Of a DNA stretch of 64,000 nucleotides, positions 1 through 64,000 are shown piece by piece. Within the stretch, counting starts at the first letter, position 1. Every line of letters starts with the position of its first letter. The notes below the pieces were generated by a model that was not told where the DNA came from, searched no databases, and worked only from the letters and a program-made list of their open reading frames with translations. Source of the stretch: Vibrio fluvialis (GTDB lineage Bacteria > Pseudomonadota > Gammaproteobacteria > Enterobacterales > Vibrionaceae); contig NZ_UHIP01000001.1 in the NCBI RefSeq assembly GCF_900460245.1, positions 1,054,001 to 1,118,000 of the forward strand. Direction: 5' to 3'. Both the position numbers and the translations under genes were made by a program.

Positions 1-1
1 G

Positions 2-826
2 CCCCGCACGTTGTTGGCGGTGGTCGTGGGCGGCGCGCTGGGTGTGGCGGGAGCGATGATGCAGGCACTGACGCGTAACCCATTGGCGGACCCGGGCATT
101 CTTGGGGTGAACGCGGGTGCGACGGTGGCGATCGTCAGTGCGATTGCGCTATTTGGCATCACCGATGTGTTTGGTTACATGTGGTTTGGTTTGATTGGTG
201 CCACCATCGCTGGTGGCGCGGTGTATCTGCTGGCGGGGCTGCGCCGTGGCATCAATCCGGTGCGCGTGGTGCTCGCTGGCTCGGCGCTGTCGGTGGTGTT
301 ACTCGCGCTCACGCACATCATCACCGTCAACAGCGATCAAGATGTGTTTAACCAGTTTCGTCACTGGGCGGTCGGGTCATTGCAAGGTCGTGGATACGAT
401 GTGTTGTGGCCGGTCACTCTGCTGGTGGCGTTCGGGCTGGCGCTGTCCATGGCGCTGCGCCAAGCGCTGAATACTGTTTCGTTGGGACAAGATTTGGGGG
501 AAGCGCTGGGTGTCAATCCGCAGCGAGTGTGGCTGTTGGCTTCCAGTGTGATTGTGGTGCTCTCGGGCGCGGCGACTTCGGCCGCTGGGCCGCTCAGTTT
601 TGTCGGGTTGACGGCGCCGCATCTGGCCCGCTTTCTGGTCGGCCCGGATCACCGTTGGTTGCTGCCTTATTCAATGCTGATCGCGGCGTTACTCACCGTG
701 GTGGCGGATATGCTTGGCCGTGTGATCGGTTATCCGGATGAAATCAGTGTGGGCATTATGGTAGCGCTGATTGGTGGTCCATTCTTTGTGGTGTTGGTTC
801 GAAAATGGAAGATCGCGCAGTTATGA
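2..826 (+). CDS. FecCD-family ferric-siderophore permease (FepD-like), 5'-truncated by window edge
   Basis: Inner-membrane permease of an iron-siderophore ABC importer. The reading frame is open to the window edge, and the first codons (PRTLLAVVVGGALG, then GAMMQALTRNPLADP) are the conserved family block that follows TM2, so roughly 60 N-terminal residues lie upstream. The TTG at 11 that could pass as a start is internal. The rest is very hydrophobic with the late family block SFVGLTAPHLAR. Its stop codon overlaps the next permease gene (ATGA at 823-826). With that gene and the ATPase at 7572 it should form a FepD/FepG/FepC-type heterodimer; no periplasmic binding protein is visible in the window. 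I am sure of the family; the siderophore carried is inferred from the neighbouring biosynthetic genes. Confidence 0.93.
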   Translation, partial: PRTLLAVVVGGALGVAGAMMQALTRNPLADPGILGVNAGATVAIVSAIALFGITDVFGYMWFGLIGATIAGGAVYLLAGLRRGINPVRVVLAGSALSVVLLALTHIITVNSDQDVFNQFRHWAVGSLQGRGYDVLWPVTLLVAFGLALSMALRQALNTVSLGQDLGEALGVNPQRVWLLASSVIVVLSGAATSAAGPLSFVGLTAPHLARFLVGPDHRWLLPYSMLIAALLTVVADMLGRVIGYPDEISVGIMVALIGGPFFVVLVRKWKIAQL

Positions 827-1866
827 ATCGTTGTTCTCAACCGGTGTATCAAGTCTGGCGTCGTGGCGGCTGGTCGCTGCGTTATTCGGCGGTGTCGATG
901 GGGTGGTTATTGCTGCTGACGGTCTTGGTGGTGGGCCTTGCCGCCTATGCAATCACGATTGGTCGCTACATCATCTCGATGCCGGACTTATGGCAAGTTC
1001 TCTTCGGGCAGGGCAGTGCGGTGCAGGAGCGGATTGTTTGGAATATTCGTCTGCCGCGCATTGTCACCGCGGTGTTTGTGGGGGCGGCGCTCGGCGTTTC
1101 GGGCGGCATTTTCCAATCGGTGTCGCGCAATGCGCTGGGTTCGCCAGATGTGATTGGTTTTACGACTGGCGCGGCGACTGGCGCGATTGCGCAGATTGTG
1201 TTGTTTGAGCAAGGGCCGGTGCAGGTGGCATTGGCGGCGATCCTCGGTGGGATTGTCACCGCGGTGATGGTGTATTTGCTGTCGCGCAAAGCTGGCGTGG
1301 TCGGCGGTTATCGCTTGATCCTGACCGGGATCGGCATTGGTGCGGTGCTCAGTGCGCTCAATGGGTTGATGTTGGTCAAAGGCAACATCGACAACGCAGT
1401 TACCGCCAATCTCTGGCTGGCGGGATCGCTGCATGCGCGTACGTGGTCGCACGCCATTCCGGTCATGGTCGGCGTCATCGTGTTGGTGCCGTTGATCATG
1501 TTGTTGGCAAGGCAGCTTTCCCTGATGGAAATGGGCGACGATCTGGCGACGCAGTTGGGTATTCGTGTTGAGCGCGTGCGCTTGGTGATGTTGTTGGCAG
1601 CGGTGATTTTGGCGGCGATTGCGACGGGGTCGGCAGGGCCGATTGCATTTATCGCCTTGGCCGCGCCGCAGTTGATCAGCCGTTTATTGCGTACCTCACA
1701 ACTGCCGGTGTATGGCTCGGCGGTGATGGGCGCGCTGCTGATGGTGGTGGCGGATCTCATCACGCAACTGCAACCGCTCAATCTGACACTACCGATTGGT
1801 CGCATGACCGGTATTGTCGGTGGTTTGTACCTGATCTGGCTGCTCACGCGTTCACCAAAACTGTGA
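823..1866 (+). CDS. FecCD-family ferric-siderophore permease (FepG-like)
   Basis: Second permease half of the siderophore importer, 347 aa from ATG 823. I prefer 823 because it gives the 4-base ATGA overlap typical of coupled genes; the in-frame ATG at 805 would overlap by 22 bases and has no clear ribosome site. Family blocks are visible: RLPRIVTAVFVGAALGVSGG near residue 80, RNALGSPDVIGFTTGA, and GPIAFIALAAPQLISR late in the protein. Several membrane-spanning stretches cover most of the chain. It is the last gene before a 319-base intergenic region. Works with the permease at 2-826 and the ATPase at 7572-8399. Confidence 0.93.
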   Translation: MNRCSQPVYQVWRRGGWSLRYSAVSMGWLLLLTVLVVGLAAYAITIGRYIISMPDLWQVLFGQGSAVQERIVWNIRLPRIVTAVFVGAALGVSGGIFQSVSRNALGSPDVIGFTTGAATGAIAQIVLFEQGPVQVALAAILGGIVTAVMVYLLSRKAGVVGGYRLILTGIGIGAVLSALNGLMLVKGNIDNAVTANLWLAGSLHARTWSHAIPVMVGVIVLVPLIMLLARQLSLMEMGDDLATQLGIRVERVRLVMLLAAVILAAIATGSAGPIAFIALAAPQLISRLLRTSQLPVYGSAVMGALLMVVADLITQLQPLNLTLPIGRMTGIVGGLYLIWLLTRSPKL

Positions 1867-1974
1867 TGATTTCTTGCGTGACGTTCATTCACAGAGGTTC
1901 ATGCAATTAAACTATATTATTGATAATTAAATTATTTATAGAGCTATTCTTCTTGATTAGGTGATAAGTAACAA

Positions 1975-1993
1975 AATAATGAAAATTATTATC
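1975..1993 (+). promoter_or_regulatory. Fur box upstream of the siderophore receptor
   Basis: aataatgaaaattattatc matches the 19-base Fur consensus GATAATGATAATCATTATC at 16 of 19 positions. A possible promoter overlaps it: TTGATT at 1953-1958 and AATAAT at 1975-1980, 16 bases apart, so Fur binding would cover the -10. The surrounding 1867-2185 region is AT-rich, holds no gene, and also contains the inverted repeat listed at 1994-2020. Confidence 0.8.
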
Positions 1994-2020
1994 AAATGTA
2001 AATGAGAATCCTTTACATTT
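1994..2020. repeat. Perfect 9-bp inverted repeat next to the Fur box
   Basis: aaatgtaaa (1994-2002) and tttacattt (2012-2020) are perfect inverted arms around the 9-base spacer tgagaatcc. It starts one base after the Fur box and lies in the 5' leader of the receptor gene. It may be a second regulator site or an extended Fur site (the spacer holds the Fur half-site word TGAGAAT). No T-tract follows, so a terminator is unlikely. Confidence 0.5.
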
Positions 2021-2185
2021 GATTTTCTCAGTTCTAAAGTAGGCTCCCTGTTTGGTTTGGAATGTAGTCAAACAGAACAATCCACGTCGCTGACTTGCAG
2101 GCTTTTTCTCCTCGCAGTGGGCTTAAACCTGATCTGCAAACACGACGTGAGTGTGTGACGTTTATGCTGACGAAAGGAGAAAAAA

Positions 2186-4258
2186 ATGACAGCATCACAC
2201 CTTGTCCGACAAAACAAACCGTCTACAACTCTCAATACAAAGGTTTGCATTTTGTCGGGCATGATCATGAGCCTGTGCCACGCCCCTTTGGCGCTGGCTG
2301 AAGACACCAACGCGACCCAGCCTTCGGCGGTTTCCACCATCACTGTGTATGGTGAGAAAGTGGCGCGTTCGATGCAGGAAACTAGTGCCAGCGTCGAAGT
2401 GTATGATGAAAGCAAAATCGACTCGATGCCCAATGCCACCGACGTGATCGACCTGCTGCAAAACACACCGAACATTGTCGATGTGGGTGTCGGCAACGAT
2501 GTGCCTGCGATTCGCGGTATTGACGGTTCTGGCGCGGCGCGCGGCGCGAACGCTTTCCTCAACGGTACGCGTCCACGTTTGAACGTGTCTCTTGATGGCC
2601 GCTCGCTGACTTACAATGAACTGGCGTTTGGCCCGCAATCGCTGTGGGACTTGCAACAGGTTGAAGTGTATCGCGGTCCGCAAAGTTATATTCAGGGCCG
2701 TAACGCCATGGCAGGCGCTGTGGTGCTGCAATCGAAAGATCCAACCTATCAATGGGAAAGTTCCATTCGCGGTTCGTATGGTGAGCAGGGTTATTCACAA
2801 ACGGCGGCTGTAGTGTCTGGCCCGATCATCGACAATGAACTCGCGTTCCGTCTGTCGATTGACCGCCAAACTCGTGAAAGCTTCGTGGACATGCCATCGT
2901 ACGATCCGGTTGGCGACCCGCGTGACGTCGAAACCATCACTGCACGCGGTAAGTTGCTGTACGAGCCTTCTGCGCTGCCCGGTCTCTCCACCAAGCTGAC
3001 GATCAACCACTTCGACAGCAAAGCGCCGCAAAACGAAGCGTTGATCCCGTCTGCTGAACATCAAAGTGCGCGTTATGATGAACGTCGCCCGGTATTCGAA
3101 ACTAAAAATACCAGCGGTATCTGGGATTTGGAGTATCAAACCGCAGGCAATTTGCGCTTTGAAAACCAAATTGCCTACACCGATTTCACCATCAACCGCC
3201 GCACGGCCACCACGTTGCCTTACGCCAATATTGATGGTGCGGAATTCCATGTTGAACCAGTGGTGCACTTTGCCACCAACGATGAGCAGTGGCGCGGTTT
3301 AGCGGGCTTGCGTTACTACCACTCCTCGCAAGACGAATATGTTTACCTGTTTGGCGGCAGCACGTTTGACGACAAAACCGAGACCGGTTCAGCATTTGCG
3401 GAAGTCACTTACGCGGTCTTGCCAGCGGTTGATTTGACGCTCGCAGGACGCCTGGAAAGCGAACACCGCACCCGTAAGGGCGGCAGTTCAACGGTGGAAG
3501 TCGATTTTGACGAAACCTACAACGTGTTCCTGCCAAAAGCGGATGTGGCGTGGAAGCTGAATCGTGACCACACGGTCGGTGTTATGGTCGCCAAAGGCTA
3601 CAACGCGGGCGGCGCGGGTATGACCTTTGATACCCCTTACACAGCATATACCTACGATGAAGAGTATGTGTGGAGTTACGAGATGTACACGCGCCACCGC
3701 CTGCTGGATGGCAAAGTCGAGCTGACATCGAACTTCTTCTACAACGATTACGATGATCTGCAACTGCCGTTCTACATCAGTGCGCGTACCACCAAAATCA
3801 TCAACGCCGAGAAAGCCCAGACTTACGGTGCCGAATTCAGCTCACGCTGGTTGCCAATCTCGGATCTGGAACTGTCGGCAGCGGTGGGCTTGCTGAAAAC
3901 CAAGATCAACAAGTTCAGCGATAGTGAATACGAAGGCAATGAACTGCCACGTGCGCCGTCTTACAGCATGAACTTTGGTGCGGATTACACCTTCTTCAAC
4001 GATTTCGTGTTCAGTACGACGGTTAACTACACCGATACCTACTACTCGTACTACGACAACGATGAGATGGGTAAGATCGATGCAGATTGGATCACCAACG
4101 TGCAGCTGGCTTACAACTTCAGCATGGGCCGTGCAACGCTGTTTGCGACCAACCTGTTCAACTCTACGCAACCAACCATGATCACCGACAACGATGTGTA
4201 TACCGCTGTGACCCAGCAACCACGTCTGGTGGGTGTTTCTCTACAACTGGACTTCTGA
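2186..4258 (+). CDS. TonB-dependent outer-membrane ferric-catecholate siderophore receptor (ViuA-like)
   Basis: Outer-membrane receptor of 690 aa for a ferric siderophore, energised by TonB. Start ATG 2186 has a strong aaaggag ribosome site. Residues 1-38 form a long signal peptide ending ALA|ED; a TonB box (STITVYG) follows near residue 50, then the plug domain (about 65-190, with LQQVEVYRGPQSYIQGRNAMAG) and a beta barrel ending in a terminal Phe (SLQLDF). Length is close to ViuA/VuuA-type receptors. A Fur box lies upstream and a carrier protein and NRPS follow, so it probably takes up the siderophore made by this locus. The hairpin at 4267-4286 separates it from the biosynthetic genes. Family certain; ligand inferred. 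Confidence 0.92.
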   Translation: MTASHLVRQNKPSTTLNTKVCILSGMIMSLCHAPLALAEDTNATQPSAVSTITVYGEKVARSMQETSASVEVYDESKIDSMPNATDVIDLLQNTPNIVDVGVGNDVPAIRGIDGSGAARGANAFLNGTRPRLNVSLDGRSLTYNELAFGPQSLWDLQQVEVYRGPQSYIQGRNAMAGAVVLQSKDPTYQWESSIRGSYGEQGYSQTAAVVSGPIIDNELAFRLSIDRQTRESFVDMPSYDPVGDPRDVETITARGKLLYEPSALPGLSTKLTINHFDSKAPQNEALIPSAEHQSARYDERRPVFETKNTSGIWDLEYQTAGNLRFENQIAYTDFTINRRTATTLPYANIDGAEFHVEPVVHFATNDEQWRGLAGLRYYHSSQDEYVYLFGGSTFDDKTETGSAFAEVTYAVLPAVDLTLAGRLESEHRTRKGGSSTVEVDFDETYNVFLPKADVAWKLNRDHTVGVMVAKGYNAGGAGMTFDTPYTAYTYDEEYVWSYEMYTRHRLLDGKVELTSNFFYNDYDDLQLPFYISARTTKIINAEKAQTYGAEFSSRWLPISDLELSAAVGLLKTKINKFSDSEYEGNELPRAPSYSMNFGADYTFFNDFVFSTTVNYTDTYYSYYDNDEMGKIDADWITNVQLAYNFSMGRATLFATNLFNSTQPTMITDNDVYTAVTQQPRLVGVSLQLDF

Positions 4259-4266
4259 TGTCCCCC

Positions 4267-4286
4267 GGTGCCCGGTAGCGGGCACC
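4267..4286 (+). terminator. Hairpin between receptor and aryl carrier protein gene
   Basis: ggtgcccg / cgggcacc, an 8-bp GC-rich stem with loop gtag, followed by gctatttt. It starts 9 bases after the receptor stop. The weak T-run suggests partial termination or mRNA 3'-end protection, which would give more receptor than NRPS transcript. Confidence 0.6.
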
Positions 4287-4369
4287 GCTATTTTCACCCT
4301 CTGGCGAGTGAAACCGTAGTTGGCAACCGCGCACCAGAGAACCTTTGCGAACACCCACGGAGCTCAACA

Positions 4370-4648
4370 ATGGTCGATGCAAAACAACTGGTGATCAACG
4401 AAGTGACCCAAGCGCTCGCGCTGCCTTCTCATGCCTTCAATTTTGACACCAACCTCTACGAAATGGGCCTGCATTCACTGCTGATCCTGCGCCTGAGCGA
4501 ACGTTTCAGCGCCGAGTACGGCAGCTATATCGGCTATCTTCCTCTGGCATCTCGACCGACATTAAATGAGTGGATTGCGCTGGTTCAGCGCGCCCTTAAA
4601 TCCCCAACCGATGACCACTCTCAGTCACAAGGAACGAATCATGAGTGA
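4370..4648 (+). CDS. Free-standing aryl carrier protein (ArCP)
   Basis: Small carrier protein of 92 aa that would hold an activated aryl acid (probably 2,3-dihydroxybenzoate) on a phosphopantetheine arm. ATG 4370 has a ggag site 8 bases upstream; an upstream in-frame start at 4268 would run through the hairpin and is rejected. The pattern (TNLYEMGLHSLLILRLSERF ... PTLNEW) resembles the C-terminal ArCP of VibB/EntB/AngB. The probable attachment residue is Ser36 in GLHSL, where the family usually has GLDSV/I. Normally this domain is fused to an isochorismatase; here it stands alone. It overlaps the NRPS gene by 8 bases. It is a substrate for the phosphopantetheinyl transferase at 8392. Which acid it loads is inferred from context. 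Confidence 0.8.
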   Translation: MVDAKQLVINEVTQALALPSHAFNFDTNLYEMGLHSLLILRLSERFSAEYGSYIGYLPLASRPTLNEWIALVQRALKSPTDDHSQSQGTNHE

Positions 4649-7571
4649 ATACCATTCTTTTGCGCCTCAGCGCTCGGCAGACAGCGCCGCACAGCCGCAC
4701 CAGCTCAGTGAATTTGAGCAGCAGGTGTGGCTGCACCATGAGCAGTGTGGCGACAGTTCGCATCAATGGCTGAGTGCGTTTCGTTTGAGTGGCGACGTGC
4801 ATCTTTCTCTGTTGCTTGAAGCGCTGGAGTCGATGTTGCAATCACTGCCAGACCTGAATGTGCGCTACCAGCTCAATGATGAGTTTGACCTGATCAAGTT
4901 GTTCTCTACGTCGCCCGGTCAGCGAGTGGAGTTGGTGCAGGTCGCTGACCGAACCGAAGCGGTGCAGCATTTGCTTAACTGGCAAAACGAACGCATCGAT
5001 TTAGCCTTCGAACCGCCGATGCAATTTCGCTTACTGCTTGGCGATGAACTGATTCTGGCAGCTCGCCACCACCGTATTCTCGCGCACAACATCAACTGGC
5101 AGACGCTGCTTAACTCACTGAGCAGTTTTTATCAGGGCGAACTCAATGCCGAGGCTTGGACGCAGTCACATCAAACTGAGTTGCCGTTGGCGCATCCGCT
5201 CTATTCGCGCGAGCAACCTTTAAATTCGGCCTACTTATGGCTCGCAGCCAGAGAGAGTTCAGCGCGCAGCAGCATCGAATGGTTGGGTAGCGAACGAATC
5301 AAAACCACCCAGCGTCGCGCAGAAAAAGTGCGTGTATCGCTGCCGGTGCATGCGTTAACGCAACTGACCGAACATAAAGGGGCGCAGGCAAGTCTTGATC
5401 ACGGCGTGATGCTGTGCGCGGCCGTCACCGAGTTCGCCCGCTTCATCGCTCGCCTGAGTGGTAAAACGCAGCAAACGGTGTTTGCGCCCAAACAGGTGGT
5501 TCAGCGCCATCATGAACTCAACGGCAGCGTAGTGCAAAGTGGCTTATTGCGTCTCACGCTCGATACCGCCAATCAACCTCGGAAGACATTGTTCGATAAC
5601 GTCGAAAACCAATGGCGAGTCGGTGAATCGAACGCTTGCGGTCTCGCTAACCCCGATGACTTGGCGATCTTGGTTACCTGGAGCGTCGATCCGGCCGTGC
5701 ATCTGCGCTTGGGAAAAGTACAGACGGAAACCGTACGTCTGGCGCCGCTGCATTGTGATTTTGACCTGGTACTGGCACTGGGAATCAGCTGCGACAACAA
5801 GCTGCTGCTGGAATTGACCACCGGCGAGCGTCTCTCGCCTTATATCGCCGGTTGGCTGCTGGAGCAGTTTACCGCTTCGCTCGGCCATGACATCAATATT
5901 GCCGTAACGACGACACCAACGGAATCGGTGGTGAATGAGCTCACTCCGCAGCGCGGCGAACGTGAACGCATTGCGGCGTTGATCGCCGAAGCATTTGGCG
6001 CTGCACTCAACAGAGCCAACTTCTCGATTCATGATGATTTCTTTGATTTCGGTGGCCACTCGCTGATCGCCACGCGCGTGATTGGTCAACTTAAAACCGA
6101 GCATCAGGTCGAAGTGCACATTAACGATCTGTTCAGCCAGCCGACGGCGTGGGGATTGGCAGAACACGCGATTTCGCACAGCCACTCGCTTCCTGTTCAA
6201 GCGCAAAATGAGGTGCAACCGATGCGCCATCACGTGCCGCTGTCGTTTGCGCAGGCATCGTTGTGGAAAGCGTACGCGGCCTTTGGTTACAACGAACTGT
6301 TTAACATTCCGTTTGCGCTGCGCTTTTTAGACCCGGTGGATGAAACGCTGTTTGGTCTGGCGTTTGAAGATGTGATGCGCCGTCATTCGGTGCTGCGGAC
6401 TCGCTTTGTGACCGAGGGCGATACCGTTGAGCAACATGTGGTGCCGGAAGCTGATCTCAGCCAGTATCGCTGGTTCTGGCGCTCAGAAGACACCGGCAAC
6501 GTCGAGCGACAAACCGCGCTGAATCAGGAAGCATCCCATGTCTTTGATTTGAGCCGTGAGCTGCCCGTCAGGCTGCGCTTTGTGCGCGATCCAAACTCGG
6601 GGCTGCAATATCTGTCGTTCCTGTTCCATCATGTGGTGCTGGATGAGTGGTCGGTGAACGTGCTGATGGATGATTTGCGTGAGGCGTATCAGGCTCGCGC
6701 ATCAGGATCCACGCCGCAGTGGCGCGCGCAGCCGCTGCCGTTTAGTGAATACGCCGCCCGCCAACATGAGCAGGGTTTTGATGAGTCGCATTTAGCCTAC
6801 TGGCTGAAGCAGTTTGACGGTGTGCCGCTGAATGCGCCGCTGCTGCCAGAGTTGCAAAATCAGCCGGATGCCGAGCCGTCCGATGCCGGCGGCTGGGTGG
6901 AATTTAAACTCGATACCAACGTGGCATTGGGACTCAATCAGCTCGCACGCCAGCAGGGCGCGTCGCTGTTTAACGTGGTGTATGCGGCGATTTCGCTGGC
7001 GCTGAAAAAACTGGGCGCGCCAAGTCAACTGATTGTCGGCACGCCGGCCTCCGGGCGTCTGGATGCGGAATTCTTCGATACCGTGGGTTATTTCACCACG
7101 CTGGCGATGCATGTGGTGCATTTTGATCGCGCCGAGTCGGTGGCAGAGCTCATCGCACAGGTGAAAAACACCATCAACGAATCGTTGGATTATTCCGATG
7201 TACCGATTGATTGGGTTGAAGATGCGTTGCTTGGCGAGCGAACCGACAAACATCATCTGTTTGAGGTGATGATTCAACTGCATGCCAAAAACAAACTGCA
7301 CGGCGAGCTGGTGAGCGCGCAGCAGGCGGTGCGTTTTGAGCAGGTCGACCCGGAAAAAAGTGAGTCGGCGCTTGGGCTGCAATTTGAAGTGATGGAAGAG
7401 CGCGTGGGCGGTGAAGACCGAGTGCGCGTATTGATGAGTTATCGCAGCGATCAATATGGCGACGCGCAGGTGAACACCCTGACCGAGGCCACGCAACGTA
7501 TGTTGGCACGTTTTGCTGAGCCAAATGCCGAACACACCGCTTTGAGCGAACTCATCAAGGAACACAACTGA
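4641..7571 (+). CDS. Nonribosomal peptide synthetase, C(degenerate)-PCP-C, siderophore assembly
   Basis: NRPS of 976 aa without an adenylation domain. ATG 4641 follows an aagga site and overlaps the carrier gene by 8 bases. Domains in order: a condensation-like domain (about 20-420) whose HHxxxDG motif is degraded to HHRILAH (143-149); a peptidyl carrier domain (about 435-510) with GGHSL and the phosphopantetheine Ser474; and a second condensation domain (about 530-960) with HHVVLDEWS starting at His663, so both His and the Asp are kept. This matches my recollection of the tail of VibF (Cy-Cy-A-C1-PCP-C2), in which C1 is also inactive. The last domain could acylate a polyamine such as norspermidine with the PCP-bound unit. 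The Cy/A half must be encoded elsewhere. Domain build is clear; product is inferred. Confidence 0.85.
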   Translation: MSEYHSFAPQRSADSAAQPHQLSEFEQQVWLHHEQCGDSSHQWLSAFRLSGDVHLSLLLEALESMLQSLPDLNVRYQLNDEFDLIKLFSTSPGQRVELVQVADRTEAVQHLLNWQNERIDLAFEPPMQFRLLLGDELILAARHHRILAHNINWQTLLNSLSSFYQGELNAEAWTQSHQTELPLAHPLYSREQPLNSAYLWLAARESSARSSIEWLGSERIKTTQRRAEKVRVSLPVHALTQLTEHKGAQASLDHGVMLCAAVTEFARFIARLSGKTQQTVFAPKQVVQRHHELNGSVVQSGLLRLTLDTANQPRKTLFDNVENQWRVGESNACGLANPDDLAILVTWSVDPAVHLRLGKVQTETVRLAPLHCDFDLVLALGISCDNKLLLELTTGERLSPYIAGWLLEQFTASLGHDINIAVTTTPTESVVNELTPQRGERERIAALIAEAFGAALNRANFSIHDDFFDFGGHSLIATRVIGQLKTEHQVEVHINDLFSQPTAWGLAEHAISHSHSLPVQAQNEVQPMRHHVPLSFAQASLWKAYAAFGYNELFNIPFALRFLDPVDETLFGLAFEDVMRRHSVLRTRFVTEGDTVEQHVVPEADLSQYRWFWRSEDTGNVERQTALNQEASHVFDLSRELPVRLRFVRDPNSGLQYLSFLFHHVVLDEWSVNVLMDDLREAYQARASGSTPQWRAQPLPFSEYAARQHEQGFDESHLAYWLKQFDGVPLNAPLLPELQNQPDAEPSDAGGWVEFKLDTNVALGLNQLARQQGASLFNVVYAAISLALKKLGAPSQLIVGTPASGRLDAEFFDTVGYFTTLAMHVVHFDRAESVAELIAQVKNTINESLDYSDVPIDWVEDALLGERTDKHHLFEVMIQLHAKNKLHGELVSAQQAVRFEQVDPEKSESALGLQFEVMEERVGGEDRVRVLMSYRSDQYGDAQVNTLTEATQRMLARFAEPNAEHTALSELIKEHN

Positions 7572-8399
7572 ATGGAGTACAAAGAAACCGACATGAATAG
7601 CGACATTGAAGCGCGCCTGACGGGCCGCAACTTGCGTTTAGGTTATGAAGGGTACACTGTGTTTGATGGCATTGATGTGCGCATTCCCGATGGCAAATTT
7701 ACCGTCATTGTCGGTCCTAATGGTTGCGGAAAATCGACCTTACTGCGCACGCTGTGCCGCTTGCTCAAGCCCAAAGCAGGGCAGGTCTGCCTCGATGGGC
7801 AGGACATTCATGGGCTGCCGACCAAAGCGCTGGCGCGCCAGTTAGGACTGTTGCCGCAAAGCGCCACGGCGCCCGATGGCATTCGAGTGGTCGATTTGGT
7901 GGCGCGCGGGCGTTATCCGCATCAGGAACTGTTTCGCCAATGGAGTCTGGGCGATGAACGCGCGGTGCGCGCGGCCATGCAGGTGACGGGCATTGACGCG
8001 CTGGCCGAACGCCAAGTGGATGAACTTTCGGGCGGTCAACGTCAGCGGGTGTGGATTGCGATGGTGCTCGCGCAGCAAACACCGCTGCTGCTACTCGATG
8101 AGCCGACGACGTATCTCGACATCGCTCATCAGATTGAGCTGCTGGAACTGTTTCGCGATCTCAACCGCAACAGCGGCCACACGCTGATCGCGGTGCTGCA
8201 CGATCTCAATCAGGCGTGTCGTTATGCCGACCACATGATTGCGATGGCACATGGCAAAATCATCGCGGAAGGCAATCCGAGCGAACTGATCAGCGCTGAC
8301 TTGGTGCGTGACGTGTTTGGCCTGGAAAGCGTGATCATTGAAGATCCGGTCAGCCACACGCCGTTGGTGATTCCACGCGGTCGCAAACGGCATGAATGA
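7572..8399 (+). CDS. ABC transporter ATPase for ferric siderophore (FepC-like)
   Basis: Cytoplasmic ATPase of 275 aa that would drive the FecCD permeases at 2-1866. Walker A GPNGCGKST, signature LSGGQRQR, Walker B LLLLDEPT, then the H-loop in VLHDLNQA are all intact; RGRYPHQ is typical of the iron-siderophore subfamily. ATG 7572 directly follows the NRPS stop with aaggaac 8 bases upstream; ATG 7593 is an alternative giving 268 aa. The gene is split from its permeases by the receptor and synthesis genes, so the locus mixes uptake and assembly. It overlaps the next gene by 8 bases. Confidence 0.93.
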   Translation: MEYKETDMNSDIEARLTGRNLRLGYEGYTVFDGIDVRIPDGKFTVIVGPNGCGKSTLLRTLCRLLKPKAGQVCLDGQDIHGLPTKALARQLGLLPQSATAPDGIRVVDLVARGRYPHQELFRQWSLGDERAVRAAMQVTGIDALAERQVDELSGGQRQRVWIAMVLAQQTPLLLLDEPTTYLDIAHQIELLELFRDLNRNSGHTLIAVLHDLNQACRYADHMIAMAHGKIIAEGNPSELISADLVRDVFGLESVIIEDPVSHTPLVIPRGRKRHE

Positions 8400-9117
8400 G
8401 TCTTTTCTCAGCGCGCCGATGCAATGTGAGTTGGGCGGGTATACGTTGCATTTGCGTCAGTTTGAGGTGGCGCGTTATGTCGCGCCCCCGTCGGCATCGC
8501 ATGAGCGCATGCCGTATGGGTTAACGCTGCCGGAGGATTTACAGCGCGCGGTGGCAAAACGCCAAGCGGAATTTCTCGCGGGCCGCGTGGCTGCGTGTGA
8601 TGCGCTGCAAGCGGCGGGCGTGACGCCGCAGATGCTGGCGGTGGGCGAGCATCGCGCGCCGCGGTGGCCGCAAGGTGTGGTGGGCTCGATTTCACACAAC
8701 GAAAACCTCGCGCTGGCGGTAGCGCAGCGGGTCGACAGTGACGTTGACGCGTTGCTGCTTGGCGTGGATGTGGAAAGCCGGATTGATGACTGTTCACTGC
8801 CCGCCATTCAAAGCACGATTGCGACTGCGCAGGAAGCGGCCATTTTGGAACGGGTATCTCTCAATGCCGCGCAGTGCGTCACCACGTTGTTTTCGGCCAA
8901 AGAGAGCTTATTCAAAGCGCTGTATTCTCGCGTGGGGCAATACCTTGATTTTCACGATTCGTGTTTGCTGACATGGGATGAAGCGAATGGGCGATTGACG
9001 TTGCAATTGGTGCAGCGCGCTGCGGAACTGGCTGGCGGCGCATGGGTGTTTGAGGTGCATTATCTCTGGGATGAACAGCGCGTCATCACGCTGGCGCAAT
9101 GCCGCGCGTCATCCTGA
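8392..9117 (+). CDS. 4'-phosphopantetheinyl transferase, EntD/Sfp superfamily
   Basis: Moves the phosphopantetheine group from CoA to the carrier domains of this locus (Ser36 of the ArCP and Ser474 of the NRPS). 241 aa with the EntD-type motifs: GSISHNENLALA, the metal-binding GVDVES, and FSAKESLFKALYS. It overlaps the ATPase gene by 8 bases and is the last gene of the operon, ending in the hairpin at 9129. VibD is the matching enzyme of the vibriobactin pathway. It could also prime other carrier proteins, including the two ACPs of the ape cluster at about 53 kb, where I see no own transferase. Confidence 0.9.
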   Translation: MNESFLSAPMQCELGGYTLHLRQFEVARYVAPPSASHERMPYGLTLPEDLQRAVAKRQAEFLAGRVAACDALQAAGVTPQMLAVGEHRAPRWPQGVVGSISHNENLALAVAQRVDSDVDALLLGVDVESRIDDCSLPAIQSTIATAQEAAILERVSLNAAQCVTTLFSAKESLFKALYSRVGQYLDFHDSCLLTWDEANGRLTLQLVQRAAELAGGAWVFEVHYLWDEQRVITLAQCRASS

Positions 9118-9128
9118 GTGAAAACAAA

Positions 9129-9151
9129 GAAGCGAGCAGGGCGCTCGCTTC
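9129..9151. terminator. Bidirectional terminator between convergent genes
   Basis: gaagcgagc / gctcgcttc, a 9-bp stem with a 5-base loop, between the transferase (+) and the LacI regulator (-), which converge here. On the minus strand it is followed by ctttgtttt; on the plus strand by gatttatt, so it works better for the minus-strand gene. Confidence 0.7.
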
Positions 9152-9169
9152 GATTTATTCTTAACTCAC

Positions 9170-10174
9170 TCACTTTACCGCGCGGGTTGACTCGCGTCTC
9201 ACCAATTCACCGCAGTAGGTTTGATGCTGCGGGGCCTGTTGCTGTTTGTTGGCGAGAGCAATCGTCAGTGCAACCGAGTCCTGAGTCAGTTTGGTGATAG
9301 GCAGAGAGACAGTTGACAGGCTCGGAATGGCATAAGCGGCGGCTGGTTCATTATCAATCCCAATCACCGACACATCGTGTGGCACCGACAGGCCCGCATC
9401 GTGCAGCGCCCGAATCGCACCAATCGCCATGTCATCGTTACAAGCAAAAATGGCGCTAAACGAGCAGCCATGCGCCAGCAATTCTTGCGCTGCCTGATAA
9501 CCGCGCTCCAGCGTATTGTTGCCTTCTGCTACCCATTCGTTTTGACATTCAATGTGATGTCGAGTGAGCATATCCTGATAGATGCCAAAACGTAATCGGC
9601 CCGTTTCACTTTGCAGTGGCGAGGTGATACATGCGATGCGTTGATGGCCCAAATCCAACAGATGCTGCATGGCAATGGTCGCCAACTGGCACTGATCAAG
9701 GCCAAAACTGGGAACAGAATCGATAGAGAGTTGGCGGTTGATCACCACTAAAGGGACGGCAATGGAGTGTTGCAGCTGGTCGAGGTCATCCTGTGACAGA
9801 TGACGGCTGTAGAGCATGATGGCGTCGCAGCGTTGGTTGGTCAGCGTCGCGACGGCTTCTCGTTCACCGTCTGCGGTATCTTTGCTGTTGACCACCAACA
9901 GCTTTTTGCCCGCCTGCTGCGCGCCTTGTTCGGCGTGATGCAGCACGCTACCGAAATAGCTGCTTTGAAATTGTGGCAGGATGAGACCAATGGAGTGAGA
10001 AGTATTGGTGGCCAGCGCTTGTGCCAGCGCATTGGGCTGATAGCCCAGATCGCTCATCGCCTTCATCACGACCTGACGGGTGGCTTCTTTCACCTGTCCG
10101 CTGCCGTTCAAAACACGTGACACTGTCGCTTTCGATACACCTGCGGCTTTACATACATCATTGATTGTGGCCAT
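9170..10174 (-). CDS. LacI-family repressor, probable regulator of bglA
   Basis: Transcription factor of 334 aa. N-terminal helix-turn-helix and hinge (residues 1-60: TINDVCKAAGVSKATVSRVLNG, then LGYQPNALAQALAT) followed by a periplasmic-binding-like sugar-sensing domain. It resembles AscG, whose sites contain the core AACCGGTT; two such sites lie in front of the neighbouring bglA (11858-11882). Same direction as bglA, 108 bases downstream, so it may be co-transcribed and autoregulated. The ribosome site is aaggag just before ATG 10174. The likely inducer is a beta-glucoside or its phosphate, by inference. Confidence 0.88.
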   Translation of the reverse strand: MATINDVCKAAGVSKATVSRVLNGSGQVKEATRQVVMKAMSDLGYQPNALAQALATNTSHSIGLILPQFQSSYFGSVLHHAEQGAQQAGKKLLVVNSKDTADGEREAVATLTNQRCDAIMLYSRHLSQDDLDQLQHSIAVPLVVINRQLSIDSVPSFGLDQCQLATIAMQHLLDLGHQRIACITSPLQSETGRLRFGIYQDMLTRHHIECQNEWVAEGNNTLERGYQAAQELLAHGCSFSAIFACNDDMAIGAIRALHDAGLSVPHDVSVIGIDNEPAAAYAIPSLSTVSLPITKLTQDSVALTIALANKQQQAPQHQTYCGELVRRESTRAVK

Positions 10175-10192
10175 CGCTGCTCCTTAATTAAA

Positions 10193-10273
10193 CCATCCGG
10201 CGAGAGCAAAATTCCCTGGCCGGATGGCGAGTTTAGCGAACTTCACCAGCAGATTGAAACAGTTATCTGCTGG
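10193..10273 (-). other. Two hairpins in the bglA-regulator spacer
   Basis: On the minus strand bglA is followed first by ccagcagat / atctgctgg (10246-10254 and 10265-10273), then by ccatccggc / gccggatgg (10193-10201 and 10219-10227). Both are perfect 9-bp stems. Neither has a strong T-tract; the second ends right before the regulator's ribosome site. They may be processing, attenuation or 3'-end-protecting structures. Confidence 0.5.
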
Positions 10274-10282
10274 CCAGCCGGG

Positions 10283-11743
<1,461 letters not shown>

Positions 11744-11857
11744 CTATTGGTGTTGATGAGGTTGTCGCGCCAGCGAATCCACCGACCCCAACCATGAACA
11801 AATCTGAATCAATCATAGTCAATTTAAGCGCATTCTAGATCAGTAAATTTCAAAATG

Positions 11858-11882
11858 GAACCGGTTTCTGTAACCGGTTTCA
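11858..11882. promoter_or_regulatory. Tandem LacI-type operators upstream of bglA
   Basis: Two copies of the palindrome AACCGGTT, at 11859-11866 and 11872-11879, in the contexts gaaccggtttc and taaccggtttca, 13 bases centre to centre. This is the core recognised by AscG/GalR-type LacI repressors. They lie 139-163 bases before the bglA start, on its upstream side. The rest of 11720-12025 holds the bglA leader and the yhhW terminator at 11959; I see no gene. Confidence 0.75.
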
Positions 11883-11958
11883 AAATGAAACAGACATTGG
11901 AGGTTTGTGAGAGATGAAGGTGGTTTGAACGTGATGGCAATGGAGCGGAAGCAATAAA

Positions 11959-11985
11959 AAACGCCGCGTCATACACGCGGCGTTT
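11959..11985 (-). terminator. Rho-independent terminator of yhhW
   Basis: On the minus strand, an 11-bp perfect stem (aaacgccgcgt / acgcggcgttt) with a 5-base loop, followed by tttttattgc. It ends the pirin gene 41 bases after its stop. Confidence 0.9.
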
Positions 11986-12025
11986 CGGTATCAGATGGCT
12001 TGCGGTTTATAGGGTTTGAACTTAC

Positions 12026-12721
12026 TTATGGTAAATCGAACACTAGGGCTTTCACTGGCAAGTCACTGTCGTTGCGCAGTACAAGCTGGGTTTCGTCAGC
12101 GATTTTTGCGCCATCGCCCGGATTCAGCTCGACTTGGTTGATGCTCAATGCGCTGTCAATTTGGTGCACATAGACGCGGCGACCTTGAGGCACGTCGTAC
12201 GTCAGCGCGCTATGGGGCTCCAAAATCAGTTGTAATAAGCGCGCATCCTGTTTGATGTGCAGTGTGCCATCTTCACCGGTTGGAGTGGCGATGGTGGTCA
12301 GGCCCGGCTGTTGACCAAAGTCTTTTTGCTGATAACCCGGTTCACCGCCAAAGCGGTTCGGCTGAATCCAGATTTGCAGAAAGCTCAGTGATTCGGTGTC
12401 GGAAGCGTTGAACTCGCTGTGGTAAATACCGCGACCAGCGGACATTAACTGGAACTCGCCCGCGGGCAAAGTTTTGACGTTACCAGCGCTGTCTTTGTGC
12501 GCGATAGTGCCGCTGAGCACATAGCTGATGATTTCCATGTCGCGGTGACCGTGGGTTTCAAAGCCAGCACTGGGTGTGACTTTGTCGTCGTTGATCACGC
12601 GCAGTTCTGAAAATCCCATGTGCTTCGCATCGTAGTAGCTACCAAATGAAAAGGTATGTTTGCTATCCAACCAGCCAAAGTTTGCGCGGCCGCGTTGCTC
12701 TGCTTTTCTTACTTCAATCAT
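12026..12721 (-). CDS. yhhW: Pirin-family protein, YhhW-type quercetin 2,3-dioxygenase
   Basis: Bicupin protein of 231 aa, the same length as E. coli YhhW, which has quercetinase activity in vitro. The four metal ligands of the N-terminal cupin are present at matching positions: His57 and His59 (FETHGHRDME), His101 and Glu103 (IYHSEF). Good agreement runs through GWLDSKHTFSFGSYYD, ELRVINDD and SAGRGI. It has its own terminator and is separated from thiE by 133 bases, so it is probably its own unit. Its biological substrate is unknown; the dioxygenase name comes from the family. Confidence 0.9.
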   Translation of the reverse strand: MIEVRKAEQRGRANFGWLDSKHTFSFGSYYDAKHMGFSELRVINDDKVTPSAGFETHGHRDMEIISYVLSGTIAHKDSAGNVKTLPAGEFQLMSAGRGIYHSEFNASDTESLSFLQIWIQPNRFGGEPGYQQKDFGQQPGLTTIATPTGEDGTLHIKQDARLLQLILEPHSALTYDVPQGRRVYVHQIDSALSINQVELNPGDGAKIADETQLVLRNDSDLPVKALVFDLP

Positions 12722-12854
12722 GCTCTGCTCCTTCGACTTGGCGGACCAAATCGTTCTTGGTATTGGGGGAGGGAATCGCTCACTCCCTCATGCTTGATAC
12801 GAAGTCTAGCCCTTTCGGACAGGCGTCAACAGCCGCGCAGCTTGTTGTGGTCAT

Positions 12855-13502
12855 TCAATAATTTCGAACAAGCGAAGCCGGGCGATTTTGTTCGATCAGC
12901 AAACGCAGATCGCGAGCGGCCTGTTGTGGGTCAGGCGCATGACTGATGGCCGACACCAACGCGATGCCGTGCACGCCAGTTTGAGCGACAGCCCCGATAT
13001 TGCTGGTATTCAAGCCGCCAATCGCCACCATGGGCAAACGGCTGCGTGCCATCGCCCAGTTCAGACCATCCAGCCCCCAATGCTTGACGGTATTGGTTTT
13101 GGTTGGCGTGGCGAAAATCGCACTGAGCCCGAGATAATCGACCGGAAGCGACTGCGCTTGTTCAAATTGTTGCTCGTTTTCGACTGACAGGCCAATCAGC
13201 TTATCTGGGCCGAGCAGCTGGCGCGCCAGCGTGGCGGGCATGTCGCTCTGACCCAGATGTACGCCGTCGGCATCCACGGCCAAGGCCACGTCAACGCGGT
13301 CATTGATGATCAGGGGGACGCCGCTGCCGCTCAGCACCGCTTTCACCGCCGCCGCGCGTTCGATAAAAGTCCGCACGTCGCCCTGTTTTTCGCGTACTTG
13401 AACCAGCGAAACGCCGCCTGCGATCGCTTGTTTGACCACATGGCACAGGGTGCTCAGATCTTGCTGGTCATCGGTGACCAAATAGAGTGTGTAGGGAGTC
13501 AT
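12855..13502 (-). CDS. thiE: Thiamine-phosphate synthase
   Basis: Joins HMP-pyrophosphate with thiazole phosphate to give thiamine phosphate. 215 aa TIM-barrel with family signatures: LYLVTDD at the start, [39 protein letters not shown] (binding the thiazole side) and AIGGL near the end. ATG 13502 overlaps the thiM stop by 4 bases (ATGA). Last gene of thiD-thiM-thiE and so under the TPP riboswitch at 15300. Confidence 0.95.
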
Positions 13503-14305
13503 GCCATCGCCTCGCTGACGTCTTCAAAACGCAGTAGTTGCAGCAGCGTTGCTTCATCGAGTTGATGCAACGCATCGAGCAGTTCCATTTGCAGACTACC
13601 CGGGCCTTTGGCGCGGCGTGCAGCCAGTTCACCAGCCACCCCCATGATTGCGGCGGCCGTTAAGCCCGTCAGATCGCCTGCAGCGGCACAGGCACCCGTA
13701 AGCGCGCTCAGGCTGCACCCCATGCCAGTCACCAGCGGCATCAACTTGTCGCCATTGCTGAGCTGGCACACGTGCGAATCGGTGACGATGAAATCCTGCG
13801 GACCGGAAATCACCACATTGGCTTGATAGCGATTCACCAAGGCTTTGGCGGCAGCAATGGCGCTGTGGCTGGAATCGCGCGCGTCGACGCCTTGGCCTTG
13901 TGCCGCTTCGCCGGCCATGGCCATCACTTCCGATGCGTTGGCGCGAATGATGAGCGTATCGGCTTTGGCCGCCAGATTGCGCGATGCATCGGTGCGCAGG
14001 CGACTTGCGCCGCAGCCCACCGGATCCAGCACCACGGGTTTGTGGTTGCGGTTGGCCGCTTCAATCGCGTATTCCATGCGTGCCAGCCAGATTTCATCCA
14101 ACGTGCCAATGTTGATCACCAGCGCGCCGGCAAACTGCATCAGTTCGTCCATTTCCTGACGGGAATGCGCCATGATGGGTGAGGCGCCCGCAGCCAGCAA
14201 CGCGTTGGCGCTGTTATTCATCACGACATAGTTGGTGATATTCACCACCAGCGGTTTGGTGGCACGCAGAGTGCGGAAGGTATCGGCGATCAATAGTGTA
14301 TTCAT
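13499..14305 (-). CDS. thiM: Hydroxyethylthiazole kinase
   Basis: Phosphorylates the thiazole alcohol from salvage so that ThiE can use it. 268 aa ribokinase-like fold; [22 protein letters not shown] near the N-terminus, [10 protein letters not shown], and the active-site loop [12 protein letters not shown] are conserved. ATGA overlaps with both thiD upstream and thiE downstream show tight coupling. Its presence, without thiC or thiG in the operon, marks this as a salvage unit. Confidence 0.95.
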
Positions 14306-15156
14306 GCGATCTCCTGGGCGGAAGTAGGTTGAGCATTCAAAGCAAAGAAATGGTGAACCGGGCCATGGCCGCGGCCAATATCCAGTTCATCGGCATGGGC
14401 GATGGCTTGCGAAATGTAGGTTTTCGCCAATTGAATCGCGTCAGTCAGTGCAACGCCTTGGGCCAGATATGAAGCAATCGCCGAAGAGAGCGTGCAGCCG
14501 GTGCCGTGCGTATTGCGTGTGGCAACTCGCTCGGCGCGAAAAGTGTGGTGATCGCCAGCGCGGATGAGCCAGTCATCGCTGTGGGTGGCCGACGCCAAAT
14601 GACCGCCTTTGAGCAGCACCGCTTGGCAAGGCAGCGCACGCAGCGCAGCGAACTGTGCGGCCAGATCCGATTCAGTTTCGGCCAGCGGCAGGCCGGTCAG
14701 CGCGGCGGCTTCCGGCAAGTTGGGGGTGATCACGGTCGCCAGCGGCAGCAGCTCGGTTTTGAGGCTGCTGATCGCCTCGGTTTCCAGCAGCAAATCACCG
14801 CTGGTGGAAACCATGACCGGATCGAGCACCACAAACTGAGGCTGATACTGGCGCAGTTTACCCGCGACCGCTTGGATGATGGCGCTGTCAGCCAACATGC
14901 CGATTTTGACGGCGACGACGTTGAGGTCGCTGAACACGGCGTCCAGTTGACTTTCAACGTGAGCAATCGGAATGGGCAGAATGGCAGACACGCCAAGCGT
15001 ATTTTGCGACGTAATGGCGGTGATCGCGCTGCACGCAAAGCTGCCGGTGGCAGAAATGGCTTTGATATCAGCTTGAATGCCCGCACCGCCGCCGCTGTCT
15101 GAGCCGGCAATAGTGAGAACGATAGGGGTGTTACATTGAATGTCTGATTGAGGCAT
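14302..15156 (-). CDS. thiD: Hydroxymethylpyrimidine / phosphomethylpyrimidine kinase
   Basis: Phosphorylates HMP and then HMP-P to HMP-PP, the pyrimidine input for ThiE. 284 aa ribokinase-family protein with [18 protein letters not shown] at residues 15-32, [12 protein letters not shown], and the anion-hole motif [17 protein letters not shown] 15156 has an aggag site 6 bases upstream. First gene after the TPP riboswitch leader (15157-15396). Confidence 0.96.
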
Positions 15157-15299
15157 TTGGGCTCCTAATCTCCGACAATCAGGAACCGGTTTAGCACAGT
15201 GGAAGTCAACCGCTGGTGGCTAAACGGCTGCCGGGCTGGCAGCCATACGCTTGGTGATAGTGCCACTTTTCAAAGCGGGAGCATCGCGAAACGTAAATA

Positions 15300-15396
15300 G
15301 TTCCCTACGTCAGTGCTAACTGAATCAGGTTCTACGGGTCTCGCGCCGCTGCCGCAGGGCAGTGGGGGGCGATCTCAGCCTTGTGGCTCCCCGACT
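15300..15396 (-). ncRNA. TPP riboswitch (THI element) controlling thiD-thiM-thiE
   Basis: Read on the minus strand, the hallmarks of the thi-box appear in order: ggggagcc, aaggctgagat, gagaccc, then gaacctgattcagttagcac and gtagggaa. It senses thiamine pyrophosphate and shuts down the operon. Between it and thiD two stems are possible: ggctgcc / ggcagcc (15226-15244), and gtttagc / gctaaac (15189-15225). Neither has a U-tract after it, so control may be at translation or by Rho. The rest of 15157-15488 holds nothing else I can name. Confidence 0.95.
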
Positions 15397-15488
15397 ATAG
15401 GCGTCGATGATAGCAGATGTGTGGCGCTCGGAGCTAGGTTCGTGTGACATTGCCGCTGAACGTGCAGGAATCAGCGGCAACGGGCAGG

Positions 15489-16871
15489 TTAGAGGCGAAT
15501 GATGTGGTGACAGGTTTTCTCCAGTGCCACTTTGTCGTGGCTGATCAGCACCAGCGCGCAGCCCATTTCCTGCGTCAATGTGGTCATCAATTGCAATGTG
15601 CTGGCGGCCGTCACGGGATCGAGGCGTGAGGTGGGCTCATCGGCAATCAAGAGTTTGGGTTTCATCAGCAACGCGCGCAAAATTGCAAAGCGTTGCAGTT
15701 CGCCGCCGGACACTTGAGTCACTTTTCGTCCCAGCAGCTGCATCGACAATTTGAGCTTGGCCATCAGCGGCTCAATGCGGGTTGGGTCGATGGTGTGGCG
15801 TTGACACAAATCGCTCAGCAGCGTGTGCAGCGTTGCACTTTTCGGCAGCGCACTTGGCGGATCCTGATACAGCTTGAGCACATCGCCTGTCGCAAACGGT
15901 GTGGTGTGCCGCAACGTGCCGCCGGTGGCGCGTTTTAGGCCGACCAGAATGTCCGCCAGCGTGGATTTTCCACATCCGCTGTCTCCGCTGATGCCCAGAA
16001 TTTCGCCCTGCGCAATGGAAAAATTGAGCTGCTCAAACAGCGTGCGATCGCCGTAATGCATACTCAGGTTTTCTACGTGCAGCACCGGCTCACCAACTGT
16101 CGGTAGCGATACGCTTGGCCAGAAACGTGGGTCCGCGGCGATCAGCGCTTTGGCGTAGTCCGATTGTGGCGCGCTCATCACTTGTTGCGCAGGCCCTCGC
16201 TCTTGCACCACGCCTTTTTTCATCACGATGATTTCGCCGCCCAATTGCTGCGCGACTTCAATGTCGTGCGTGATGGTCAGCACCGCGCCGCGCTGTTTAT
16301 GGCTCAGCAACTGCGCGATGATTTGGTCGCGGCGGCTGACGTCCAGGCCTTTGGTTGGCTCATCGGCAATCAGCAGTTCACCACCGGCTTGGGTCGCGCA
16401 CAAATAGGCCACGCGCTGCGCCATCCCGCCGGATAATTGATGCGGGAATTTCGCCATGTCGTCACCCAGTTCAACGCCCTGAAATGCCGCGTGGGTATGG
16501 GTGTGCGCTTGCGCGGGATCGCCATTGACCATCTCGTGCACTTCGCGCACCTGTTCGCCCACCGCCATCAATGGGCTTAGCGCGTACCACGGTTCTTGTG
16601 GCAAAACGGCCAGCTTTTTTCCCCACAGCTGTTGGCGAGCGTCGTGGCTGAGGTCGCGCTGCGTGTCGCCAAATAGCGTCACGTCGCCTTGCATGGTCAG
16701 CGTTTCCGGCAAGGTGCCGATAATGGCGTTGGCCATCAGGCTTTTACCCGAGCCGGTTTCGCCCAAAATCGTGACCGCTTCACCGCGACGAAGCTCAAAT
16801 GACAGCGGCTCAACCAAGGTTTGCTCACCGGCTTGAATCGATAACTGCTCGACGTTCAATAACACACTCAT
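15489..16871 (-). CDS. Peptide/nickel-type ABC transporter, fused double ATPase (DppD-DppF fusion)
   Basis: One chain of 460 aa carrying two nucleotide-binding domains that are separate proteins in Opp/Dpp/Nik systems. Domain 1 (about 1-235): GETGSGKS, LSGGMAQRV, LLIADEPT. Domain 2 (about 255-460): GDSGCGKST, VSGGELQRF, LLIADEPT. Both are complete. The cysteine-rich tail found in DppD/OppD-type ATPases is missing. ATG 16871 gives a 4-base overlap with the permease gene; a start 26 codons earlier is possible but would lie inside that gene. Last gene of the operon starting at 20158. Substrate not shown by the sequence; see the Zur box at 20170. Confidence 0.9.
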   Translation of the reverse strand: MSVLLNVEQLSIQAGEQTLVEPLSFELRRGEAVTILGETGSGKSLMANAIIGTLPETLTMQGDVTLFGDTQRDLSHDARQQLWGKKLAVLPQEPWYALSPLMAVGEQVREVHEMVNGDPAQAHTHTHAAFQGVELGDDMAKFPHQLSGGMAQRVAYLCATQAGGELLIADEPTKGLDVSRRDQIIAQLLSHKQRGAVLTITHDIEVAQQLGGEIIVMKKGVVQERGPAQQVMSAPQSDYAKALIAADPRFWPSVSLPTVGEPVLHVENLSMHYGDRTLFEQLNFSIAQGEILGISGDSGCGKSTLADILVGLKRATGGTLRHTTPFATGDVLKLYQDPPSALPKSATLHTLLSDLCQRHTIDPTRIEPLMAKLKLSMQLLGRKVTQVSGGELQRFAILRALLMKPKLLIADEPTSRLDPVTAASTLQLMTTLTQEMGCALVLISHDKVALEKTCHHIIRL

Positions 16872-17656
16872 GCCTGCTTCCCTCGCGCCAACAGGTGAAA
16901 ACTCATCACTAAGAAAAACACCACCACAATCGGTTGAACCAGCACCCACGGCGCCTGTTGGTAATAGCGGAACAGCTCTACCATCATCAAACCGAGTTCG
17001 GCCGCAGGCGGCTTAAGGCCGACGTACAAAAAGCCAATGGAGGCCAGCGCCAGAATCGCGTTGCCAGCGCCAAAGCAGCCGAGGGTAAACAGGTCGGTGC
17101 GCAGCTCCGGCCACAGGTGGCGTTTGAACTGATACCAAACGCCAAAACCGTACAAACGCGAGGCTTCGATTTCGGGTGAGTGCAACAAGCTCAAAGTACG
17201 GCTGCGCACGACGCGGAAATATTCCACCCACAATATCAACGAGATGGCGAGATAGAGGATCAAAAACGACCCCGGCACCATGGCGCCAAACAGCAGCACC
17301 AGAATCAGCCCCGGCATGGCGAGTAACATATTGACCAACCACGAGAGCGATTTATCCCACCAGCCGCCTTTCCAAGCGGCGGTCACGCCGGCCAGCAAAC
17401 CCAAAGCGGCCGAGGTGACCACGCTCACTACCGCCATCAGCAGGGAGGTGCTCACGGCGCTCGCTAAGCGGGCGTAGTTGCTGCGGCCATAATGATCGCG
17501 TCCCAGCGGCTCTTGCCATGAGGGCGAGGCAAAGGCTTGCGCCAAGGATTGCTGCGCGGGATCGCCGCGGTAAATCAGGGCTTCAAAGGCAGCAAAAACC
17601 ACCAACGCGGCGAGAATGCTCATGCCTGCCCATTGACTGCGCGAGAACTGTTTCAT
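16868..17656 (-). CDS. Peptide/nickel-type ABC permease (DppC/NikC-like)
   Basis: Inner-membrane permease of 262 aa. An N-terminal membrane span (residues 10-30) is followed by a short periplasmic stretch with EPLGRDHYGRSNYARL, which matches the GTD-x-GRD-type block of DppC/OppC proteins, then several spans and an EAA-type loop (EIEASRLYGFGVWYQFKRH) that docks the ATPase. ATGA overlaps on both sides. Slightly shorter than usual DppC (about 300 aa). Pairs with the permease at 17653. Confidence 0.9.
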   Translation of the reverse strand: MKQFSRSQWAGMSILAALVVFAAFEALIYRGDPAQQSLAQAFASPSWQEPLGRDHYGRSNYARLASAVSTSLLMAVVSVVTSAALGLLAGVTAAWKGGWWDKSLSWLVNMLLAMPGLILVLLFGAMVPGSFLILYLAISLILWVEYFRVVRSRTLSLLHSPEIEASRLYGFGVWYQFKRHLWPELRTDLFTLGCFGAGNAILALASIGFLYVGLKPPAAELGLMMVELFRYYQQAPWVLVQPIVVVFFLVMSFHLLARGKQA

Positions 17657-18606
17657 GCCATCACCGCCTTGGTCGCCAAACGCTGACGTGGGTCGAGCCA
17701 GTATTGCGCGACATCGACCAGCGTGTTGATGGCCACAAACAGCAGCCCCATCAACAGCGCCGCCCCTTGAATCATGGGAATATCACGGCGAAAAATCGCG
17801 TGCGACAATGCGTGGCCGATGCCCGGCCAAGAGAACAGCGATTCAATCATCACAATGCCTTCGACTAAACTGACGGCCTGAATGCCGACAAACGCCATTA
17901 CCGGCAGCGCAATATTGAGCTGCGCGTGACGGGTAAACGCTTGTTGATGGCTCAGCCCTTTTAAGCGCGCGAATTGAAAATAAGGCGAGTTCAGTACCTG
18001 ATGCGTCGCGTTGCGAATCATTCGACTCGACATCGCAGCCATGCTCAGCGCCAGTGCCAATGCAGGCAGCACCAGATATTCGACGCTGCCAAACCCGGCA
18101 ACGGGGAACAGGTTGAAATGGAGTGCAAACACCAACACCAACAGCAAACCAATCAGAAACACCGGCTGCGCCTTGATGATGATGGAACCAAACAGCGCCG
18201 CGTGATCGCTCCACTGATTGGCGCGGCGACCGCAATACAGCCCCACCGGAATGGCGATCAGCAGCGACAGTGCGGTCGCGGCCGCAGCCAGTAGCAAGGA
18301 ATGCCCCAACTGGTGCGATAGTGCGGCGATCACCGGCTCACCGCTGACCAGAGAATTCCCGAGATTAAAATGCAGCAGGTCCCACAACCAGTTGAAATAC
18401 AGCTCAAATCCAGAGCGATCCAGCCCCAATTCTGCCTGCACCGCTTGCGCAGCTTCGGCGTTCACGTAGTCATAACCGTAACGTCCTGCGGCAATGCGGT
18501 AGGCGATGTCGCCCGGAATCAGCCGCATCAACACGAAGGTCAACGTGCCGACCGACCACGCCACAAACAGCGCCTGGTACAAACGGGATAGCAAAATCTT
18601 AGTCAT
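17653..18606 (-). CDS. Peptide/nickel-type ABC permease (DppB/NikB-like)
   Basis: Inner-membrane permease of 317 aa with the DppB opening (LLSRLYQALFVAWSVGTLTFVLMRLIPGD), the EAA loop around FARLKGLSHQQAFTRHAQLN, and the late block LVEGIVMIESLFSWPGIGHAL. I chose ATG 18606, which overlaps the binding-protein stop by 8 bases; a start 27 codons upstream would lie inside the binding-protein gene. Second gene of the four-gene importer operon. Confidence 0.9.
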   Translation of the reverse strand: MTKILLSRLYQALFVAWSVGTLTFVLMRLIPGDIAYRIAAGRYGYDYVNAEAAQAVQAELGLDRSGFELYFNWLWDLLHFNLGNSLVSGEPVIAALSHQLGHSLLLAAAATALSLLIAIPVGLYCGRRANQWSDHAALFGSIIIKAQPVFLIGLLLVLVFALHFNLFPVAGFGSVEYLVLPALALALSMAAMSSRMIRNATHQVLNSPYFQFARLKGLSHQQAFTRHAQLNIALPVMAFVGIQAVSLVEGIVMIESLFSWPGIGHALSHAIFRRDIPMIQGAALLMGLLFVAINTLVDVAQYWLDPRQRLATKAVMA

Positions 18607-20158
18607 GGAAACGCATCTCCGACACGCGGTAATTGATTTCAAACGGGTCGAATGAGAAGCCGTCGAGGTGGCGATTGACCGCGACAATCTGGCGGTAATA
18701 GGTCACCGGGATCAGCGGCATTTCGTCGGCCAGTACCGTGGCGGCTTGCTGTGCTAACTGGCGATACTGCGCCGGGTCGGCTTCGCCAGACAGTTGTTCG
18801 AGCAACGTGCTAAAGGTGTTGGATGACCAGTGCATCGGCCCCCAGTCGGAGCCTTTTTCGGTCGCAAAATCGTTCATCAGTAGCGGCAGGGGATCGGCCA
18901 AGGTGCCGAAATTGCGGGCGATGAGTGCCATCTCCAAGCTGTCGTCGTGGTGCTTGGCTGGAATGGCACTGGAGTTATCAATCGAGATCTGAACATCAAT
19001 GCCCAGTTCGCGCCATTGGGCTTGCAGCGCGGTGGCGATGAGCGGCAGCTCCGGGCGGTCCGCGTAAGTCACCAACTGCACGCGAAACATCTGGCCGTCG
19101 CGTTGCATCAGCCCTTGCGCATTGGCATGCCACCCTTGTGCGCTCAGCAACGCTTTCGCTTGTTGCAGCTTGTCCGCGTGCTGATTGTTGACGTGAGCGG
19201 TACCGGGTTGATGATCGCGCTGCGCGATGTGCCATGCACCCAGCGCAGGCGAAAACAGTTGGTAGGCTTCAGAGCCTGGCAGGCGGAGCACCGATTGCGC
19301 GATGCCTTCGCGATCCAGAGCCAAACTCAGTGCTTGTCGCACGGTTTTGTCATTCAGAAACGGGTGCGCGTTGTTGAGTTTGACCAACACCGTGCGCGGC
19401 ATCGATTCCACATGCAGGTCAATATTTTTTGCCGCTTGCAGTGTGCTGATGCTGATGGGGTCGAGGGTGTAGACCAAATCGGCTTGACCACTTTGTGCCA
19501 ACAAGGCGCGGCTTTCTGAGCGATGGCCGGCAAGGTATTCCACCGTGTCGATATGGGCAGGCGTACCCCAATAGGCGTCAAAGCGTGTCACTTTAGCTTT
19601 GTGCGGCGCTTGCAGGGTTGCAATCTGATAAGGCCCGGTGCCTTGTAATTGAATCACTTTGCCGCTGGCGTCCATCGAGCTTGGCGCGATAATCGCGGTG
19701 GAGTAGTGCGCCAGCACTGAGGGCAGCGCGCGGTAAGGGCGATCCAGCGTGATGACCACGCGATCGTTCAGCGCGCTGATCGACTGAATCGGTACTTGGC
19801 GAATCACGCCCGGTTTGGCGAGCGCGATATTAAGCGACTGCGCTGCCGCCTGCGCACTCAGCAGTGTGCCGTCGTGGAAATGCACGTTCGGACGAAGGGT
19901 GAATGTCCAGCTCAGGCCGTCATCACTTTGCTGCCAGCTTTGTGCCAACAGCGGGTAAGGTTCGGCGTCATCGTTGATGCCAACCAACGATTCCACCACT
20001 TGTAGACGGGAAAACACAAACCCGTCTTTCGACAGATCCTGACTGTTGAATTCAAACGGGCCAGAAATAGAGAGTGTGTCGTGCGTCGTGGCAGAAGGTT
20101 TCCAAAATAGAGTCGCGCCCACGCCCAACACCAGAGCGAGTATCAATAGCTTTTTCAT
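18599..20158 (-). CDS. ABC transporter substrate-binding protein, peptide/nickel family (SBP_bac_5), candidate metallophore binder
   Basis: Periplasmic or membrane-anchored binding protein of 519 aa. ATG 20158 starts a hydrophobic leader (MKKLLILALVLGVGATLFW); no lipobox and no clear cleavage motif, so it may remain anchored. Family blocks: ESLVGINDDAEPYPLLAQSW, DDGLSWTFTLRPNVHFHDGTLL, VRQALSLALDREGIAQ. The family binds peptides, nickel complexes, haem or metallophores. The promoter carries a Zur-box match and a Fur-like palindrome (20170-20216), pointing to metal or metallophore uptake rather than peptide nutrition. Ligand is inference; family is certain. Confidence 0.88.
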   Translation of the reverse strand: MKKLLILALVLGVGATLFWKPSATTHDTLSISGPFEFNSQDLSKDGFVFSRLQVVESLVGINDDAEPYPLLAQSWQQSDDGLSWTFTLRPNVHFHDGTLLSAQAAAQSLNIALAKPGVIRQVPIQSISALNDRVVITLDRPYRALPSVLAHYSTAIIAPSSMDASGKVIQLQGTGPYQIATLQAPHKAKVTRFDAYWGTPAHIDTVEYLAGHRSESRALLAQSGQADLVYTLDPISISTLQAAKNIDLHVESMPRTVLVKLNNAHPFLNDKTVRQALSLALDREGIAQSVLRLPGSEAYQLFSPALGAWHIAQRDHQPGTAHVNNQHADKLQQAKALLSAQGWHANAQGLMQRDGQMFRVQLVTYADRPELPLIATALQAQWRELGIDVQISIDNSSAIPAKHHDDSLEMALIARNFGTLADPLPLLMNDFATEKGSDWGPMHWSSNTFSTLLEQLSGEADPAQYRQLAQQAATVLADEMPLIPVTYYRQIVAVNRHLDGFSFDPFEINYRVSEMRFHD

Positions 20159-20169
20159 AATTCCATGCT

Positions 20170-20192
20170 GAAATGTTATAACATAACAATAT
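20170..20192 (-). promoter_or_regulatory. Zur box overlapping the importer promoter
   Basis: The 23-base stretch agrees with the gamma-proteobacterial Zur consensus (GAAATGTTATA-n-TATAACATTTC) at 19 of 23 positions by hand count, including an intact GAAATGTTATAA left half and ATAACA in the right half. It lies 12-34 bases before the start codon of the binding protein on its coding strand, a position where a bound repressor would block transcription. Confidence 0.72.
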
Positions 20193-20197
20193 TGCAG

Positions 20198-20216
20198 CAT
20201 GAGAATGGTTCTCATG
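20198..20216 (-). promoter_or_regulatory. Fur-box-like perfect palindrome
   Basis: catgagaatggttctcatg is a perfect 8+3+8 palindrome. Its core matches the 7-1-7 Fur model TGATAATnATTATCA at 11 of 14 scored positions, with the TGAGAA/TTCTCA variant common in Vibrio. Only 5 bases separate it from the Zur box, so the importer may be controlled by iron and zinc together. Confidence 0.6.
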
Positions 20217-20293
20217 TCTAGTACAAATTGAACGTTAGCAGGAAATAATATCCCGACCTGAGCATGGCATCAGGCCGGTTTGAGCTGAGAAAA

Positions 20294-20893
20294 TCAGGCG
20301 GAATAGAGTGTCAGGAAGGTGTCGACTGCGCGCAGGGTGGTGGCTTTGAGTTCTGCTGGCTTAGGTTTTTCAATCGCACCTAAGGCGAACGGTTCAATGT
20401 GCTCCGCCGACAGTAATGCTTTGAACTGCATTGCAGCAATCCAGGTATCGCAGGCCTTCAAAGTGCCTTTTTTCACCTGACTGTCGATGTAATCGCTCAG
20501 GTGTGTCCAACCACATTTCGGACCATTTTCATAAAAGTGACGGCCAATCGATGATCGGTCAGCTTCGTGAATCGCCATGCGGTAAATGGCCATGGCATCC
20601 GGCGTCAGAACAGAGCTTAAAAAATTGTAACCAAATTCTAAAAGTGAAGTGCGAATTTCACGATTCGGGTCAAGAGAGAGGAAAGATTGAGCAATTTGTT
20701 CGGTCGCTGAAGACTTCATGACCGCACAAAAGATCTCTTCCTTAGAGCTGAAGTAGTTGTAGAGCGTCGCTTTGGATCCACCCAGTTCCTTGGCAATATG
20801 GGACATGGAGGTTTGTTCAAATCCTTGCTGTGTAAAGGAATTTTTCGCAATTTCCAAAATGGCCTGTCTTTTTTCTTCGCTTTTTACTCGCAT
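20294..20893 (-). CDS. vceR: TetR-family repressor of the divergent efflux operon (VceR-like)
   Basis: DNA-binding repressor of 199 aa. The helix-turn-helix lies at about residues 25-50 (QTSMSHIAKELGGSKATLYNYFSSKEEIF), with a C-terminal ligand-binding region of the AcrR/TetR_C type. It is divergent from an outer-membrane lipoprotein, membrane fusion protein and 14-TM pump, the gene order of vceR-vceCAB of V. cholerae, where VceR represses the pump until a drug or bile salt binds. A 28-base palindromic site in the shared promoter (20959-20986) is the likely operator. The symbol rests on this arrangement. Confidence 0.82.
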   Translation of the reverse strand: MRVKSEEKRQAILEIAKNSFTQQGFEQTSMSHIAKELGGSKATLYNYFSSKEEIFCAVMKSSATEQIAQSFLSLDPNREIRTSLLEFGYNFLSSVLTPDAMAIYRMAIHEADRSSIGRHFYENGPKCGWTHLSDYIDSQVKKGTLKACDTWIAAMQFKALLSAEHIEPFALGAIEKPKPAELKATTLRAVDTFLTLYSA

Positions 20894-20934
20894 GAACTCG
20901 TCTATTCCCGTGGAAAATTGTGGATAAGTTTCTC

Positions 20935-20986
20935 TTGACGATCCAAATCTGTCAAGAGTATAACTGTACGGTACGGTTTAGTTATA
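20935..20986 (+). promoter_or_regulatory. vceC promoter with TetR-type operator
   Basis: A good sigma-70 promoter: TTGACG (20935-20940), 18-base spacer, TATAAC (20959-20964). A 28-base inverted repeat (20959-20986) begins on the -10 with outer arms tataac / gttata and a near-palindromic core actgtacggtacggt. A second inverted repeat, ctcttgac / gtcaagag, surrounds the -35. Repressor on the 28-base site would block the -10. Confidence 0.75.
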
Positions 20987-20998
20987 AGGTTTCCAAAT

Positions 20999-22453
20999 GT
21001 GAAAAGCAGTGCCAAACGCCAAGGGATAGTGCGCAAAACAGTCCCTTATTTCTCCATGACATTACTCAGCACGCTGATTCTGGCGGGCTGTTCTACGCCT
21101 AATCACAGCAGTGAACTGGGCACGGTCGCCGATGCGGCCGACCTTCAATCGCAACAAACCTTTGCCAATCATGCCGAGATGGACTGGCCATCGGATCATT
21201 GGTGGGAGCGTTATCAGGATGCGCAGTTGAATCAATTGATCAACGAAGCCTTTGCTCAATCGCCGACGTTGCAAATTGCCATGGCGCGTATGAAAAATGC
21301 GCAAGGTATTGCGCAGCAAGCAGGCGCGGCGCGTTCGGTGAATGTCGGGCTTTCCGCGTCGGCGACAGAGAGCAAAGTGAGTTACCAATATCAGGCGGCA
21401 ATGCCACCGCACGGTTGGAATGACTACGGTTCGCTAACTCTTAACTTCCAGTATGACTTTGACTTTTGGGGTAAGAACCGAGCGGGAGTTGCCGCAGCGA
21501 CATCTGAGCTGGCAGCGGCGGAAGCCGAAGGGGTATCGGCACGTCTGATGCTCGCCACCTCTATCGCCAATGCCTATGCCGAACTGGCGCGTCTGTATGC
21601 TAACCAACATACGGTGGAAGCGGCGCTGGATGTGCGCAACAAAACCGTCGAACTGCTGCAAAAGCGTTATGAAAACGGGCTGGAAACCTTAGGTTCTGTC
21701 AGTCAGGCCAGAGCAATTGCAGCCAGCGTTGAAGCGGAATTGCTGGGCCTGAATGAGTCGATTCAATTGCAGAAAAACGCACTGGCGGCCTTAGCGGGTC
21801 AAGGGCCGGATCGCGCATTGACGATTCAGGAACCCCGGGTGGCACTGAATGCTCGTTACGGATTGCCAACGGATGCTGGTATCGGTTTGCTCGGGCATCG
21901 CGCCGACATTACCGCCGCGCGCTGGCGCGCCGAAGCGGCTGCTCAGCGCGTGGGCATTGCCGAAGCGCAGTTTTATCCGGATGTGACGTTGTCTGCGTTT
22001 ATCGGCTATCAGGCGTTTGGCCTCGATAACCTGTTTAACAGCGGCAACGACGCGGGCGGTATTGGTCCGGCTATCTATTTGCCGCTGTTTACCGGCGGCC
22101 GATTGGACGGTCAATTGACGTCGGCGCAGGCGAGTTATCAGGAAGCGGTCGGCGGATACAACGCCACGCTCACCCAAGCGTTGCATGACGTGGCCGACGT
22201 GGTGACCAGCACCAAGGCATTGGATATGCGCATCGCCAAAACAGAGGAAGCGGTCGAGCAGGCGCAGCGCGCGTTGCAGATTGCCAGCAACCGTTATCAG
22301 GGTGGTCTCGCTACTTACCTTGACGTGCTGGTGGCAGAAGAGTCGCTATTGAATAATCAACGAGCGCTGGTGAACTTGCAGTCACGTGCGTTCAGCTTAG
22401 ACCTCGCTCTGATCCATGCCTTGGGCGGCGGTTTTCAATCAACACAGTCTTGA
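20999..22453 (+). CDS. vceC: Outer-membrane efflux lipoprotein, NodT/OprM family (VceC-like)
   Basis: TolC-like outer-membrane channel of 484 aa. GTG 20999 gives a lipoprotein signal peptide (1-30) with lipobox LILAGC and lipidated Cys31; ATG 21056 is an alternative that leaves only a short leader. Two OEP repeats follow, with the typical QLNQLINEAF, FDFWGKNRAGVAAA, GHRADITAARWR and FTGGRLDGQL blocks. Same operon as the fusion protein and pump downstream (26-base gap). It would complete a tripartite drug-efflux path across the envelope. Confidence 0.9.
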   Translation: MKSSAKRQGIVRKTVPYFSMTLLSTLILAGCSTPNHSSELGTVADAADLQSQQTFANHAEMDWPSDHWWERYQDAQLNQLINEAFAQSPTLQIAMARMKNAQGIAQQAGAARSVNVGLSASATESKVSYQYQAAMPPHGWNDYGSLTLNFQYDFDFWGKNRAGVAAATSELAAAEAEGVSARLMLATSIANAYAELARLYANQHTVEAALDVRNKTVELLQKRYENGLETLGSVSQARAIAASVEAELLGLNESIQLQKNALAALAGQGPDRALTIQEPRVALNARYGLPTDAGIGLLGHRADITAARWRAEAAAQRVGIAEAQFYPDVTLSAFIGYQAFGLDNLFNSGNDAGGIGPAIYLPLFTGGRLDGQLTSAQASYQEAVGGYNATLTQALHDVADVVTSTKALDMRIAKTEEAVEQAQRALQIASNRYQGGLATYLDVLVAEESLLNNQRALVNLQSRAFSLDLALIHALGGGFQSTQS

Positions 22454-22479
22454 TTCGGTTTTAAAAAGGTTTCTATCCC

Positions 22480-23679
22480 ATGAGTTCATCAGACAATACC
22501 AATACAGAAACAACAGAATTTGATGCTGCGCGAGCCAAGCAGTCGCGCAAAAAAGGGTTTCTGGCACTGGCAGCCGCAGTCATTCTGGCGGGTGGCGGTT
22601 ACGGCGCCTACTGGCATTTTATCGGTTCACGCTATGTGTCGACCGACAACGCCTATGCGGCGGCAGAAATTGCCGAAGTGACCCCGGCGGTGGGTGGCAT
22701 CATTGCCAGCGTGAGCGTGGTCGATACCCAATACGTCAATAAAGGCGACGTGTTAGTGCAAATCGACGATACCGATGCGCGTTTGGCGCTCAGCCAGGCG
22801 GAAGCGGATTTGGCGCTGGCTACGCGCCGCGTACGCAGCTATCTCGCCAATGACGAAGGTTTGACTGCGATGGTTGAAGCGCAGGAAGCGAGCGAGCAAC
22901 GTGCCGAGGCACAACTGAAAGCCGCGCAGGCCGATTTTGCGCGCGCTAAGATAGACCTTGCGCGCCGTGAAGACTTGGTGCGCAGTGGTTCGGTGTCCGG
23001 CGAAGAGCTGACCAACGCCAAAACCGGTTTCCAACAAGCGCAGGCCAACCTGAATGCGGCGAAAGCGGCGATGGCACAGGCACAGGCCACCAAGCTATCG
23101 ACCATTGGTTCACAAAAAGCCAATGCCGCGCTGACCGATAACACCACGGTCGAAAACAACCCGGAAGTGCTGCTGGCGAAAGCGCGTTATGAACAGGCGC
23201 AGATCGATCTGGAACGCACCGTGATTCGCGCGCCGATTAGCGGCATCATCGCCAAGCGTCAGGTTCAGGTGGGCCGCCGTGTTCAAGTCGGTATGCCGCT
23301 GATGACCGTGGTGCCAGTGAACAACATTTATGTCGATGCCAACTTCAAAGAAGTGGAACTGCGCAACGTGAAAGTGGGGCAGCCAGTAACATTGACCGCC
23401 GATCTATATGGTGACGATGTCACTTATCACGGTGTGGTCGCAGGATTTTCTGGTGGCACGGGCTCAGCGTTCTCGATGATTCCGGCGCAAAACGCAACGG
23501 GTAACTGGATCAAAGTCGTGCAGCGTCTGCCGGTGCGCATTGAACTCGACCCGAAAGATTTGCAGTCTCATCCGCTGCAAGTGGGCTTGTCGATGATCGT
23601 CACGGTGGATACTTCCGCTGACACCAATGAGCAGGCGATTGCTCAGTTCCGCGCAGCGAAAGCGTCAGAGCAAGGCTAA
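22480..23679 (+). CDS. vceA: HlyD/EmrA-type membrane fusion protein (VceA-like)
   Basis: Periplasmic adaptor of 399 aa linking pump and channel. One N-terminal membrane span (26-45), a split biotinyl-lipoyl-like domain (YVSTDNAYAAAEIAEVTPAVGGII at 51-75 and RTVIRAPISGIIAK about 246-260), a long coiled-coil hairpin between them rich in Ala and Glu, and a beta-barrel end. EmrA-type features (STDNAYV-like start, NFKEVEL) fit an MFS partner. Start ATG 22480; 26 bases after vceC and 9 before vceB. Confidence 0.92.
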   Translation: MSSSDNTNTETTEFDAARAKQSRKKGFLALAAAVILAGGGYGAYWHFIGSRYVSTDNAYAAAEIAEVTPAVGGIIASVSVVDTQYVNKGDVLVQIDDTDARLALSQAEADLALATRRVRSYLANDEGLTAMVEAQEASEQRAEAQLKAAQADFARAKIDLARREDLVRSGSVSGEELTNAKTGFQQAQANLNAAKAAMAQAQATKLSTIGSQKANAALTDNTTVENNPEVLLAKARYEQAQIDLERTVIRAPISGIIAKRQVQVGRRVQVGMPLMTVVPVNNIYVDANFKEVELRNVKVGQPVTLTADLYGDDVTYHGVVAGFSGGTGSAFSMIPAQNATGNWIKVVQRLPVRIELDPKDLQSHPLQVGLSMIVTVDTSADTNEQAIAQFRAAKASEQG

Positions 23680-23688
23680 GGTGAAGCC

Positions 23689-25224
23689 ATGAGTCATTCC
23701 TCTGACAATGAGATCAAACCTTTGTCAGGTGGGGCGCTGTTTCTCGGCGCCCTATGTCTGGCGATGGCGAACTTTCTCGCCATTTTGGATACCACGATTG
23801 CCAACGTGTCGGTCTCGAACATTGCTGGCAGCTTAGGCACTTCAACCAGTCAGGGCACGTACGTGATCACCTCGTATGCGGTGGCTGAAGCGATTTCGGT
23901 TCCCTTAACCGGATGGCTTGCGCGGCGTTTTGGGTCGATTCGCGTCTTCGTTACCTGTTTTCTGCTGTTTGGTGTGTTTTCGTTGCTGTGTGGCATGGCG
24001 ACCAGCATGAATATGCTGGTGATGTTCCGTGTGTTCCTCGGCTTTGCTGGTGGTCCGCTGATGCCGCTGTCACAAACGCTGATGATTCGTATCTTCCCCA
24101 AAAACAAGAGCCACGCGGCGATTGGTATCTGGTCGATGACCACCTTGGTGGCGCCGATCATGGGGCCGATTTTGGGCGGCGTACTGTGTGACCAGTTCAG
24201 TTGGCCGTACATCTTCTTCGTCAAAACGCCCTTTGCGATTGTGGCGGCGATTTTGTGCTGGAAGCTGCTGAAGAAATTTGAAACTCAAACTGCCCATTCG
24301 AAAATCGACAAAGTCGGTTTGGCGCTACTGGTGGTGTGGGTTGCCGCACTGCAATTGATGCTGGATGAAGGTAAAGATCACGACTGGTTTGAATCGTCAC
24401 GTATTGTCACGCTGGCGGTGATTGCCGCGGTGGGCTTTGTCGCTTTCCTGATTTGGGAGCTGACCGAGCGTAATCCGGTGGTGGATTTGAAAGTGTTCCG
24501 GCATCGCGGCTACTCCATGAGCATGGTGACCTTGTCACTGGCGTTTGGCGCCTTCTTCAGTATCTCGGTATTGACGCCGTTGTGGCTGCAAATTTACATG
24601 GGTTACACCGCGACCATCTCGGGGCACGCGACGGCGACCATGGGCATACTGGCGGTGTTTCTTGCACCGATCATCGCCAACTTGTCGTCGAAATATGATC
24701 CGCGGCCGTTTGTGTTTGTCGGCGTGATGTGGCTCGGTTTCTGGACCTTTATGCGCAGTTTCAACACGGTTGATATGACCTTTGAGCAAATCAGTTGGCC
24801 GATGTTCGTGCAGGGGATTGGTATGCCGCTGTTCTTTGTGCCGCTGACGGCGATTGCGCTCGGCAGTGTCAAAGTCCATGAGATGGAATCGGCGGCGGGG
24901 TTGATGAACTTCATACGAACCTTATCCGGCGCGTTTGCCACCTCGATGATCAACACCTCCTGGGAGCACGAATCGCGCTACGTGCATGCTGAATTGGCGG
25001 GCTTGACCGACAAAGCAGGTGTGGCGACGCAAGCGATGCAAAACGCGGGCATGAGCGCCGATCAAACCCGCTCGGCGATGGACTGGATGCTGCAAGGGCA
25101 GAGTGTGATGGTCGCGACCAACCAACTGTTCTTTGTGATCGCGGTAATTTTTGCCGTTGCTGCGTGCATGATCTGGTTTGCGCCGAAACCGAAACACGCG
25201 GTGGACCCGTCCGCGGCGCACTAA
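23689..25224 (+). CDS. vceB: Drug:H+ antiporter, DHA2 (14-TM, EmrB/VceB-like) major facilitator
   Basis: Inner-membrane multidrug pump of 511 aa with 14 predicted spans. DHA2 motif 1 ILDTTIANVSVSNIAGSLG in TM1, motif A-like PLTGWLARRFGSIR, and motif C-like APIMGPILGGVLCDQFSWPYIFF are present. Last gene of the efflux operon, 9 bases after the adaptor, with ATG 23689 preceded by aaggtgaa. Expected substrates of VceAB-type pumps are bile salts and hydrophobic uncouplers; that comes from the family. Confidence 0.93.
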   Translation: MSHSSDNEIKPLSGGALFLGALCLAMANFLAILDTTIANVSVSNIAGSLGTSTSQGTYVITSYAVAEAISVPLTGWLARRFGSIRVFVTCFLLFGVFSLLCGMATSMNMLVMFRVFLGFAGGPLMPLSQTLMIRIFPKNKSHAAIGIWSMTTLVAPIMGPILGGVLCDQFSWPYIFFVKTPFAIVAAILCWKLLKKFETQTAHSKIDKVGLALLVVWVAALQLMLDEGKDHDWFESSRIVTLAVIAAVGFVAFLIWELTERNPVVDLKVFRHRGYSMSMVTLSLAFGAFFSISVLTPLWLQIYMGYTATISGHATATMGILAVFLAPIIANLSSKYDPRPFVFVGVMWLGFWTFMRSFNTVDMTFEQISWPMFVQGIGMPLFFVPLTAIALGSVKVHEMESAAGLMNFIRTLSGAFATSMINTSWEHESRYVHAELAGLTDKAGVATQAMQNAGMSADQTRSAMDWMLQGQSVMVATNQLFFVIAVIFAVAACMIWFAPKPKHAVDPSAAH

Positions 25225-25252
25225 ATAACATGCATTAAACGAATTAATCCAC

Positions 25253-25306
25253 GGGGCTGTTTGTCAGGAATTGGACTCTCGCTGGCTTTCAGCCCCCTTT
25301 TTTAAT
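25253..25306 (+). terminator. Candidate terminator after vceB
   Basis: ggggct (25253-25258) can pair with agcccc (25291-25296) across a long loop that holds a smaller ggct/agcc stem, followed by a cttttttaattt run. The T-tract is good but the stem is short. Confidence 0.45.
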
Positions 25307-25345
25307 TTGCCTACCTAAATCGAACTCACGGTTGTTGAGTTATTA

Positions 25346-25364
25346 GTTGATAATACTTCTCATT
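25346..25364 (+). promoter_or_regulatory. Fur box upstream of the AraC-type regulator
   Basis: TGATAATACTTCTCA (25348-25362) matches the 7-1-7 Fur model at 12 of 14 positions. It is 54 bases before the regulator's ATG, so the activator gene itself is probably repressed by iron. Confidence 0.65.
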
Positions 25365-25417
25365 AACTGCGAGTTTGTGCGACACTAAGCCCTCTGTTTT
25401 TGAGGTGTTTTGCTGTC

Positions 25418-26287
25418 ATGACTCGTCCTTCTTTATCGTTTAATCGCCTTTGCAAACTGCTGGACTACATCCATGCGCATCTGGATCAGCCGTTGTCGCT
25501 GGATGATTTGGCGCAGCAAAGCTGTTGGTCACGCTGGCAATTACAGCGAGTATTTCAGAGTGAAACCGGACTGACCGTGGCTAACTACGTGCGTGAGCTG
25601 AAACTGAGCGAAGCCGCCGAAAACCTGATTGGCGGCTCAGAGCGGGTGATTGATATTGCGCTCGCCAACGGTTTCAGCTCTGAAATCAGTTTTAGCCGCG
25701 CGTTTCGGCAGCATTTTGGGCTAAGCCCGCGTGACTATCGCAAGCTCGGTCGTCGCACCGGGCTGCGCAAACCGTTGCAAACCACGCAGCGCCCACCTCA
25801 GGTAAGCCAAGCGCCGCAACTGATGCAGTTGCGGGTCGAATCGGCTGAATCGGAAACCTTTTATGGCCTTGCGACGCCGATTCGTGGCTTGCTGGCTGCA
25901 GAGCCTGATTTTGCTGAGCAGGTGCCAAGTCTGTGGGCGCAGTTTTCGCCGCTGATTGAGCATCAAGCCACGCAGCCACTGACCGGCGTTATCGACGTGA
26001 CTGCTGCCGCTCACAATGAGCAGCCCCTAATCTATTGGGCAACCTGTGGCCAATCGCTAGCAGGCTGCGAGCCAGTCACTGTGCCAGCGCAAACTTACGC
26101 AGTCGTGAAACATCGCGGGCCGATTGCCTTGCTGCCACAAACGCTGGCGTGGTTTATCTTCGACTGGCTGCCGCAATCGAACTATCGCGGTGTGGATGGG
26201 TTTGAACTGGAGCGTTACCCCGATGGCTACGACGGCACGGCTTTGAATGCTGAGATGGAATACTGGCTACCGGTTGAAATTGCCTGA
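25418..26287 (+). CDS. AraC-family regulator with Rob/GyrI-like effector domain
   Basis: Transcription factor of 289 aa built like Rob: the AraC DNA-binding domain is at the N-terminus (about 10-110, two helix-turn-helices with LDQPLSLDDLAQQSCWSRWQLQRVF and GFSSEISFSRAFRQHFGLSPRDYRK) and a GyrI-like small-molecule-binding domain follows (about 140-289). ATG 25418 is chosen; a TTG six codons earlier is weaker. A Fur box precedes it and a Fur-controlled siderophore receptor follows in the same direction 103 bases later. It may activate that receptor when the siderophore or another ligand is bound; this is inference from position. Confidence 0.85.
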   Translation: MTRPSLSFNRLCKLLDYIHAHLDQPLSLDDLAQQSCWSRWQLQRVFQSETGLTVANYVRELKLSEAAENLIGGSERVIDIALANGFSSEISFSRAFRQHFGLSPRDYRKLGRRTGLRKPLQTTQRPPQVSQAPQLMQLRVESAESETFYGLATPIRGLLAAEPDFAEQVPSLWAQFSPLIEHQATQPLTGVIDVTAAAHNEQPLIYWATCGQSLAGCEPVTVPAQTYAVVKHRGPIALLPQTLAWFIFDWLPQSNYRGVDGFELERYPDGYDGTALNAEMEYWLPVEIA

Positions 26288-26345
26288 GCAAACTTAACAT
26301 GCTCCAAATTGTTAACTTTTCGACCTGCACTTTTCATAAAATACA

Positions 26346-26364
26346 AATGATAGTTATTCTCACA
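26346..26364 (+). promoter_or_regulatory. Fur box upstream of the ferrichrome-type receptor
   Basis: TGATAGTTATTCTCA (26348-26362) matches the 7-1-7 Fur model at 12 of 14 scored positions, 27 bases before the receptor start codon. Confidence 0.72.
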
Positions 26365-26390
26365 AAAGAAAAGCAGGGTAGTTAAACATC

Positions 26391-28538
26391 ATGGATTTGA
26401 ATCCACACGCCACATTTTCGCCGATCGCGTTGGCGATCCTGTCACTTTTGATGCCCACCACCAGTGTTGCCGCCGATGAGCCAAGTGGCTCAGAAACGGA
26501 AACGGTGACCATTTTAGGTCAGACTTATCGCAACACCGCGACCAAAACCGCGCTGGCGCCGGAAGAGACGCCGCAAGGCATCACCGTGATTGACGGTGAA
26601 CTGCTTGAGCAGCGCGGTGTGCCATCGGTTGGTCAGGCGCTGCGCTACGCACCTGGCGTGGTGACGGAAACCAAAGGCGGTTCGGTCACCATGTACGACA
26701 ACTTCTACATTCGTGGTTTTCAGGTCGACCAAAGCTATTACGGCGGCTTGGTACTGCAATACCTCAAAGGCTGGAACTTGCAGCCACAGATTGACCCGAT
26801 TGCGATGCAGCAACTGGAGATCTTCAAAGGGCCAACATCGGTGTTGTATGGCGCGATGCCTCCGGGCGGCATGGTGAACGTGATTGCCAAAGCGCCGCAA
26901 AAGCAGCGCAGTACCGAAGTGTCGGCCTCCACGGGTTCGCGCAATTTGCAGCAGGTGACGCTCGATACCACCGGGCCACTGAGCGATGCACTCTCTTACC
27001 GTTTGATTGCCAAAGCGCGCAAACAGGACGGTCAGGTCGATGGCACTGAGGAAGAGCGCTATTTGATTGCGCCGTCACTCGACTGGCAAGTCACCGACAA
27101 AACGCTGATCAATCTTAACCTCTATTATCAGAACGATCCGTCGATGGGCATGAACTCGGCCTTGCCCGCGTCGGGCACCGTGACGTCCAACGCCAACGGT
27201 TCAACGTCCTCCTCGACCTATGCTGGCGACACCAACTGGAGCACATTCGAGCGTGAAATTCTGATGCTGGGTTATAAAGTGCAGCATCAGTTCACCGACA
27301 ACTGGGCGTTCTTACAGAACCTGCGTTACACCGATGCGTCGCTGAGCCAGAAAAACCTCTATCACAGCAGTGGCGGTTTTGATGAAACCACGGGCGTACT
27401 GACGCGCAACATTTACAGCACCGATGAAAGTTACAACGGTTTGGTGGTCGATAACCAACTGTCTGGCGTGATCAACTGGGGCAGCGTGGAACACAATCTG
27501 CTGTTCGGTGTTGATTACCAACGCCTGAAAGGCGACTCGCTGTATAAAACCTACACCACCACCGACAGCGATTTTTACAGCTTTAACCTGTTCAATCCCA
27601 ACAACAATTTGCTCGATAGCAGCACAGTGTCGGCGCAGTATGCATACGACTACGATATCGCAATCAAACAGCTTGGCGGTTATTTCCAGGATCAACTGCG
27701 CTGGAATCGCTGGGTGCTGATTGCCGGCGGGCGTTTCGATCACTACACCAGCGAAAGCGTGGTGTCCGGTTACAGCACCAAAGCCGACGACAACGAGTTT
27801 TCTTATCGCGTTGGCGCGCTGTATCAGTTTGATTCCGGGTTCGCACCGTTTGCCAGCTACGCCACCAGTTTTTCACCAGTGGCTGGCACCGACAGTCAGT
27901 TCGGTCAGCCGTTCAAGCCGGAAACAGGCGAGCAGATGGAAGTGGGCGTGAAATATCAGTCGGCGGACATGAGCAAGCAGGCCAGCGTGTCGCTCTACCA
28001 CATTGTGAAAAACAATGTAGTGGTGACGGACCCAAGCTCGGCTAACTATCAGGATGATATTCAGGTGGGAGAAGTGCGCTCACAAGGCGTAGAAGTTCAA
28101 GGCCGCTGGTGGCTGATACCAAACTGGGACATCGCGGCAAGCTACACTTACGCTGACGTCGAAGTGACCAAAGACAGCACCAATGGTTTGCAAGGGACTA
28201 CGCCGATTTATGTACCCAAACACAGCGCCACCTTATGGAGCACTTACCAAGTTGATGAAGGGATGTTGGGCGGCAGCAGAGTGAGCGGCGGCGCGCGCTA
28301 TGTCGGTGAAATGTACATGGACGCGACCAATACTCAAGGCAAAGTGCCGGATTACACCGTGGTTGACCTGTCACTGGGTTACGATCTCGGCCGCGTGAGT
28401 GAGCGTCTGCAAGGGGCGCGTGCGGATCTTATCGCCAGTAATCTGTTCGATCGGGAGTACTACACCTGCTACAACAACATGAACTGCTGGTATGGCGCGG
28501 AACGCACCATCGAGCTGAAACTCGGTTATCAGTTCTAA
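26391..28538 (+). CDS. TonB-dependent siderophore receptor, FhuA/FoxA-like (hydroxamate type)
   Basis: Outer-membrane receptor of 715 aa. Signal peptide 1-28 (SVAA|DE), TonB box ETVTILGQ near residue 37, plug domain with RYAPGVVTETKGGS, FYIRGFQVDQSYYGG and IFKGPTSVLYGAMPPGGMVNVIAK, and a beta barrel ending in aromatic YQF. The RYAPGV and GPTSVLYGxxxPGGxVN blocks are typical of the ferrichrome/ferrioxamine group rather than the catecholate group, so it likely takes up a xenosiderophore. A Fur box lies just upstream. Two Cys close to the C-terminus (CYNNMNCW) could form an extracellular disulphide. Confidence 0.92.
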   Translation: MDLNPHATFSPIALAILSLLMPTTSVAADEPSGSETETVTILGQTYRNTATKTALAPEETPQGITVIDGELLEQRGVPSVGQALRYAPGVVTETKGGSVTMYDNFYIRGFQVDQSYYGGLVLQYLKGWNLQPQIDPIAMQQLEIFKGPTSVLYGAMPPGGMVNVIAKAPQKQRSTEVSASTGSRNLQQVTLDTTGPLSDALSYRLIAKARKQDGQVDGTEEERYLIAPSLDWQVTDKTLINLNLYYQNDPSMGMNSALPASGTVTSNANGSTSSSTYAGDTNWSTFEREILMLGYKVQHQFTDNWAFLQNLRYTDASLSQKNLYHSSGGFDETTGVLTRNIYSTDESYNGLVVDNQLSGVINWGSVEHNLLFGVDYQRLKGDSLYKTYTTTDSDFYSFNLFNPNNNLLDSSTVSAQYAYDYDIAIKQLGGYFQDQLRWNRWVLIAGGRFDHYTSESVVSGYSTKADDNEFSYRVGALYQFDSGFAPFASYATSFSPVAGTDSQFGQPFKPETGEQMEVGVKYQSADMSKQASVSLYHIVKNNVVVTDPSSANYQDDIQVGEVRSQGVEVQGRWWLIPNWDIAASYTYADVEVTKDSTNGLQGTTPIYVPKHSATLWSTYQVDEGMLGGSRVSGGARYVGEMYMDATNTQGKVPDYTVVDLSLGYDLGRVSERLQGARADLIASNLFDREYYTCYNNMNCWYGAERTIELKLGYQF

Positions 28539-28555
28539 TCTGCCAGTATCTCAAG

Positions 28556-28575
28556 CGCCCGGTTTTGACCGGGCG
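28556..28575 (+). terminator. Terminator-like hairpin after the siderophore receptor
   Basis: cgcccggt / accgggcg with loop tttg, 18 bases after the stop, followed by tcttgcatt. Strong stem, weak T-tract. Confidence 0.6.
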
Positions 28576-28587
28576 TCTTGCATTCGG

Positions 28588-28605
28588 TTAACCCGGTCTT
28601 AACCC
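28588..28605 (+). promoter_or_regulatory. Direct repeat TTAACCC x2, candidate OmpR-type regulator site
   Basis: TTAACCC at 28588-28594 and again at 28599-28605, 11 bases start to start, the spacing used by winged-helix OmpR/PhoB regulators. It is about 200 bases upstream of the response regulator gene that starts at 28805, so autoregulation is possible. No other gene lies in 28539-28804. Confidence 0.45.
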
Positions 28606-28804
28606 ACGTTCCATTACGCTTGAGTACGACAAAAAAATTCGTCGGCTTTGACCTGCCTTTTTCTTTGGCATCATTCAGTTACGCTATGATGTAAAGCAAA
28701 GCGCAAGAATGAAGCGTCACGCGCGCCATTCGGCCTTGCACAGTGACCTTCAGGTCGAAAGATTCAGCAAAGCCCTTATCCGTAACAGCAGTAGGTAAAA
28801 AGGA

Positions 28805-29494
28805 ATGTTAAAGGCGTTATTGGTGGAAGACGATATCGATCTGGCCACCGCTTTGATTGACTATATGTCTCTGGAAGAGATCGAATGCGATTTCGCCGCC
28901 GACGGACAAGTTGGCTACAACCTGATCATGGCAAATCGCTACGACGTGATTGTGCTCGATCTCAATCTGCCCAAAATAGAAGGTTTGGTGGTATGCGAGC
29001 GCATTCGTGAGCGCGGAATTGAAACACCGGTATTGATGCTGACCGCGCGCGATACGTTGGACGATAAACTGCAAGGTTTTAGCCATGGTGCGGACGACTA
29101 TCTGGTCAAGCCGTTTGCGATGGAAGAGCTGATGGTGCGCATTCAGGTGTTGGCGAAGCGCCGCAGCGGACAGGTGTCGAAATTGCGTGTCGCCGATCTG
29201 GAGCTGGATATGGCGCAGCGCAAAGTGACGCGCGCCGGTCAGGAGATCAAACTCTCACCGATTGCGATTAAAATTCTCGAATTGCTGATGCGTGAATACC
29301 CATCGGGCGTATCACGGGAAAAAATTGCCTTGAATGTGTGGGGTGATGAACAACCGGACAGCAACAGCCTCAAAGTACACATGTTCAACCTGCGTAAACA
29401 GATAGACAAAGAGGGATTAGAACCATTGATTCACACTCTTCCCGGTTACGGATTCGCCATACAACGGCAGGGCAATGATGAAACTGCGTCGTAG
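28805..29494 (+). CDS. OmpR/PhoB-family response regulator
   Basis: Two-component transcription factor of 229 aa. Receiver domain 1-120 with acidic pocket Glu8-Asp9-Asp10, phospho-acceptor Asp52 (VLDLNLPK), MLTARD and the conserved Lys in LVKPF. Winged-helix DNA-binding domain about 130-225 (KLSPIAIKILELLM, then SLKVHMFNLRKQID). Start ATG 28805 with aaagga upstream. It overlaps the kinase gene by 20 bases. It resembles QseB/PmrA/CarR-type regulators, but I cannot assign an exact orthologue. Confidence 0.92.
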   Translation: MLKALLVEDDIDLATALIDYMSLEEIECDFAADGQVGYNLIMANRYDVIVLDLNLPKIEGLVVCERIRERGIETPVLMLTARDTLDDKLQGFSHGADDYLVKPFAMEELMVRIQVLAKRRSGQVSKLRVADLELDMAQRKVTRAGQEIKLSPIAIKILELLMREYPSGVSREKIALNVWGDEQPDSNSLKVHMFNLRKQIDKEGLEPLIHTLPGYGFAIQRQGNDETAS

Positions 29495-30749
29495 CCTGAA
29501 AATATTCTTTGCCTGCGCGGTAATGGCGATGGGCACCATCACGGTGCTGAGCTATTCCACTCTGGCTGCCAACTACTTCGAGCAAGGACTTGATGGCGGC
29601 ATGCGCATGACCATGGTTGAAATCGGCCGCCACGCGCAGTTGGAGAACGGTAAGCCAAAGATGATTCTCGGCTTTCAGGTCGCTCGCCGCTGGCAGGATG
29701 TACAACCCGCGATTCGCGAAGTGTTTGCCGTGCCCGGTGAACATCTCGACTTTAGCAAACGTGTCGACAGTTCGAGCTGGTTCTCGGTGCCGGAGCGCGC
29801 GCTGTTTCTGATGCGTTACGATCAGGGCACGACCGAAACACTCTACATTTCGCGCGTGATGGATGACTTTACGCACGCCAAAATTGACCATGGTATGCCC
29901 AAAGGCAAGTGGCCCCATTTTGTCAAACTGATGAGCTACGGCGCGCTGGGTATCGCGCTGTTTGCGTTATGTATGTATTTTCTGATGCAACTGGTCGCCA
30001 AACCAGTGGAGAGACTGGGCCACTGGGCGAAAAACCTGACCCCTGCGCAGCTCAATGAGCCGCTGCCGGATTTTCAGTACAACGAGTTGAACCGTCTGGC
30101 AGATGTCCTGCGCAATAGCGTGTCATCGGTGGAAGATTCATTGCGCCGTGAACAGAAGTTCCTAGCTCATGCCAGTCATGAGCTGCGCACACCGATCGCC
30201 GTGGTGCGCAGCAACGCTGAGTTGCTGGCTAAGCTGCTTGATAAACCGGACAGCCTGGACAAGCAGAAACAAGTGGTGGAACGGATAATACGTGCAGGGG
30301 TTACAATGACCGACCTGACTGAAACGCTGTTATGGCTCAATCGCGGCAACGAGAGTGAACCACCGCTGAGTGAAGTGGAGCTGTGTACATTGGTTGAACA
30401 CATCAGTCAGGAACTGAGTTATCTGGTGCAAAACAAAGAGGTAGAGGTGGAAGTGCATCTCTCTCCCGGTCAGTTTTTACTGCCCAAAACGCTGTGTCAC
30501 ATTGTGTTGAGTAACCTCATTCGCAATGCCTATCAACACACGCTGTTTGGCAAAGTTCTCATCACTCAGCAAGGGGCTCAGGTGACCATTTCCAATCAGG
30601 ATCACAGTGGCAGTAATACTCAGGATACACTCGGTTTCGGTCTGGGCCTTGAGTTGACCAATCGCATTATTCGTCACTATAAATGGCAGTATCACACCAT
30701 TGAACGCGACAATGGTCGCGAGGTAACGATCAACTTCCTCTGGCAATAA
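29475..30749 (+). CDS. Sensor histidine kinase, partner of the preceding regulator
   Basis: Inner-membrane kinase of 424 aa. TM1 about 10-30 and TM2 about 152-172 enclose a periplasmic sensor of about 120 residues with no motif I recognise; a HAMP-like linker follows, then the H box with His235 (AHASHELRTP), N box NLIRNAYQHT and G box GFGLGLEL. All catalytic motifs are present, although the D/F-box region is short. ATG 29475 (or the adjacent ATG 29478) lies inside the regulator gene, so the pair is co-translated. CarRS/VprAB of V. cholerae is a possible match but is not shown by what I can read. Confidence 0.9.
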   Translation: MMKLRRSLKIFFACAVMAMGTITVLSYSTLAANYFEQGLDGGMRMTMVEIGRHAQLENGKPKMILGFQVARRWQDVQPAIREVFAVPGEHLDFSKRVDSSSWFSVPERALFLMRYDQGTTETLYISRVMDDFTHAKIDHGMPKGKWPHFVKLMSYGALGIALFALCMYFLMQLVAKPVERLGHWAKNLTPAQLNEPLPDFQYNELNRLADVLRNSVSSVEDSLRREQKFLAHASHELRTPIAVVRSNAELLAKLLDKPDSLDKQKQVVERIIRAGVTMTDLTETLLWLNRGNESEPPLSEVELCTLVEHISQELSYLVQNKEVEVEVHLSPGQFLLPKTLCHIVLSNLIRNAYQHTLFGKVLITQQGAQVTISNQDHSGSNTQDTLGFGLGLELTNRIIRHYKWQYHTIERDNGREVTINFLWQ

Positions 30750-30753
30750 AAAA

Positions 30754-30775
30754 TGCCCACTCAATCGAGTGGGCA
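30754..30775 (-). terminator. Terminator of scrA
   Basis: tgcccactc / gagtgggca, a 9-bp stem with loop aatc; on the minus strand it is followed by tttttattgcc. It sits between the convergent kinase and scrA genes and works mainly for scrA. Confidence 0.88.
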
Positions 30776-30802
30776 AAGCGTAATCGTTATAGGGGGCACA
30801 TA

Positions 30803-32242
30803 TTACGCTGTAGCGCGAACGCCTTGTTTTGCTTTTTCACGCATGCCCAACATCAGAGTCAGACCAAACGCAACCGCAAACGAAATCACCATGCCCACCA
30901 CGTAGTAACCGATTTTCTCCGGGTTGATGGAGATGATGCCTGGCAAACCTGCCGCACCCAGTGCTTGCGCTTTGACGTTAAACAGAGTAATGAACGCACT
31001 GGCAATCGCAGAACCTGTGATGGCGGCGATGAACGGGTAACGCAGTTTCAGGTTCACACCAAACATCGCCGGTTCCGTAATGCCCAGCAGTGCGGTAATG
31101 CCCGATGGCACGGCAATGCCTTTGAGCTTGATGTCTTTGGTGGTAAAGCCGACCGCCAGCGCTGCGGCGCCTTGTGCCACGTTAGACATGGCCGCAATCG
31201 GGAAAATGAAGGTGCCACCAGTGGTTGCGATATCCGCCAGCAGCTGAGTTTCAATCGCAATGAAGCTGTGGTGCATACCGGTAATTACGAACGGAGCATA
31301 GATAAAACCAAACAGCGCGCCGCCGATAAAGCCTGCCGAATCGTACAGCCAGTTGAGGCCGTCACCCAGCATAAAGCCGACATCACGCGTGATTGGGCCA
31401 ACTAAGGTGAACGTCAGGAAACCGGTGATGAAAATCGCCAGCATCGGTGTCAGCAGATTATCGAGCACGGACGGAATCACTTTGCGCAGACCGAGCTCAA
31501 CTTTGGCTAAAATGAAGGCCGAAACCAGCACTGGCAGAACCGAGCCTTGATAGCCCACTTTCTGAATTTCCAGCCCGAGAATATTCCACGTCGGCACAGT
31601 GCCAGCCACGGTCGCGCTACCAAAGCCCCAACCGTTAAGCAGATCCGGGTGAACCATCAGCATACCCAGCGCCGCGCCAAGGAACGGGTTTCCGCCAAAT
31701 TTGCGTGACGCAGAGAACGCCAGCAGAACGGGTAAGTAAACAAACGGGGCGTTGGCGAAGGTGTTGATCATACTGGCCAAATCCGCCAGGCCAGGGTTGG
31801 CATCAATTAGCGATTGACCATCAATAAACAAGCCTTTGGCGGTCAGTACGTTGAACAGCCCCATGAGCAGACCGCCCGCAACGATGGCCGGAATGATAGG
31901 CACGAAAATATCGGATAGGCCTTTTACCGCGCGCTGCACGATGTTCTGTTTTTGCGCGCCAGCGCTGGCGACATCGTTGGTCGACATATCGGCCATGCCG
32001 GTCAGTTTCGCCATTTCGGCATACACCTGATTGACGATACCTGAGCCAAAAATGATCTGGTATTGGCCCGCGACCTTGAACTGGCCTTTGACGCCATCCA
32101 GCGTTTCGATTGCGCTTTCATCAATCTGTGATTCATCTTTCACTGCCAGACGTAGTCGTGTTGCGCAGTGTGCCAGCGCCTGGATGTTGGCTTTGCCACC
32201 CAAGTGCTCGAGAAGTTGTTTTGCTATGACTGGATAGTCCAT
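30803..32242 (-). CDS. scrA: Sucrose-specific PTS enzyme IIBC
   Basis: Takes up sucrose and phosphorylates it to sucrose-6-phosphate. 479 aa: EIIB domain 1-85 with phospho-Cys26 in AHCATRLRL, then the glucose-family EIIC membrane domain with ITGMHHSFIAIE and GITEPAMFGVNLKLRYPF, the sugar-binding block. No EIIA domain is fused, so it must borrow EIIA(Glc), as E. coli-type ScrA does. ATG 32242 has a ggggtgag site. A ScrR-type operator lies 113-130 bases upstream (32355-32372). Confidence 0.95.
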   Translation of the reverse strand: MDYPVIAKQLLEHLGGKANIQALAHCATRLRLAVKDESQIDESAIETLDGVKGQFKVAGQYQIIFGSGIVNQVYAEMAKLTGMADMSTNDVASAGAQKQNIVQRAVKGLSDIFVPIIPAIVAGGLLMGLFNVLTAKGLFIDGQSLIDANPGLADLASMINTFANAPFVYLPVLLAFSASRKFGGNPFLGAALGMLMVHPDLLNGWGFGSATVAGTVPTWNILGLEIQKVGYQGSVLPVLVSAFILAKVELGLRKVIPSVLDNLLTPMLAIFITGFLTFTLVGPITRDVGFMLGDGLNWLYDSAGFIGGALFGFIYAPFVITGMHHSFIAIETQLLADIATTGGTFIFPIAAMSNVAQGAAALAVGFTTKDIKLKGIAVPSGITALLGITEPAMFGVNLKLRYPFIAAITGSAIASAFITLFNVKAQALGAAGLPGIISINPEKIGYYVVGMVISFAVAFGLTLMLGMREKAKQGVRATA

Positions 32243-32354
32243 AACTCACCCCGGTTCTTGTTACTTGTCAGTATACCCGTCCTGTCTGAAGTTGCGCGGT
32301 GTCGGCCGCTTCAATGTGTCTGGGTTTAGTTGTGTACTGCTTTATGATTATACT

Positions 32355-32372
32355 TTTGGGAACGTTTGCAAA
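32355..32372. promoter_or_regulatory. ScrR-type operator between scrA and scrR
   Basis: tttgggaacgtttgcaaa, an imperfect palindrome around AACGTT. Its reverse complement is almost identical to the site before the porin gene (37718-37735). It lies between the divergent scrA and scrR genes and could control both. The rest of 32243-32548 shows no gene. Confidence 0.82.
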
Positions 32373-32548
32373 AGCGATTCTTGTCAATTAATTCCGCTCG
32401 GTCAAAAGATCGTGATGAATTCTGTGAGAATGATCGCCAAAAGCAGGATCGAGAAACAACAAAACAAGGGTAAAATCACGCTAATGCCGGGGTTGGAATC
32501 GGGTATTTCTGCAATCAATCCCAATTGGAAGGTGAAATAGGATGCTTT

Positions 32549-33535
32549 ATGGCAAGTTTGCATGACGTCGCCAGGTTGGCTGGCGTGTCAAAGTCGACCG
32601 TCTCTCGCGTAATTAATGATGAGTACGGCGTAAAAGAGTCGACCAAAATCAAAGTGTTAAAGGCAGTTTCTGAGTGTGGTTACGTCGTTAACCAGGTGGC
32701 GAAAGATCTTAAATCACAGAAAACTAACCTGATTGGTGTGATTGTGCCGCGGGTATCGTCCCATGCGACTGCACAAGGCGTGGATGGCCTGACGGCGATC
32801 TTCGAACAAGCGGGCAAACATGTATTGCTTGCCAATACTCATCAGGTTCATGCAAAAGAACTTGAATATATTCAAATATTTAACCAAAAGCGTGTCGAAG
32901 GGATTGTGTTCTATGCCACCCATCTGGACGCGCCGCTCGTTAAAGCGATTCAGCAATCGGCGGTGCCGGTGGTGCTGGTGGGACAGGACGGCTCGCTGCA
33001 CAATATTCCGAGTGTGGTGCACGATGATACGCGCGTTGGCTTTGAAGCGGGCAACCGCTTAGTGCAAGCGGGCTGCGAACAGATCGGTTTTATCGGCGTG
33101 CAGAGTGATGACATTGCGGTGGATGTCCAACGTTCACAAGGTCTGGAGCAGGCTCTGGCGTTTCACAATAAGCCGCTGCTGTTTCATGTGCGGGGCGATT
33201 TTTCGATTGAATCCGGCTATCGTCTGGCGAAAGAGCAGATCAAATCATATCCGCAAATGGATGGCCTGTTCTGTGCAACCGACCGTTTGGCCGTCGGCGC
33301 GATCAAAGCGCTGCAAGAAGCTGGCGTAAAGGTTGGTGAACAGGTGAAACTACTCGGAGTCGGCAATGACGAACTGGCCTATGTGAGCACACCTTCGTTA
33401 TCGACTTTTAATTATGCCTTTGATAAAGCTGGAGAAAATGCAGCAAAGATGCTTCTGGAACGCATTGCCGGACGCGGCCAGGAGATGAGTAAAGTTGTGC
33501 TCACTTTCCAGAATGTAGCCCGCGAAACCTGCTAA
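32549..33535 (+). CDS. scrR: LacI-family sucrose operon repressor
   Basis: Repressor of 328 aa. Helix-turn-helix at residues 1-26 (ASLHDVARLAGVSKSTVSRVIN), then hinge and the periplasmic-binding-like effector domain (LIGVIVPRVSSHATAQG through LLGVGNDELAYVSTPSLST). In ScrR proteins fructose or fructose-1-P relieves repression. I chose ATG 32549, which has an agga site upstream and begins directly at the helix-turn-helix; a TTG eight codons upstream is unlikely. Divergent from scrA, same direction as scrB, with its operators at five sites in the window. Confidence 0.92.
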   Translation: MASLHDVARLAGVSKSTVSRVINDEYGVKESTKIKVLKAVSECGYVVNQVAKDLKSQKTNLIGVIVPRVSSHATAQGVDGLTAIFEQAGKHVLLANTHQVHAKELEYIQIFNQKRVEGIVFYATHLDAPLVKAIQQSAVPVVLVGQDGSLHNIPSVVHDDTRVGFEAGNRLVQAGCEQIGFIGVQSDDIAVDVQRSQGLEQALAFHNKPLLFHVRGDFSIESGYRLAKEQIKSYPQMDGLFCATDRLAVGAIKALQEAGVKVGEQVKLLGVGNDELAYVSTPSLSTFNYAFDKAGENAAKMLLERIAGRGQEMSKVVLTFQNVARETC

Positions 33536-33654
33536 AACTCACGTTCACATTCCTCTCTGCTGTTGCCGGGTTTCTGTGCCCGGCTTCACACTCAACCGGA
33601 TTATCCCTCGCTTTATTACGGAAAAACTTGCCTAAACGATGTTTGTTTTATATT

Positions 33655-33672
33655 TTTGAGAACGTTCCCGAA
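33655..33672. promoter_or_regulatory. ScrR-type operator upstream of scrB
   Basis: tttgagaacgttcccgaa, matching the other scr sites (core AACGTT with a TTCCC half-site). It ends 19 bases before the scrB ATG, so a bound repressor would cover the start of transcription. Confidence 0.82.
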
Positions 33673-33691
33673 TTTGATATTAGGTAAGTTC

Positions 33692-35323
33692 ATGTCACTA
33701 CAGCGACTTATTGATCTCGCGGGCGGGGTCGATAATATTCAACGAATTTTAGCCCCGGTAGGGCGGGTGACGGTGGCGGTGCGTGATGCTGAGCGTGTTC
33801 ATCCGCTGCCGCAAGAGGTGAGTGCTGAGTCAGTACTGGGCGAGTGGCAGCTGTGTATGGCGCGCGGTAGCGACATCACCGATGCTGATCTCGCCGAGCT
33901 TGGTCTGGCCATCGCCAGTGCGCAGCGTCAGGCCGCTTCAGCGTATTTGCAGCCGACGCCTTGTCCGTATCGCCCACAGTGGCACATTTCACCGCCGCAG
34001 GGATTACTCAATGATCCGAACGGCTTTATCTATCACCAAGGCGACTACCATCTGTTCTATCAGTGGTATCCGTTTGCCTGTGAGCACAAAGACAAATACT
34101 GGGTGCACCTGAAAAGCCAGGATCTGGTGAACTGGACGTGGCAGTCCATTGCCTTAACGCCGTCGGATTGGTTCGACAGCCACGGGGTATTTTCTGGTCA
34201 TGCTGTCAGTGATGGTGACGATTTATGGCTGTTCTACACCGGTAACACGCGTCTTGGACACGACCGTCAACGCCAGACAATGCAGTGTGCAGCGCGCCTC
34301 AATCAACAGAATCAGTTTGAAAAATTAGGCCCGCAGATTCGCACGTTACCGCCGGGCGTCACGGAACACATTCGCGACCCGAAAGTGGTGCAACGCCAGG
34401 GGCGCTGGCATATGTTGCTCGGTGCACAGACTCAGGATTTGCAAGGTCGTCTGGCCGTCTACCATTCAACGGATTTGCAGCACTGGCAGTTTGATAAGCT
34501 GTATGGCGAAGAATTGGCGCCCTACGGTTATATGTGGGAGTGTCCGGATTGGTTTGAGATGGCAGGTGAGCAGTTTGTGGTGTTTGGTCCGCAAGGGATT
34601 CATGCGGATAATCCGCATCACACCATCGTTCATCACAATCGCATCTTTCGCATTCATCAGGATGACAACGGCGGCTTTCATTTTCTGCAAGGCTGGCAAC
34701 TCGATGCGGGATTCGATTTCTATGCTCCGCAATCGATGCAAACCGCCGATGGCCGCCGCGTGATGTGCGGCTGGATGGGATTGCCGGACGAGGTTCAACA
34801 CCCGAGTTGCGACAATGGCTGGATTCATCAGTTTACTGCGCTGCGCGAGCTGAGTTGGCACAACGGCAAAATCATTCAACAACCTATTGCAGAACTGGCG
34901 CAATTGCGTGGTGAGACTCGCGCACTGACGCTCAATCAGCAGCCGCTGGATCTGGGTTGCAAAAGCTTCGATCTGGAAGTGACACTGCCTTGGGGCAGTG
35001 AACTGCGTTTACTGCACAATGATGAGCACGCTGTGGTGCTGACTCTTGACGGGGAGCAAGGCGTGCTGCGGTTTGACCGAAGCCACACCCAGATTCGTCA
35101 GGGCGATACCATTCGTGAACTGCCACTGACATCAAGCGAGCTGAAGCTGCGGATTCTGGCGGACAACTCATCGCTGGAAATCTTCATCAATGATGGTGAG
35201 CACGTGATGACCGGGCGCGTATTTACGCCGTCAAACGCGACGCATATTTCGCTGAATCATGCGGTAGCCAGCGCCACGTTTGCCCCGTTCAACGCCATGC
35301 AATGGTCATTTGCACCGCGTTAA
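33692..35323 (+). CDS. scrB: Sucrose-6-phosphate hydrolase, glycoside hydrolase family 32
   Basis: Splits sucrose-6-phosphate into glucose-6-phosphate and fructose. 543 aa. The GH32 catalytic triad is readable: nucleophile Asp108 (LLNDPNGF), transition-state stabiliser Asp229 (RDPK) and acid/base Glu283 (WECPDW); a beta-sandwich domain completes the C-terminus. An N-terminal stretch of about 90 residues precedes the catalytic core, as in other proteobacterial ScrB. ATG 33692 follows taggtaag; upstream in-frame starts would place the operator inside the coding region. Ends in the terminator at 35354. Confidence 0.95.
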   Translation: MSLQRLIDLAGGVDNIQRILAPVGRVTVAVRDAERVHPLPQEVSAESVLGEWQLCMARGSDITDADLAELGLAIASAQRQAASAYLQPTPCPYRPQWHISPPQGLLNDPNGFIYHQGDYHLFYQWYPFACEHKDKYWVHLKSQDLVNWTWQSIALTPSDWFDSHGVFSGHAVSDGDDLWLFYTGNTRLGHDRQRQTMQCAARLNQQNQFEKLGPQIRTLPPGVTEHIRDPKVVQRQGRWHMLLGAQTQDLQGRLAVYHSTDLQHWQFDKLYGEELAPYGYMWECPDWFEMAGEQFVVFGPQGIHADNPHHTIVHHNRIFRIHQDDNGGFHFLQGWQLDAGFDFYAPQSMQTADGRRVMCGWMGLPDEVQHPSCDNGWIHQFTALRELSWHNGKIIQQPIAELAQLRGETRALTLNQQPLDLGCKSFDLEVTLPWGSELRLLHNDEHAVVLTLDGEQGVLRFDRSHTQIRQGDTIRELPLTSSELKLRILADNSSLEIFINDGEHVMTGRVFTPSNATHISLNHAVASATFAPFNAMQWSFAPR

Positions 35324-35353
35324 TCATTACGTTGGTGATTTCACCGCATGCTA

Positions 35354-35378
35354 AAAAGCCACCGCCAAGGTGGCTTTT
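35354..35378. terminator. Bidirectional terminator between scrB and the EAL gene
   Basis: aaaagccacc / ggtggctttt, a 10-bp stem with loop gccaa. T-rich on both strands, between the convergent scrB and EAL-domain genes. Confidence 0.9.
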
Positions 35379-35401
35379 GTCTTTGCAGACCAAGGTAACG
35401 A

Positions 35402-36175
35402 TCAACGGATAAAATTTACCGCAGGCAGGCACTCAAAACCGGGTTTGGCAAAAAGATAGCCTTGCATCAGAGAAATACCCGCTTCCTTGAGCCATTGATA
35501 TTCAGCCAGCGTTTCAATCCCTTCAGCGAGCGGCGTAATATTGAGTTCGGCAAACATCGCCAGACAATGGCGCACAATGGCTTGGCGCGCGAAATCGCTA
35601 TCGATGCTGCGTATCAGCGCCATATCAAGTTTGACGATGTTGGTTTGAAAGTCAGCTAACAAATTTAACCCCGAATAGCCGGCACCGAAATCGTCAATCG
35701 CCGTTCTAAACCCCAGCGACTGATAGTATTCAATAATGCGTTTGATATGACGACTGTCGGAAATTTGCTCGCCTTCGGTGAATTCAAACATAATGTTCTG
35801 GGTGGGAAACTGATAAGTTTTCGCCGCCTCCAGGGTGGTGCGAATACAGCGTTCCGGCTGGTAGACCGCATTGGGCAAAAAGTTGATACTCAGTATGCCG
35901 TCAATACCCAGCTTCGCGGCAAGAGAAATGGCCTTAATGCGGCATTGCTGGTCAAAGAGGTAGCGATTTTCTTCGGTTACATGTGCTATCACCACAGGAG
36001 CAGGCTCATTGTGGAGACCTCGCACCAGTGCTTCGTAGCCAAATACACGTTGCGCCTGACAGTCAATAATAGGCTGAAATGCCATGGTAAAATCGAAGTC
36101 CAACGCACGCTCTGCCGCACATTGCTGGCAGACTATTCTTTCGCAATGTTCTGATTTTTCGCCCATTACATCCAC
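35402..36175 (-). CDS. EAL-domain cyclic-di-GMP phosphodiesterase with N-terminal cysteine cluster
   Basis: Stand-alone EAL protein of 257 aa that probably hydrolyses c-di-GMP. The catalytic set looks complete: EAL (48-50), Asn98, Glu131, Asp161-Asp162 (DDFGAGYSG), Lys182 and Glu218/Glu221 (AEGIET). No membrane span and no GGDEF, PAS or BLUF domain. The short N-terminus has Cys11, Cys16 and Cys19 (Cx4CxxC) plus His10, which could bind a metal or act as a redox switch. A second possible start is Met4. It lies between scrB and the porin, reading with the porin and downstream of that gene's terminator, so it is probably its own unit. Link to sucrose is only positional. Confidence 0.88.
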   Translation of the reverse strand: MDVMGEKSEHCERIVCQQCAAERALDFDFTMAFQPIIDCQAQRVFGYEALVRGLHNEPAPVVIAHVTEENRYLFDQQCRIKAISLAAKLGIDGILSINFLPNAVYQPERCIRTTLEAAKTYQFPTQNIMFEFTEGEQISDSRHIKRIIEYYQSLGFRTAIDDFGAGYSGLNLLADFQTNIVKLDMALIRSIDSDFARQAIVRHCLAMFAELNITPLAEGIETLAEYQWLKEAGISLMQGYLFAKPGFECLPAVNFIR

Positions 36176-36256
36176 CTAATTGTAAACCCAGACTAAAGGT
36201 TAGCTGGCTCCTTTAGGCTCTGCAACTGACGGCTTGCTATCTTTAACGCAACAAAA

Positions 36257-36276
36257 AACCCGGCCGAAGCCGGGTT
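36257..36276 (-). terminator. Terminator of the sucrose porin gene
   Basis: aacccggc / gccgggtt with loop cgaa; followed on the minus strand by ttttttgtt. 16 bases after the porin stop. Confidence 0.9.
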
Positions 36277-36291
36277 GATGGGAGGTGTGGT

Positions 36292-37735
<1,444 letters not shown>

Positions 37736-37851
37736 TAATCACGAGGCAGCGTGGATGTATGAGTAAAAATTATCTGGCAGTGTTCAAATATAAATGACCT
37801 AACACCTGATGAATCATCACTCATTGTGTGGGTTGGACTATATCTAATTGA

Positions 37852-37869
37852 TAGGGAACGATCCCGAAA
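37852..37869. promoter_or_regulatory. Second, distal ScrR-type operator of the porin gene
   Basis: tagggaacgatcccgaaa: gggaacg / atcccg palindrome with core AACGAT in place of AACGTT. About 134 bases from the proximal site centre to centre, a spacing that would allow looping. The rest of 37681-37997 has no gene. Confidence 0.65.
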
Positions 37870-37959
37870 AAATATTGAAAACTTTTAGCTGATTCACGAT
37901 CTGAATAAGATTTGTGATCTGGGTATATGTGCTAAGTCACGTTCTATTGGCGATAAAAA

Positions 37960-37980
37960 AGGCGAGCACGAGGCTCGCCT
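37960..37980 (-). terminator. Terminator of scrK
   Basis: aggcgagc / gctcgcct with loop acgag; followed on the minus strand by ttttttatcg, 18 bases after the scrK stop. Confidence 0.9.
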
Positions 37981-37997
37981 GACGGACACATTCAGAG

Positions 37998-38921
37998 TTA
38001 TTCGCTAAGGAAGTGTTGCAATGCCGCTAAATCGGGCAGGGCTGTCATCGCGCCTTTTTGCGTCGTGGCGAGGGCTCCGCAACCATGGGCTAAGTGGATG
38101 GCTTGAGCAATTGCATCGTTTGATTGCCAGTGTTCACTGACCGACAGTTGATACAACAAACCACCCACGAACGCGTCTCCCGCCCCCGTCGTATCCACCG
38201 GTTTGACGACTTTGCCGCTCACCAGCGTTTGGCTGCCTGAAGTTACCACCAGAGCACCTTTGGCACCTTGAGTAATCACAACCAGAGGCAGTGACAACGG
38301 CGCTAACGACAGCAGGCCTTGCTCAATCGAATGAGTACCTGTCAGTAGCATCAGCTCATCTTCGGAGAATTTCACCACATCCGCCAACGCCACCGCGCGC
38401 ATCACCACTTCGGTAAGCTCTTCCGGCTTGGCCCACACTTCTTCACGCAGATTCGGGTCAAAACTGAAGAAGCCGCCCGCGTGTTTGACGCGCTGAATCG
38501 CTGCAAAGGTGCTGCTGCGGCTTGGCTCATTGGCCAGAGCAATCGAGCAGACATGTAACCAGTCTCCGGCATGAAACGTAGGAATATCTGTGGGTTGCAG
38601 GAATTGGTCGGCGCTTGGCTTGACCATAAATGTAAAGCTGCGTTCGCCGCTCTCGTCCAGATCCACGACGACGGTCGACGTGCGTTGCTCGTCGTCCAGA
38701 ACCAGATGCTGGCAGTCAACCTGCTCGTGGTTCAACGTTTGCTGCATAAAACGGCCAAGGGGATCGTTCCCGACCCGACCGAAAAATGCGCTGTTGCCGC
38801 CAAGGCGCGCAATCGCCACAGCCACGTTAGCAGGTGCACCACCCGGACATTTCAGGTAGTGCGCTTCACCGTCAGGAATTAAGTCGACGACTGCGTCGCC
38901 AGTGACCCATACTTTGCTCAT
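37998..38921 (-). CDS. scrK: Fructokinase (PfkB family)
   Basis: Phosphorylates the fructose released by ScrB to fructose-6-phosphate. 307 aa. PfkB signatures: GGAPANVAVAIARLGG near residue 33, and DTTGAGDAFVGGLLYQ with the catalytic Asp and anion hole near residue 246. ATG 38921 with a ggagag site; an in-frame start 28 codons earlier lacks one. A weaker ScrR-type site (39064-39081) lies upstream. Not in an operon with scrB but part of the same regulon by operator sequence. Confidence 0.93.
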   Translation of the reverse strand: MSKVWVTGDAVVDLIPDGEAHYLKCPGGAPANVAVAIARLGGNSAFFGRVGNDPLGRFMQQTLNHEQVDCQHLVLDDEQRTSTVVVDLDESGERSFTFMVKPSADQFLQPTDIPTFHAGDWLHVCSIALANEPSRSSTFAAIQRVKHAGGFFSFDPNLREEVWAKPEELTEVVMRAVALADVVKFSEDELMLLTGTHSIEQGLLSLAPLSLPLVVITQGAKGALVVTSGSQTLVSGKVVKPVDTTGAGDAFVGGLLYQLSVSEHWQSNDAIAQAIHLAHGCGALATTQKGAMTALPDLAALQHFLSE

Positions 38922-39063
38922 CGTATCTCTCCATAAAATTTGCCTCAGTGTAATCCAAGTGCTGCTGATGAACAGTGCCAAAGCCGCTGCGCCTGATGTT
39001 GTCATTCAGATTTGTGATCAATTAGGGAGAAATAAACAGATCAGGAGGCATTTTGATTTTAAA

Positions 39064-39081
39064 TTCGGTATCGTTCCCAGT
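39064..39081. promoter_or_regulatory. Weaker ScrR-type operator upstream of scrK
   Basis: ttcggtatcgttcccagt: one half-site (CGTTCCC) is identical to the scrB and porin operators, the other is diverged. About 150 bases before the scrK ATG. Confidence 0.55.
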
Positions 39082-39169
39082 TTTGCGTCAAAGCGATGAA
39101 TCCGATTGACGGCCAACGCAACTCGGCGCACACTGCGCGCGTTTTCGATCTTGTTTTTCGGAGTCCCGC

Positions 39170-39553
39170 ATGTTTGCTCTTCCTCCTATGCTGATCACGA
39201 TTGGTTTGTTGCTGATCAGTAACGTCTTCATGACATTTGCCTGGTATGCCCATCTGCGTGAGCTGGGCCACAAGCCGTGGGTGATTGCTGCGCTGCTCAG
39301 TTGGGGTATCGCGCTGTTTGAATATCTGTTCCAGGTGCCGGCAAACCGCATTGGTTACACGGTCATGAACCTAGGCCAATTGAAAATCCTGCAAGAAGTC
39401 ATCACGCTGTCGGTGTTTGTACCCTTTGCGCTGATTTACATGAAAGAGCCGTTTCGAATGGATTTCGTCTGGGCGGGATTGTGCCTGCTCGGCGCCGTGT
39501 TCTTTATCTTCCGCCCGCAGATTGTGGAAATACTCAGTCGGGCGGTGGCGTAA
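39170..39553 (+). CDS. DUF486 / DMT-superfamily small membrane protein
   Basis: Inner-membrane protein of 127 aa with four predicted spans, the half-size unit of the drug/metabolite transporter superfamily. Family blocks visible: NVFMTFAWYAHLRELGHKPW, SWGIALFEYLFQVPANRIGY and FSLAQLK-like NLGQLKILQEVITLSVF. No function is known to me for this family. ATG 39170; single gene with a terminator directly after it. Confidence 0.88.
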   Translation: MFALPPMLITIGLLLISNVFMTFAWYAHLRELGHKPWVIAALLSWGIALFEYLFQVPANRIGYTVMNLGQLKILQEVITLSVFVPFALIYMKEPFRMDFVWAGLCLLGAVFFIFRPQIVEILSRAVA

Positions 39554-39583
39554 ATCTTTTTTCCTGACGAAAAATAGAGACAA

Positions 39584-39609
39584 AAAAGCCGTCCAGAGGG
39601 ACGGCTTTT
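39584..39609. terminator. Bidirectional terminator between the DUF486 gene and apeR
   Basis: aaaagccgtcc / ggacggctttt, an 11-bp stem with loop agag; T-rich on both strands. It ends the long minus-strand ape operon and the plus-strand DUF486 gene. Confidence 0.92.
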
Positions 39610-39635
39610 GACCATTTGCGAGTGCGCTATCGGCG

Positions 39636-40865
39636 TTACTCGGCGTGGCGTTTAAAGATGATCGAGGTGTTGATGCCACCAAATGCGAAGTTATTACTCA
39701 TGAGGTAATCGACTGTCATCTCACGGCCAGTGCCTGTGATGTAGTCGAGATCGCCGCATTGGGGATCGAGACTTTCCAGATTAAGCGTCGGGTGGAACCA
39801 GCCAGTGTGCATCATTTCGAGGCTTAACCACGCTTCAATTGCGCCGCAGGCCCCCAGCGTATGACCAAAATAACTCTTCAGCGAGCTGATTGGCACTTTG
39901 CCCAGCGCATTCGCGGTGGCGTTACTCTCGGCAATATCACCGCGGTCGGTAGCGGTGCCGTGCGCCGACACATAACCGATTTTCGCCGGATCCAATTGGG
40001 CGTCACGCAGCGCCATTTCCATGCAAATCTGCATGGTTTCCATCTGTGGTTGCGTCACGTGTGCCGCATCACAGTTGCTGGCAAAGCCAATGATTTCCGC
40101 ATAAATTTTTGCCCCGCGTGCTTTGGCGTGTTCGTACTCTTCCAGCACCAACGTGCCGGCGCCTTCGCCAATCACCAGACCATCACGTTCGCTGTCGTAT
40201 GGGCGTGGCGTGGTCTTCGGCGCGTCATTTTTCAGGCTGGTGGCAAATAGGGTGTCAAACACCGCCGATTCAGTCGGGCACAGCTCTTCGCCGCCGCCAG
40301 CCACCATCACGGTCTGGTAACCATGTTTGATGGCTTCGTAGGCATAACCAATTGCCTGACTGCCAGAAGTACAAGCGCTGCTGGTGGGAATGACGCGGCC
40401 GCGCAGACCAAAAAACAGTCCAACGTTTACCGCAGTGGTATGCGGCATCATCTGTACGTAGGTGGTAGCAGTAATTGCTTTGGTGGTTTTCTCATTCAGC
40501 ATGACACCAAACGCGCCGATGGCGTCGGTACTGCCAGTCGATGAACCGTAAGCAATGCCCGTCTGGCCGTTGGTCAGAACGTCGTTGCCAATCAGCCCGG
40601 CCTGAATCAGCGCGTTTTCGGTCGCAACGGTAGCCAGTTGTGAGACGCGGCCCATACCGCGTACCTGCTTACGTTTGTAATGTTTCGGCAGTTCGAATCC
40701 AATAACCGGCGCCGCCAGTTTGGTGTTCAAACCTTCATACTGTTCGTAGCTCGGCATGTACTGGGTAGCGTTCTGACAGTCGCGCAGCTTAGGCTCAATG
40801 GCCTGCCAGTCGTTACCAAAAGCAGTAATACCGGACATCCCGGTGACAACAACACGACGGCTCAT
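39636..40865 (-). CDS. apeR: Beta-ketoacyl-ACP synthase, FabF-like (aryl polyene)
   Basis: Ketosynthase of 409 aa, last gene of the aryl-polyene operon. Catalytic triad in context: Cys in SSACTSGSQ, His in VSAHGTATDRGD, His in FGHTLGACG. In this pathway ketosynthases add malonyl units to an aryl starter without enoyl reduction, so the chain stays conjugated. The 4-base ATGA overlap with apeQ shows coupling. Name given by position in the canonical apeA-R order. Confidence 0.88.
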   Translation of the reverse strand: MSRRVVVTGMSGITAFGNDWQAIEPKLRDCQNATQYMPSYEQYEGLNTKLAAPVIGFELPKHYKRKQVRGMGRVSQLATVATENALIQAGLIGNDVLTNGQTGIAYGSSTGSTDAIGAFGVMLNEKTTKAITATTYVQMMPHTTAVNVGLFFGLRGRVIPTSSACTSGSQAIGYAYEAIKHGYQTVMVAGGGEELCPTESAVFDTLFATSLKNDAPKTTPRPYDSERDGLVIGEGAGTLVLEEYEHAKARGAKIYAEIIGFASNCDAAHVTQPQMETMQICMEMALRDAQLDPAKIGYVSAHGTATDRGDIAESNATANALGKVPISSLKSYFGHTLGACGAIEAWLSLEMMHTGWFHPTLNLESLDPQCGDLDYITGTGREMTVDYLMSNNFAFGGINTSIIFKRHAE

Positions 40866-41587
40866 AGCAGACCTCCGTTGACTGAAATAACCTGACGGGT
40901 CACGTAGCCCGCAATATCCGACATTAAGTAGCTGACCAAACCGGCCACTTCTTCGGGTTCACCCATACGACGCAGAGGAACCTGAGGCAGGGCATGCTCT
41001 TTGACGTGTTCGTCGATCATACCCGTATCAATCAGGCCCGGAGCCACGCAGTTGACGGTGATTTTGCGTTTAGCCAGTTCGAGCGCCAGTGCTTTGGTTG
41101 CGCCTATCACACCCGCTTTCGCTGCGCTGTAGTTCGTCTGGCCACGGTTGCCCATGATGCCGGACACTGAAGCAAGCGTGACGATGCGGCCACCTTTGCG
41201 CAGTTGCACCATCGGCATCACGCACGGGTGCAGCACGTTGTAAAAACTGTCGAGGTTGGTGTGAATTACGCCATCCCACTCTTCTTCGGTCATGGCCGGG
41301 AACGCGGTATCACGGGTGATACCAGCATTGTTCACCACGCCGTAATAGGCGCCGTGTTGTTCAATGTCGTGTTCAATTTTGCTGCGACACGCAGCTCGGT
41401 CACTGATATCAAATTGAATCAAACGGCCCTGACCGCCGTTTTGTAAAATGGTGTCGAGTGTGTTTTGCGCGCCTTTTTCATCGCCCATGTAATGCACAAC
41501 AATGGTAAACCCATCTTTTGCCAACTGAATTGCAATGGCCTTGCCGATGCCTTTGCTGGCGCCGGTGACGAGAACTTGTCGGGTCAT
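40862..41587 (-). CDS. apeQ: 3-ketoacyl-ACP reductase, FabG-like (aryl polyene)
   Basis: Short-chain dehydrogenase of 241 aa that reduces the beta-keto group after each extension. NADP-binding TGASKGIGKAIA at 7-18, NNAGITRD, catalytic Ser (LASVSGIMG) and YxxxK (NYSAAKAG). Overlaps apeP by 4 bases and apeR by 4 bases. Confidence 0.92.
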   Translation of the reverse strand: MTRQVLVTGASKGIGKAIAIQLAKDGFTIVVHYMGDEKGAQNTLDTILQNGGQGRLIQFDISDRAACRSKIEHDIEQHGAYYGVVNNAGITRDTAFPAMTEEEWDGVIHTNLDSFYNVLHPCVMPMVQLRKGGRIVTLASVSGIMGNRGQTNYSAAKAGVIGATKALALELAKRKITVNCVAPGLIDTGMIDEHVKEHALPQVPLRRMGEPEEVAGLVSYLMSDIAGYVTRQVISVNGGLL

Positions 41588-42048
41588 GCGTGACTCCTGA
41601 TTTTCATTTCTTGTAATTTTTCTTCTGATGGCACGTACACATTAAGCTGGCACTGTGCCACTAACTGGCCCTGATGCTCAAGACGGGCGGAGAAGACGGC
41701 CATGCCGTTATCTTCCATCACCTGCTCGGCATGAATATCCAACGTTTGTCCCTGAGTGAAATGATCGCACTCTGCCTGATAGCGGCGACTGCCGAGCAGA
41801 AATCCGATCGGTGGCTCGGTTCCTTTTTCAAGGGCATGGAAACCGGACCACGCGGCGATAGACTGAGCCATAAACTCAATGCCGACATACGCCGGAATGG
41901 TTTGCGTCTCTTTATCAAAGAACATCAGGTGATCGCCGATATCCACCTGACAGTGAATCGACTCAGCACCAATGTCGAGAGCACGATCGACCAAAATCAT
42001 CGGTCTGGCGTGCGGAAGCAGTTGCTCTATGGCTGGGTATTCACGCAT
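41584..42048 (-). CDS. apeP: 3-hydroxyacyl-ACP dehydratase, hotdog fold (aryl polyene)
   Basis: Hotdog-fold protein of 154 aa with the FabZ/FabA-like opening LLPHARPMILVDRAL and GIEFMAQSIAAW on the central helix. It would remove water to make the trans double bond. ATG 42048 preceded by ttgga is chosen over a TTG four codons upstream; it overlaps apeO by 8 bases. Works alongside the second small dehydratase, apeI. Confidence 0.85.
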   Translation of the reverse strand: MREYPAIEQLLPHARPMILVDRALDIGAESIHCQVDIGDHLMFFDKETQTIPAYVGIEFMAQSIAAWSGFHALEKGTEPPIGFLLGSRRYQAECDHFTQGQTLDIHAEQVMEDNGMAVFSARLEHQGQLVAQCQLNVYVPSEEKLQEMKIRSHA

Positions 42049-43231
42049 TGACGTATCCAAAAATCAAACTGATGTTGTTGCCTCCAAAGGCAAACGAGTT
42101 ACTTAAAATGGCTTTTCCATGCAGCGTTTGGTCTGATTCGACCAAGGAGACTTCAATGTCTTGCGCTTTGTTGTGGCAACGCTGTTGTGGCAGCGGCAGA
42201 TCGTAACGCAGCAAATGCCAGGCGATGGCGGCTTCGGTAGCGCTGGCGGCACCGAGCGTATGTCCGGTTAACGGTTTGGTGGAACTTACCGGAACGCCGT
42301 CGCCAAACAAACGGAATATCGCTTTGCTTTCCATACTGTCATTGAGCGGTGTGGCGGTGCCATGGGCATTGATATAGCCGATGTCCTGTGGGGTTAAACC
42401 GGCATCGTCGAGCGCCTTTTGCATCGCATCAAACGCACCGACGCCTTCAGGATGAGGCGCGGAGATATGGTGTGCGTCGGAACTGTCGCCTACGCCGAGC
42501 AGGGCGATGTCGCTCGGTTCGCGGCAAAGAAGCATAAACGCGGCCGCTTCGCCGATGTTGATACCACTGCGCTCAGCGCTGAATGGCTGGCAAAGCGAGT
42601 TTGACAGCGCTTCCAGGCCATTAAAACCGTTGAGAGTGAGCTTACAGATGGTATCGGCGCCGCCCACAATCACTGCGTCGACCAAGCCCGCTTTGAGCAT
42701 CCGTTTGGCGCTGATAAACACGCGGCCACTGGAGGAGCAGGCGGTGGAGATAGCGTAGCACGGGCCGGAGATCCCAAAGTAATCCGCAACGAACTCGCTG
42801 GTGTTGCCAAGTTCTTGTTTGCGATAGTGATAATCAGCAGGGAAAGCACCTTGGTCCAGCTTCTGGGCGTAGGCGTGTTCGCCATCCGAAATGCCTGAGG
42901 TGCTGGTGCCAACAATCACGGCGACCCGATCAGATCCAAAGCGCTCGATTGCGCTTCGCACGCTGAGTTCAATTTGCTGTAAGGCTGACAACGCTAGTTG
43001 GTTGTTGCGCGAGTCATGACGTGCCAGTGTCGCCGGAACGTCAGGTAATGTCTCCGTGACCCGGCCGATGATGGTCGATGTCCCTGTGTTAAGAATTTCA
43101 TCGTCGCGCAACATATGCGCGCATTGACCACTGGCCAACGTGTGATGAATTTGCGCTGCTTCGCGCCCCATAGCGGAGTGAAAGCCACAGTCATGAATGA
43201 AAATTGGAAATGAAGAATGGGAATTCATCAT
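42041..43231 (-). CDS. apeO: Beta-ketoacyl-ACP synthase (aryl polyene)
   Basis: Ketosynthase of 396 aa. Catalytic Cys in STACSSSG, His in NAHGTATPLNDS, His in TGHTLGAAS. In described aryl polyene systems ApeO pairs with the shortened partner ApeC (here 54215-54937) as an active/chain-length heterodimer. ATG 43231 (or the adjacent 43228). Second ketosynthase of the operon besides apeR. Confidence 0.87.
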   Translation of the reverse strand: MMNSHSSFPIFIHDCGFHSAMGREAAQIHHTLASGQCAHMLRDDEILNTGTSTIIGRVTETLPDVPATLARHDSRNNQLALSALQQIELSVRSAIERFGSDRVAVIVGTSTSGISDGEHAYAQKLDQGAFPADYHYRKQELGNTSEFVADYFGISGPCYAISTACSSSGRVFISAKRMLKAGLVDAVIVGGADTICKLTLNGFNGLEALSNSLCQPFSAERSGINIGEAAAFMLLCREPSDIALLGVGDSSDAHHISAPHPEGVGAFDAMQKALDDAGLTPQDIGYINAHGTATPLNDSMESKAIFRLFGDGVPVSSTKPLTGHTLGAASATEAAIAWHLLRYDLPLPQQRCHNKAQDIEVSLVESDQTLHGKAILSNSFAFGGNNISLIFGYVNA

Positions 43232-43238
43232 GGCTTAT

Positions 43239-43853
43239 CTACTGTTGTGATGCTGTTTGTGTCGGTTGAAGAGTCAGCGTCTGAATCGTGATGTCGTAGT
43301 TCAGAGGCAGATTCTTAAAATGAATATCGCCGCTAAGCGGAGTGTCGCCGGAGTAGGTGATAGCCAGAATAGTTTCACCCTTTTCATTGATCACAGTGCG
43401 CTGATTAGCGTCATCAATAATTCGCCACCTTACCTTATTTAGCGGGGCTTCCCAAGCATTTCGCGGCCAGAGCGTGATCATCAGGTTAAATAGTACCTGT
43501 TCTGGCTTTGGAACGGTGTTCTCTAAACCGGACAGCACCTGAGTCTGAATCTGCTCGCCATCGTAATCGAGAGAAAGAATGCGTGTGCCCCACGAGGAAA
43601 AGCCCGCCAGCAGCACTTGTTGATCACTGACCTGAAGCTGCACCGGTAACTGCTGGCTTTGACTGTGGCCAGTTTCGTTGTGCCAGGTCGCTGAAATCAG
43701 CTGACTGGCGGTAAACGACTGACTAAGCTGAGCCGGCTTAGGCAGTTCTACCCAAACATCCGGACTGATTTCGACTTGTGTCGCGCTGATCTGGGGTTGC
43801 AAACTGCAAGCGCACAACCAAAGACTCATCAGACTGGTCAGTAACCACTTCAT
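43239..43853 (-). CDS. apeN: DUF3261 lipoprotein of the aryl polyene cluster
   Basis: Probable lipoprotein of 204 aa: short hydrophobic leader and lipobox LCAC with Cys16 as lipidated residue. The mature part is rich in beta-strand pattern (LPVQLQVSDQQVLLAGFSSWGTRILSLDYDG) and matches the DUF3261 family that always sits in ape clusters. Probably helps move the polyene lipid across the periplasm with ApeL and ApeM. Overlaps apeM by 4 bases. Role inferred. Confidence 0.8.
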   Translation of the reverse strand: MKWLLTSLMSLWLCACSLQPQISATQVEISPDVWVELPKPAQLSQSFTASQLISATWHNETGHSQSQQLPVQLQVSDQQVLLAGFSSWGTRILSLDYDGEQIQTQVLSGLENTVPKPEQVLFNLMITLWPRNAWEAPLNKVRWRIIDDANQRTVINEKGETILAITYSGDTPLSGDIHFKNLPLNYDITIQTLTLQPTQTASQQ

Positions 43854-46189
43854 GATTTTGACTCCGAAGGTGGTGGTGGCTGAATCGCCAGCGGCGAGAG
43901 CAGCCAGGCAATAAAAATGCCGCTTAAGGTGGTGACACCGAAGCTGTGAATCGCGTGAGTCTGGCTCAGAGCCAATAGACCAAACGACAGCAGAGTGGTT
44001 ATCGCCGACAATGTAATCGCGAGCAACGTACTATGGCTGCGAGCCTGCTCGGCAAAAAACAGTGTGTAGTCGATACCGATACCAATCACCAGCACTAAGG
44101 CCAGCAGGTTAAACAGGTTGAGAGCCGAACCCGTCAGCACAGTAACCGCCAGTCCGACCATGCACGCAATCACACAGGGGAACAGAATGCGCAGCGTGTG
44201 TCGCCAGCCGTAACGCCACATCAGCAGCAGGGCGATTCCGGCCAAGGCAGCCGCCAGCAGCTCCATCACTTTGACGCGGTACTCGCCAAACAGCTGCGAG
44301 ATTTCGGCTGCTTTATCCAGATAAGCCAGATGTGCGTCATTGGCAGCAAACGCCTGAATCACATCGGCATGCTGCACGCCTTTTAACATGATGACCGCGG
44401 CGACCGCTTCGCCAATCCGGCCAAGATAGAGAAACTTCACCGGCTCAGAGACACTTGCGCTCAGATAATCACTCGGCGATACGGGGATAAATGAGGCGCT
44501 CAACGTCGGCTCGCTAGCCAGTCGCAAGCTTTGACTCAGTTGCGGGGCAAAGCCTTGGTAGAGTTGCTCAACCAGCGCAAAGTCGCTTTGCTGGCGCTGC
44601 TGTGACGCCAGATATTGATGCAGGCTCTGGTAACCCTGTAATACCTGATCCTGCTGCCAGTTTTGCAGTGTGTCATCGAGCTGTTCGAGTTTCTGCATCA
44701 GAGCCTCGTCATCATGGGCTGAAACGACCAACATCTGCTGTGACGAATTCATGCCAGTGACCTGACTGACCCGCGTTTCCTGCTGCTTTAATGCCTGAGG
44801 CATGGCTTGCAGTTGACGAATGTCGTCATCGTAGTGCACCTGCGTCAGAGCGATGGCACTGAGCACCAGAAGCATTGAAGGCAGAGCGATGCGTATAGTG
44901 CGACCTTGCCACCAATCGAGCCATCGACTGAGTAAGCCCATGGCGGGCAAATGACGAGAGGGCGTTGGCGTGCGCGCCAGTAACGGATACCAACTCACCA
45001 CGGTAGCGTAGGCGGCCAGCAAACCAATCGCGGAGAAGAGCGCCAGTTGCTGCAAGCCCGGGAATGGCGCAACGAGCAAGCCCAAGTAGCCAATTAAACT
45101 GGTGATTAATCCCAGCGTGATGGCAGCGAGAATGTGTTTGAGCCCGGCAACGCTGTCCCAACGTCTACCGGCAGCCAGACGATCAGTCAGATAATGGAAC
45201 GCGTAGTCGATGGAAACGCCAATCAAGCTGGCGCCGAACACCAAACTGAACAGATGCACCTTGCCGAAAATGGCAGTGGTCGTCGCTAAGGCAACCAATA
45301 ATCCGACCGATACCGATAGCAAAGCCAGCAGCAGTGGCGCCGCGCTGCGAAACACCAGCATAACCAACAGCACAATGCCGAGCAGCGACACGCTGCCGAT
45401 GGTGCTGATTTCAGATTTGGCGCTGCGGGTCCCGAAATCTGCGTAGAACACCACGCCGGTGTAAGCCATCTCGACCTGATACTGCAGCTTGATTGCTTGT
45501 TGCCACTCATTCACATGAGCCACGATCTGCTGAGCTTGCAGGCTATAAGGCGAATCAGTCAGTGAGGCGGTGAGCAGTACGTACGTCTGACCATCTTTTT
45601 GTGTGGTCAGGAAACCTTGGTGCAATTGAAATTGGGTCGACAACTGATTGAGGTGACTGAGGTAATCACGAAACAGCAGAAACGGATCGCTGGCGAGCTC
45701 CTGTCCGGTCACGCCGGAAAAGGGATTGTAGAGCGCCTGGATGACGCTTTGTACCTGCTGTTCTGGTGCCGTGTTGAGACGGTTACGTTGCGCGTCAGTC
45801 AGAAATTGAAAACGGTGCTGAAAGTAATAACTCGCCCAGGCTTGCTGCTTGGCTACGTCAATCTGTCCGGTGACTTCAGTCAGTTCACTCTGGTGACGGA
45901 GTTTGGTTTCGAGGTCGCGCGCGGCAGCGAACAGGGACGTGGAATCCTTACCAGTCAGAACAAAAGCGACTTTATCGCTCATACTGTCAGTCACTTTATC
46001 AAACGCGGCCTGAGCGAGCGGGTTCTGCCGTGACTGCGGCAGCAGCTTCATGATGTCGGTTTCAATCGGCGAGCTAGCCGAAAAGGCCCATTGTTTCACG
46101 AGCAATGCTGAAGCTAGCACAACGAGCGCCAGCCAGAAGAAGGCGAGGCGCGAAGAGGCAATGGATCGGGAGCTTGGCAAGTCTGGCAT
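43850..46189 (-). CDS. apeM: MMPL/RND-type exporter of the aryl polyene cluster
   Basis: Large inner-membrane protein of 779 aa with the MMPL layout: one N-terminal span (about 14-34), a periplasmic domain, a five-span bundle (with GASLIGVSIDYAFHYLTDR), a second periplasmic domain and a second bundle (VIGIGIDYTLFFAEQARSH). The repeated G-x-x-x-D-Y elements carry the proton-relay Asp of this family. Likely exports the aryl polyene or its lipid toward the outer membrane. ATG 46189 is one base after the apeL stop; a TTG at 46201 is the alternative. Confidence 0.85.
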   Translation of the reverse strand: MPDLPSSRSIASSRLAFFWLALVVLASALLVKQWAFSASSPIETDIMKLLPQSRQNPLAQAAFDKVTDSMSDKVAFVLTGKDSTSLFAAARDLETKLRHQSELTEVTGQIDVAKQQAWASYYFQHRFQFLTDAQRNRLNTAPEQQVQSVIQALYNPFSGVTGQELASDPFLLFRDYLSHLNQLSTQFQLHQGFLTTQKDGQTYVLLTASLTDSPYSLQAQQIVAHVNEWQQAIKLQYQVEMAYTGVVFYADFGTRSAKSEISTIGSVSLLGIVLLVMLVFRSAAPLLLALLSVSVGLLVALATTTAIFGKVHLFSLVFGASLIGVSIDYAFHYLTDRLAAGRRWDSVAGLKHILAAITLGLITSLIGYLGLLVAPFPGLQQLALFSAIGLLAAYATVVSWYPLLARTPTPSRHLPAMGLLSRWLDWWQGRTIRIALPSMLLVLSAIALTQVHYDDDIRQLQAMPQALKQQETRVSQVTGMNSSQQMLVVSAHDDEALMQKLEQLDDTLQNWQQDQVLQGYQSLHQYLASQQRQQSDFALVEQLYQGFAPQLSQSLRLASEPTLSASFIPVSPSDYLSASVSEPVKFLYLGRIGEAVAAVIMLKGVQHADVIQAFAANDAHLAYLDKAAEISQLFGEYRVKVMELLAAALAGIALLLMWRYGWRHTLRILFPCVIACMVGLAVTVLTGSALNLFNLLALVLVIGIGIDYTLFFAEQARSHSTLLAITLSAITTLLSFGLLALSQTHAIHSFGVTTLSGIFIAWLLSPLAIQPPPPSESKS

Positions 46190-46190
46190 A

Positions 46191-46823
46191 TTAAAACTCA
46201 AACTGCGCTTGTTCCGCTTGGCTTAACGTTTGCGGCTCGTGCGTTTGCGCGCTGAAGCGGATCTCGGTGTTATCACCACGCACTTCCTGCAGTGACAGAG
46301 CGTTGATATCGTCTTGACCCTGCAACGTAATGTGTTTAAACACCGCGTTGAGCGGAGCGCCTTTCGGAGTCAGAACCAGCGTCCACTGCTCATCCTGAAC
46401 AGAAAAATCGAGGTCAAATTCAGATTGCAGTTGCTCGGTGTCACCGTGGAACACCGACAGGAAAATATGGCTGAAATAGAATGCCATCGGGTTCTCTTTG
46501 GCGGTGATGGTTTGCGGCGCTTGGCCGGCAAACGTCTGGCGCAATTTGTCTTGCGTCAGCACCAGATTGACCGGAAAAGGTGTACTTTGTTGCCACAACA
46601 GACCATGCGCTTTATCAAGCAGAAATGTGCCCTGCGAAGAGAGTGGCTCGGCAAACATCTCAATTTTGCGGCTTTGCGTGAAGTCACCACGCACAATCTC
46701 AAAGCGTTGCAACTGAGTCTGCAGGGACGCTAGATCAGTGACCTGAGCTATGGCTGTTGAGAACAGACTGGCGGCACTGAGCGCCAGCAGGGTAAGTAAG
46801 CGATACGTCTTTTTTGCCATCAT
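46191..46823 (-). CDS. apeL: LolA-like outer-membrane lipoprotein carrier (aryl polyene)
   Basis: Periplasmic protein of 210 aa with a signal peptide (about 1-27, STAIAQ) and LolA-fold sequence: DFTQSRKIEMFAEPLSSQGTFLLDKAHGLLW is the classic LolA strand block. Presumably ferries the hydrophobic product across the periplasm. ATG 46823 makes a 4-base overlap with apeK and has a ggagag site; upstream in-frame starts lie inside apeK and are rejected. Confidence 0.85.
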   Translation of the reverse strand: MMAKKTYRLLTLLALSAASLFSTAIAQVTDLASLQTQLQRFEIVRGDFTQSRKIEMFAEPLSSQGTFLLDKAHGLLWQQSTPFPVNLVLTQDKLRQTFAGQAPQTITAKENPMAFYFSHIFLSVFHGDTEQLQSEFDLDFSVQDEQWTLVLTPKGAPLNAVFKHITLQGQDDINALSLQEVRGDNTEIRFSAQTHEPQTLSQAEQAQFEF

Positions 46824-47266
46824 GCCAGACACTCTCCGGTTTGGTGCCAGTGGGACACTTTGTCGGTGAAAACCGTTGGGGAGACGAAACACATTTCTTG
46901 CGTTTGTCGTTCGACCGCGACTTGAGTGGTGTGCGCTTTGCACATACGTTGACCGCTTTCGGCATCAAAGATGACGTAGTCAATACGCAGGCGATTTTCC
47001 CATTCAGTCAGGCGAGCATGGACGCGAATTTTATGGTTAAACGGAATCGCTTTCACATATTTCACGCGAGTATCGATAACCGGCCACATGTAGCCGGAAT
47101 CGTTCATCGCCAGATAGCCATAGGCAATTTTATCCAACAGCTCACGGCGTGCTTCTTCAAAATAGCGGAAGTAGTTGCCGTGATACACCACGCCCATCGG
47201 GTCGGCGTCCTGAAAAGAGGTGACCAGTGTCACCTCAGTTTCCAGCGGGAAAGTCACATCACTCAT
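46820..47266 (-). CDS. apeK: Hotdog-fold acyl thioesterase (aryl polyene)
   Basis: 4-hydroxybenzoyl-CoA thioesterase/YbgC-like protein of 148 aa. The active-site block FQDADPMGVVYHGNYFRYFEEAR is at 19-41, with the catalytic Asp and Tyr-His-x-x-Tyr signature. It could release the polyene from its carrier or edit wrong intermediates. ATG 47266 has a clean aggag site. Confidence 0.85.
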   Translation of the reverse strand: MSDVTFPLETEVTLVTSFQDADPMGVVYHGNYFRYFEEARRELLDKIAYGYLAMNDSGYMWPVIDTRVKYVKAIPFNHKIRVHARLTEWENRLRIDYVIFDAESGQRMCKAHTTQVAVERQTQEMCFVSPTVFTDKVSHWHQTGECLA

Positions 47267-47282
47267 ACTTTCTCCTCAATGA

Positions 47283-48827
47283 TTAATACAAGGCCCAGTG
47301 TTGGGTCTGAATGCGTTCGATGAACAAGCGCAGATCGGCTTCTAACGGGCGATCTTCTACCACAAATTCAAACTCACTCTGCACCGCGTCAACCATCTGC
47401 TTCAGGCTGTGGCTCATGTGTTGCTCATCCAGTTCCTGATGACGTTTACGCAGCTCAATCGCCTGTGTGGCCGCCAGCAGTGAAGCCGCCGCCACCTGTT
47501 CGGTCAATTGCAGAACACGTAAACAGTCGCGCGCGGCGATGGTGCCCATGCTCACTTTGTCCTGGTTGTGACACTCCGTGGATCGGGAGAAAACGCTCGC
47601 TGGCATGGTGTGTTTCAGCGCTTCTGCTGTCCAGGCTGAGATGCCAATTTGTACTGCTTTAAAACCGTGGTTAATCGGTTTACGTGCGCCTTCTGCTCCG
47701 GTGAGGTTAAACGGCAGGCCGTTGTTGAACTTGTAGTCCATCAGCTGTGCCATTTGGCGATCCAGCAGGTCGGCCAGGTTCGCCACGCCAGTTTTTAACG
47801 TGTCCATCGCCATGGCGATGTGGCCGCCGTAGAAATGACCACCGTGCAGCACGCGTTCGTTGTCGCCATCGATAATTGGGTTGTCGTTAGCGCTGTTGAG
47901 TTCATTTTCAATCAGCTGACGCAACCACGGCAGAGCATCTTGCACTGTACCAATGACGTGCGGTGCGCAGCGCAGCGAGTAACGATCCTGCAGACGGTCG
48001 CTATTGCGTGGTGGACGTTCAGCCTGAAGGTCGTCACGCAGCCAAGCGGCAATTTGTTGTTGACCAGGATGAGGTTTCACCGCAAACAGCGCTTCATCAA
48101 AATGGAAGTCGTTGCCGTGCATGCCCACCGAGACCAGCGCCGTGATTTTGGTCGAGAGCTGTGCCAGATATTCGGCGCGTTTGTACGCCAGACAGGCCAG
48201 CGCGGTCATCACTGACGTGCCGTTCATTAGCGCCAGACCTTCTTTGGGTTTAAGCTTGATCGGCGCAATCCCCAGTTCGGCAAACACGTCGCGGGTTTCG
48301 CGCAGTTCGCCTTTGTACAGTACATCGCGCTCACCGATCAGTGTCGCGGCGACGTAGGACAGAGGCGTCAAATCGCCACTGGCTCCAACCGAGCCTTCCT
48401 GAGGAATGCGCGGCGCGATATCAAAGTTAATCAGATTGATCAGTTGATTGAGCACATCGTGCGACACACCAGAAACACCTTGTGCCAACGAACACAAACG
48501 CGTGGCCAGAACTGCGCGCGACTGCTCATGAGTCAGAATTTCACCCAAGCCACAACCGTGGAAACGGGTCAGGTGCAGCGGCAGTTCTTCAACCAGACTG
48601 GGTGGAATGGCCACGGTGCATGAGTCGCCGTAACCGGTCGTCACGCCGTAAATCACGCCTTCTTCTTTCAACAGACGCTCAAGAAACGCCACTCCGCGAT
48701 CGATGCGCGCTTTGTAGGCGTCAGAATCGTTAATTGCCGCCTGTGCGCCATTGGCAATAGCGACCACATCTTCGATGGTCAGGCGCTCCGCGCCAAAGAG
48801 AATCTTATTGTTGTTGTTCATCGTCAT
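47283..48827 (-). CDS. Aromatic amino acid ammonia-lyase (HAL/TAL family), probable tyrosine ammonia-lyase
   Basis: MIO-dependent lyase of 514 aa. The self-forming MIO cofactor triad Ala149-Ser150-Gly151 is in GSVGASGDLTPLSYVA; catalytic Tyr60 (VIYGVTTGYGD) and NDNPI are present. Residues in the substrate-selecting loop read LTRFHGCGLGE, unlike the SHAAG of histidine ammonia-lyases, which suggests tyrosine or phenylalanine; deaminating tyrosine gives 4-coumarate, a fitting aryl starter for ApeH. It sits between apeJ and apeK inside the operon and overlaps apeJ by 23 bases. Specificity is inference. Confidence 0.88.
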   Translation of the reverse strand: MTMNNNNKILFGAERLTIEDVVAIANGAQAAINDSDAYKARIDRGVAFLERLLKEEGVIYGVTTGYGDSCTVAIPPSLVEELPLHLTRFHGCGLGEILTHEQSRAVLATRLCSLAQGVSGVSHDVLNQLINLINFDIAPRIPQEGSVGASGDLTPLSYVAATLIGERDVLYKGELRETRDVFAELGIAPIKLKPKEGLALMNGTSVMTALACLAYKRAEYLAQLSTKITALVSVGMHGNDFHFDEALFAVKPHPGQQQIAAWLRDDLQAERPPRNSDRLQDRYSLRCAPHVIGTVQDALPWLRQLIENELNSANDNPIIDGDNERVLHGGHFYGGHIAMAMDTLKTGVANLADLLDRQMAQLMDYKFNNGLPFNLTGAEGARKPINHGFKAVQIGISAWTAEALKHTMPASVFSRSTECHNQDKVSMGTIAARDCLRVLQLTEQVAAASLLAATQAIELRKRHQELDEQHMSHSLKQMVDAVQSEFEFVVEDRPLEADLRLFIERIQTQHWALY

Positions 48828-50535
48828 GGTGTTGTTTGCTTAATGTCCAAAAGTTGAAAAAATTGTACCACTGTAGCGGTGCATTCAGCGTGTGGTGTTG
48901 CAGGCGCTCAGCATAGCGCTGAACCACTTCTTGCAGCGCGGCTTGTCGGCGTGCCCTTGGTAGCTCAATACCATCGCTGAAATGTTCGAAATAAACGTCA
49001 AAATGCGGTGTTTTTTTTGTGTCGTCACGCAGACCAAACAAGAGGTAAACCGGCGCTTTTAATACGGATGCCAGCATGAATGGCCCTTGCGGGAACGGTG
49101 CAGGTTGACCAAGGAAATCGGCCCAGACCACGCGGCTCTCTTTGCTGGTGGAAGTGCGATCGCCGACAATCACTACCCATTCGCCCTGCTCAATTTTCTG
49201 TTGCAGCAGAATGGCGGTGTCTGGGCCGAGTGTCGAGACCTGAATCAGGTTGAGTTCGGAGCTCGGATTGATGGCTTTCATCACCGCGTTGAAGCGTTCA
49301 GCATGTTCGGTAAACACCAGAGCATTAATCTTGATGTTGGCGTGACGACGGCCGAGCGCGCGACACAGTTCGATGTTGCCAAGATGCGAACCTAAAATCA
49401 GCACACCTTGCTGCTTTTCCACCATCGACTGAAACTGCTCCTGGCCATGAATGGTCAGGTTGTCGGCACTAAAATCTCCGCGCCAGGCCGCCAGCTTATC
49501 GAGCATGGTTTCGCCAAACGAAAGCAAATGCCGATAGCTGTTCAGCTTGGCAGGCAGCGTGATGTGGTTGCTGTGAGCGTAATGGGTCAACTGTTGCAAA
49601 TAGTGCTCAGACGCGCGGCGTGCCTGTTTGCCCGTCAGGTAGTAATAAGCCATTACCCCTCTGAGGATCAGTTGAAACGCGCCGCGACCCAGCAGGCGGT
49701 AAACCCACATCAGTGTTTTGATGCCAAGTACCGTGCCGCGCTCCTGACGTTTTGACCAGTGAGCGTCGCTGCTTGCTTGGCGACGTTTTTTTCTGGCCAG
49801 CAGTGCCGGAATTCTTGGCAGCATGCCAAAGAACAAACGGGTATGCATCCAACTGATTTTGACGTTGTCCCACAGCGCATCGAAATGAGAAATGCCGCCT
49901 TCCGGGTAAATCACCCGTGTCTCGACGAAATCAATGTCGACACCTTGCCAGTACATACGCACCAGAATTTCGATGTCGAAATCCATGCGGCTGCCAATAT
50001 CAAAACGGCTTAGTACCTCGACGGTTTTGGCCACAGGATAGGCGCGAAAACCGCACATACTGTCTTTGATAGCAAACGACAGCGTTTCAATCCATACCCA
50101 GATATGCGTAGCGTAACGGCCATAAAGGCGCGCCTTTGGTACGCTCTCGTCATACACCGGTTGGCCGGAAATGAGATGCTGCGGATTGGCCTGAGACGCT
50201 TCAATCAGTGTTGGCAGCGCTTCAATATCGTGCTGGCCATCAGCATCAATCTGGATCACGTGGCTAAAACCAAGCCAGTGCGCCTGACGGATGCCCGCCA
50301 TCACCGCGCCGCCCTTGCCCTGATTGACTGGCAGCGTCAGCAGATGCACGTTATCGCGTTGCGCGGCTTCACTCAGCGCGGCTTTGGTTTCCTGATTACT
50401 GCCGTCATCGACCAGCAGCACCGGAAACTCAAAACGAGCCAGCGAATCAAGCACCGCGGCTACGGTTGAGCCGTGGTTGTAGCAGGGGATCAAAAAGCAG
50501 GGATGATACGCGGGAGCGAAGGAATTCTCAGTCAC
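48805..50535 (-). CDS. apeJ: Glycosyltransferase family 2 - lysophospholipid-type acyltransferase fusion
   Basis: Two enzymes in one 576-aa chain. N-terminal GT2 domain (about 10-240) with FLIPCYNHGSTV, LLVDDGS and the metal-binding IDADGQH. C-terminal domain (about 290-560) is LpxL/HtrB-like with the HxxxxE motif in SHLGNIE and the VGDRTS block. Likely builds the lipid anchor of the aryl polyene and attaches the polyene acyl group. Start is GTG 50535 with a strong gggag site; it overlaps apeI by 8 bases. Confidence 0.87.
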   Translation of the reverse strand: MTENSFAPAYHPCFLIPCYNHGSTVAAVLDSLARFEFPVLLVDDGSNQETKAALSEAAQRDNVHLLTLPVNQGKGGAVMAGIRQAHWLGFSHVIQIDADGQHDIEALPTLIEASQANPQHLISGQPVYDESVPKARLYGRYATHIWVWIETLSFAIKDSMCGFRAYPVAKTVEVLSRFDIGSRMDFDIEILVRMYWQGVDIDFVETRVIYPEGGISHFDALWDNVKISWMHTRLFFGMLPRIPALLARKKRRQASSDAHWSKRQERGTVLGIKTLMWVYRLLGRGAFQLILRGVMAYYYLTGKQARRASEHYLQQLTHYAHSNHITLPAKLNSYRHLLSFGETMLDKLAAWRGDFSADNLTIHGQEQFQSMVEKQQGVLILGSHLGNIELCRALGRRHANIKINALVFTEHAERFNAVMKAINPSSELNLIQVSTLGPDTAILLQQKIEQGEWVVIVGDRTSTSKESRVVWADFLGQPAPFPQGPFMLASVLKAPVYLLFGLRDDTKKTPHFDVYFEHFSDGIELPRARRQAALQEVVQRYAERLQHHTLNAPLQWYNFFNFWTLSKQHHDDEQQQ

Positions 50536-50896
50536 TGCGTTCTCCCAGTTTCATTTTGCCCGAGGAATGCACCACTGGGTGACCATCGCGTTCGGAGCGA
50601 TATTGAAACGCCAGTTTTTGTTTGTCGGCATCCCAGTTCAGGGTCAGGGTGACTTCCATATCTGGCAAAATCGGCTCCTGAAACTTGATCACTTCCATCC
50701 CTTTGAACTGGTCGGGCGTCGACAGCAGTTCGCAAGCGTAGAAAATTGCCCAGTCGATCTGCGATACGCCCGGCAGCAGAGCAAACTGTGGGAAATGGCC
50801 GGAAAAATCCAGAATGTCGGCATCCACCCGCAAGGACAATGTTGCCTGCGATGGTTGAATGTCGGTAGCCAGTAACGTCGGTTTTCTTTTGATCAT
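50528..50896 (-). CDS. apeI: Small hotdog-fold dehydratase (aryl polyene)
   Basis: 122-aa protein with FabA/Z-like layout: DFSGHFPQFALLPGVSQIDWAIFYA has the HFP...PG catalytic His block of dehydratases. Second dehydratase of the pathway, besides apeP. ATG 50896; 12 bases after the ligase gene. Confidence 0.85.
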   Translation of the reverse strand: MIKRKPTLLATDIQPSQATLSLRVDADILDFSGHFPQFALLPGVSQIDWAIFYACELLSTPDQFKGMEVIKFQEPILPDMEVTLTLNWDADKQKLAFQYRSERDGHPVVHSSGKMKLGERSD

Positions 50897-50908
50897 AGTG
50901 CTCGTTAT

Positions 50909-52294
50909 CTAATCGCGAGTCTGCGCATCGGCAAACAGTCGCTCGATTTCGGTATTTTGTCTTTTGCCCTGACTGTTGAGCGGAATTTCCGTGACGATGC
51001 GAAAGCGGCGCGGCACGGCAATCGGTTCAAGCCATTGGCGCAGTTCGTTGCGCAGCAGCAGCCAGAATTTACCTTTGCCCAATGTTGCGACGCTTTGGTG
51101 ACCGTCTTGGGTCAGCACAATCGCCGCCAGCAATACGGTGCGTTCACCTTCGCTGGCCGGGATCACGGCGCACTCATCAATATAGCTAAGTTGCTCTGCA
51201 CGTTTTTCCACTTCGACCAGAGAAACCCGCTTTTCTTCCACTTTAATGATGCGGTCAGTCCGTCCTTTGAGCACAAAGTGGCGTTCATCAACAAATTCGC
51301 ACTCATCGGCAGTTTGATACCACCCTTGTGGATCGACATGCGCAGAACGCAGGCGCAGACAGTTTTCTTGATTGAGTGTCGCTTCAACACGCGGAAACAG
51401 CTGCCAAGGTGTCACTGCATGGGCTTGTTGACGATGCGCGATACCGCCCGTTTCCGTACTGCCAAACACTTCGACGGGCAGCGAGCCAAATAGTTCGTGG
51501 GCGTGGACAGCCGCAGAGTGGGGCAGTGGGCCGCCGGATGAAAACGTCATGCGCAGAGTGTTTGCCTGATGTTCTTCCGATAGGCGTTTTAATAACGCAG
51601 GGCTGCTGATTAACGCCACGTCAGGGCTTGCGTGAGCGCTCACTTGCTCTGGGAACTCCAGATTGTGACGTGCAAACGGTCGGCCTGCGCACAAAGGCCA
51701 TAACAGGCGAAACAGTAAGCCATAAATGTGCTGATGCGATACGGTCGCTTCAATTCGGCACCCTGCGAGGGCTTCGCCCCACAAAGACTGCAGAATGCTG
51801 ACTTCGACATCCAGTTGACGCAACGTTTTATGAATCGCTTTTGGTACGCCGCTCGAACCGGACGTAAACAGGGTCAGTTTGGTCGCATCAAGATCAAGCG
51901 GATCAAAGTCGAAATGCGGCGATGGCTCCGTCACTTTGCCCAATTCGATATTCGGGCAGTTGGCGATATCGTTCAGTTCACTGTCGTGCAGCAAAAGATC
52001 AAAATGGGCGCTCAATTCAGCCAGCGCCTGAGGCTGATAATTACCAGGCAGCACTATGGATTTTCCACTGTGACACAGAGCAAAAAAGCCGACGGCGAAC
52101 CAGTAACTGTCACGGGCGCACAGGGCGACGGTTGGTTGCGGGTAGCGATTCAGAAGATGTGTGTAATCACTCACATTCTGAACAAACTGCGACCAGCCAA
52201 TGTGTTCATCGCCCTGAAAGGCCACCACGTTCTTGTCACGTGATGTTAGTAAGAGTTGTGACAGGGAACAGAAAGGAGTGTTGCTGTGATTCAT
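50909..52294 (-). CDS. apeH: Aryl-ACP/acyl-ACP synthetase (AMP-dependent ligase)
   Basis: Adenylate-forming enzyme of 461 aa that should activate the aromatic starter acid and load it on an ACP. ATP-binding P-loop LFTSGSSGVPKAIHKT near residue 145; EVFGSTETGGIAHRQ and the hinge motif FVLKGRTDRIIKVEEKRVSLVEVE follow. In ape systems the starter is 4-hydroxybenzoate or coumarate-like; here the ammonia-lyase in the operon suggests 4-coumarate. Start ATG 52294. Confidence 0.88.
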   Translation of the reverse strand: MNHSNTPFCSLSQLLLTSRDKNVVAFQGDEHIGWSQFVQNVSDYTHLLNRYPQPTVALCARDSYWFAVGFFALCHSGKSIVLPGNYQPQALAELSAHFDLLLHDSELNDIANCPNIELGKVTEPSPHFDFDPLDLDATKLTLFTSGSSGVPKAIHKTLRQLDVEVSILQSLWGEALAGCRIEATVSHQHIYGLLFRLLWPLCAGRPFARHNLEFPEQVSAHASPDVALISSPALLKRLSEEHQANTLRMTFSSGGPLPHSAAVHAHELFGSLPVEVFGSTETGGIAHRQQAHAVTPWQLFPRVEATLNQENCLRLRSAHVDPQGWYQTADECEFVDERHFVLKGRTDRIIKVEEKRVSLVEVEKRAEQLSYIDECAVIPASEGERTVLLAAIVLTQDGHQSVATLGKGKFWLLLRNELRQWLEPIAVPRRFRIVTEIPLNSQGKRQNTEIERLFADAQTRD

Positions 52295-52341
52295 GCTTTA
52301 TCAGTCCTTGCGAACAGTTATTCTGGCAAACAGTTTGGTGT

Positions 52342-52902
52342 TCAATCGTGTTGACGAACAGAGCGGCGAACCAGCCATTCAATGGTAAACAGTGCGCCAG
52401 CCAGGCAGTAACTGATAAGACCGTTGTACAGCGTCCAGATTTCCAGCGGCAAAAAACAGGTGTACAGCGCTGTGATTCCATTGAACAGGAAAAACAGACA
52501 CCACACCTGCGTGACTTTGCGCGTATATCGCACGCCACTGGCAGGTAAATCGGGTTCTTGTAAACGGGCCAGACGTTCAATCAGGGTCTGTGGTTGCTTA
52601 AGGCTACTGGCAAAAAACAGCAGCATGCAGGCGTTAACCGCCACCGGGTAGAACATCAGCCACCCTTCTTTGCGAAACACCACGCCCAAAATAATCAAAG
52701 TGATCCCAATGAGACCACTAATTGCAGCTAACTGTTTGAATTCTTTTAGTTTGGTTCGACTTGCTGTGATGATGCGTAAAGCGAACATCACAGCAAGTAA
52801 CAGCCCAATGACACTTAATCCAAGTTTATCGATGCCATAATAGACAGCGAAAGGGTAAGCGAGCAGAACAATTGCAGACAGGGCTGTCAGCAGTTGGCGC
52901 AT
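52342..52902 (-). CDS. apeG: COG4648-type membrane protein (aryl polyene)
   Basis: Inner-membrane protein of 186 aa with about five or six spans (LLTALSAIVLLAYPFAVYYG at the N-terminus; VWCLFFLFNGITALYTCFLPLEIWTLYNGLISYCLAGALF at the C-terminus). A standard member of ape clusters with no established activity known to me. One-base overlap with apeF. Confidence 0.82.
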   Translation of the reverse strand: MRQLLTALSAIVLLAYPFAVYYGIDKLGLSVIGLLLAVMFALRIITASRTKLKEFKQLAAISGLIGITLIILGVVFRKEGWLMFYPVAVNACMLLFFASSLKQPQTLIERLARLQEPDLPASGVRYTRKVTQVWCLFFLFNGITALYTCFLPLEIWTLYNGLISYCLAGALFTIEWLVRRSVRQHD

Positions 52903-53159
52903 CAGGCGTCCTTGAGCAGTTCGGTTACCGCTTCAACCACGTCTTCAACAGTGCGTACGGCCTTAAACTCTTCCGGCTTAATTTTCTTGCCGGTAACTTT
53001 TTGCAGATGAACCACCAAATCCACGGCGTCAATGCTGTCCAGATCCAGGTCCTGATAAAGATGCGCGTCTGGCTGAATGTCGTCGGCGTCGATCTCAAAC
53101 AGCTCTACCAGAGCGTCTTTAACCTGATCAAATACTTGCTGCTTATTTGTGTCTGTCAT
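52902..53159 (-). CDS. apeF: Acyl carrier protein (aryl polyene)
   Basis: Acidic 85-aa carrier protein with the phosphopantetheine serine in LDLDSIDAVDLV. ATG 53159 preferred; a TTG five codons earlier would start one base pair past the apeE stop and neither has a strong ribosome site. Needs a phosphopantetheinyl transferase; none is in this cluster, so the one at 8392 or a housekeeping AcpS must serve. Confidence 0.88.
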   Translation of the reverse strand: MTDTNKQQVFDQVKDALVELFEIDADDIQPDAHLYQDLDLDSIDAVDLVVHLQKVTGKKIKPEEFKAVRTVEDVVEAVTELLKDA

Positions 53160-53174
53160 AGCGATGTCTATCAA

Positions 53175-53435
53175 TTAGTTACTGGTTTGAGATGAGATGT
53201 AACGAGCCAGATTGGCGACGGATGAAAAATGTTGGCGAGTGTTGGTGTCGTCCGCGTCAATCACAATGTTGTATTTCTTTTTGATCGCTAAGCCAAGCTC
53301 AAGCGCATCAATCGAATCTAGACCTAAACCATCTCCGAAAAGAGGAGCTTCAGTATCAATATCATCAATGCTGATGTCTTCTAGATTCAGGGCATCGATG
53401 ATCAATTGTTTAATGTCGTTGTGTAGTGTTTCCAC
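53175..53435 (-). CDS. apeE: Acyl carrier protein (aryl polyene)
   Basis: 86-aa carrier protein with DGLGLDSIDALEL around the modified serine. GTG 53435 start with agg upstream. Paired with apeF: the two carriers may be used by different ketosynthases or for starter versus extension. Confidence 0.88.
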   Translation of the reverse strand: METLHNDIKQLIIDALNLEDISIDDIDTEAPLFGDGLGLDSIDALELGLAIKKKYNIVIDADDTNTRQHFSSVANLARYISSQTSN

Positions 53436-53453
53436 TGGGACCTACTTTTTTTG

Positions 53454-54218
53454 TTATTTATCAACTGGAAAAATCACTTCAGCTAAATGTCGATTTAATC
53501 GCCTAGCCGCCGAAGTTGGATTGTTAGTTTGCTCTATAAAGGGCGCGACCTCAACTTTATCCTTAACTTCTATCAGGAAAAATGGACGTGTATCGGGAAC
53601 CTGATACCACTTTTTCTGTTTCGTCAGAAAGCTGGGTGTCACTGTAATGTGAATGACGCGTAAATCGCGTTCAGTACGAATCGCAATCTGCGCTGCGCCG
53701 CGTTGCAATTTGGATTCTACTCCCGGCGTGGTGCGGGTGCCTTCCGGAAAGACCAGCAGCACGTTACCGCGCTCAAAACGCTCATCACACAGGCTCAGCA
53801 GATCATCCGGTGTTTCGTTAGGAATATAGCCAGCCGCTTTGACGATGTGCTTCATAAACGGATTGGACCAAATGGCCGATTTCACCAAGCAGTCGCATTG
53901 CGGTAACTGCGAAGCTATCAGCACATAGTCAATCAGGCTTGGGTGGTTGGCGACAATCAAACAGTTGCGGTCCTGCTTGAGGATCTCCGCTCCGTCAATT
54001 CGATAATCAATTGCGCCAGTGGCCTTCATTAACTTGCAAAAGAAGTTGAAGGTGGCACGAATCACTTTTTGTACCCGATATTCTCGTTTAATTTGCTCGC
54101 GCGTTGTCAGCCGAATCAACGGAATGATGATAAAGCTCAGGGTCAGGCCGCCAAGGCCAAACACGCTGAAACAGAAACCGGTGGCGAATATTCGCCAATA
54201 CTGGCTGATGATTTTCAT
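53454..54218 (-). CDS. apeD: PlsC-type acyltransferase (aryl polyene)
   Basis: 1-acylglycerol-3-phosphate acyltransferase-like membrane protein of 254 aa. Two N-terminal spans (about 10-35), HxxxxD catalytic motif in VANHPSLIDYVL and FPEGTRTTPG phosphate-binding motif. Probably helps build the lipid carrier of the polyene. ATG 54218 makes a 4-base overlap with apeC; earlier in-frame ATGs lie within apeC. Confidence 0.86.
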   Translation of the reverse strand: MKIISQYWRIFATGFCFSVFGLGGLTLSFIIIPLIRLTTREQIKREYRVQKVIRATFNFFCKLMKATGAIDYRIDGAEILKQDRNCLIVANHPSLIDYVLIASQLPQCDCLVKSAIWSNPFMKHIVKAAGYIPNETPDDLLSLCDERFERGNVLLVFPEGTRTTPGVESKLQRGAAQIAIRTERDLRVIHITVTPSFLTKQKKWYQVPDTRPFFLIEVKDKVEVAPFIEQTNNPTSAARRLNRHLAEVIFPVDK

Positions 54219-54937
54219 TTCTGCTGCCATTGCCAAGTGTTGCGCTCGCCCTGAACCAACCACTGTGTTTCACTAGCCAGATAATGTTTCAGCACGACCA
54301 GTGCCTGAGGCAGGATATCGACCTCTGAAGTTGCTGCCAATCCGGTCACGTTCCACTGGCCGCCCGCAGAAAGAACCAGCCCCAATGCGTATCCGCTGAA
54401 CTGCTTGTCTTCAAATTCCTGATAGGCTTGTGGCAGGGGTAGATCAAAATCGACCAGCAGCACACGTTGCTCAGGATGCTCACACAGATACAACCAAGCT
54501 TCAGTCAGTGCGCTGTGAAAAGTGTTGTCTCCCGCCACAATCGAGGTGACTGGAATGGCTTGTTTGCTGGCGATGGTTGATAGTCCGGCTGCGGTGTTGT
54601 GCACCGACTGCGAAAAGTTCATCGGAGAGGCTTCTTCGCCGTGTAGAATCTCTTTCACCAACTCGGCACTGCGATGCAGTTCACCATGACGGCTGGAAAA
54701 TACCAGATAATCAACCGCATGCTCATTCATTAAAGAGAGTGCCGTTTGAACCGCTAATTTACTGAGCGGACTCATGCGGCGGCGCATCATTGGTGGAATG
54801 AGTCCGGCTTCAATCGGCCCTTCTGGCCAGATTCCATCCTGACTCCATGATTTCCATTCATCGCATTGATGAATTCCCTGCGCGCTGGCTGACCAGGCGT
54901 CGATATTGAACGACATGAATTGCAATTGATTTGACAT
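54215..54937 (-). CDS. apeC: Ketosynthase-like chain-length partner (aryl polyene)
   Basis: 240-aa protein matching only the N-terminal half of ketosynthases. The position where the active Cys would fall reads NFSQSVHNTAAGLSTIASK and VAGDNTFHSALTEAW, with no catalytic Cys visible, so it is probably non-catalytic and acts as chain-length partner of apeO. First gene of the 15 kb minus-strand operon, which runs without gaps to apeR; promoter must lie in 54938-55011, shared with the divergent lipoprotein gene. Confidence 0.83.
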   Translation of the reverse strand: MSNQLQFMSFNIDAWSASAQGIHQCDEWKSWSQDGIWPEGPIEAGLIPPMMRRRMSPLSKLAVQTALSLMNEHAVDYLVFSSRHGELHRSAELVKEILHGEEASPMNFSQSVHNTAAGLSTIASKQAIPVTSIVAGDNTFHSALTEAWLYLCEHPEQRVLLVDFDLPLPQAYQEFEDKQFSGYALGLVLSAGGQWNVTGLAATSEVDILPQALVVLKHYLASETQWLVQGERNTWQWQQK

Positions 54938-55011
54938 AAACGATTGATTTGTTGCCGAGGGGATTAAATACTATGGCCGACTTTTCATTTTCCTGAAAAT
55001 AAGGATAAGCC

Positions 55012-55404
55012 ATGAAGGTAATTAAATTAACCCTATCAGTTTTATTAATATTTTTGTTAGCTGCTTGTGGTCGCGTCCAGCCTGTTCTGAATGTGGAGAA
55101 TACTCCAGTTGCTTATAATCTTCAAAGTGATCAAATTAAATTAGCAATTACTCAAGCAGCACTTCAACGCGGCTGGGTTATTCAAGAGATAGAGCCCGGC
55201 CTTTTGGATGCCAAAATTAGTGTGCGTAACCATTTCGCTGAAATTCATATTCCTTATAACGAAAAATACTACTCAATTCTTTACGTTAGGTCAGAAAACT
55301 TAAAAGCGGACGATGGTAGCATTCACCGCAATTATAACCGTTGGGTCAACAACTTAAACGTCGATATTAAGAAACAGCTTGCGCAAGCTGCGGCGGCTCA
55401 ATAG
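55012..55404 (+). CDS. Small lipoprotein divergent from the aryl polyene operon
   Basis: 130-aa predicted lipoprotein: leader KVIKLTLSVLLIFLLAAC with lipobox LLAAC and Cys19. The mature part has alternating hydrophobic pattern (AEIHIPYNEKYYSILYVRSENL) and a charged tail. I do not recognise a function; similar small lipoproteins accompany ape clusters. ATG 55012 has an aaggat site. It is more AT-rich at third positions than its neighbours. Followed 40 bases later by a methyltransferase. Confidence 0.75.
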   Translation: MKVIKLTLSVLLIFLLAACGRVQPVLNVENTPVAYNLQSDQIKLAITQAALQRGWVIQEIEPGLLDAKISVRNHFAEIHIPYNEKYYSILYVRSENLKADDGSIHRNYNRWVNNLNVDIKKQLAQAAAAQ

Positions 55405-55444
55405 GTGAATTTCCGAACACACTAATAACAGCTAGGTTCTCTTG

Positions 55445-56512
55445 ATGGAACAACTTGACCCCTTTAACGCTCTCGAAGCGAAGACTGAAGCCCAAAAACT
55501 TTCATTTGCCCCGATCGTATTCCATACCGCAAGAACATTGCGTGATTTGGGGATTTTAAAAGCACTGGATGAGGCGGGTGACACTGGTTTGTCCGCGCAG
55601 GCAATTCATCAGCAGACAGGCGTATCCGAGTACGGCGTAAAAGTGCTGCTCGACATGGCGATTAGCGCCAACATCGTCTTGTGGACTAAACCGCACTATC
55701 GTCTTGCTAATTTGGGCTTTTTCCTGCTGCATGACGGCATGACCCGCGCCAATATGGATTTCACCGCTGACGTCTGTTACGCCGCGATGATGCACTTAAC
55801 GGAGGCGATAGAAGAGGGAAAGCCTGCGGGGCTGAAAGAGCTGGGGGATTGGGAAACTATTTACCAAGGGTTGTCACGCCTGCCGGAACAAGCCAAACAG
55901 AGCTGGTTCCAGTTCGACCATTTTTACTCCGATCGCTCGTTCCCGGTTCTGTTGGAACGGGTGTTTGCCGACAAGCCGAAACATCTGGTCGACATTGGCG
56001 GCAACACCGGAAAATGGGCACTGCAATGCTGCCGTTATGATTCAGAGGTGCAGGTAACGATTGTCGACTTACCACAGCAACTGGAAATGGCGATGCGTAA
56101 TGCGTCCGAGCAAGGATTTGCCGAGCGTATTCATCCGTATCCGGCCAATATGCTCGACAAAGCGCAAGCGCTGCCGGAGAAAGCCGACGTATGGTGGATG
56201 AGCCAGTTTCTTGACTGCTTTTCACCAATGGAAATTCTCAGTATCCTGCAACGGGTACGAGCTCAGTTAACCGAAGATGCCGTGGTGTATATTCTCGAAC
56301 TGTTTTGGGATGCACAGAAATATGATGCGGCGTCATACAGTCTGAATGCGACTTCACTCTATTTCACCTGCCTTGCCAACGGCAACAGCCGTTTCTACCG
56401 CAGTGATGACTTCCTTGAACTTATCGAAGCGGCGGGGTTGGTCATTGAAGAACGTACCGACAATATTGGTTTAGGCCATACCTTACTTAAACTCAAAGCA
56501 AAGTCAGAATGA
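55445..56512 (+). CDS. SAM-dependent methyltransferase (O-methyltransferase-2-like fold), aryl polyene tailoring
   Basis: 355-aa class I methyltransferase. N-terminal winged-helix dimerisation part (about 15-110, with FHTARTLRDLGILKALDEAGDTGLSAQ), SAM-binding motif I VDIGGNTGKWALQC near residue 180 and TIVDLPQQLEMA as motif II. Aryl polyenes carry methyl groups on the aromatic head, so this may methylate the ring or its hydroxyl. ATG 55445 (a TTG one codon earlier is possible). Overlaps the flavoprotein gene by 4 bases. Confidence 0.85.
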   Translation: MEQLDPFNALEAKTEAQKLSFAPIVFHTARTLRDLGILKALDEAGDTGLSAQAIHQQTGVSEYGVKVLLDMAISANIVLWTKPHYRLANLGFFLLHDGMTRANMDFTADVCYAAMMHLTEAIEEGKPAGLKELGDWETIYQGLSRLPEQAKQSWFQFDHFYSDRSFPVLLERVFADKPKHLVDIGGNTGKWALQCCRYDSEVQVTIVDLPQQLEMAMRNASEQGFAERIHPYPANMLDKAQALPEKADVWWMSQFLDCFSPMEILSILQRVRAQLTEDAVVYILELFWDAQKYDAASYSLNATSLYFTCLANGNSRFYRSDDFLELIEAAGLVIEERTDNIGLGHTLLKLKAKSE

Positions 56513-57765
56513 CAGTAAAAACAATGAATATTCAGCAGCGTCAAGTGGTTATTATCGGTGCAGGCCCGTCAGGTTCGACGGCTGCAGCACTGTTGCTCAA
56601 GCAAGGAATTGATGTGCTGGTGGTCGAAAAAGCGCAGTTTCCGCGTTTTTCCATCGGCGAAAGTTTGCTTCCAGCGTGTATGGAAGTGGTTGAAGAAGCG
56701 GGTATGACCGACGCGGTGCAAGCTGAGGGATTCCAATTTAAAAATGGGGCGGCGTTTCGCAAGCAAGGCGTGTATACCGAGTTTGATTTCACCGATAAAT
56801 TTACGCCAGGACCGGGCACGACGTTTCAGGTCCAACGCGCCAGCTTTGATAAAGTACTGGCTGACAGCGCGGCAGAACAGGGTGTTGAGATTCGTTACGG
56901 TCATGAAGTGCTGGCGGTAGCTTTTGAAGGTTCAAAATCTTGGTTGACGATTGCAGACGAGTTGGGCCAACCCTATCAGGTAGAAGCGGACTATGTATTG
57001 GACGCCAGTGGATTTGGCCGAGTATTGCCAAAATTGCTCGAGTTGGAAGAACCATCTTGCTTGCCGCCACGTAAAGCGATTTTTACTCACGTGGTTGATC
57101 ATATTCAGTCCGAAAGCCTGCCTTATGACCGCAATAAAATTCTGATTTCCGTTCATCCGGAGAACAGCGACGTATGGTACTGGTTGATCCCATTCTCTAA
57201 CGGTACATGCTCTTTAGGTGTGGTTGGTGAGCCCGCGTTCTTTGAACGTTATCCGCAGGACAAACTCACCGCACTGCAACAACTGGTGAGTGAAGAGCCT
57301 GGCCTGGCAGAGCTGCTCAAGCAGGCGGAATACCCAAATGCGGCTGGTGAATTGCGTGGTTACTCTGCGAACGTGAAGCACCTTGCTACCCGCCATTATG
57401 CTTTGCTTGGCAACGCCGGCGAATTTTTGGATCCGGTCTTTTCATCCGGTGTAACAATTGCCATGAAATCTGCGCAATTTGCGGTGCGCTGCGTGCAGCG
57501 TCAACTGAGCGGTGAAACCGTTGATTGGCAGCAAGAATATGCCGAGCCGTTGATGGTGGGCGTGAATACGTTCCGCACTTATGTAGAAGGGTGGTATGAC
57601 GGTTCGCTTCAGGATGTTATCTACTATGACAAGCCCAATCAGCGTATCAAACAGATGATCTGTTCTATTTTGGCTGGCTATGCCTGGGATACTCAAAATC
57701 CGTATGTGAAAGATTCCCGCCGCCGTTTAACCAGCCTCGCTGAACTGATTCGCGACGCTCAATAA
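56509..57765 (+). CDS. FAD-dependent oxidoreductase, tryptophan-halogenase-like, aryl polyene tailoring
   Basis: 418-aa flavoprotein. FAD-binding GxGxxG at the N-terminus (VVIIGAGPSGSTAAALLLKQG), FPRFSIGESLLP typical of the halogenase/geranylgeranyl-reductase branch, and GNAGEFLDPVFSSGVTIAMKSA near the C-terminus. The sequence WYWLIP (about residue 224) fits the WxWxIP motif of flavin-dependent halogenases. The halogenase lysine cannot be placed with certainty, and relatives in ape clusters act as hydroxylases or reductases, so halogenation is only a possibility. Starts at the ATGA overlap with the methyltransferase; a second ATG lies five codons in. Confidence 0.85.
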   Translation: MTVKTMNIQQRQVVIIGAGPSGSTAAALLLKQGIDVLVVEKAQFPRFSIGESLLPACMEVVEEAGMTDAVQAEGFQFKNGAAFRKQGVYTEFDFTDKFTPGPGTTFQVQRASFDKVLADSAAEQGVEIRYGHEVLAVAFEGSKSWLTIADELGQPYQVEADYVLDASGFGRVLPKLLELEEPSCLPPRKAIFTHVVDHIQSESLPYDRNKILISVHPENSDVWYWLIPFSNGTCSLGVVGEPAFFERYPQDKLTALQQLVSEEPGLAELLKQAEYPNAAGELRGYSANVKHLATRHYALLGNAGEFLDPVFSSGVTIAMKSAQFAVRCVQRQLSGETVDWQQEYAEPLMVGVNTFRTYVEGWYDGSLQDVIYYDKPNQRIKQMICSILAGYAWDTQNPYVKDSRRRLTSLAELIRDAQ

Positions 57766-57773
57766 TGCTTAAT

Positions 57774-57808
57774 TGCAGCGCCCACTGATACAAAAGTGGG
57801 TCGCTGCA
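57774..57808 (+). terminator. Hairpin after the flavoprotein gene
   Basis: tgcagcgcccact pairs with agtggg-t-cgctgca (one bulged T) around an 8-base loop, 8 bases after the stop. No T-tract follows (tattcccg), so termination may be weak or Rho-assisted. Confidence 0.5.
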
Positions 57809-58316
57809 TATTCCCGTTTCCTGCCGAAGTATCCTTTCAATATTTATGCACTGGCTGCGCCGAAGAAGTGCAGTCCTGATCATCCTAGTGCAAGAGGTGA
57901 TTATCTTCACAAATCCTGTCATCTGACGAGTGGATCATCACTTTCAATTAGACGCCTTGTACACTAAATGTTAAATTTTTGAGTAATTTCTAGCATAAGA
58001 TTCTATAAATGCAATCTTAGTTAGATGAAATGGCACTATGGTCTACGCGTAAGTTGTTCTTTGTTCTAATAATCTAGCCTATAGAACAAGCTTGAAGTAT
58101 TACGCTAATTATTGAAGTTGGCTCAGAATATATTCAGTTTTTGCTACAAATTTATGGCAAATTACTTCGATGATTGCTAATGTGTGCCGCATTCTCTGTG
58201 AGGGTTTAGGTTTTTTTAGTTTAGTTTTTGCACTAAGCAACCTGAGTGCTAGCCGTTTCGTTCTAGATGCTCTCCAGAGAAGTCATGGATGCAAAATGAA
58301 AACTTGGAGTTTATGC
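57809..58316 (+). promoter_or_regulatory. AT-rich region upstream of oppA
   Basis: About 500 bases with no supportable gene. It is much more AT-rich than the genes around it. It contains an inverted repeat ttgttcta / tagaacaa (58061-58068 and 58082-58089, 13-base loop). It must hold the oppA promoter; opp mRNA leaders in related bacteria are targets of small RNAs such as GcvB, but I cannot place such a site. Confidence 0.4.
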
Positions 58317-59948
58317 ATGTATAAAAATAAAATCACACAAGCCCTTCTTCTAGGCGCTAGCCTTGCAGTGGCAACCACTTCTTTCTCAACCATCGCTGCT
58401 AACGTTCCAGCAGGCACCAAATTGGCGGATGTACAAGAACTCGTACGCGGTAACGGTACTGAAGTTGCGTCTATCGATCCGCACAAAACGGAAGGTGTGC
58501 CTGAGTCAAACGTTATCCGCGATTTGCTAGAAGGCTTGGTGAACCAGGATGCAGCTGGCAACACTATTCCAGGTGTGGCTGAAAGCTGGGAAACGACAGA
58601 CAACAAAACCTTTATTTTCCACCTGCGCAAAAATGCGAAATGGTCTAACGGCGATCCTGTGACTGCTGAAGACTTCGTATACAGCTTTAAACGTGCAGTT
58701 GATCCAGCAACCGCGTCGCCATACTCTTGGTACCTAGAGATGACGACGATGGAAAACGCTGCTGACATCATCGCAGGGAAAAAAGACAAAGAAACTCTGG
58801 GTGTGAAAGCATTGGATGCAAACACGCTGGAGATCAAACTTGAATCAGCGGTTCCATACTTTGTGAAAATGATGGGCCACACTACTGTGAAGCCAGTTCA
58901 CCGTGCAACGGTTGAAAAATGGGGCGATCAGTGGACTAAACCTGATCACTTCGTCGGTAACGGTGCATACGTTCTAGACAAATGGGTTGTGAACGAACGC
59001 ATGGAGCTGAAACGTAACCCGAACTACTGGGACAACGAGCACACAGTCATCAACAAAGTGACTTACCTGCCGATTGAAAACCAAGTTGCGGAAATGAACC
59101 GTTTCCTATCTGGCGAAATCCAGATCACCAACGAACTGCCACTTGAGCACTTCAAACGTCTGCAGAAAGAGCACCCAGAGTCAGTTCAAGTACAAGGTAA
59201 CCTGTGTACTTACTACTACGGTTTCAATAACCAGAAAGCGCCTTTCAACGATGTTCGTATCCGTAAAGCACTGTCTTACGCGATTGACCGTAACATCATC
59301 ACCGACGCGATTCTTGGCCAAGGCCAGAAACCTGCTTACTTCCTGACGCCAGAAATCACGGCAGGATTCCACCCAGAAATGCCAGCTTACGGCAAGATGA
59401 CTCAGAAAGAGCGCATTGCTGAAGCGAAGAAACTTCTGGCTGAAGCGGGTTACGACAAATCAAACCCTCTGAAATTCACACTGCTGTACAACACTTCAGA
59501 AAACCACAAGAAGATTGCAACTGCGATCCAATCAATGTGGAAAACCACACTGGGTGTTGACGTAGCGCTAGAAAACCAAGAGTGGAAAACCTTCCTGGAT
59601 ACTCGTCGTCAAGGTAACTACGACGTGACTCGTGCAGGTTGGTGTGGTGACTACAACGAAGCATCAAGCTTCCTGTCACTGATGCAGTCTAACAACAGCT
59701 CAAACGACCAGAAATACCACAGTGCAGAATACGATGCAGTGATGGAAAAAGCGATGAATACTACTTCAGACGCTGAACGTGAAGGGTTGTACGTTGATGC
59801 TGAGAAACTGCTGGCTCGTGATATGCCACTCGCGCCTATCTACCAGTACGTTAAATCACGTCTAGTATCTCCGACTGTTGGCGGCTACCCAGCTGGTAAC
59901 GCGGAAGATAAGATCTACGCAAAAGATCTTTACATCAAAGCTCAGTAA
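58317..59948 (+). CDS. oppA: Oligopeptide-binding protein OppA
   Basis: Periplasmic binding protein of 543 aa for oligopeptides. ATG 58317 with a ggag site 7 bases upstream; an earlier frame-open start would precede a non-signal sequence. Signal peptide 1-27 (STIA|AN). Family blocks: EVASIDPHKTEGVPESNVIRDL, KWSNGDPVTAEDFVYSFKRAVDP, RKALSYAIDRNIITD and WCGDYNEASSFL. Codon choice looks like that of a highly expressed gene. First gene of oppABCDF; the hairpin after it should make its mRNA more abundant than that of the transporter genes. Confidence 0.96.
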   Translation: MYKNKITQALLLGASLAVATTSFSTIAANVPAGTKLADVQELVRGNGTEVASIDPHKTEGVPESNVIRDLLEGLVNQDAAGNTIPGVAESWETTDNKTFIFHLRKNAKWSNGDPVTAEDFVYSFKRAVDPATASPYSWYLEMTTMENAADIIAGKKDKETLGVKALDANTLEIKLESAVPYFVKMMGHTTVKPVHRATVEKWGDQWTKPDHFVGNGAYVLDKWVVNERMELKRNPNYWDNEHTVINKVTYLPIENQVAEMNRFLSGEIQITNELPLEHFKRLQKEHPESVQVQGNLCTYYYGFNNQKAPFNDVRIRKALSYAIDRNIITDAILGQGQKPAYFLTPEITAGFHPEMPAYGKMTQKERIAEAKKLLAEAGYDKSNPLKFTLLYNTSENHKKIATAIQSMWKTTLGVDVALENQEWKTFLDTRRQGNYDVTRAGWCGDYNEASSFLSLMQSNNSSNDQKYHSAEYDAVMEKAMNTTSDAEREGLYVDAEKLLARDMPLAPIYQYVKSRLVSPTVGGYPAGNAEDKIYAKDLYIKAQ

Positions 59949-59977
59949 TTCCTGAGCATTTAAAACTATAAATATAT

Positions 59978-60010
59978 AGACGCTGTATGTGCAGCGCACA
60001 TACAGCGTCT
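59978..60010 (+). terminator. Attenuator hairpin between oppA and oppB
   Basis: A perfect 14-bp stem (agacgctgtatgtg / cacatacagcgtct) with loop cagcg, followed by ttttcattttc. Its place just after oppA, inside the operon, fits a partial terminator that lets only some transcripts reach oppBCDF. Confidence 0.9.
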
Positions 60011-60048
60011 TTTCATTTTCTATTGTCACAGACTGAAAGAGTGAGTTT

Positions 60049-60969
60049 ATGATTAAATTCATTGCAAAAAGGATATTTGAAGCGATTCCAACCTTGTTGG
60101 TGCTGATCACAATATCTTTCTTTCTGATGCGTTTTGCACCAGGTAACCCATTTTCTTCTGAGCGTCCTTTGCCGCCAGAGGTAATGGCCAACATCAACGC
60201 GAAATACGGTTTGGATAAACCAGTATCTGAACAGTATTTAACGTATCTGACCAACATCCTGCAGGGTGACTTTGGTCCGTCATTCAAATACAAAGACTAT
60301 TCGGTGAACGAGCTTATCGCGAGTGCGCTGCCCGTGTCTGCCAAAGTGGGTTTTGCGGCGTTCATCTTTACCGTCATTATGGGGGTAGCGGTTGGCACCA
60401 TTGCGGCACTAAGGCACAACACCTGGATAGACTACACGATCATGTCGACGGCCATGCTCGGGGTGGTCATGCCATCCTTCGTATTAGCGCCGGTGCTGAT
60501 TTACATCTTCTCCATCAACCTTGGCTGGTTCCCGGCGGGTGGTTGGCAAGATGGCTCCTTCCACTATATGGCGCTGCCTGTGATTGGTATGTCGCTATTG
60601 TACGTTGCAACTTTTGCGCGTATTACCCGTGGTTCAATGATTGAAACACTGAACAGTAACTTTATTCGTACCGCACGTGCGAAAGGCCTGAGCTACAGCT
60701 ACATCGTGATTAAACACGCGCTGAAACCAGCAATGTTGCCTGTTGTATCATACATGGGCCCGGCATTCGTCGGCATCATTACAGGTTCAGTGGTTATCGA
60801 GACGATTTTTGGTCTGCCAGGGATTGGTAAACTGTTCGTTAACGCTGCCTTTAACCGTGATTACTCTCTGGTTATGGGTGTAACGATCCTTATCGGTTTC
60901 CTATTCATTCTCTTCAATGCGGTTGTGGATATTCTGCTCGCGTATATCGACCCTAAAATTCGCTACTAA
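60049..60969 (+). CDS. oppB: Oligopeptide ABC permease OppB
   Basis: 306-aa inner-membrane permease: FIAKRIFEAIPTLLVLITISFFLMRFAPGNPF at the N-terminus, EAA loop around FIRTARAKGLSYSYIVIKHALKPAMLP, and IETIFGLPGIGKLFVNAAFNRDY at the C-terminus. Forms a heterodimer with OppC. ATG 60049. Confidence 0.96.
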   Translation: MIKFIAKRIFEAIPTLLVLITISFFLMRFAPGNPFSSERPLPPEVMANINAKYGLDKPVSEQYLTYLTNILQGDFGPSFKYKDYSVNELIASALPVSAKVGFAAFIFTVIMGVAVGTIAALRHNTWIDYTIMSTAMLGVVMPSFVLAPVLIYIFSINLGWFPAGGWQDGSFHYMALPVIGMSLLYVATFARITRGSMIETLNSNFIRTARAKGLSYSYIVIKHALKPAMLPVVSYMGPAFVGIITGSVVIETIFGLPGIGKLFVNAAFNRDYSLVMGVTILIGFLFILFNAVVDILLAYIDPKIRY

Positions 60970-60984
60970 TTGGACACGGATATT

Positions 60985-61887
60985 ATGTTAACCAAAAAAG
61001 AAAACTTAGAAGCGATCGAAAAGTTCACTGAGAACCTGGAAATTGAAGGTCGCAGCCTATGGCAGGATGCTCGCATTCGTTTCATGCGCAACAAAGCGGC
61101 GATGGTCAGCTTGTTCATTCTGTCTTTAATTACACTGGCCGTTATTTTTGTGCCGATGTTCTCTGCTTACACCTACGAAGATACGGACTGGTACGCAATG
61201 CACGCAGCGCCAACGGCTGAGCACTGGTTTGGTACCGATGCTTTGGGTCGTGACCTGTTGGTGCGAACTCTGGTGGGTGGCCGTATCTCTCTGATGGTCG
61301 GTATCATGGGCGCGCTGGTGGCGGTTCTGATTGGTACGCTGTATGGCGCTGCTTCTGGTTTCATCGGCGGCCGTACTGACCGTGTCATGATGCGTATTCT
61401 GGAAATTTTGTACGCAATTCCGTTCATGTTCCTGGTTATCGTACTGGTGACATTCTTCGGTCGTAATATCATTCTGATTTTCGTTGCTATCGGCGCTATT
61501 GCCTGGCTGGATATGGCGCGTATCGTGCGTGGCCAGACGCTGAGCCTGCGCAGCAAAGAATTTATCGAAGCGGCCCACGTATGTGGTGTTAGCAAATGGA
61601 GAATCATTACCCGTCATATCGTGCCTAACGTACTGGGTATCGTAGCCGTTTACTCAACGCTGCTGATCCCAAGCATGATTCTGACAGAATCTTTCCTCTC
61701 ATTCCTTGGTCTGGGTGTACAGGAACCAATGACCAGCTGGGGTGCACTGCTACAAGAAGGTGCGAACACAATGGAAGTCGCGATTTGGCAGCTTCTCTTC
61801 CCAGCCGCATTCATGGTGATTACCCTGTTCTGTTTTAACTACGTCGGTGACGGCCTGCGCGACGCGCTGGATCCAAAAGACAGATAA
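60985..61887 (+). CDS. oppC: Oligopeptide ABC permease OppC
   Basis: 300-aa permease. Start ATG 60985 gives MLTKKENLEAIEKF, matching the OppC N-terminus; a TTG at 60970 is directly after the oppB stop but less likely. Long cytoplasmic N-terminus with EGRSLWQDARIRFMRNKAA, then HWFGTDALGRDLLVR and EAA loop FIEAAHVCGVSKWRIITRHIVPN. Confidence 0.96.
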   Translation: MLTKKENLEAIEKFTENLEIEGRSLWQDARIRFMRNKAAMVSLFILSLITLAVIFVPMFSAYTYEDTDWYAMHAAPTAEHWFGTDALGRDLLVRTLVGGRISLMVGIMGALVAVLIGTLYGAASGFIGGRTDRVMMRILEILYAIPFMFLVIVLVTFFGRNIILIFVAIGAIAWLDMARIVRGQTLSLRSKEFIEAAHVCGVSKWRIITRHIVPNVLGIVAVYSTLLIPSMILTESFLSFLGLGVQEPMTSWGALLQEGANTMEVAIWQLLFPAAFMVITLFCFNYVGDGLRDALDPKDR

Positions 61888-61914
61888 TCAGAAAAGAGCA
61901 AGATTAAGGAAGCA

Positions 61915-62889
61915 ATGATGAGCTTATTAGATGTCAAAGATCTGCGCGTCGAATTTACCACGCAAGATGGTATCGTAACCGCAGTCAACGATTTGAACTT
62001 CTCACTTAAACAAGGTGAGACACTGGGTATTGTCGGTGAGTCCGGTTCGGGTAAATCTCAGACGGTATTCGCGATCATGGGCCTGCTGGCGAAAAACGGT
62101 AAGATTTCGGGCAGTGCAAAATTCGAAGGTAAAGAGATTCTTAACCTGCCTGAGAAAGAACTGAACAAAGTTCGTTCCGAGCAGATCGCGATGATCTTCC
62201 AAGACCCGATGACGTCTCTGAACCCATATATGAAAGTCAGCGATCAGCTGATGGAAGTATTGATGCTGCACAAAGGCATGGGCAAGGCGGAAGCGTTTGA
62301 AGAATCAGTACGCATGCTGGAAGCGGTGAAAATCCCTGAAGCACGTAAACGTATCACCATGTATCCACACGAATTCTCGGGCGGTATGCGTCAGCGTGTG
62401 ATGATCGCGATGGCACTGCTGTGTCGTCCGAAACTGCTGATCGCCGACGAACCAACCACTGCACTGGATGTGACCGTGCAGGCGCAGATCATGGATCTGC
62501 TGAACGAGCTGAAGCGCGAATTCAACACGGCAATCATCATGATCACTCACGACCTCGGTGTGGTTGCAGGATCGTGTGACAAAGTGCTGGTGATGTACGC
62601 GGGTCGTACCATGGAGTACGGCAGCGTTAACGAGATTTTCTATAACCCAAGTCACCCATACGCGGAAGGTCTGCTCAAAGCGATTCCTCGTCTGGATACA
62701 GAAGGCGAAATTCTGCCAACCATTCCTGGCAACCCGCCAAACTTACTGCGTCTGCCTGTTGGCTGCCCTTATCAAGAGCGCTGCCATCGTGTGATGGACC
62801 GTTGTAAGCGTGAAGCACCGATTCTGACTCCATTTGGTGATGGTCGTCAGCGTGCTTGTTTTTCTGATTGGGAGACTTGGACAAAATGA
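61915..62889 (+). CDS. oppD: Oligopeptide ABC transporter ATPase OppD
   Basis: 324-aa ATPase: Walker A GESGSGKS, signature FSGGMRQRV, Walker B LLIADEPTTALDV. The tail has the conserved cysteines (CPYQERCHRVMDRC and a later RACF) that bind an iron-sulphur cluster in this family. Two adjacent ATGs (61915, 61918) are possible starts. Overlaps oppF by 4 bases. Confidence 0.96.
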   Translation: MMSLLDVKDLRVEFTTQDGIVTAVNDLNFSLKQGETLGIVGESGSGKSQTVFAIMGLLAKNGKISGSAKFEGKEILNLPEKELNKVRSEQIAMIFQDPMTSLNPYMKVSDQLMEVLMLHKGMGKAEAFEESVRMLEAVKIPEARKRITMYPHEFSGGMRQRVMIAMALLCRPKLLIADEPTTALDVTVQAQIMDLLNELKREFNTAIIMITHDLGVVAGSCDKVLVMYAGRTMEYGSVNEIFYNPSHPYAEGLLKAIPRLDTEGEILPTIPGNPPNLLRLPVGCPYQERCHRVMDRCKREAPILTPFGDGRQRACFSDWETWTK

Positions 62890-63878
62890 GCGCAGATAAA
62901 CCATTACTGTTAGATGTAAAAAACCTGAAAGTTCACTTCAGCATCGCGGCTAAATCGGGCTGGCCATGGACTAAACCATCTACCCTGAAAGCGGTAGACG
63001 GCGTTAACGTGCGTCTTTACGAAGGCGAAACATTGGGCGTTGTGGGTGAGTCCGGCTGTGGTAAATCCACCTTTGCCCGCGCGATCATCGGTCTGGTTCA
63101 GTCAACCGAAGGTGAAGTGGTGTGGCTGGGTCAGGATCTGACTCGCATGCAGGAAGTGAAACGCCGCAATACGCGTAAAGAAATTCAGATGATTTTCCAG
63201 GATCCGCTGGCTTCTCTGAACCCGCGTATGACGGTGGGCGACATCATTGCTGAACCATTGCAGACGTTCTATCCAGAGCTGTCTAAGCAGGAAGTCAAAG
63301 ATCGCGTTAAGGAAATGATGGCTAAAGTAGGCCTGTTGCCTAACGTGATTAACCGCTACCCGCACGAGTTCTCAGGTGGCCAGTGTCAGCGTATCGGTAT
63401 CGCTCGCGCGTTGATTCTGAAACCTAAGATGATCATCTGTGACGAACCTGTATCAGCGTTGGACGTCTCAATTCAGGCTCAGGTGGTCAACCTGCTGAAA
63501 GAGCTACAGAAAGAACTGGGCCTCAGCCTGGTGTTCATCGCGCACGATTTATCAGTGGTAAAACACATTTCTGACCGCGTATTGGTGATGTACTTGGGCA
63601 ATGCGGTGGAACTGGGCGAAGCCGATGAACTGTTTGCTAACCCTCTGCATCCATACACCAAAGCGTTGATGTCAGCGGTACCCATTCCGGATCCAAACCT
63701 GGAGCGCGCCAAAGTAATTCAGATGTTGGAAGGTGATTTGCCGTCGCCAATCAATCCACCATCAGGTTGTGTATTCCGTACTCGTTGCCCGCAAGCAACC
63801 GCGGAATGTGCGAAGACCAAACCACAAATCGAAGGCACCGATACGCATTCCGTATCCTGCTTGCACGTTAGTGCGTAA
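62886..63878 (+). CDS. oppF: Oligopeptide ABC transporter ATPase OppF
   Basis: 330-aa ATPase partner of OppD: GESGCGKST, FSGGQCQRIGIARAL, MIICDEPVSALDV; tail cysteines CVFRTRCPQATAEC and SVSC. ATG 62886 gives the ATGA overlap with oppD; a start six codons upstream is inside oppD. Last gene of the operon, followed by the terminator at 63900. Confidence 0.96.
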   Translation: MSADKPLLLDVKNLKVHFSIAAKSGWPWTKPSTLKAVDGVNVRLYEGETLGVVGESGCGKSTFARAIIGLVQSTEGEVVWLGQDLTRMQEVKRRNTRKEIQMIFQDPLASLNPRMTVGDIIAEPLQTFYPELSKQEVKDRVKEMMAKVGLLPNVINRYPHEFSGGQCQRIGIARALILKPKMIICDEPVSALDVSIQAQVVNLLKELQKELGLSLVFIAHDLSVVKHISDRVLVMYLGNAVELGEADELFANPLHPYTKALMSAVPIPDPNLERAKVIQMLEGDLPSPINPPSGCVFRTRCPQATAECAKTKPQIEGTDTHSVSCLHVSA

Positions 63879-63899
63879 ATTCAGCCTGTGACGGGCTTA

Positions 63900-63933
63900 A
63901 GCGCGGCTCCTTAATTGGGTCGCGCTTTTTTTG
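63900..63933 (+). terminator. Terminator of the opp operon
   Basis: aagcgcg (63900-63906) pairs with cgcgctt (63922-63928), with extra pairing gctcc/gggt inside, followed by a run of T (63927-63933). After it, up to 64000, I see no gene. Confidence 0.85.
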
Positions 63934-64000
63934 TCTTTATTTCTCGCTCCAAGTTCTTCGTTGCTCTCAATTTTCAAAACGCCAAGCCAAGTTTGCCATT

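What the first reader, a model, noticed from the sequence alone, without database searches (positions are those of the whole stretch)
20170..20216. Peptide-type ABC importer under a Zur box and a Fur-like palindrome: candidate metallophore uptake system
A 19/23 match to the Zur consensus lies 12-34 bases before the binding-protein start, and a perfect TGAGAA/TTCTCA palindrome lies 5 bases further up. Peptide/nickel-family importers that carry zinc or nickel complexes of opine-like metallophores belong to this family, whereas nutritional peptide importers are not zinc-controlled. Iron and zinc control together suggests a system that imports a metal chelate, perhaps one made by other organisms.
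Basis: partly seen in the sequence, partly recalled or inferred. Interest (0 to 1): 0.75.

Follow-up and report, generated by a model that had tools for sequence, protein, structure and literature searches.

The report
Zinc-starvation importer of unknown ligand
A nickel/peptide-type importer in a Vibrio sits under a genuine zinc-starvation switch that distant relatives share; it probably brings in a metal bound to a small molecule, but which molecule is not known.

Summary
The Zur site at 20170-20192 is the best Zur match in the window (18/22; next 14/22). Its 15-base core has only five places in the genome with at most one mismatch; the other four precede zrgA, ribA, znuA and an L31-paralogue gene, which are known V. 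cholerae Zur targets (PMC8248653, passages). The core reaches 12/14 in 47 of 65 related loci against 1 of 260 shuffles, including Pantoea and Alphaproteobacteria, where zinc genes are sometimes next door.

Zur control is not new: the apparent V. cholerae orthologue, VCA1098-1101, is Zur-repressed (PMC8248653), and a Paracoccus operon of this layout binds Zur (PMC5387054). Neither paper settles the substrate.

The Fur-like palindrome is real. An element like it starts 23-35 bases before the Zur core in 19 of the 20 loci of at least 55% identity, but mostly not in distant relatives; Fur binding is unproven. The binding protein has the NikA/Dpp fold but lacks NikA His416 and the peptide-anchoring Asp, and has its own invariant residues. 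This genome has no match to the opine dehydrogenase family. Best reading: a zinc-starvation importer of a small metal chelate from outside; ligand open.

The parts
18599..20158 (-). substrate-binding protein, family 5 (SBP_bac_5), 519 aa, nearest to the NikA group
   Evidence: start codon ATG at 20158
17653..18606 (-). permease 1 (NikB/DppB type), start MTKILL
16868..17656 (-). permease 2 (NikC/DppC type)
15489..16871 (-). ATPase with two ABC domains in one chain
   Evidence: (two ABC_tran stretches)
20170..20192 (.). Zur operator, 18/22; perfect 15-base core at 20174-20188
20198..20216 (.). Fur-like palindrome CATGAGAA-TGG-TTCTCATG
20253..20278 (-). terminator-like hairpin after the upstream TetR-family gene (20294-20893), so the operon should have its own promoter
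   Evidence: consensus match only

Best explanation
Four genes encode a cluster C (Nik/Opp-type) ABC importer that zinc-loaded Zur represses. When zinc runs low, Zur leaves the operator next to the start codon; in this Vibrionaceae set iron-loaded Fur probably adds a second repression from the neighbouring palindrome. The binding protein then captures a small metal complex in the periplasm, and the two permeases and the fused ATPase carry it into the cytoplasm, beside ZnuABC and Zrg. The ligand is most likely zinc, or a metal that can replace it, held by a small chelator from the environment. Shown in relatives by others: Zur repression or Zur binding. Shown here: anatomy, operator, conservation. 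Inferred: metal-chelate import, Fur control, scavenging.
For: Operator specific in the genome and conserved in 47 of 65 loci against 1 of 260 shuffles. One Zur and one Fur gene in the genome. Apparent V. cholerae orthologue Zur-repressed (PMC8248653, passages); a Paracoccus operon of the same layout is induced by zinc depletion and its promoter binds Zur (PMC5387054, passages). Binding protein and permeases score best with nickel-transporter families; best solved relatives include nickel binders. Zinc-starvation genes beside the operon in several distant relatives: COG0523 in L213 and L231, COG0523/zinc ABC/DUF1826 in L214, COG0523/Fur-family/hisI/ZnuA-type in L219, an L31 paralogue in L228, ZnuA in L235. 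Zur plus Fur boxes also mark the staphylopine operon (PMC7594338, passages). No PF10100 opine dehydrogenase in this genome.
Against: No residue or experiment shows a metal ligand. The structure ranks peptide and glutathione binders nearly as high as metal binders. NikA His416 is not conserved. No zinc gene was seen beside the operon in the Vibrio loci whose neighbours I read, and 13 of 64 loci lack a core of 12/14 even in 900 bases, among them all five of one family of about 2 Mb genomes (L233-L237). No TonB receptor shares a Zur site in this genome (only five sites). Two relatives lie next to HupE/UreJ-type or heme genes, which point to other metals.
Confidence: 0.6

Rival explanations
1. The importer brings in a metal-free compound useful in zinc starvation, such as peptides, wall fragments or an amino-acid derivative; the metal enters only through regulation.
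Against: The Asp that anchors a peptide's amino group in DppA/OppA (role recalled) is absent in all 55 and all 45 members of two alignments. The ordinary Opp operon of the same window has no Zur core upstream (best 10/14).
Confidence: 0.2
2. It imports nickel or cobalt complexes that stand in for zinc in zinc starvation.
For: Best family scores are nickel-transporter models. HupE/UreJ-type genes lie upstream in L221. P. aeruginosa uses a Zur-controlled pyochelin-cobalt route (PMC11481552, passages).
Against: All family scores lie below their cut-offs; NikA His416 is lost; most zinc-linked neighbours seen are zinc genes.
Confidence: 0.15
3. The TGAGAA/TTCTCA palindrome is not a Fur site but another element, and the operon answers to zinc alone.
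For: It is not among the 14 best E. coli-type Fur 19-mers of the window. It is degenerate (9/11) in the V. cholerae-like loci and mostly absent in distant relatives. With one mismatch allowed the pattern's reversed control gives about a third of the genome's hits (31 and 27 against 95 and 93).
Against: Zero-mismatch fit; perfect also in L111, L114 and L123, where L123 is close to a textbook Fur box; its place 23-35 bases before the Zur core is kept in 19 of 20 loci of at least 55% identity; at least 10/11 in 10 of 51 loci against 0 of 408 control windows.
Confidence: 0.4
4. It is the importer of an opine-like zincophore (staphylopine, pseudopaline kind), its own or stolen.
For: Zur plus Fur boxes and an Opp-type importer, as in the cnt operon (PMC7594338, passages).
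Against: 119.6 bits against a CntA cut-off of 800. PF10100 is absent from this genome and present in 6 of 197 Vibrionaceae, only 2 of which (G007, G032) are among the 41 with the importer. Opine clusters that include Vibrio species carry FecCD-type importers or none (PMC7438024, passages).
Confidence: 0.12

Closest known systems
Vibrio cholerae VCA1098-VCA1101 (apparent orthologue)
   Same: 68-69% identity of the binding protein to a V. cholerae protein of this family (P0005); in its near relative L176 the same gene order and Zur core, divergent from chemotaxis genes as the paper describes; Zur-repressed (PMC8248653, passages).
   Different: Fur-like element degenerate (9/11 in L176); different genomic place. 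The locus tag of P0005 was not checked.
Paracoccus denitrificans pden1341-1344
   Same: Binding protein, two permeases, one ATPase gene; Zur motif and Zur gel shift; COG0523 gene in the same operon (PMC5387054, passages). A P. denitrificans protein of this family, P0165, is 39% identical to ours.
   Different: I could not confirm that P0165 is Pden1341. Only the zinc motif is reported there.
E. coli NikABCDE
   Same: Family-5 binding protein and NikB/NikC-type permeases; same fold.
   Different: Scores under the NikA cut-offs; His416 lost; one fused ATPase instead of NikD and NikE. NikR control of NikABCDE is recalled.
Staphylococcus aureus CntABCDF (staphylopine)
   Same: Opp-type importer under Fur and Zur boxes (PMC7594338, passages).
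   Different: Synthesis genes cntKLM belong to that operon; binding proteins only distantly alike (83.7 bits; 21% in the structural alignment).

Membership tests
Zur regulon | Zur-type operator at the promoter, specific in the genome | tested here: met
Zur regulon | expression repressed by zinc through Zur in this strain | not testable with these tools
   published only for relatives (PMC8248653, PMC5387054; passages)
Fur regulon | Fur operator at the promoter | tested here: inconclusive
   fits the degenerate pattern and is conserved in one set, but ranks outside the top 14 for the E. coli-type 19-mer
VCA1098-1101 orthologues | close identity, same four genes, same operator | tested here: met
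   locus tag not checked
Pden1341-1344 family | homologous binding protein in the same layout under Zur | tested here: inconclusive
   39% identity to P0165 and shared signature; P0165 not tied to the locus tag
NikA nickel-binding protein | score over curated cut-off (TIGR02294 393; NF045468 600) | tested here: not met
   165.2 and 243.5 bits
NikA nickel-binding protein | His416 | tested here: not met
   G 54, N 1 of 55; G 41, T 3, N 1 of 45
NikA nickel-binding protein | Arg137 (chelator contact, role recalled) | tested here: inconclusive
   gap in 55 of 55 in one alignment, Arg in 12 and Ser in 24 of 45 in the other
CntA / opine-metallophore system | score over CntA cut-off (800) | tested here: not met
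   119.6 bits
CntA / opine-metallophore system | opine dehydrogenase (PF10100) in the genome | tested here: not met
   no match in G000; 6 of 197 Vibrionaceae have one
Dpp/Opp peptide importer | Asp anchoring the peptide amino group (DppA D408, OppA D419; recalled) | tested here: not met
   no Asp at that place in 55 of 55 and 45 of 45 members
Importer of a metal chelate | binding of a metal complex by the binding protein | not testable with these tools
   needs purified protein

The most novel reading that the evidence does not exclude
This operon, VCA1098-1101 and pden1341-1344 are one widespread Zur-controlled importer family of Gamma- and Alphaproteobacteria, with its own ligand-site signature, that carries a common but unidentified small zinc chelate: a further general route for zinc beside ZnuABC-type ion importers and the zincophore importers, used largely by bacteria that do not make the chelator.
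Probability: 0.35. Interest if true: 0.72.

Novelty: new member of a known kind. Interest (0 to 1): 0.5.

Why it matters
Two groups separately met a Zur-repressed importer of this layout, in V. cholerae and in P. denitrificans, and left its substrate open. Joining them with this operon and with relatives in Pantoea, Photobacterium and several Alphaproteobacteria turns the substrate into a general question that one purified binding protein could answer. If it is a zinc chelate, many bacteria have a zinc route that the usual Znu/zincophore picture leaves out.

Tried and rejected
Rejected: chance occurrence of the Zur site. Rejected: one transcript with the thiamine genes downstream; a TPP riboswitch lies between (15285-15403) and neighbours differ between loci. 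Judged unlikely: service to this strain's own siderophore; the cluster at the window's start has its own FecCD-type permease (805-1866; the cluster itself I identified only by reading sequences). Judged unlikely: a plain opine-metallophore importer.

Led nowhere or was corrected: one search compared upstream sequences without turning minus-strand loci; redone. A class-wide search found no other genome of 369 at E 1e-110, but it scored few candidates per genome with a profile of close relatives; an order-wide search with a Ferrimonas protein found 39 of 394 at E 1e-90, so undercounts. Structure comparison did not separate metal from peptide binders. I first took NikA Arg137 as lost; one search shows that this depends on the alignment. 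A small His-rich ORF before the binding protein in L132, L136, L137, L138, L225, L226 and L228 was tested in 6 of 7 (not L136): 1 of 6 matches DUF2607 (PF10795), below its cut-off (21.9 of 24 bits), 5 do not. No sigma-70 promoter was found by the scan. Locus counts include close relatives and are not independent events; the shuffles used nearly but not exactly the same stretches as the real scan. Of the papers listed for vca1098-1101 I did not open PMC10992134 and PMC4338557, nor most of those listed.

Full report
What is there. On the minus strand, from 20158 down to 15489, lie four genes: a family-5 binding protein, two permeases, and one ATPase that carries two ABC domains. A terminator-like hairpin at 20278-20253 follows the upstream TetR-family gene, and a TPP riboswitch at 15285-15403 begins the downstream thiamine transcript, so the operon probably stands alone. 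Between hairpin and start codon lie a Zur-type operator (20170-20192) and a Fur-like palindrome (20198-20216).

The genome. The window lies in an unnamed two-contig assembly of 4.86 Mb. Its binding protein is 95-97% identical to that of Vibrio furnissii CIP 102972 and of an unnamed congener, so the strain is V. furnissii or a near relative such as V. fluvialis (inference).

Is the Zur site real? In the window it scores 18 of 22 and the next best place 14. In the genome the core TGTTATRNTATAACA has 3 perfect places and 2 more with one mismatch. The other four precede a DUF2607-zrgA pair, ribA, znuA and a paralogue of ribosomal protein L31; PMC8248653 names ZnuABC, Zrg, RpmE2, RpmJ, RibA and ShyB as having Zur sites in V. 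cholerae (passages). With two mismatches the pattern is no commoner than its reversed control, so weaker matches mean nothing here. The genome has two Fur-family matches, which NCBIfam names Fur and Zur. The Opp operon of the same window (58170 onwards) has no such core upstream (best 10 of 14), a fair negative control.

Conservation. A relative of the binding protein was found in 41 of 197 Vibrionaceae genomes (E 1e-80), 61 of 227 of the genus (V. cholerae query, E 1e-100) and 39 of 394 of the order (Ferrimonas query, E 1e-90). The four genes keep together while neighbours change. In 65 loci (L115 and L215 are one record) the best core in about 360 bases reaches 12/14 in 47 and 13/14 in 41; of 260 dinucleotide shuffles one reached 12 and none 13. 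In 900 bases of 64 loci, 51 reach 12/14 and 13 do not; the 13 include all five loci (L233-L237) of one family with genomes of about 2 Mb, probably Pasteurellaceae (inference).

The Fur-like element. Within 60 bases upstream of the Zur core a match of at least 10 of 11 occurs in 10 of 51 loci against 0 of 408 control windows, and of at least 9 in 23 of 51 against 10 of 408. Of the 20 loci of at least 55% identity, 19 have at least 9, starting 23-35 bases before the core; the other four with 9 are L128, L139 and two Pantoea loci, L213 and L231. It is perfect here and in L111, L114 and L123, and 9 of 11 in the V. cholerae-like L176. The five alphaproteobacterial loci reach 5-7 of 11. Against it: the site is not among the 14 best E. 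coli-type Fur 19-mers of the window, and with one mismatch the pattern's reversed control gives about a third of the genome's hits. I hold Fur control at about 0.6.

What is in print. PMC8248653 (passages): the V. cholerae transporter vca1098-vca1101 is strongly up in a zur mutant; a lacZ fusion verified Zur control; box mutants were made (their result I did not see); the transporter was not needed for the congregation phenotype. That this is the orthologue is my inference from 68-69% identity to a V. cholerae protein and from L176, whose operon lies divergent from chemotaxis genes (read by eye) with the same Zur core. PMC5387054 (passages): in P. denitrificans the Ni/dipeptide-type operon pden1341-1344 rises 12.6- to 16-fold on zinc depletion, has a Zur motif, and its promoter binds Zur; the authors leave its specificity open. 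P0165, a P. denitrificans protein, is 39% identical to ours and shares most of the signature, but I could not tie it to that locus tag. Searches for vca1098, vca1099-1101 and pden1341 listed three, four and one papers; those I opened say nothing of the substrate, and two I did not open (PMC10992134, PMC4338557). In passages of PMC6855506, AphA binds between VCA1097 and VCA1098; a table of PMC5816637 lists VCA1099 among genes changed in a riboflavin experiment. The library holds open-licence papers only.

Neighbours in distant relatives. Pantoea L213 and L231: a COG0523 GTPase divergent from the operon with a 14/14 core between (Pfam run on the L231 copy). Skermanella L214: zinc ABC genes, COG0523 and DUF1826 divergent. 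Bosea L219: two COG0523, a Fur-family gene, hisI and a ZnuA-type protein upstream. L228: an L31 paralogue divergent. L235: znuA, next but one downstream and convergent. Against a pure zinc story: heme uptake genes beside Azospirillum L212, HupE/UreJ-type genes beside L221, and no metal gene noticed beside L217, L218 or the Vibrio loci I read. These are examples found by looking, not a tested enrichment.

Judgement. A Zur-repressed zinc-starvation importer: about 0.95. Import of a metal chelate: 0.6, because regulation, family and some neighbours point that way while no residue or experiment shows it. A plain opine metallophore: about 0.12. Rival odds overlap, since the Fur and opine questions cut across the others. 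Novelty is modest because Zur control of the apparent orthologue is published; what I add is the link between the Vibrio and Paracoccus systems, the operator kept across two classes, the separate site signature, and the Fur-like element in one set.

Noticed in passing
window 25348-28538: An AraC-family gene (25400-26287) and a FhuA/FoxA-type TonB receptor gene (26391-28538) each have a Fur-like site just upstream (25348-25362, no mismatch; 26348-26362, one mismatch).
   Followed up: partly
window 1-9117 and L110: A siderophore cluster: TonB siderophore receptor (2186-4258), NRPS-like protein (4566-7571), FecCD-type permease (805-1866), with several strong Fur-like sites in L110; the part in L110 was only read by eye.
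   Followed up: partly
window 20158-20215; P0001 and P0005: Database versions of the binding protein start upstream of the conserved MKK start (533 and 522 aa; an ATG even lies in the palindrome at 20215), which would put the operator inside the gene; probably wrong start calls.
   Followed up: partly
L132, L136, L137, L138, L225, L226, L228, upstream of the binding protein: A 96-117 aa His-rich small ORF, resembling the DUF2607 gene of the zrg operon, precedes the binding protein; 1 of 6 tested reaches PF10795, just under its cut-off.
   Followed up: partly
L213 about 9730-9885: The Pantoea COG0523/importer intergenic region seems to hold two Zur-like cores, one near each divergent gene (by eye).
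   Followed up: no
L233, L234, L235: In three genomes of about 2 Mb a membrane protein of 236-239 aa directly follows the ATPase gene on the same strand; not identified.
   Followed up: no
G000:C1 near 1349089 (L107): The perfect Zur core before ribA is followed, after ribA, by a gene for an imelysin-type protein (PF09375) and two more on the same strand.
   Followed up: no
window 47283-48827: A histidine/tyrosine ammonia-lyase-like protein, under the curated cut-offs of all families it matches, in a minus-strand run of genes (39636-50535) that I did not study.
   Followed up: no
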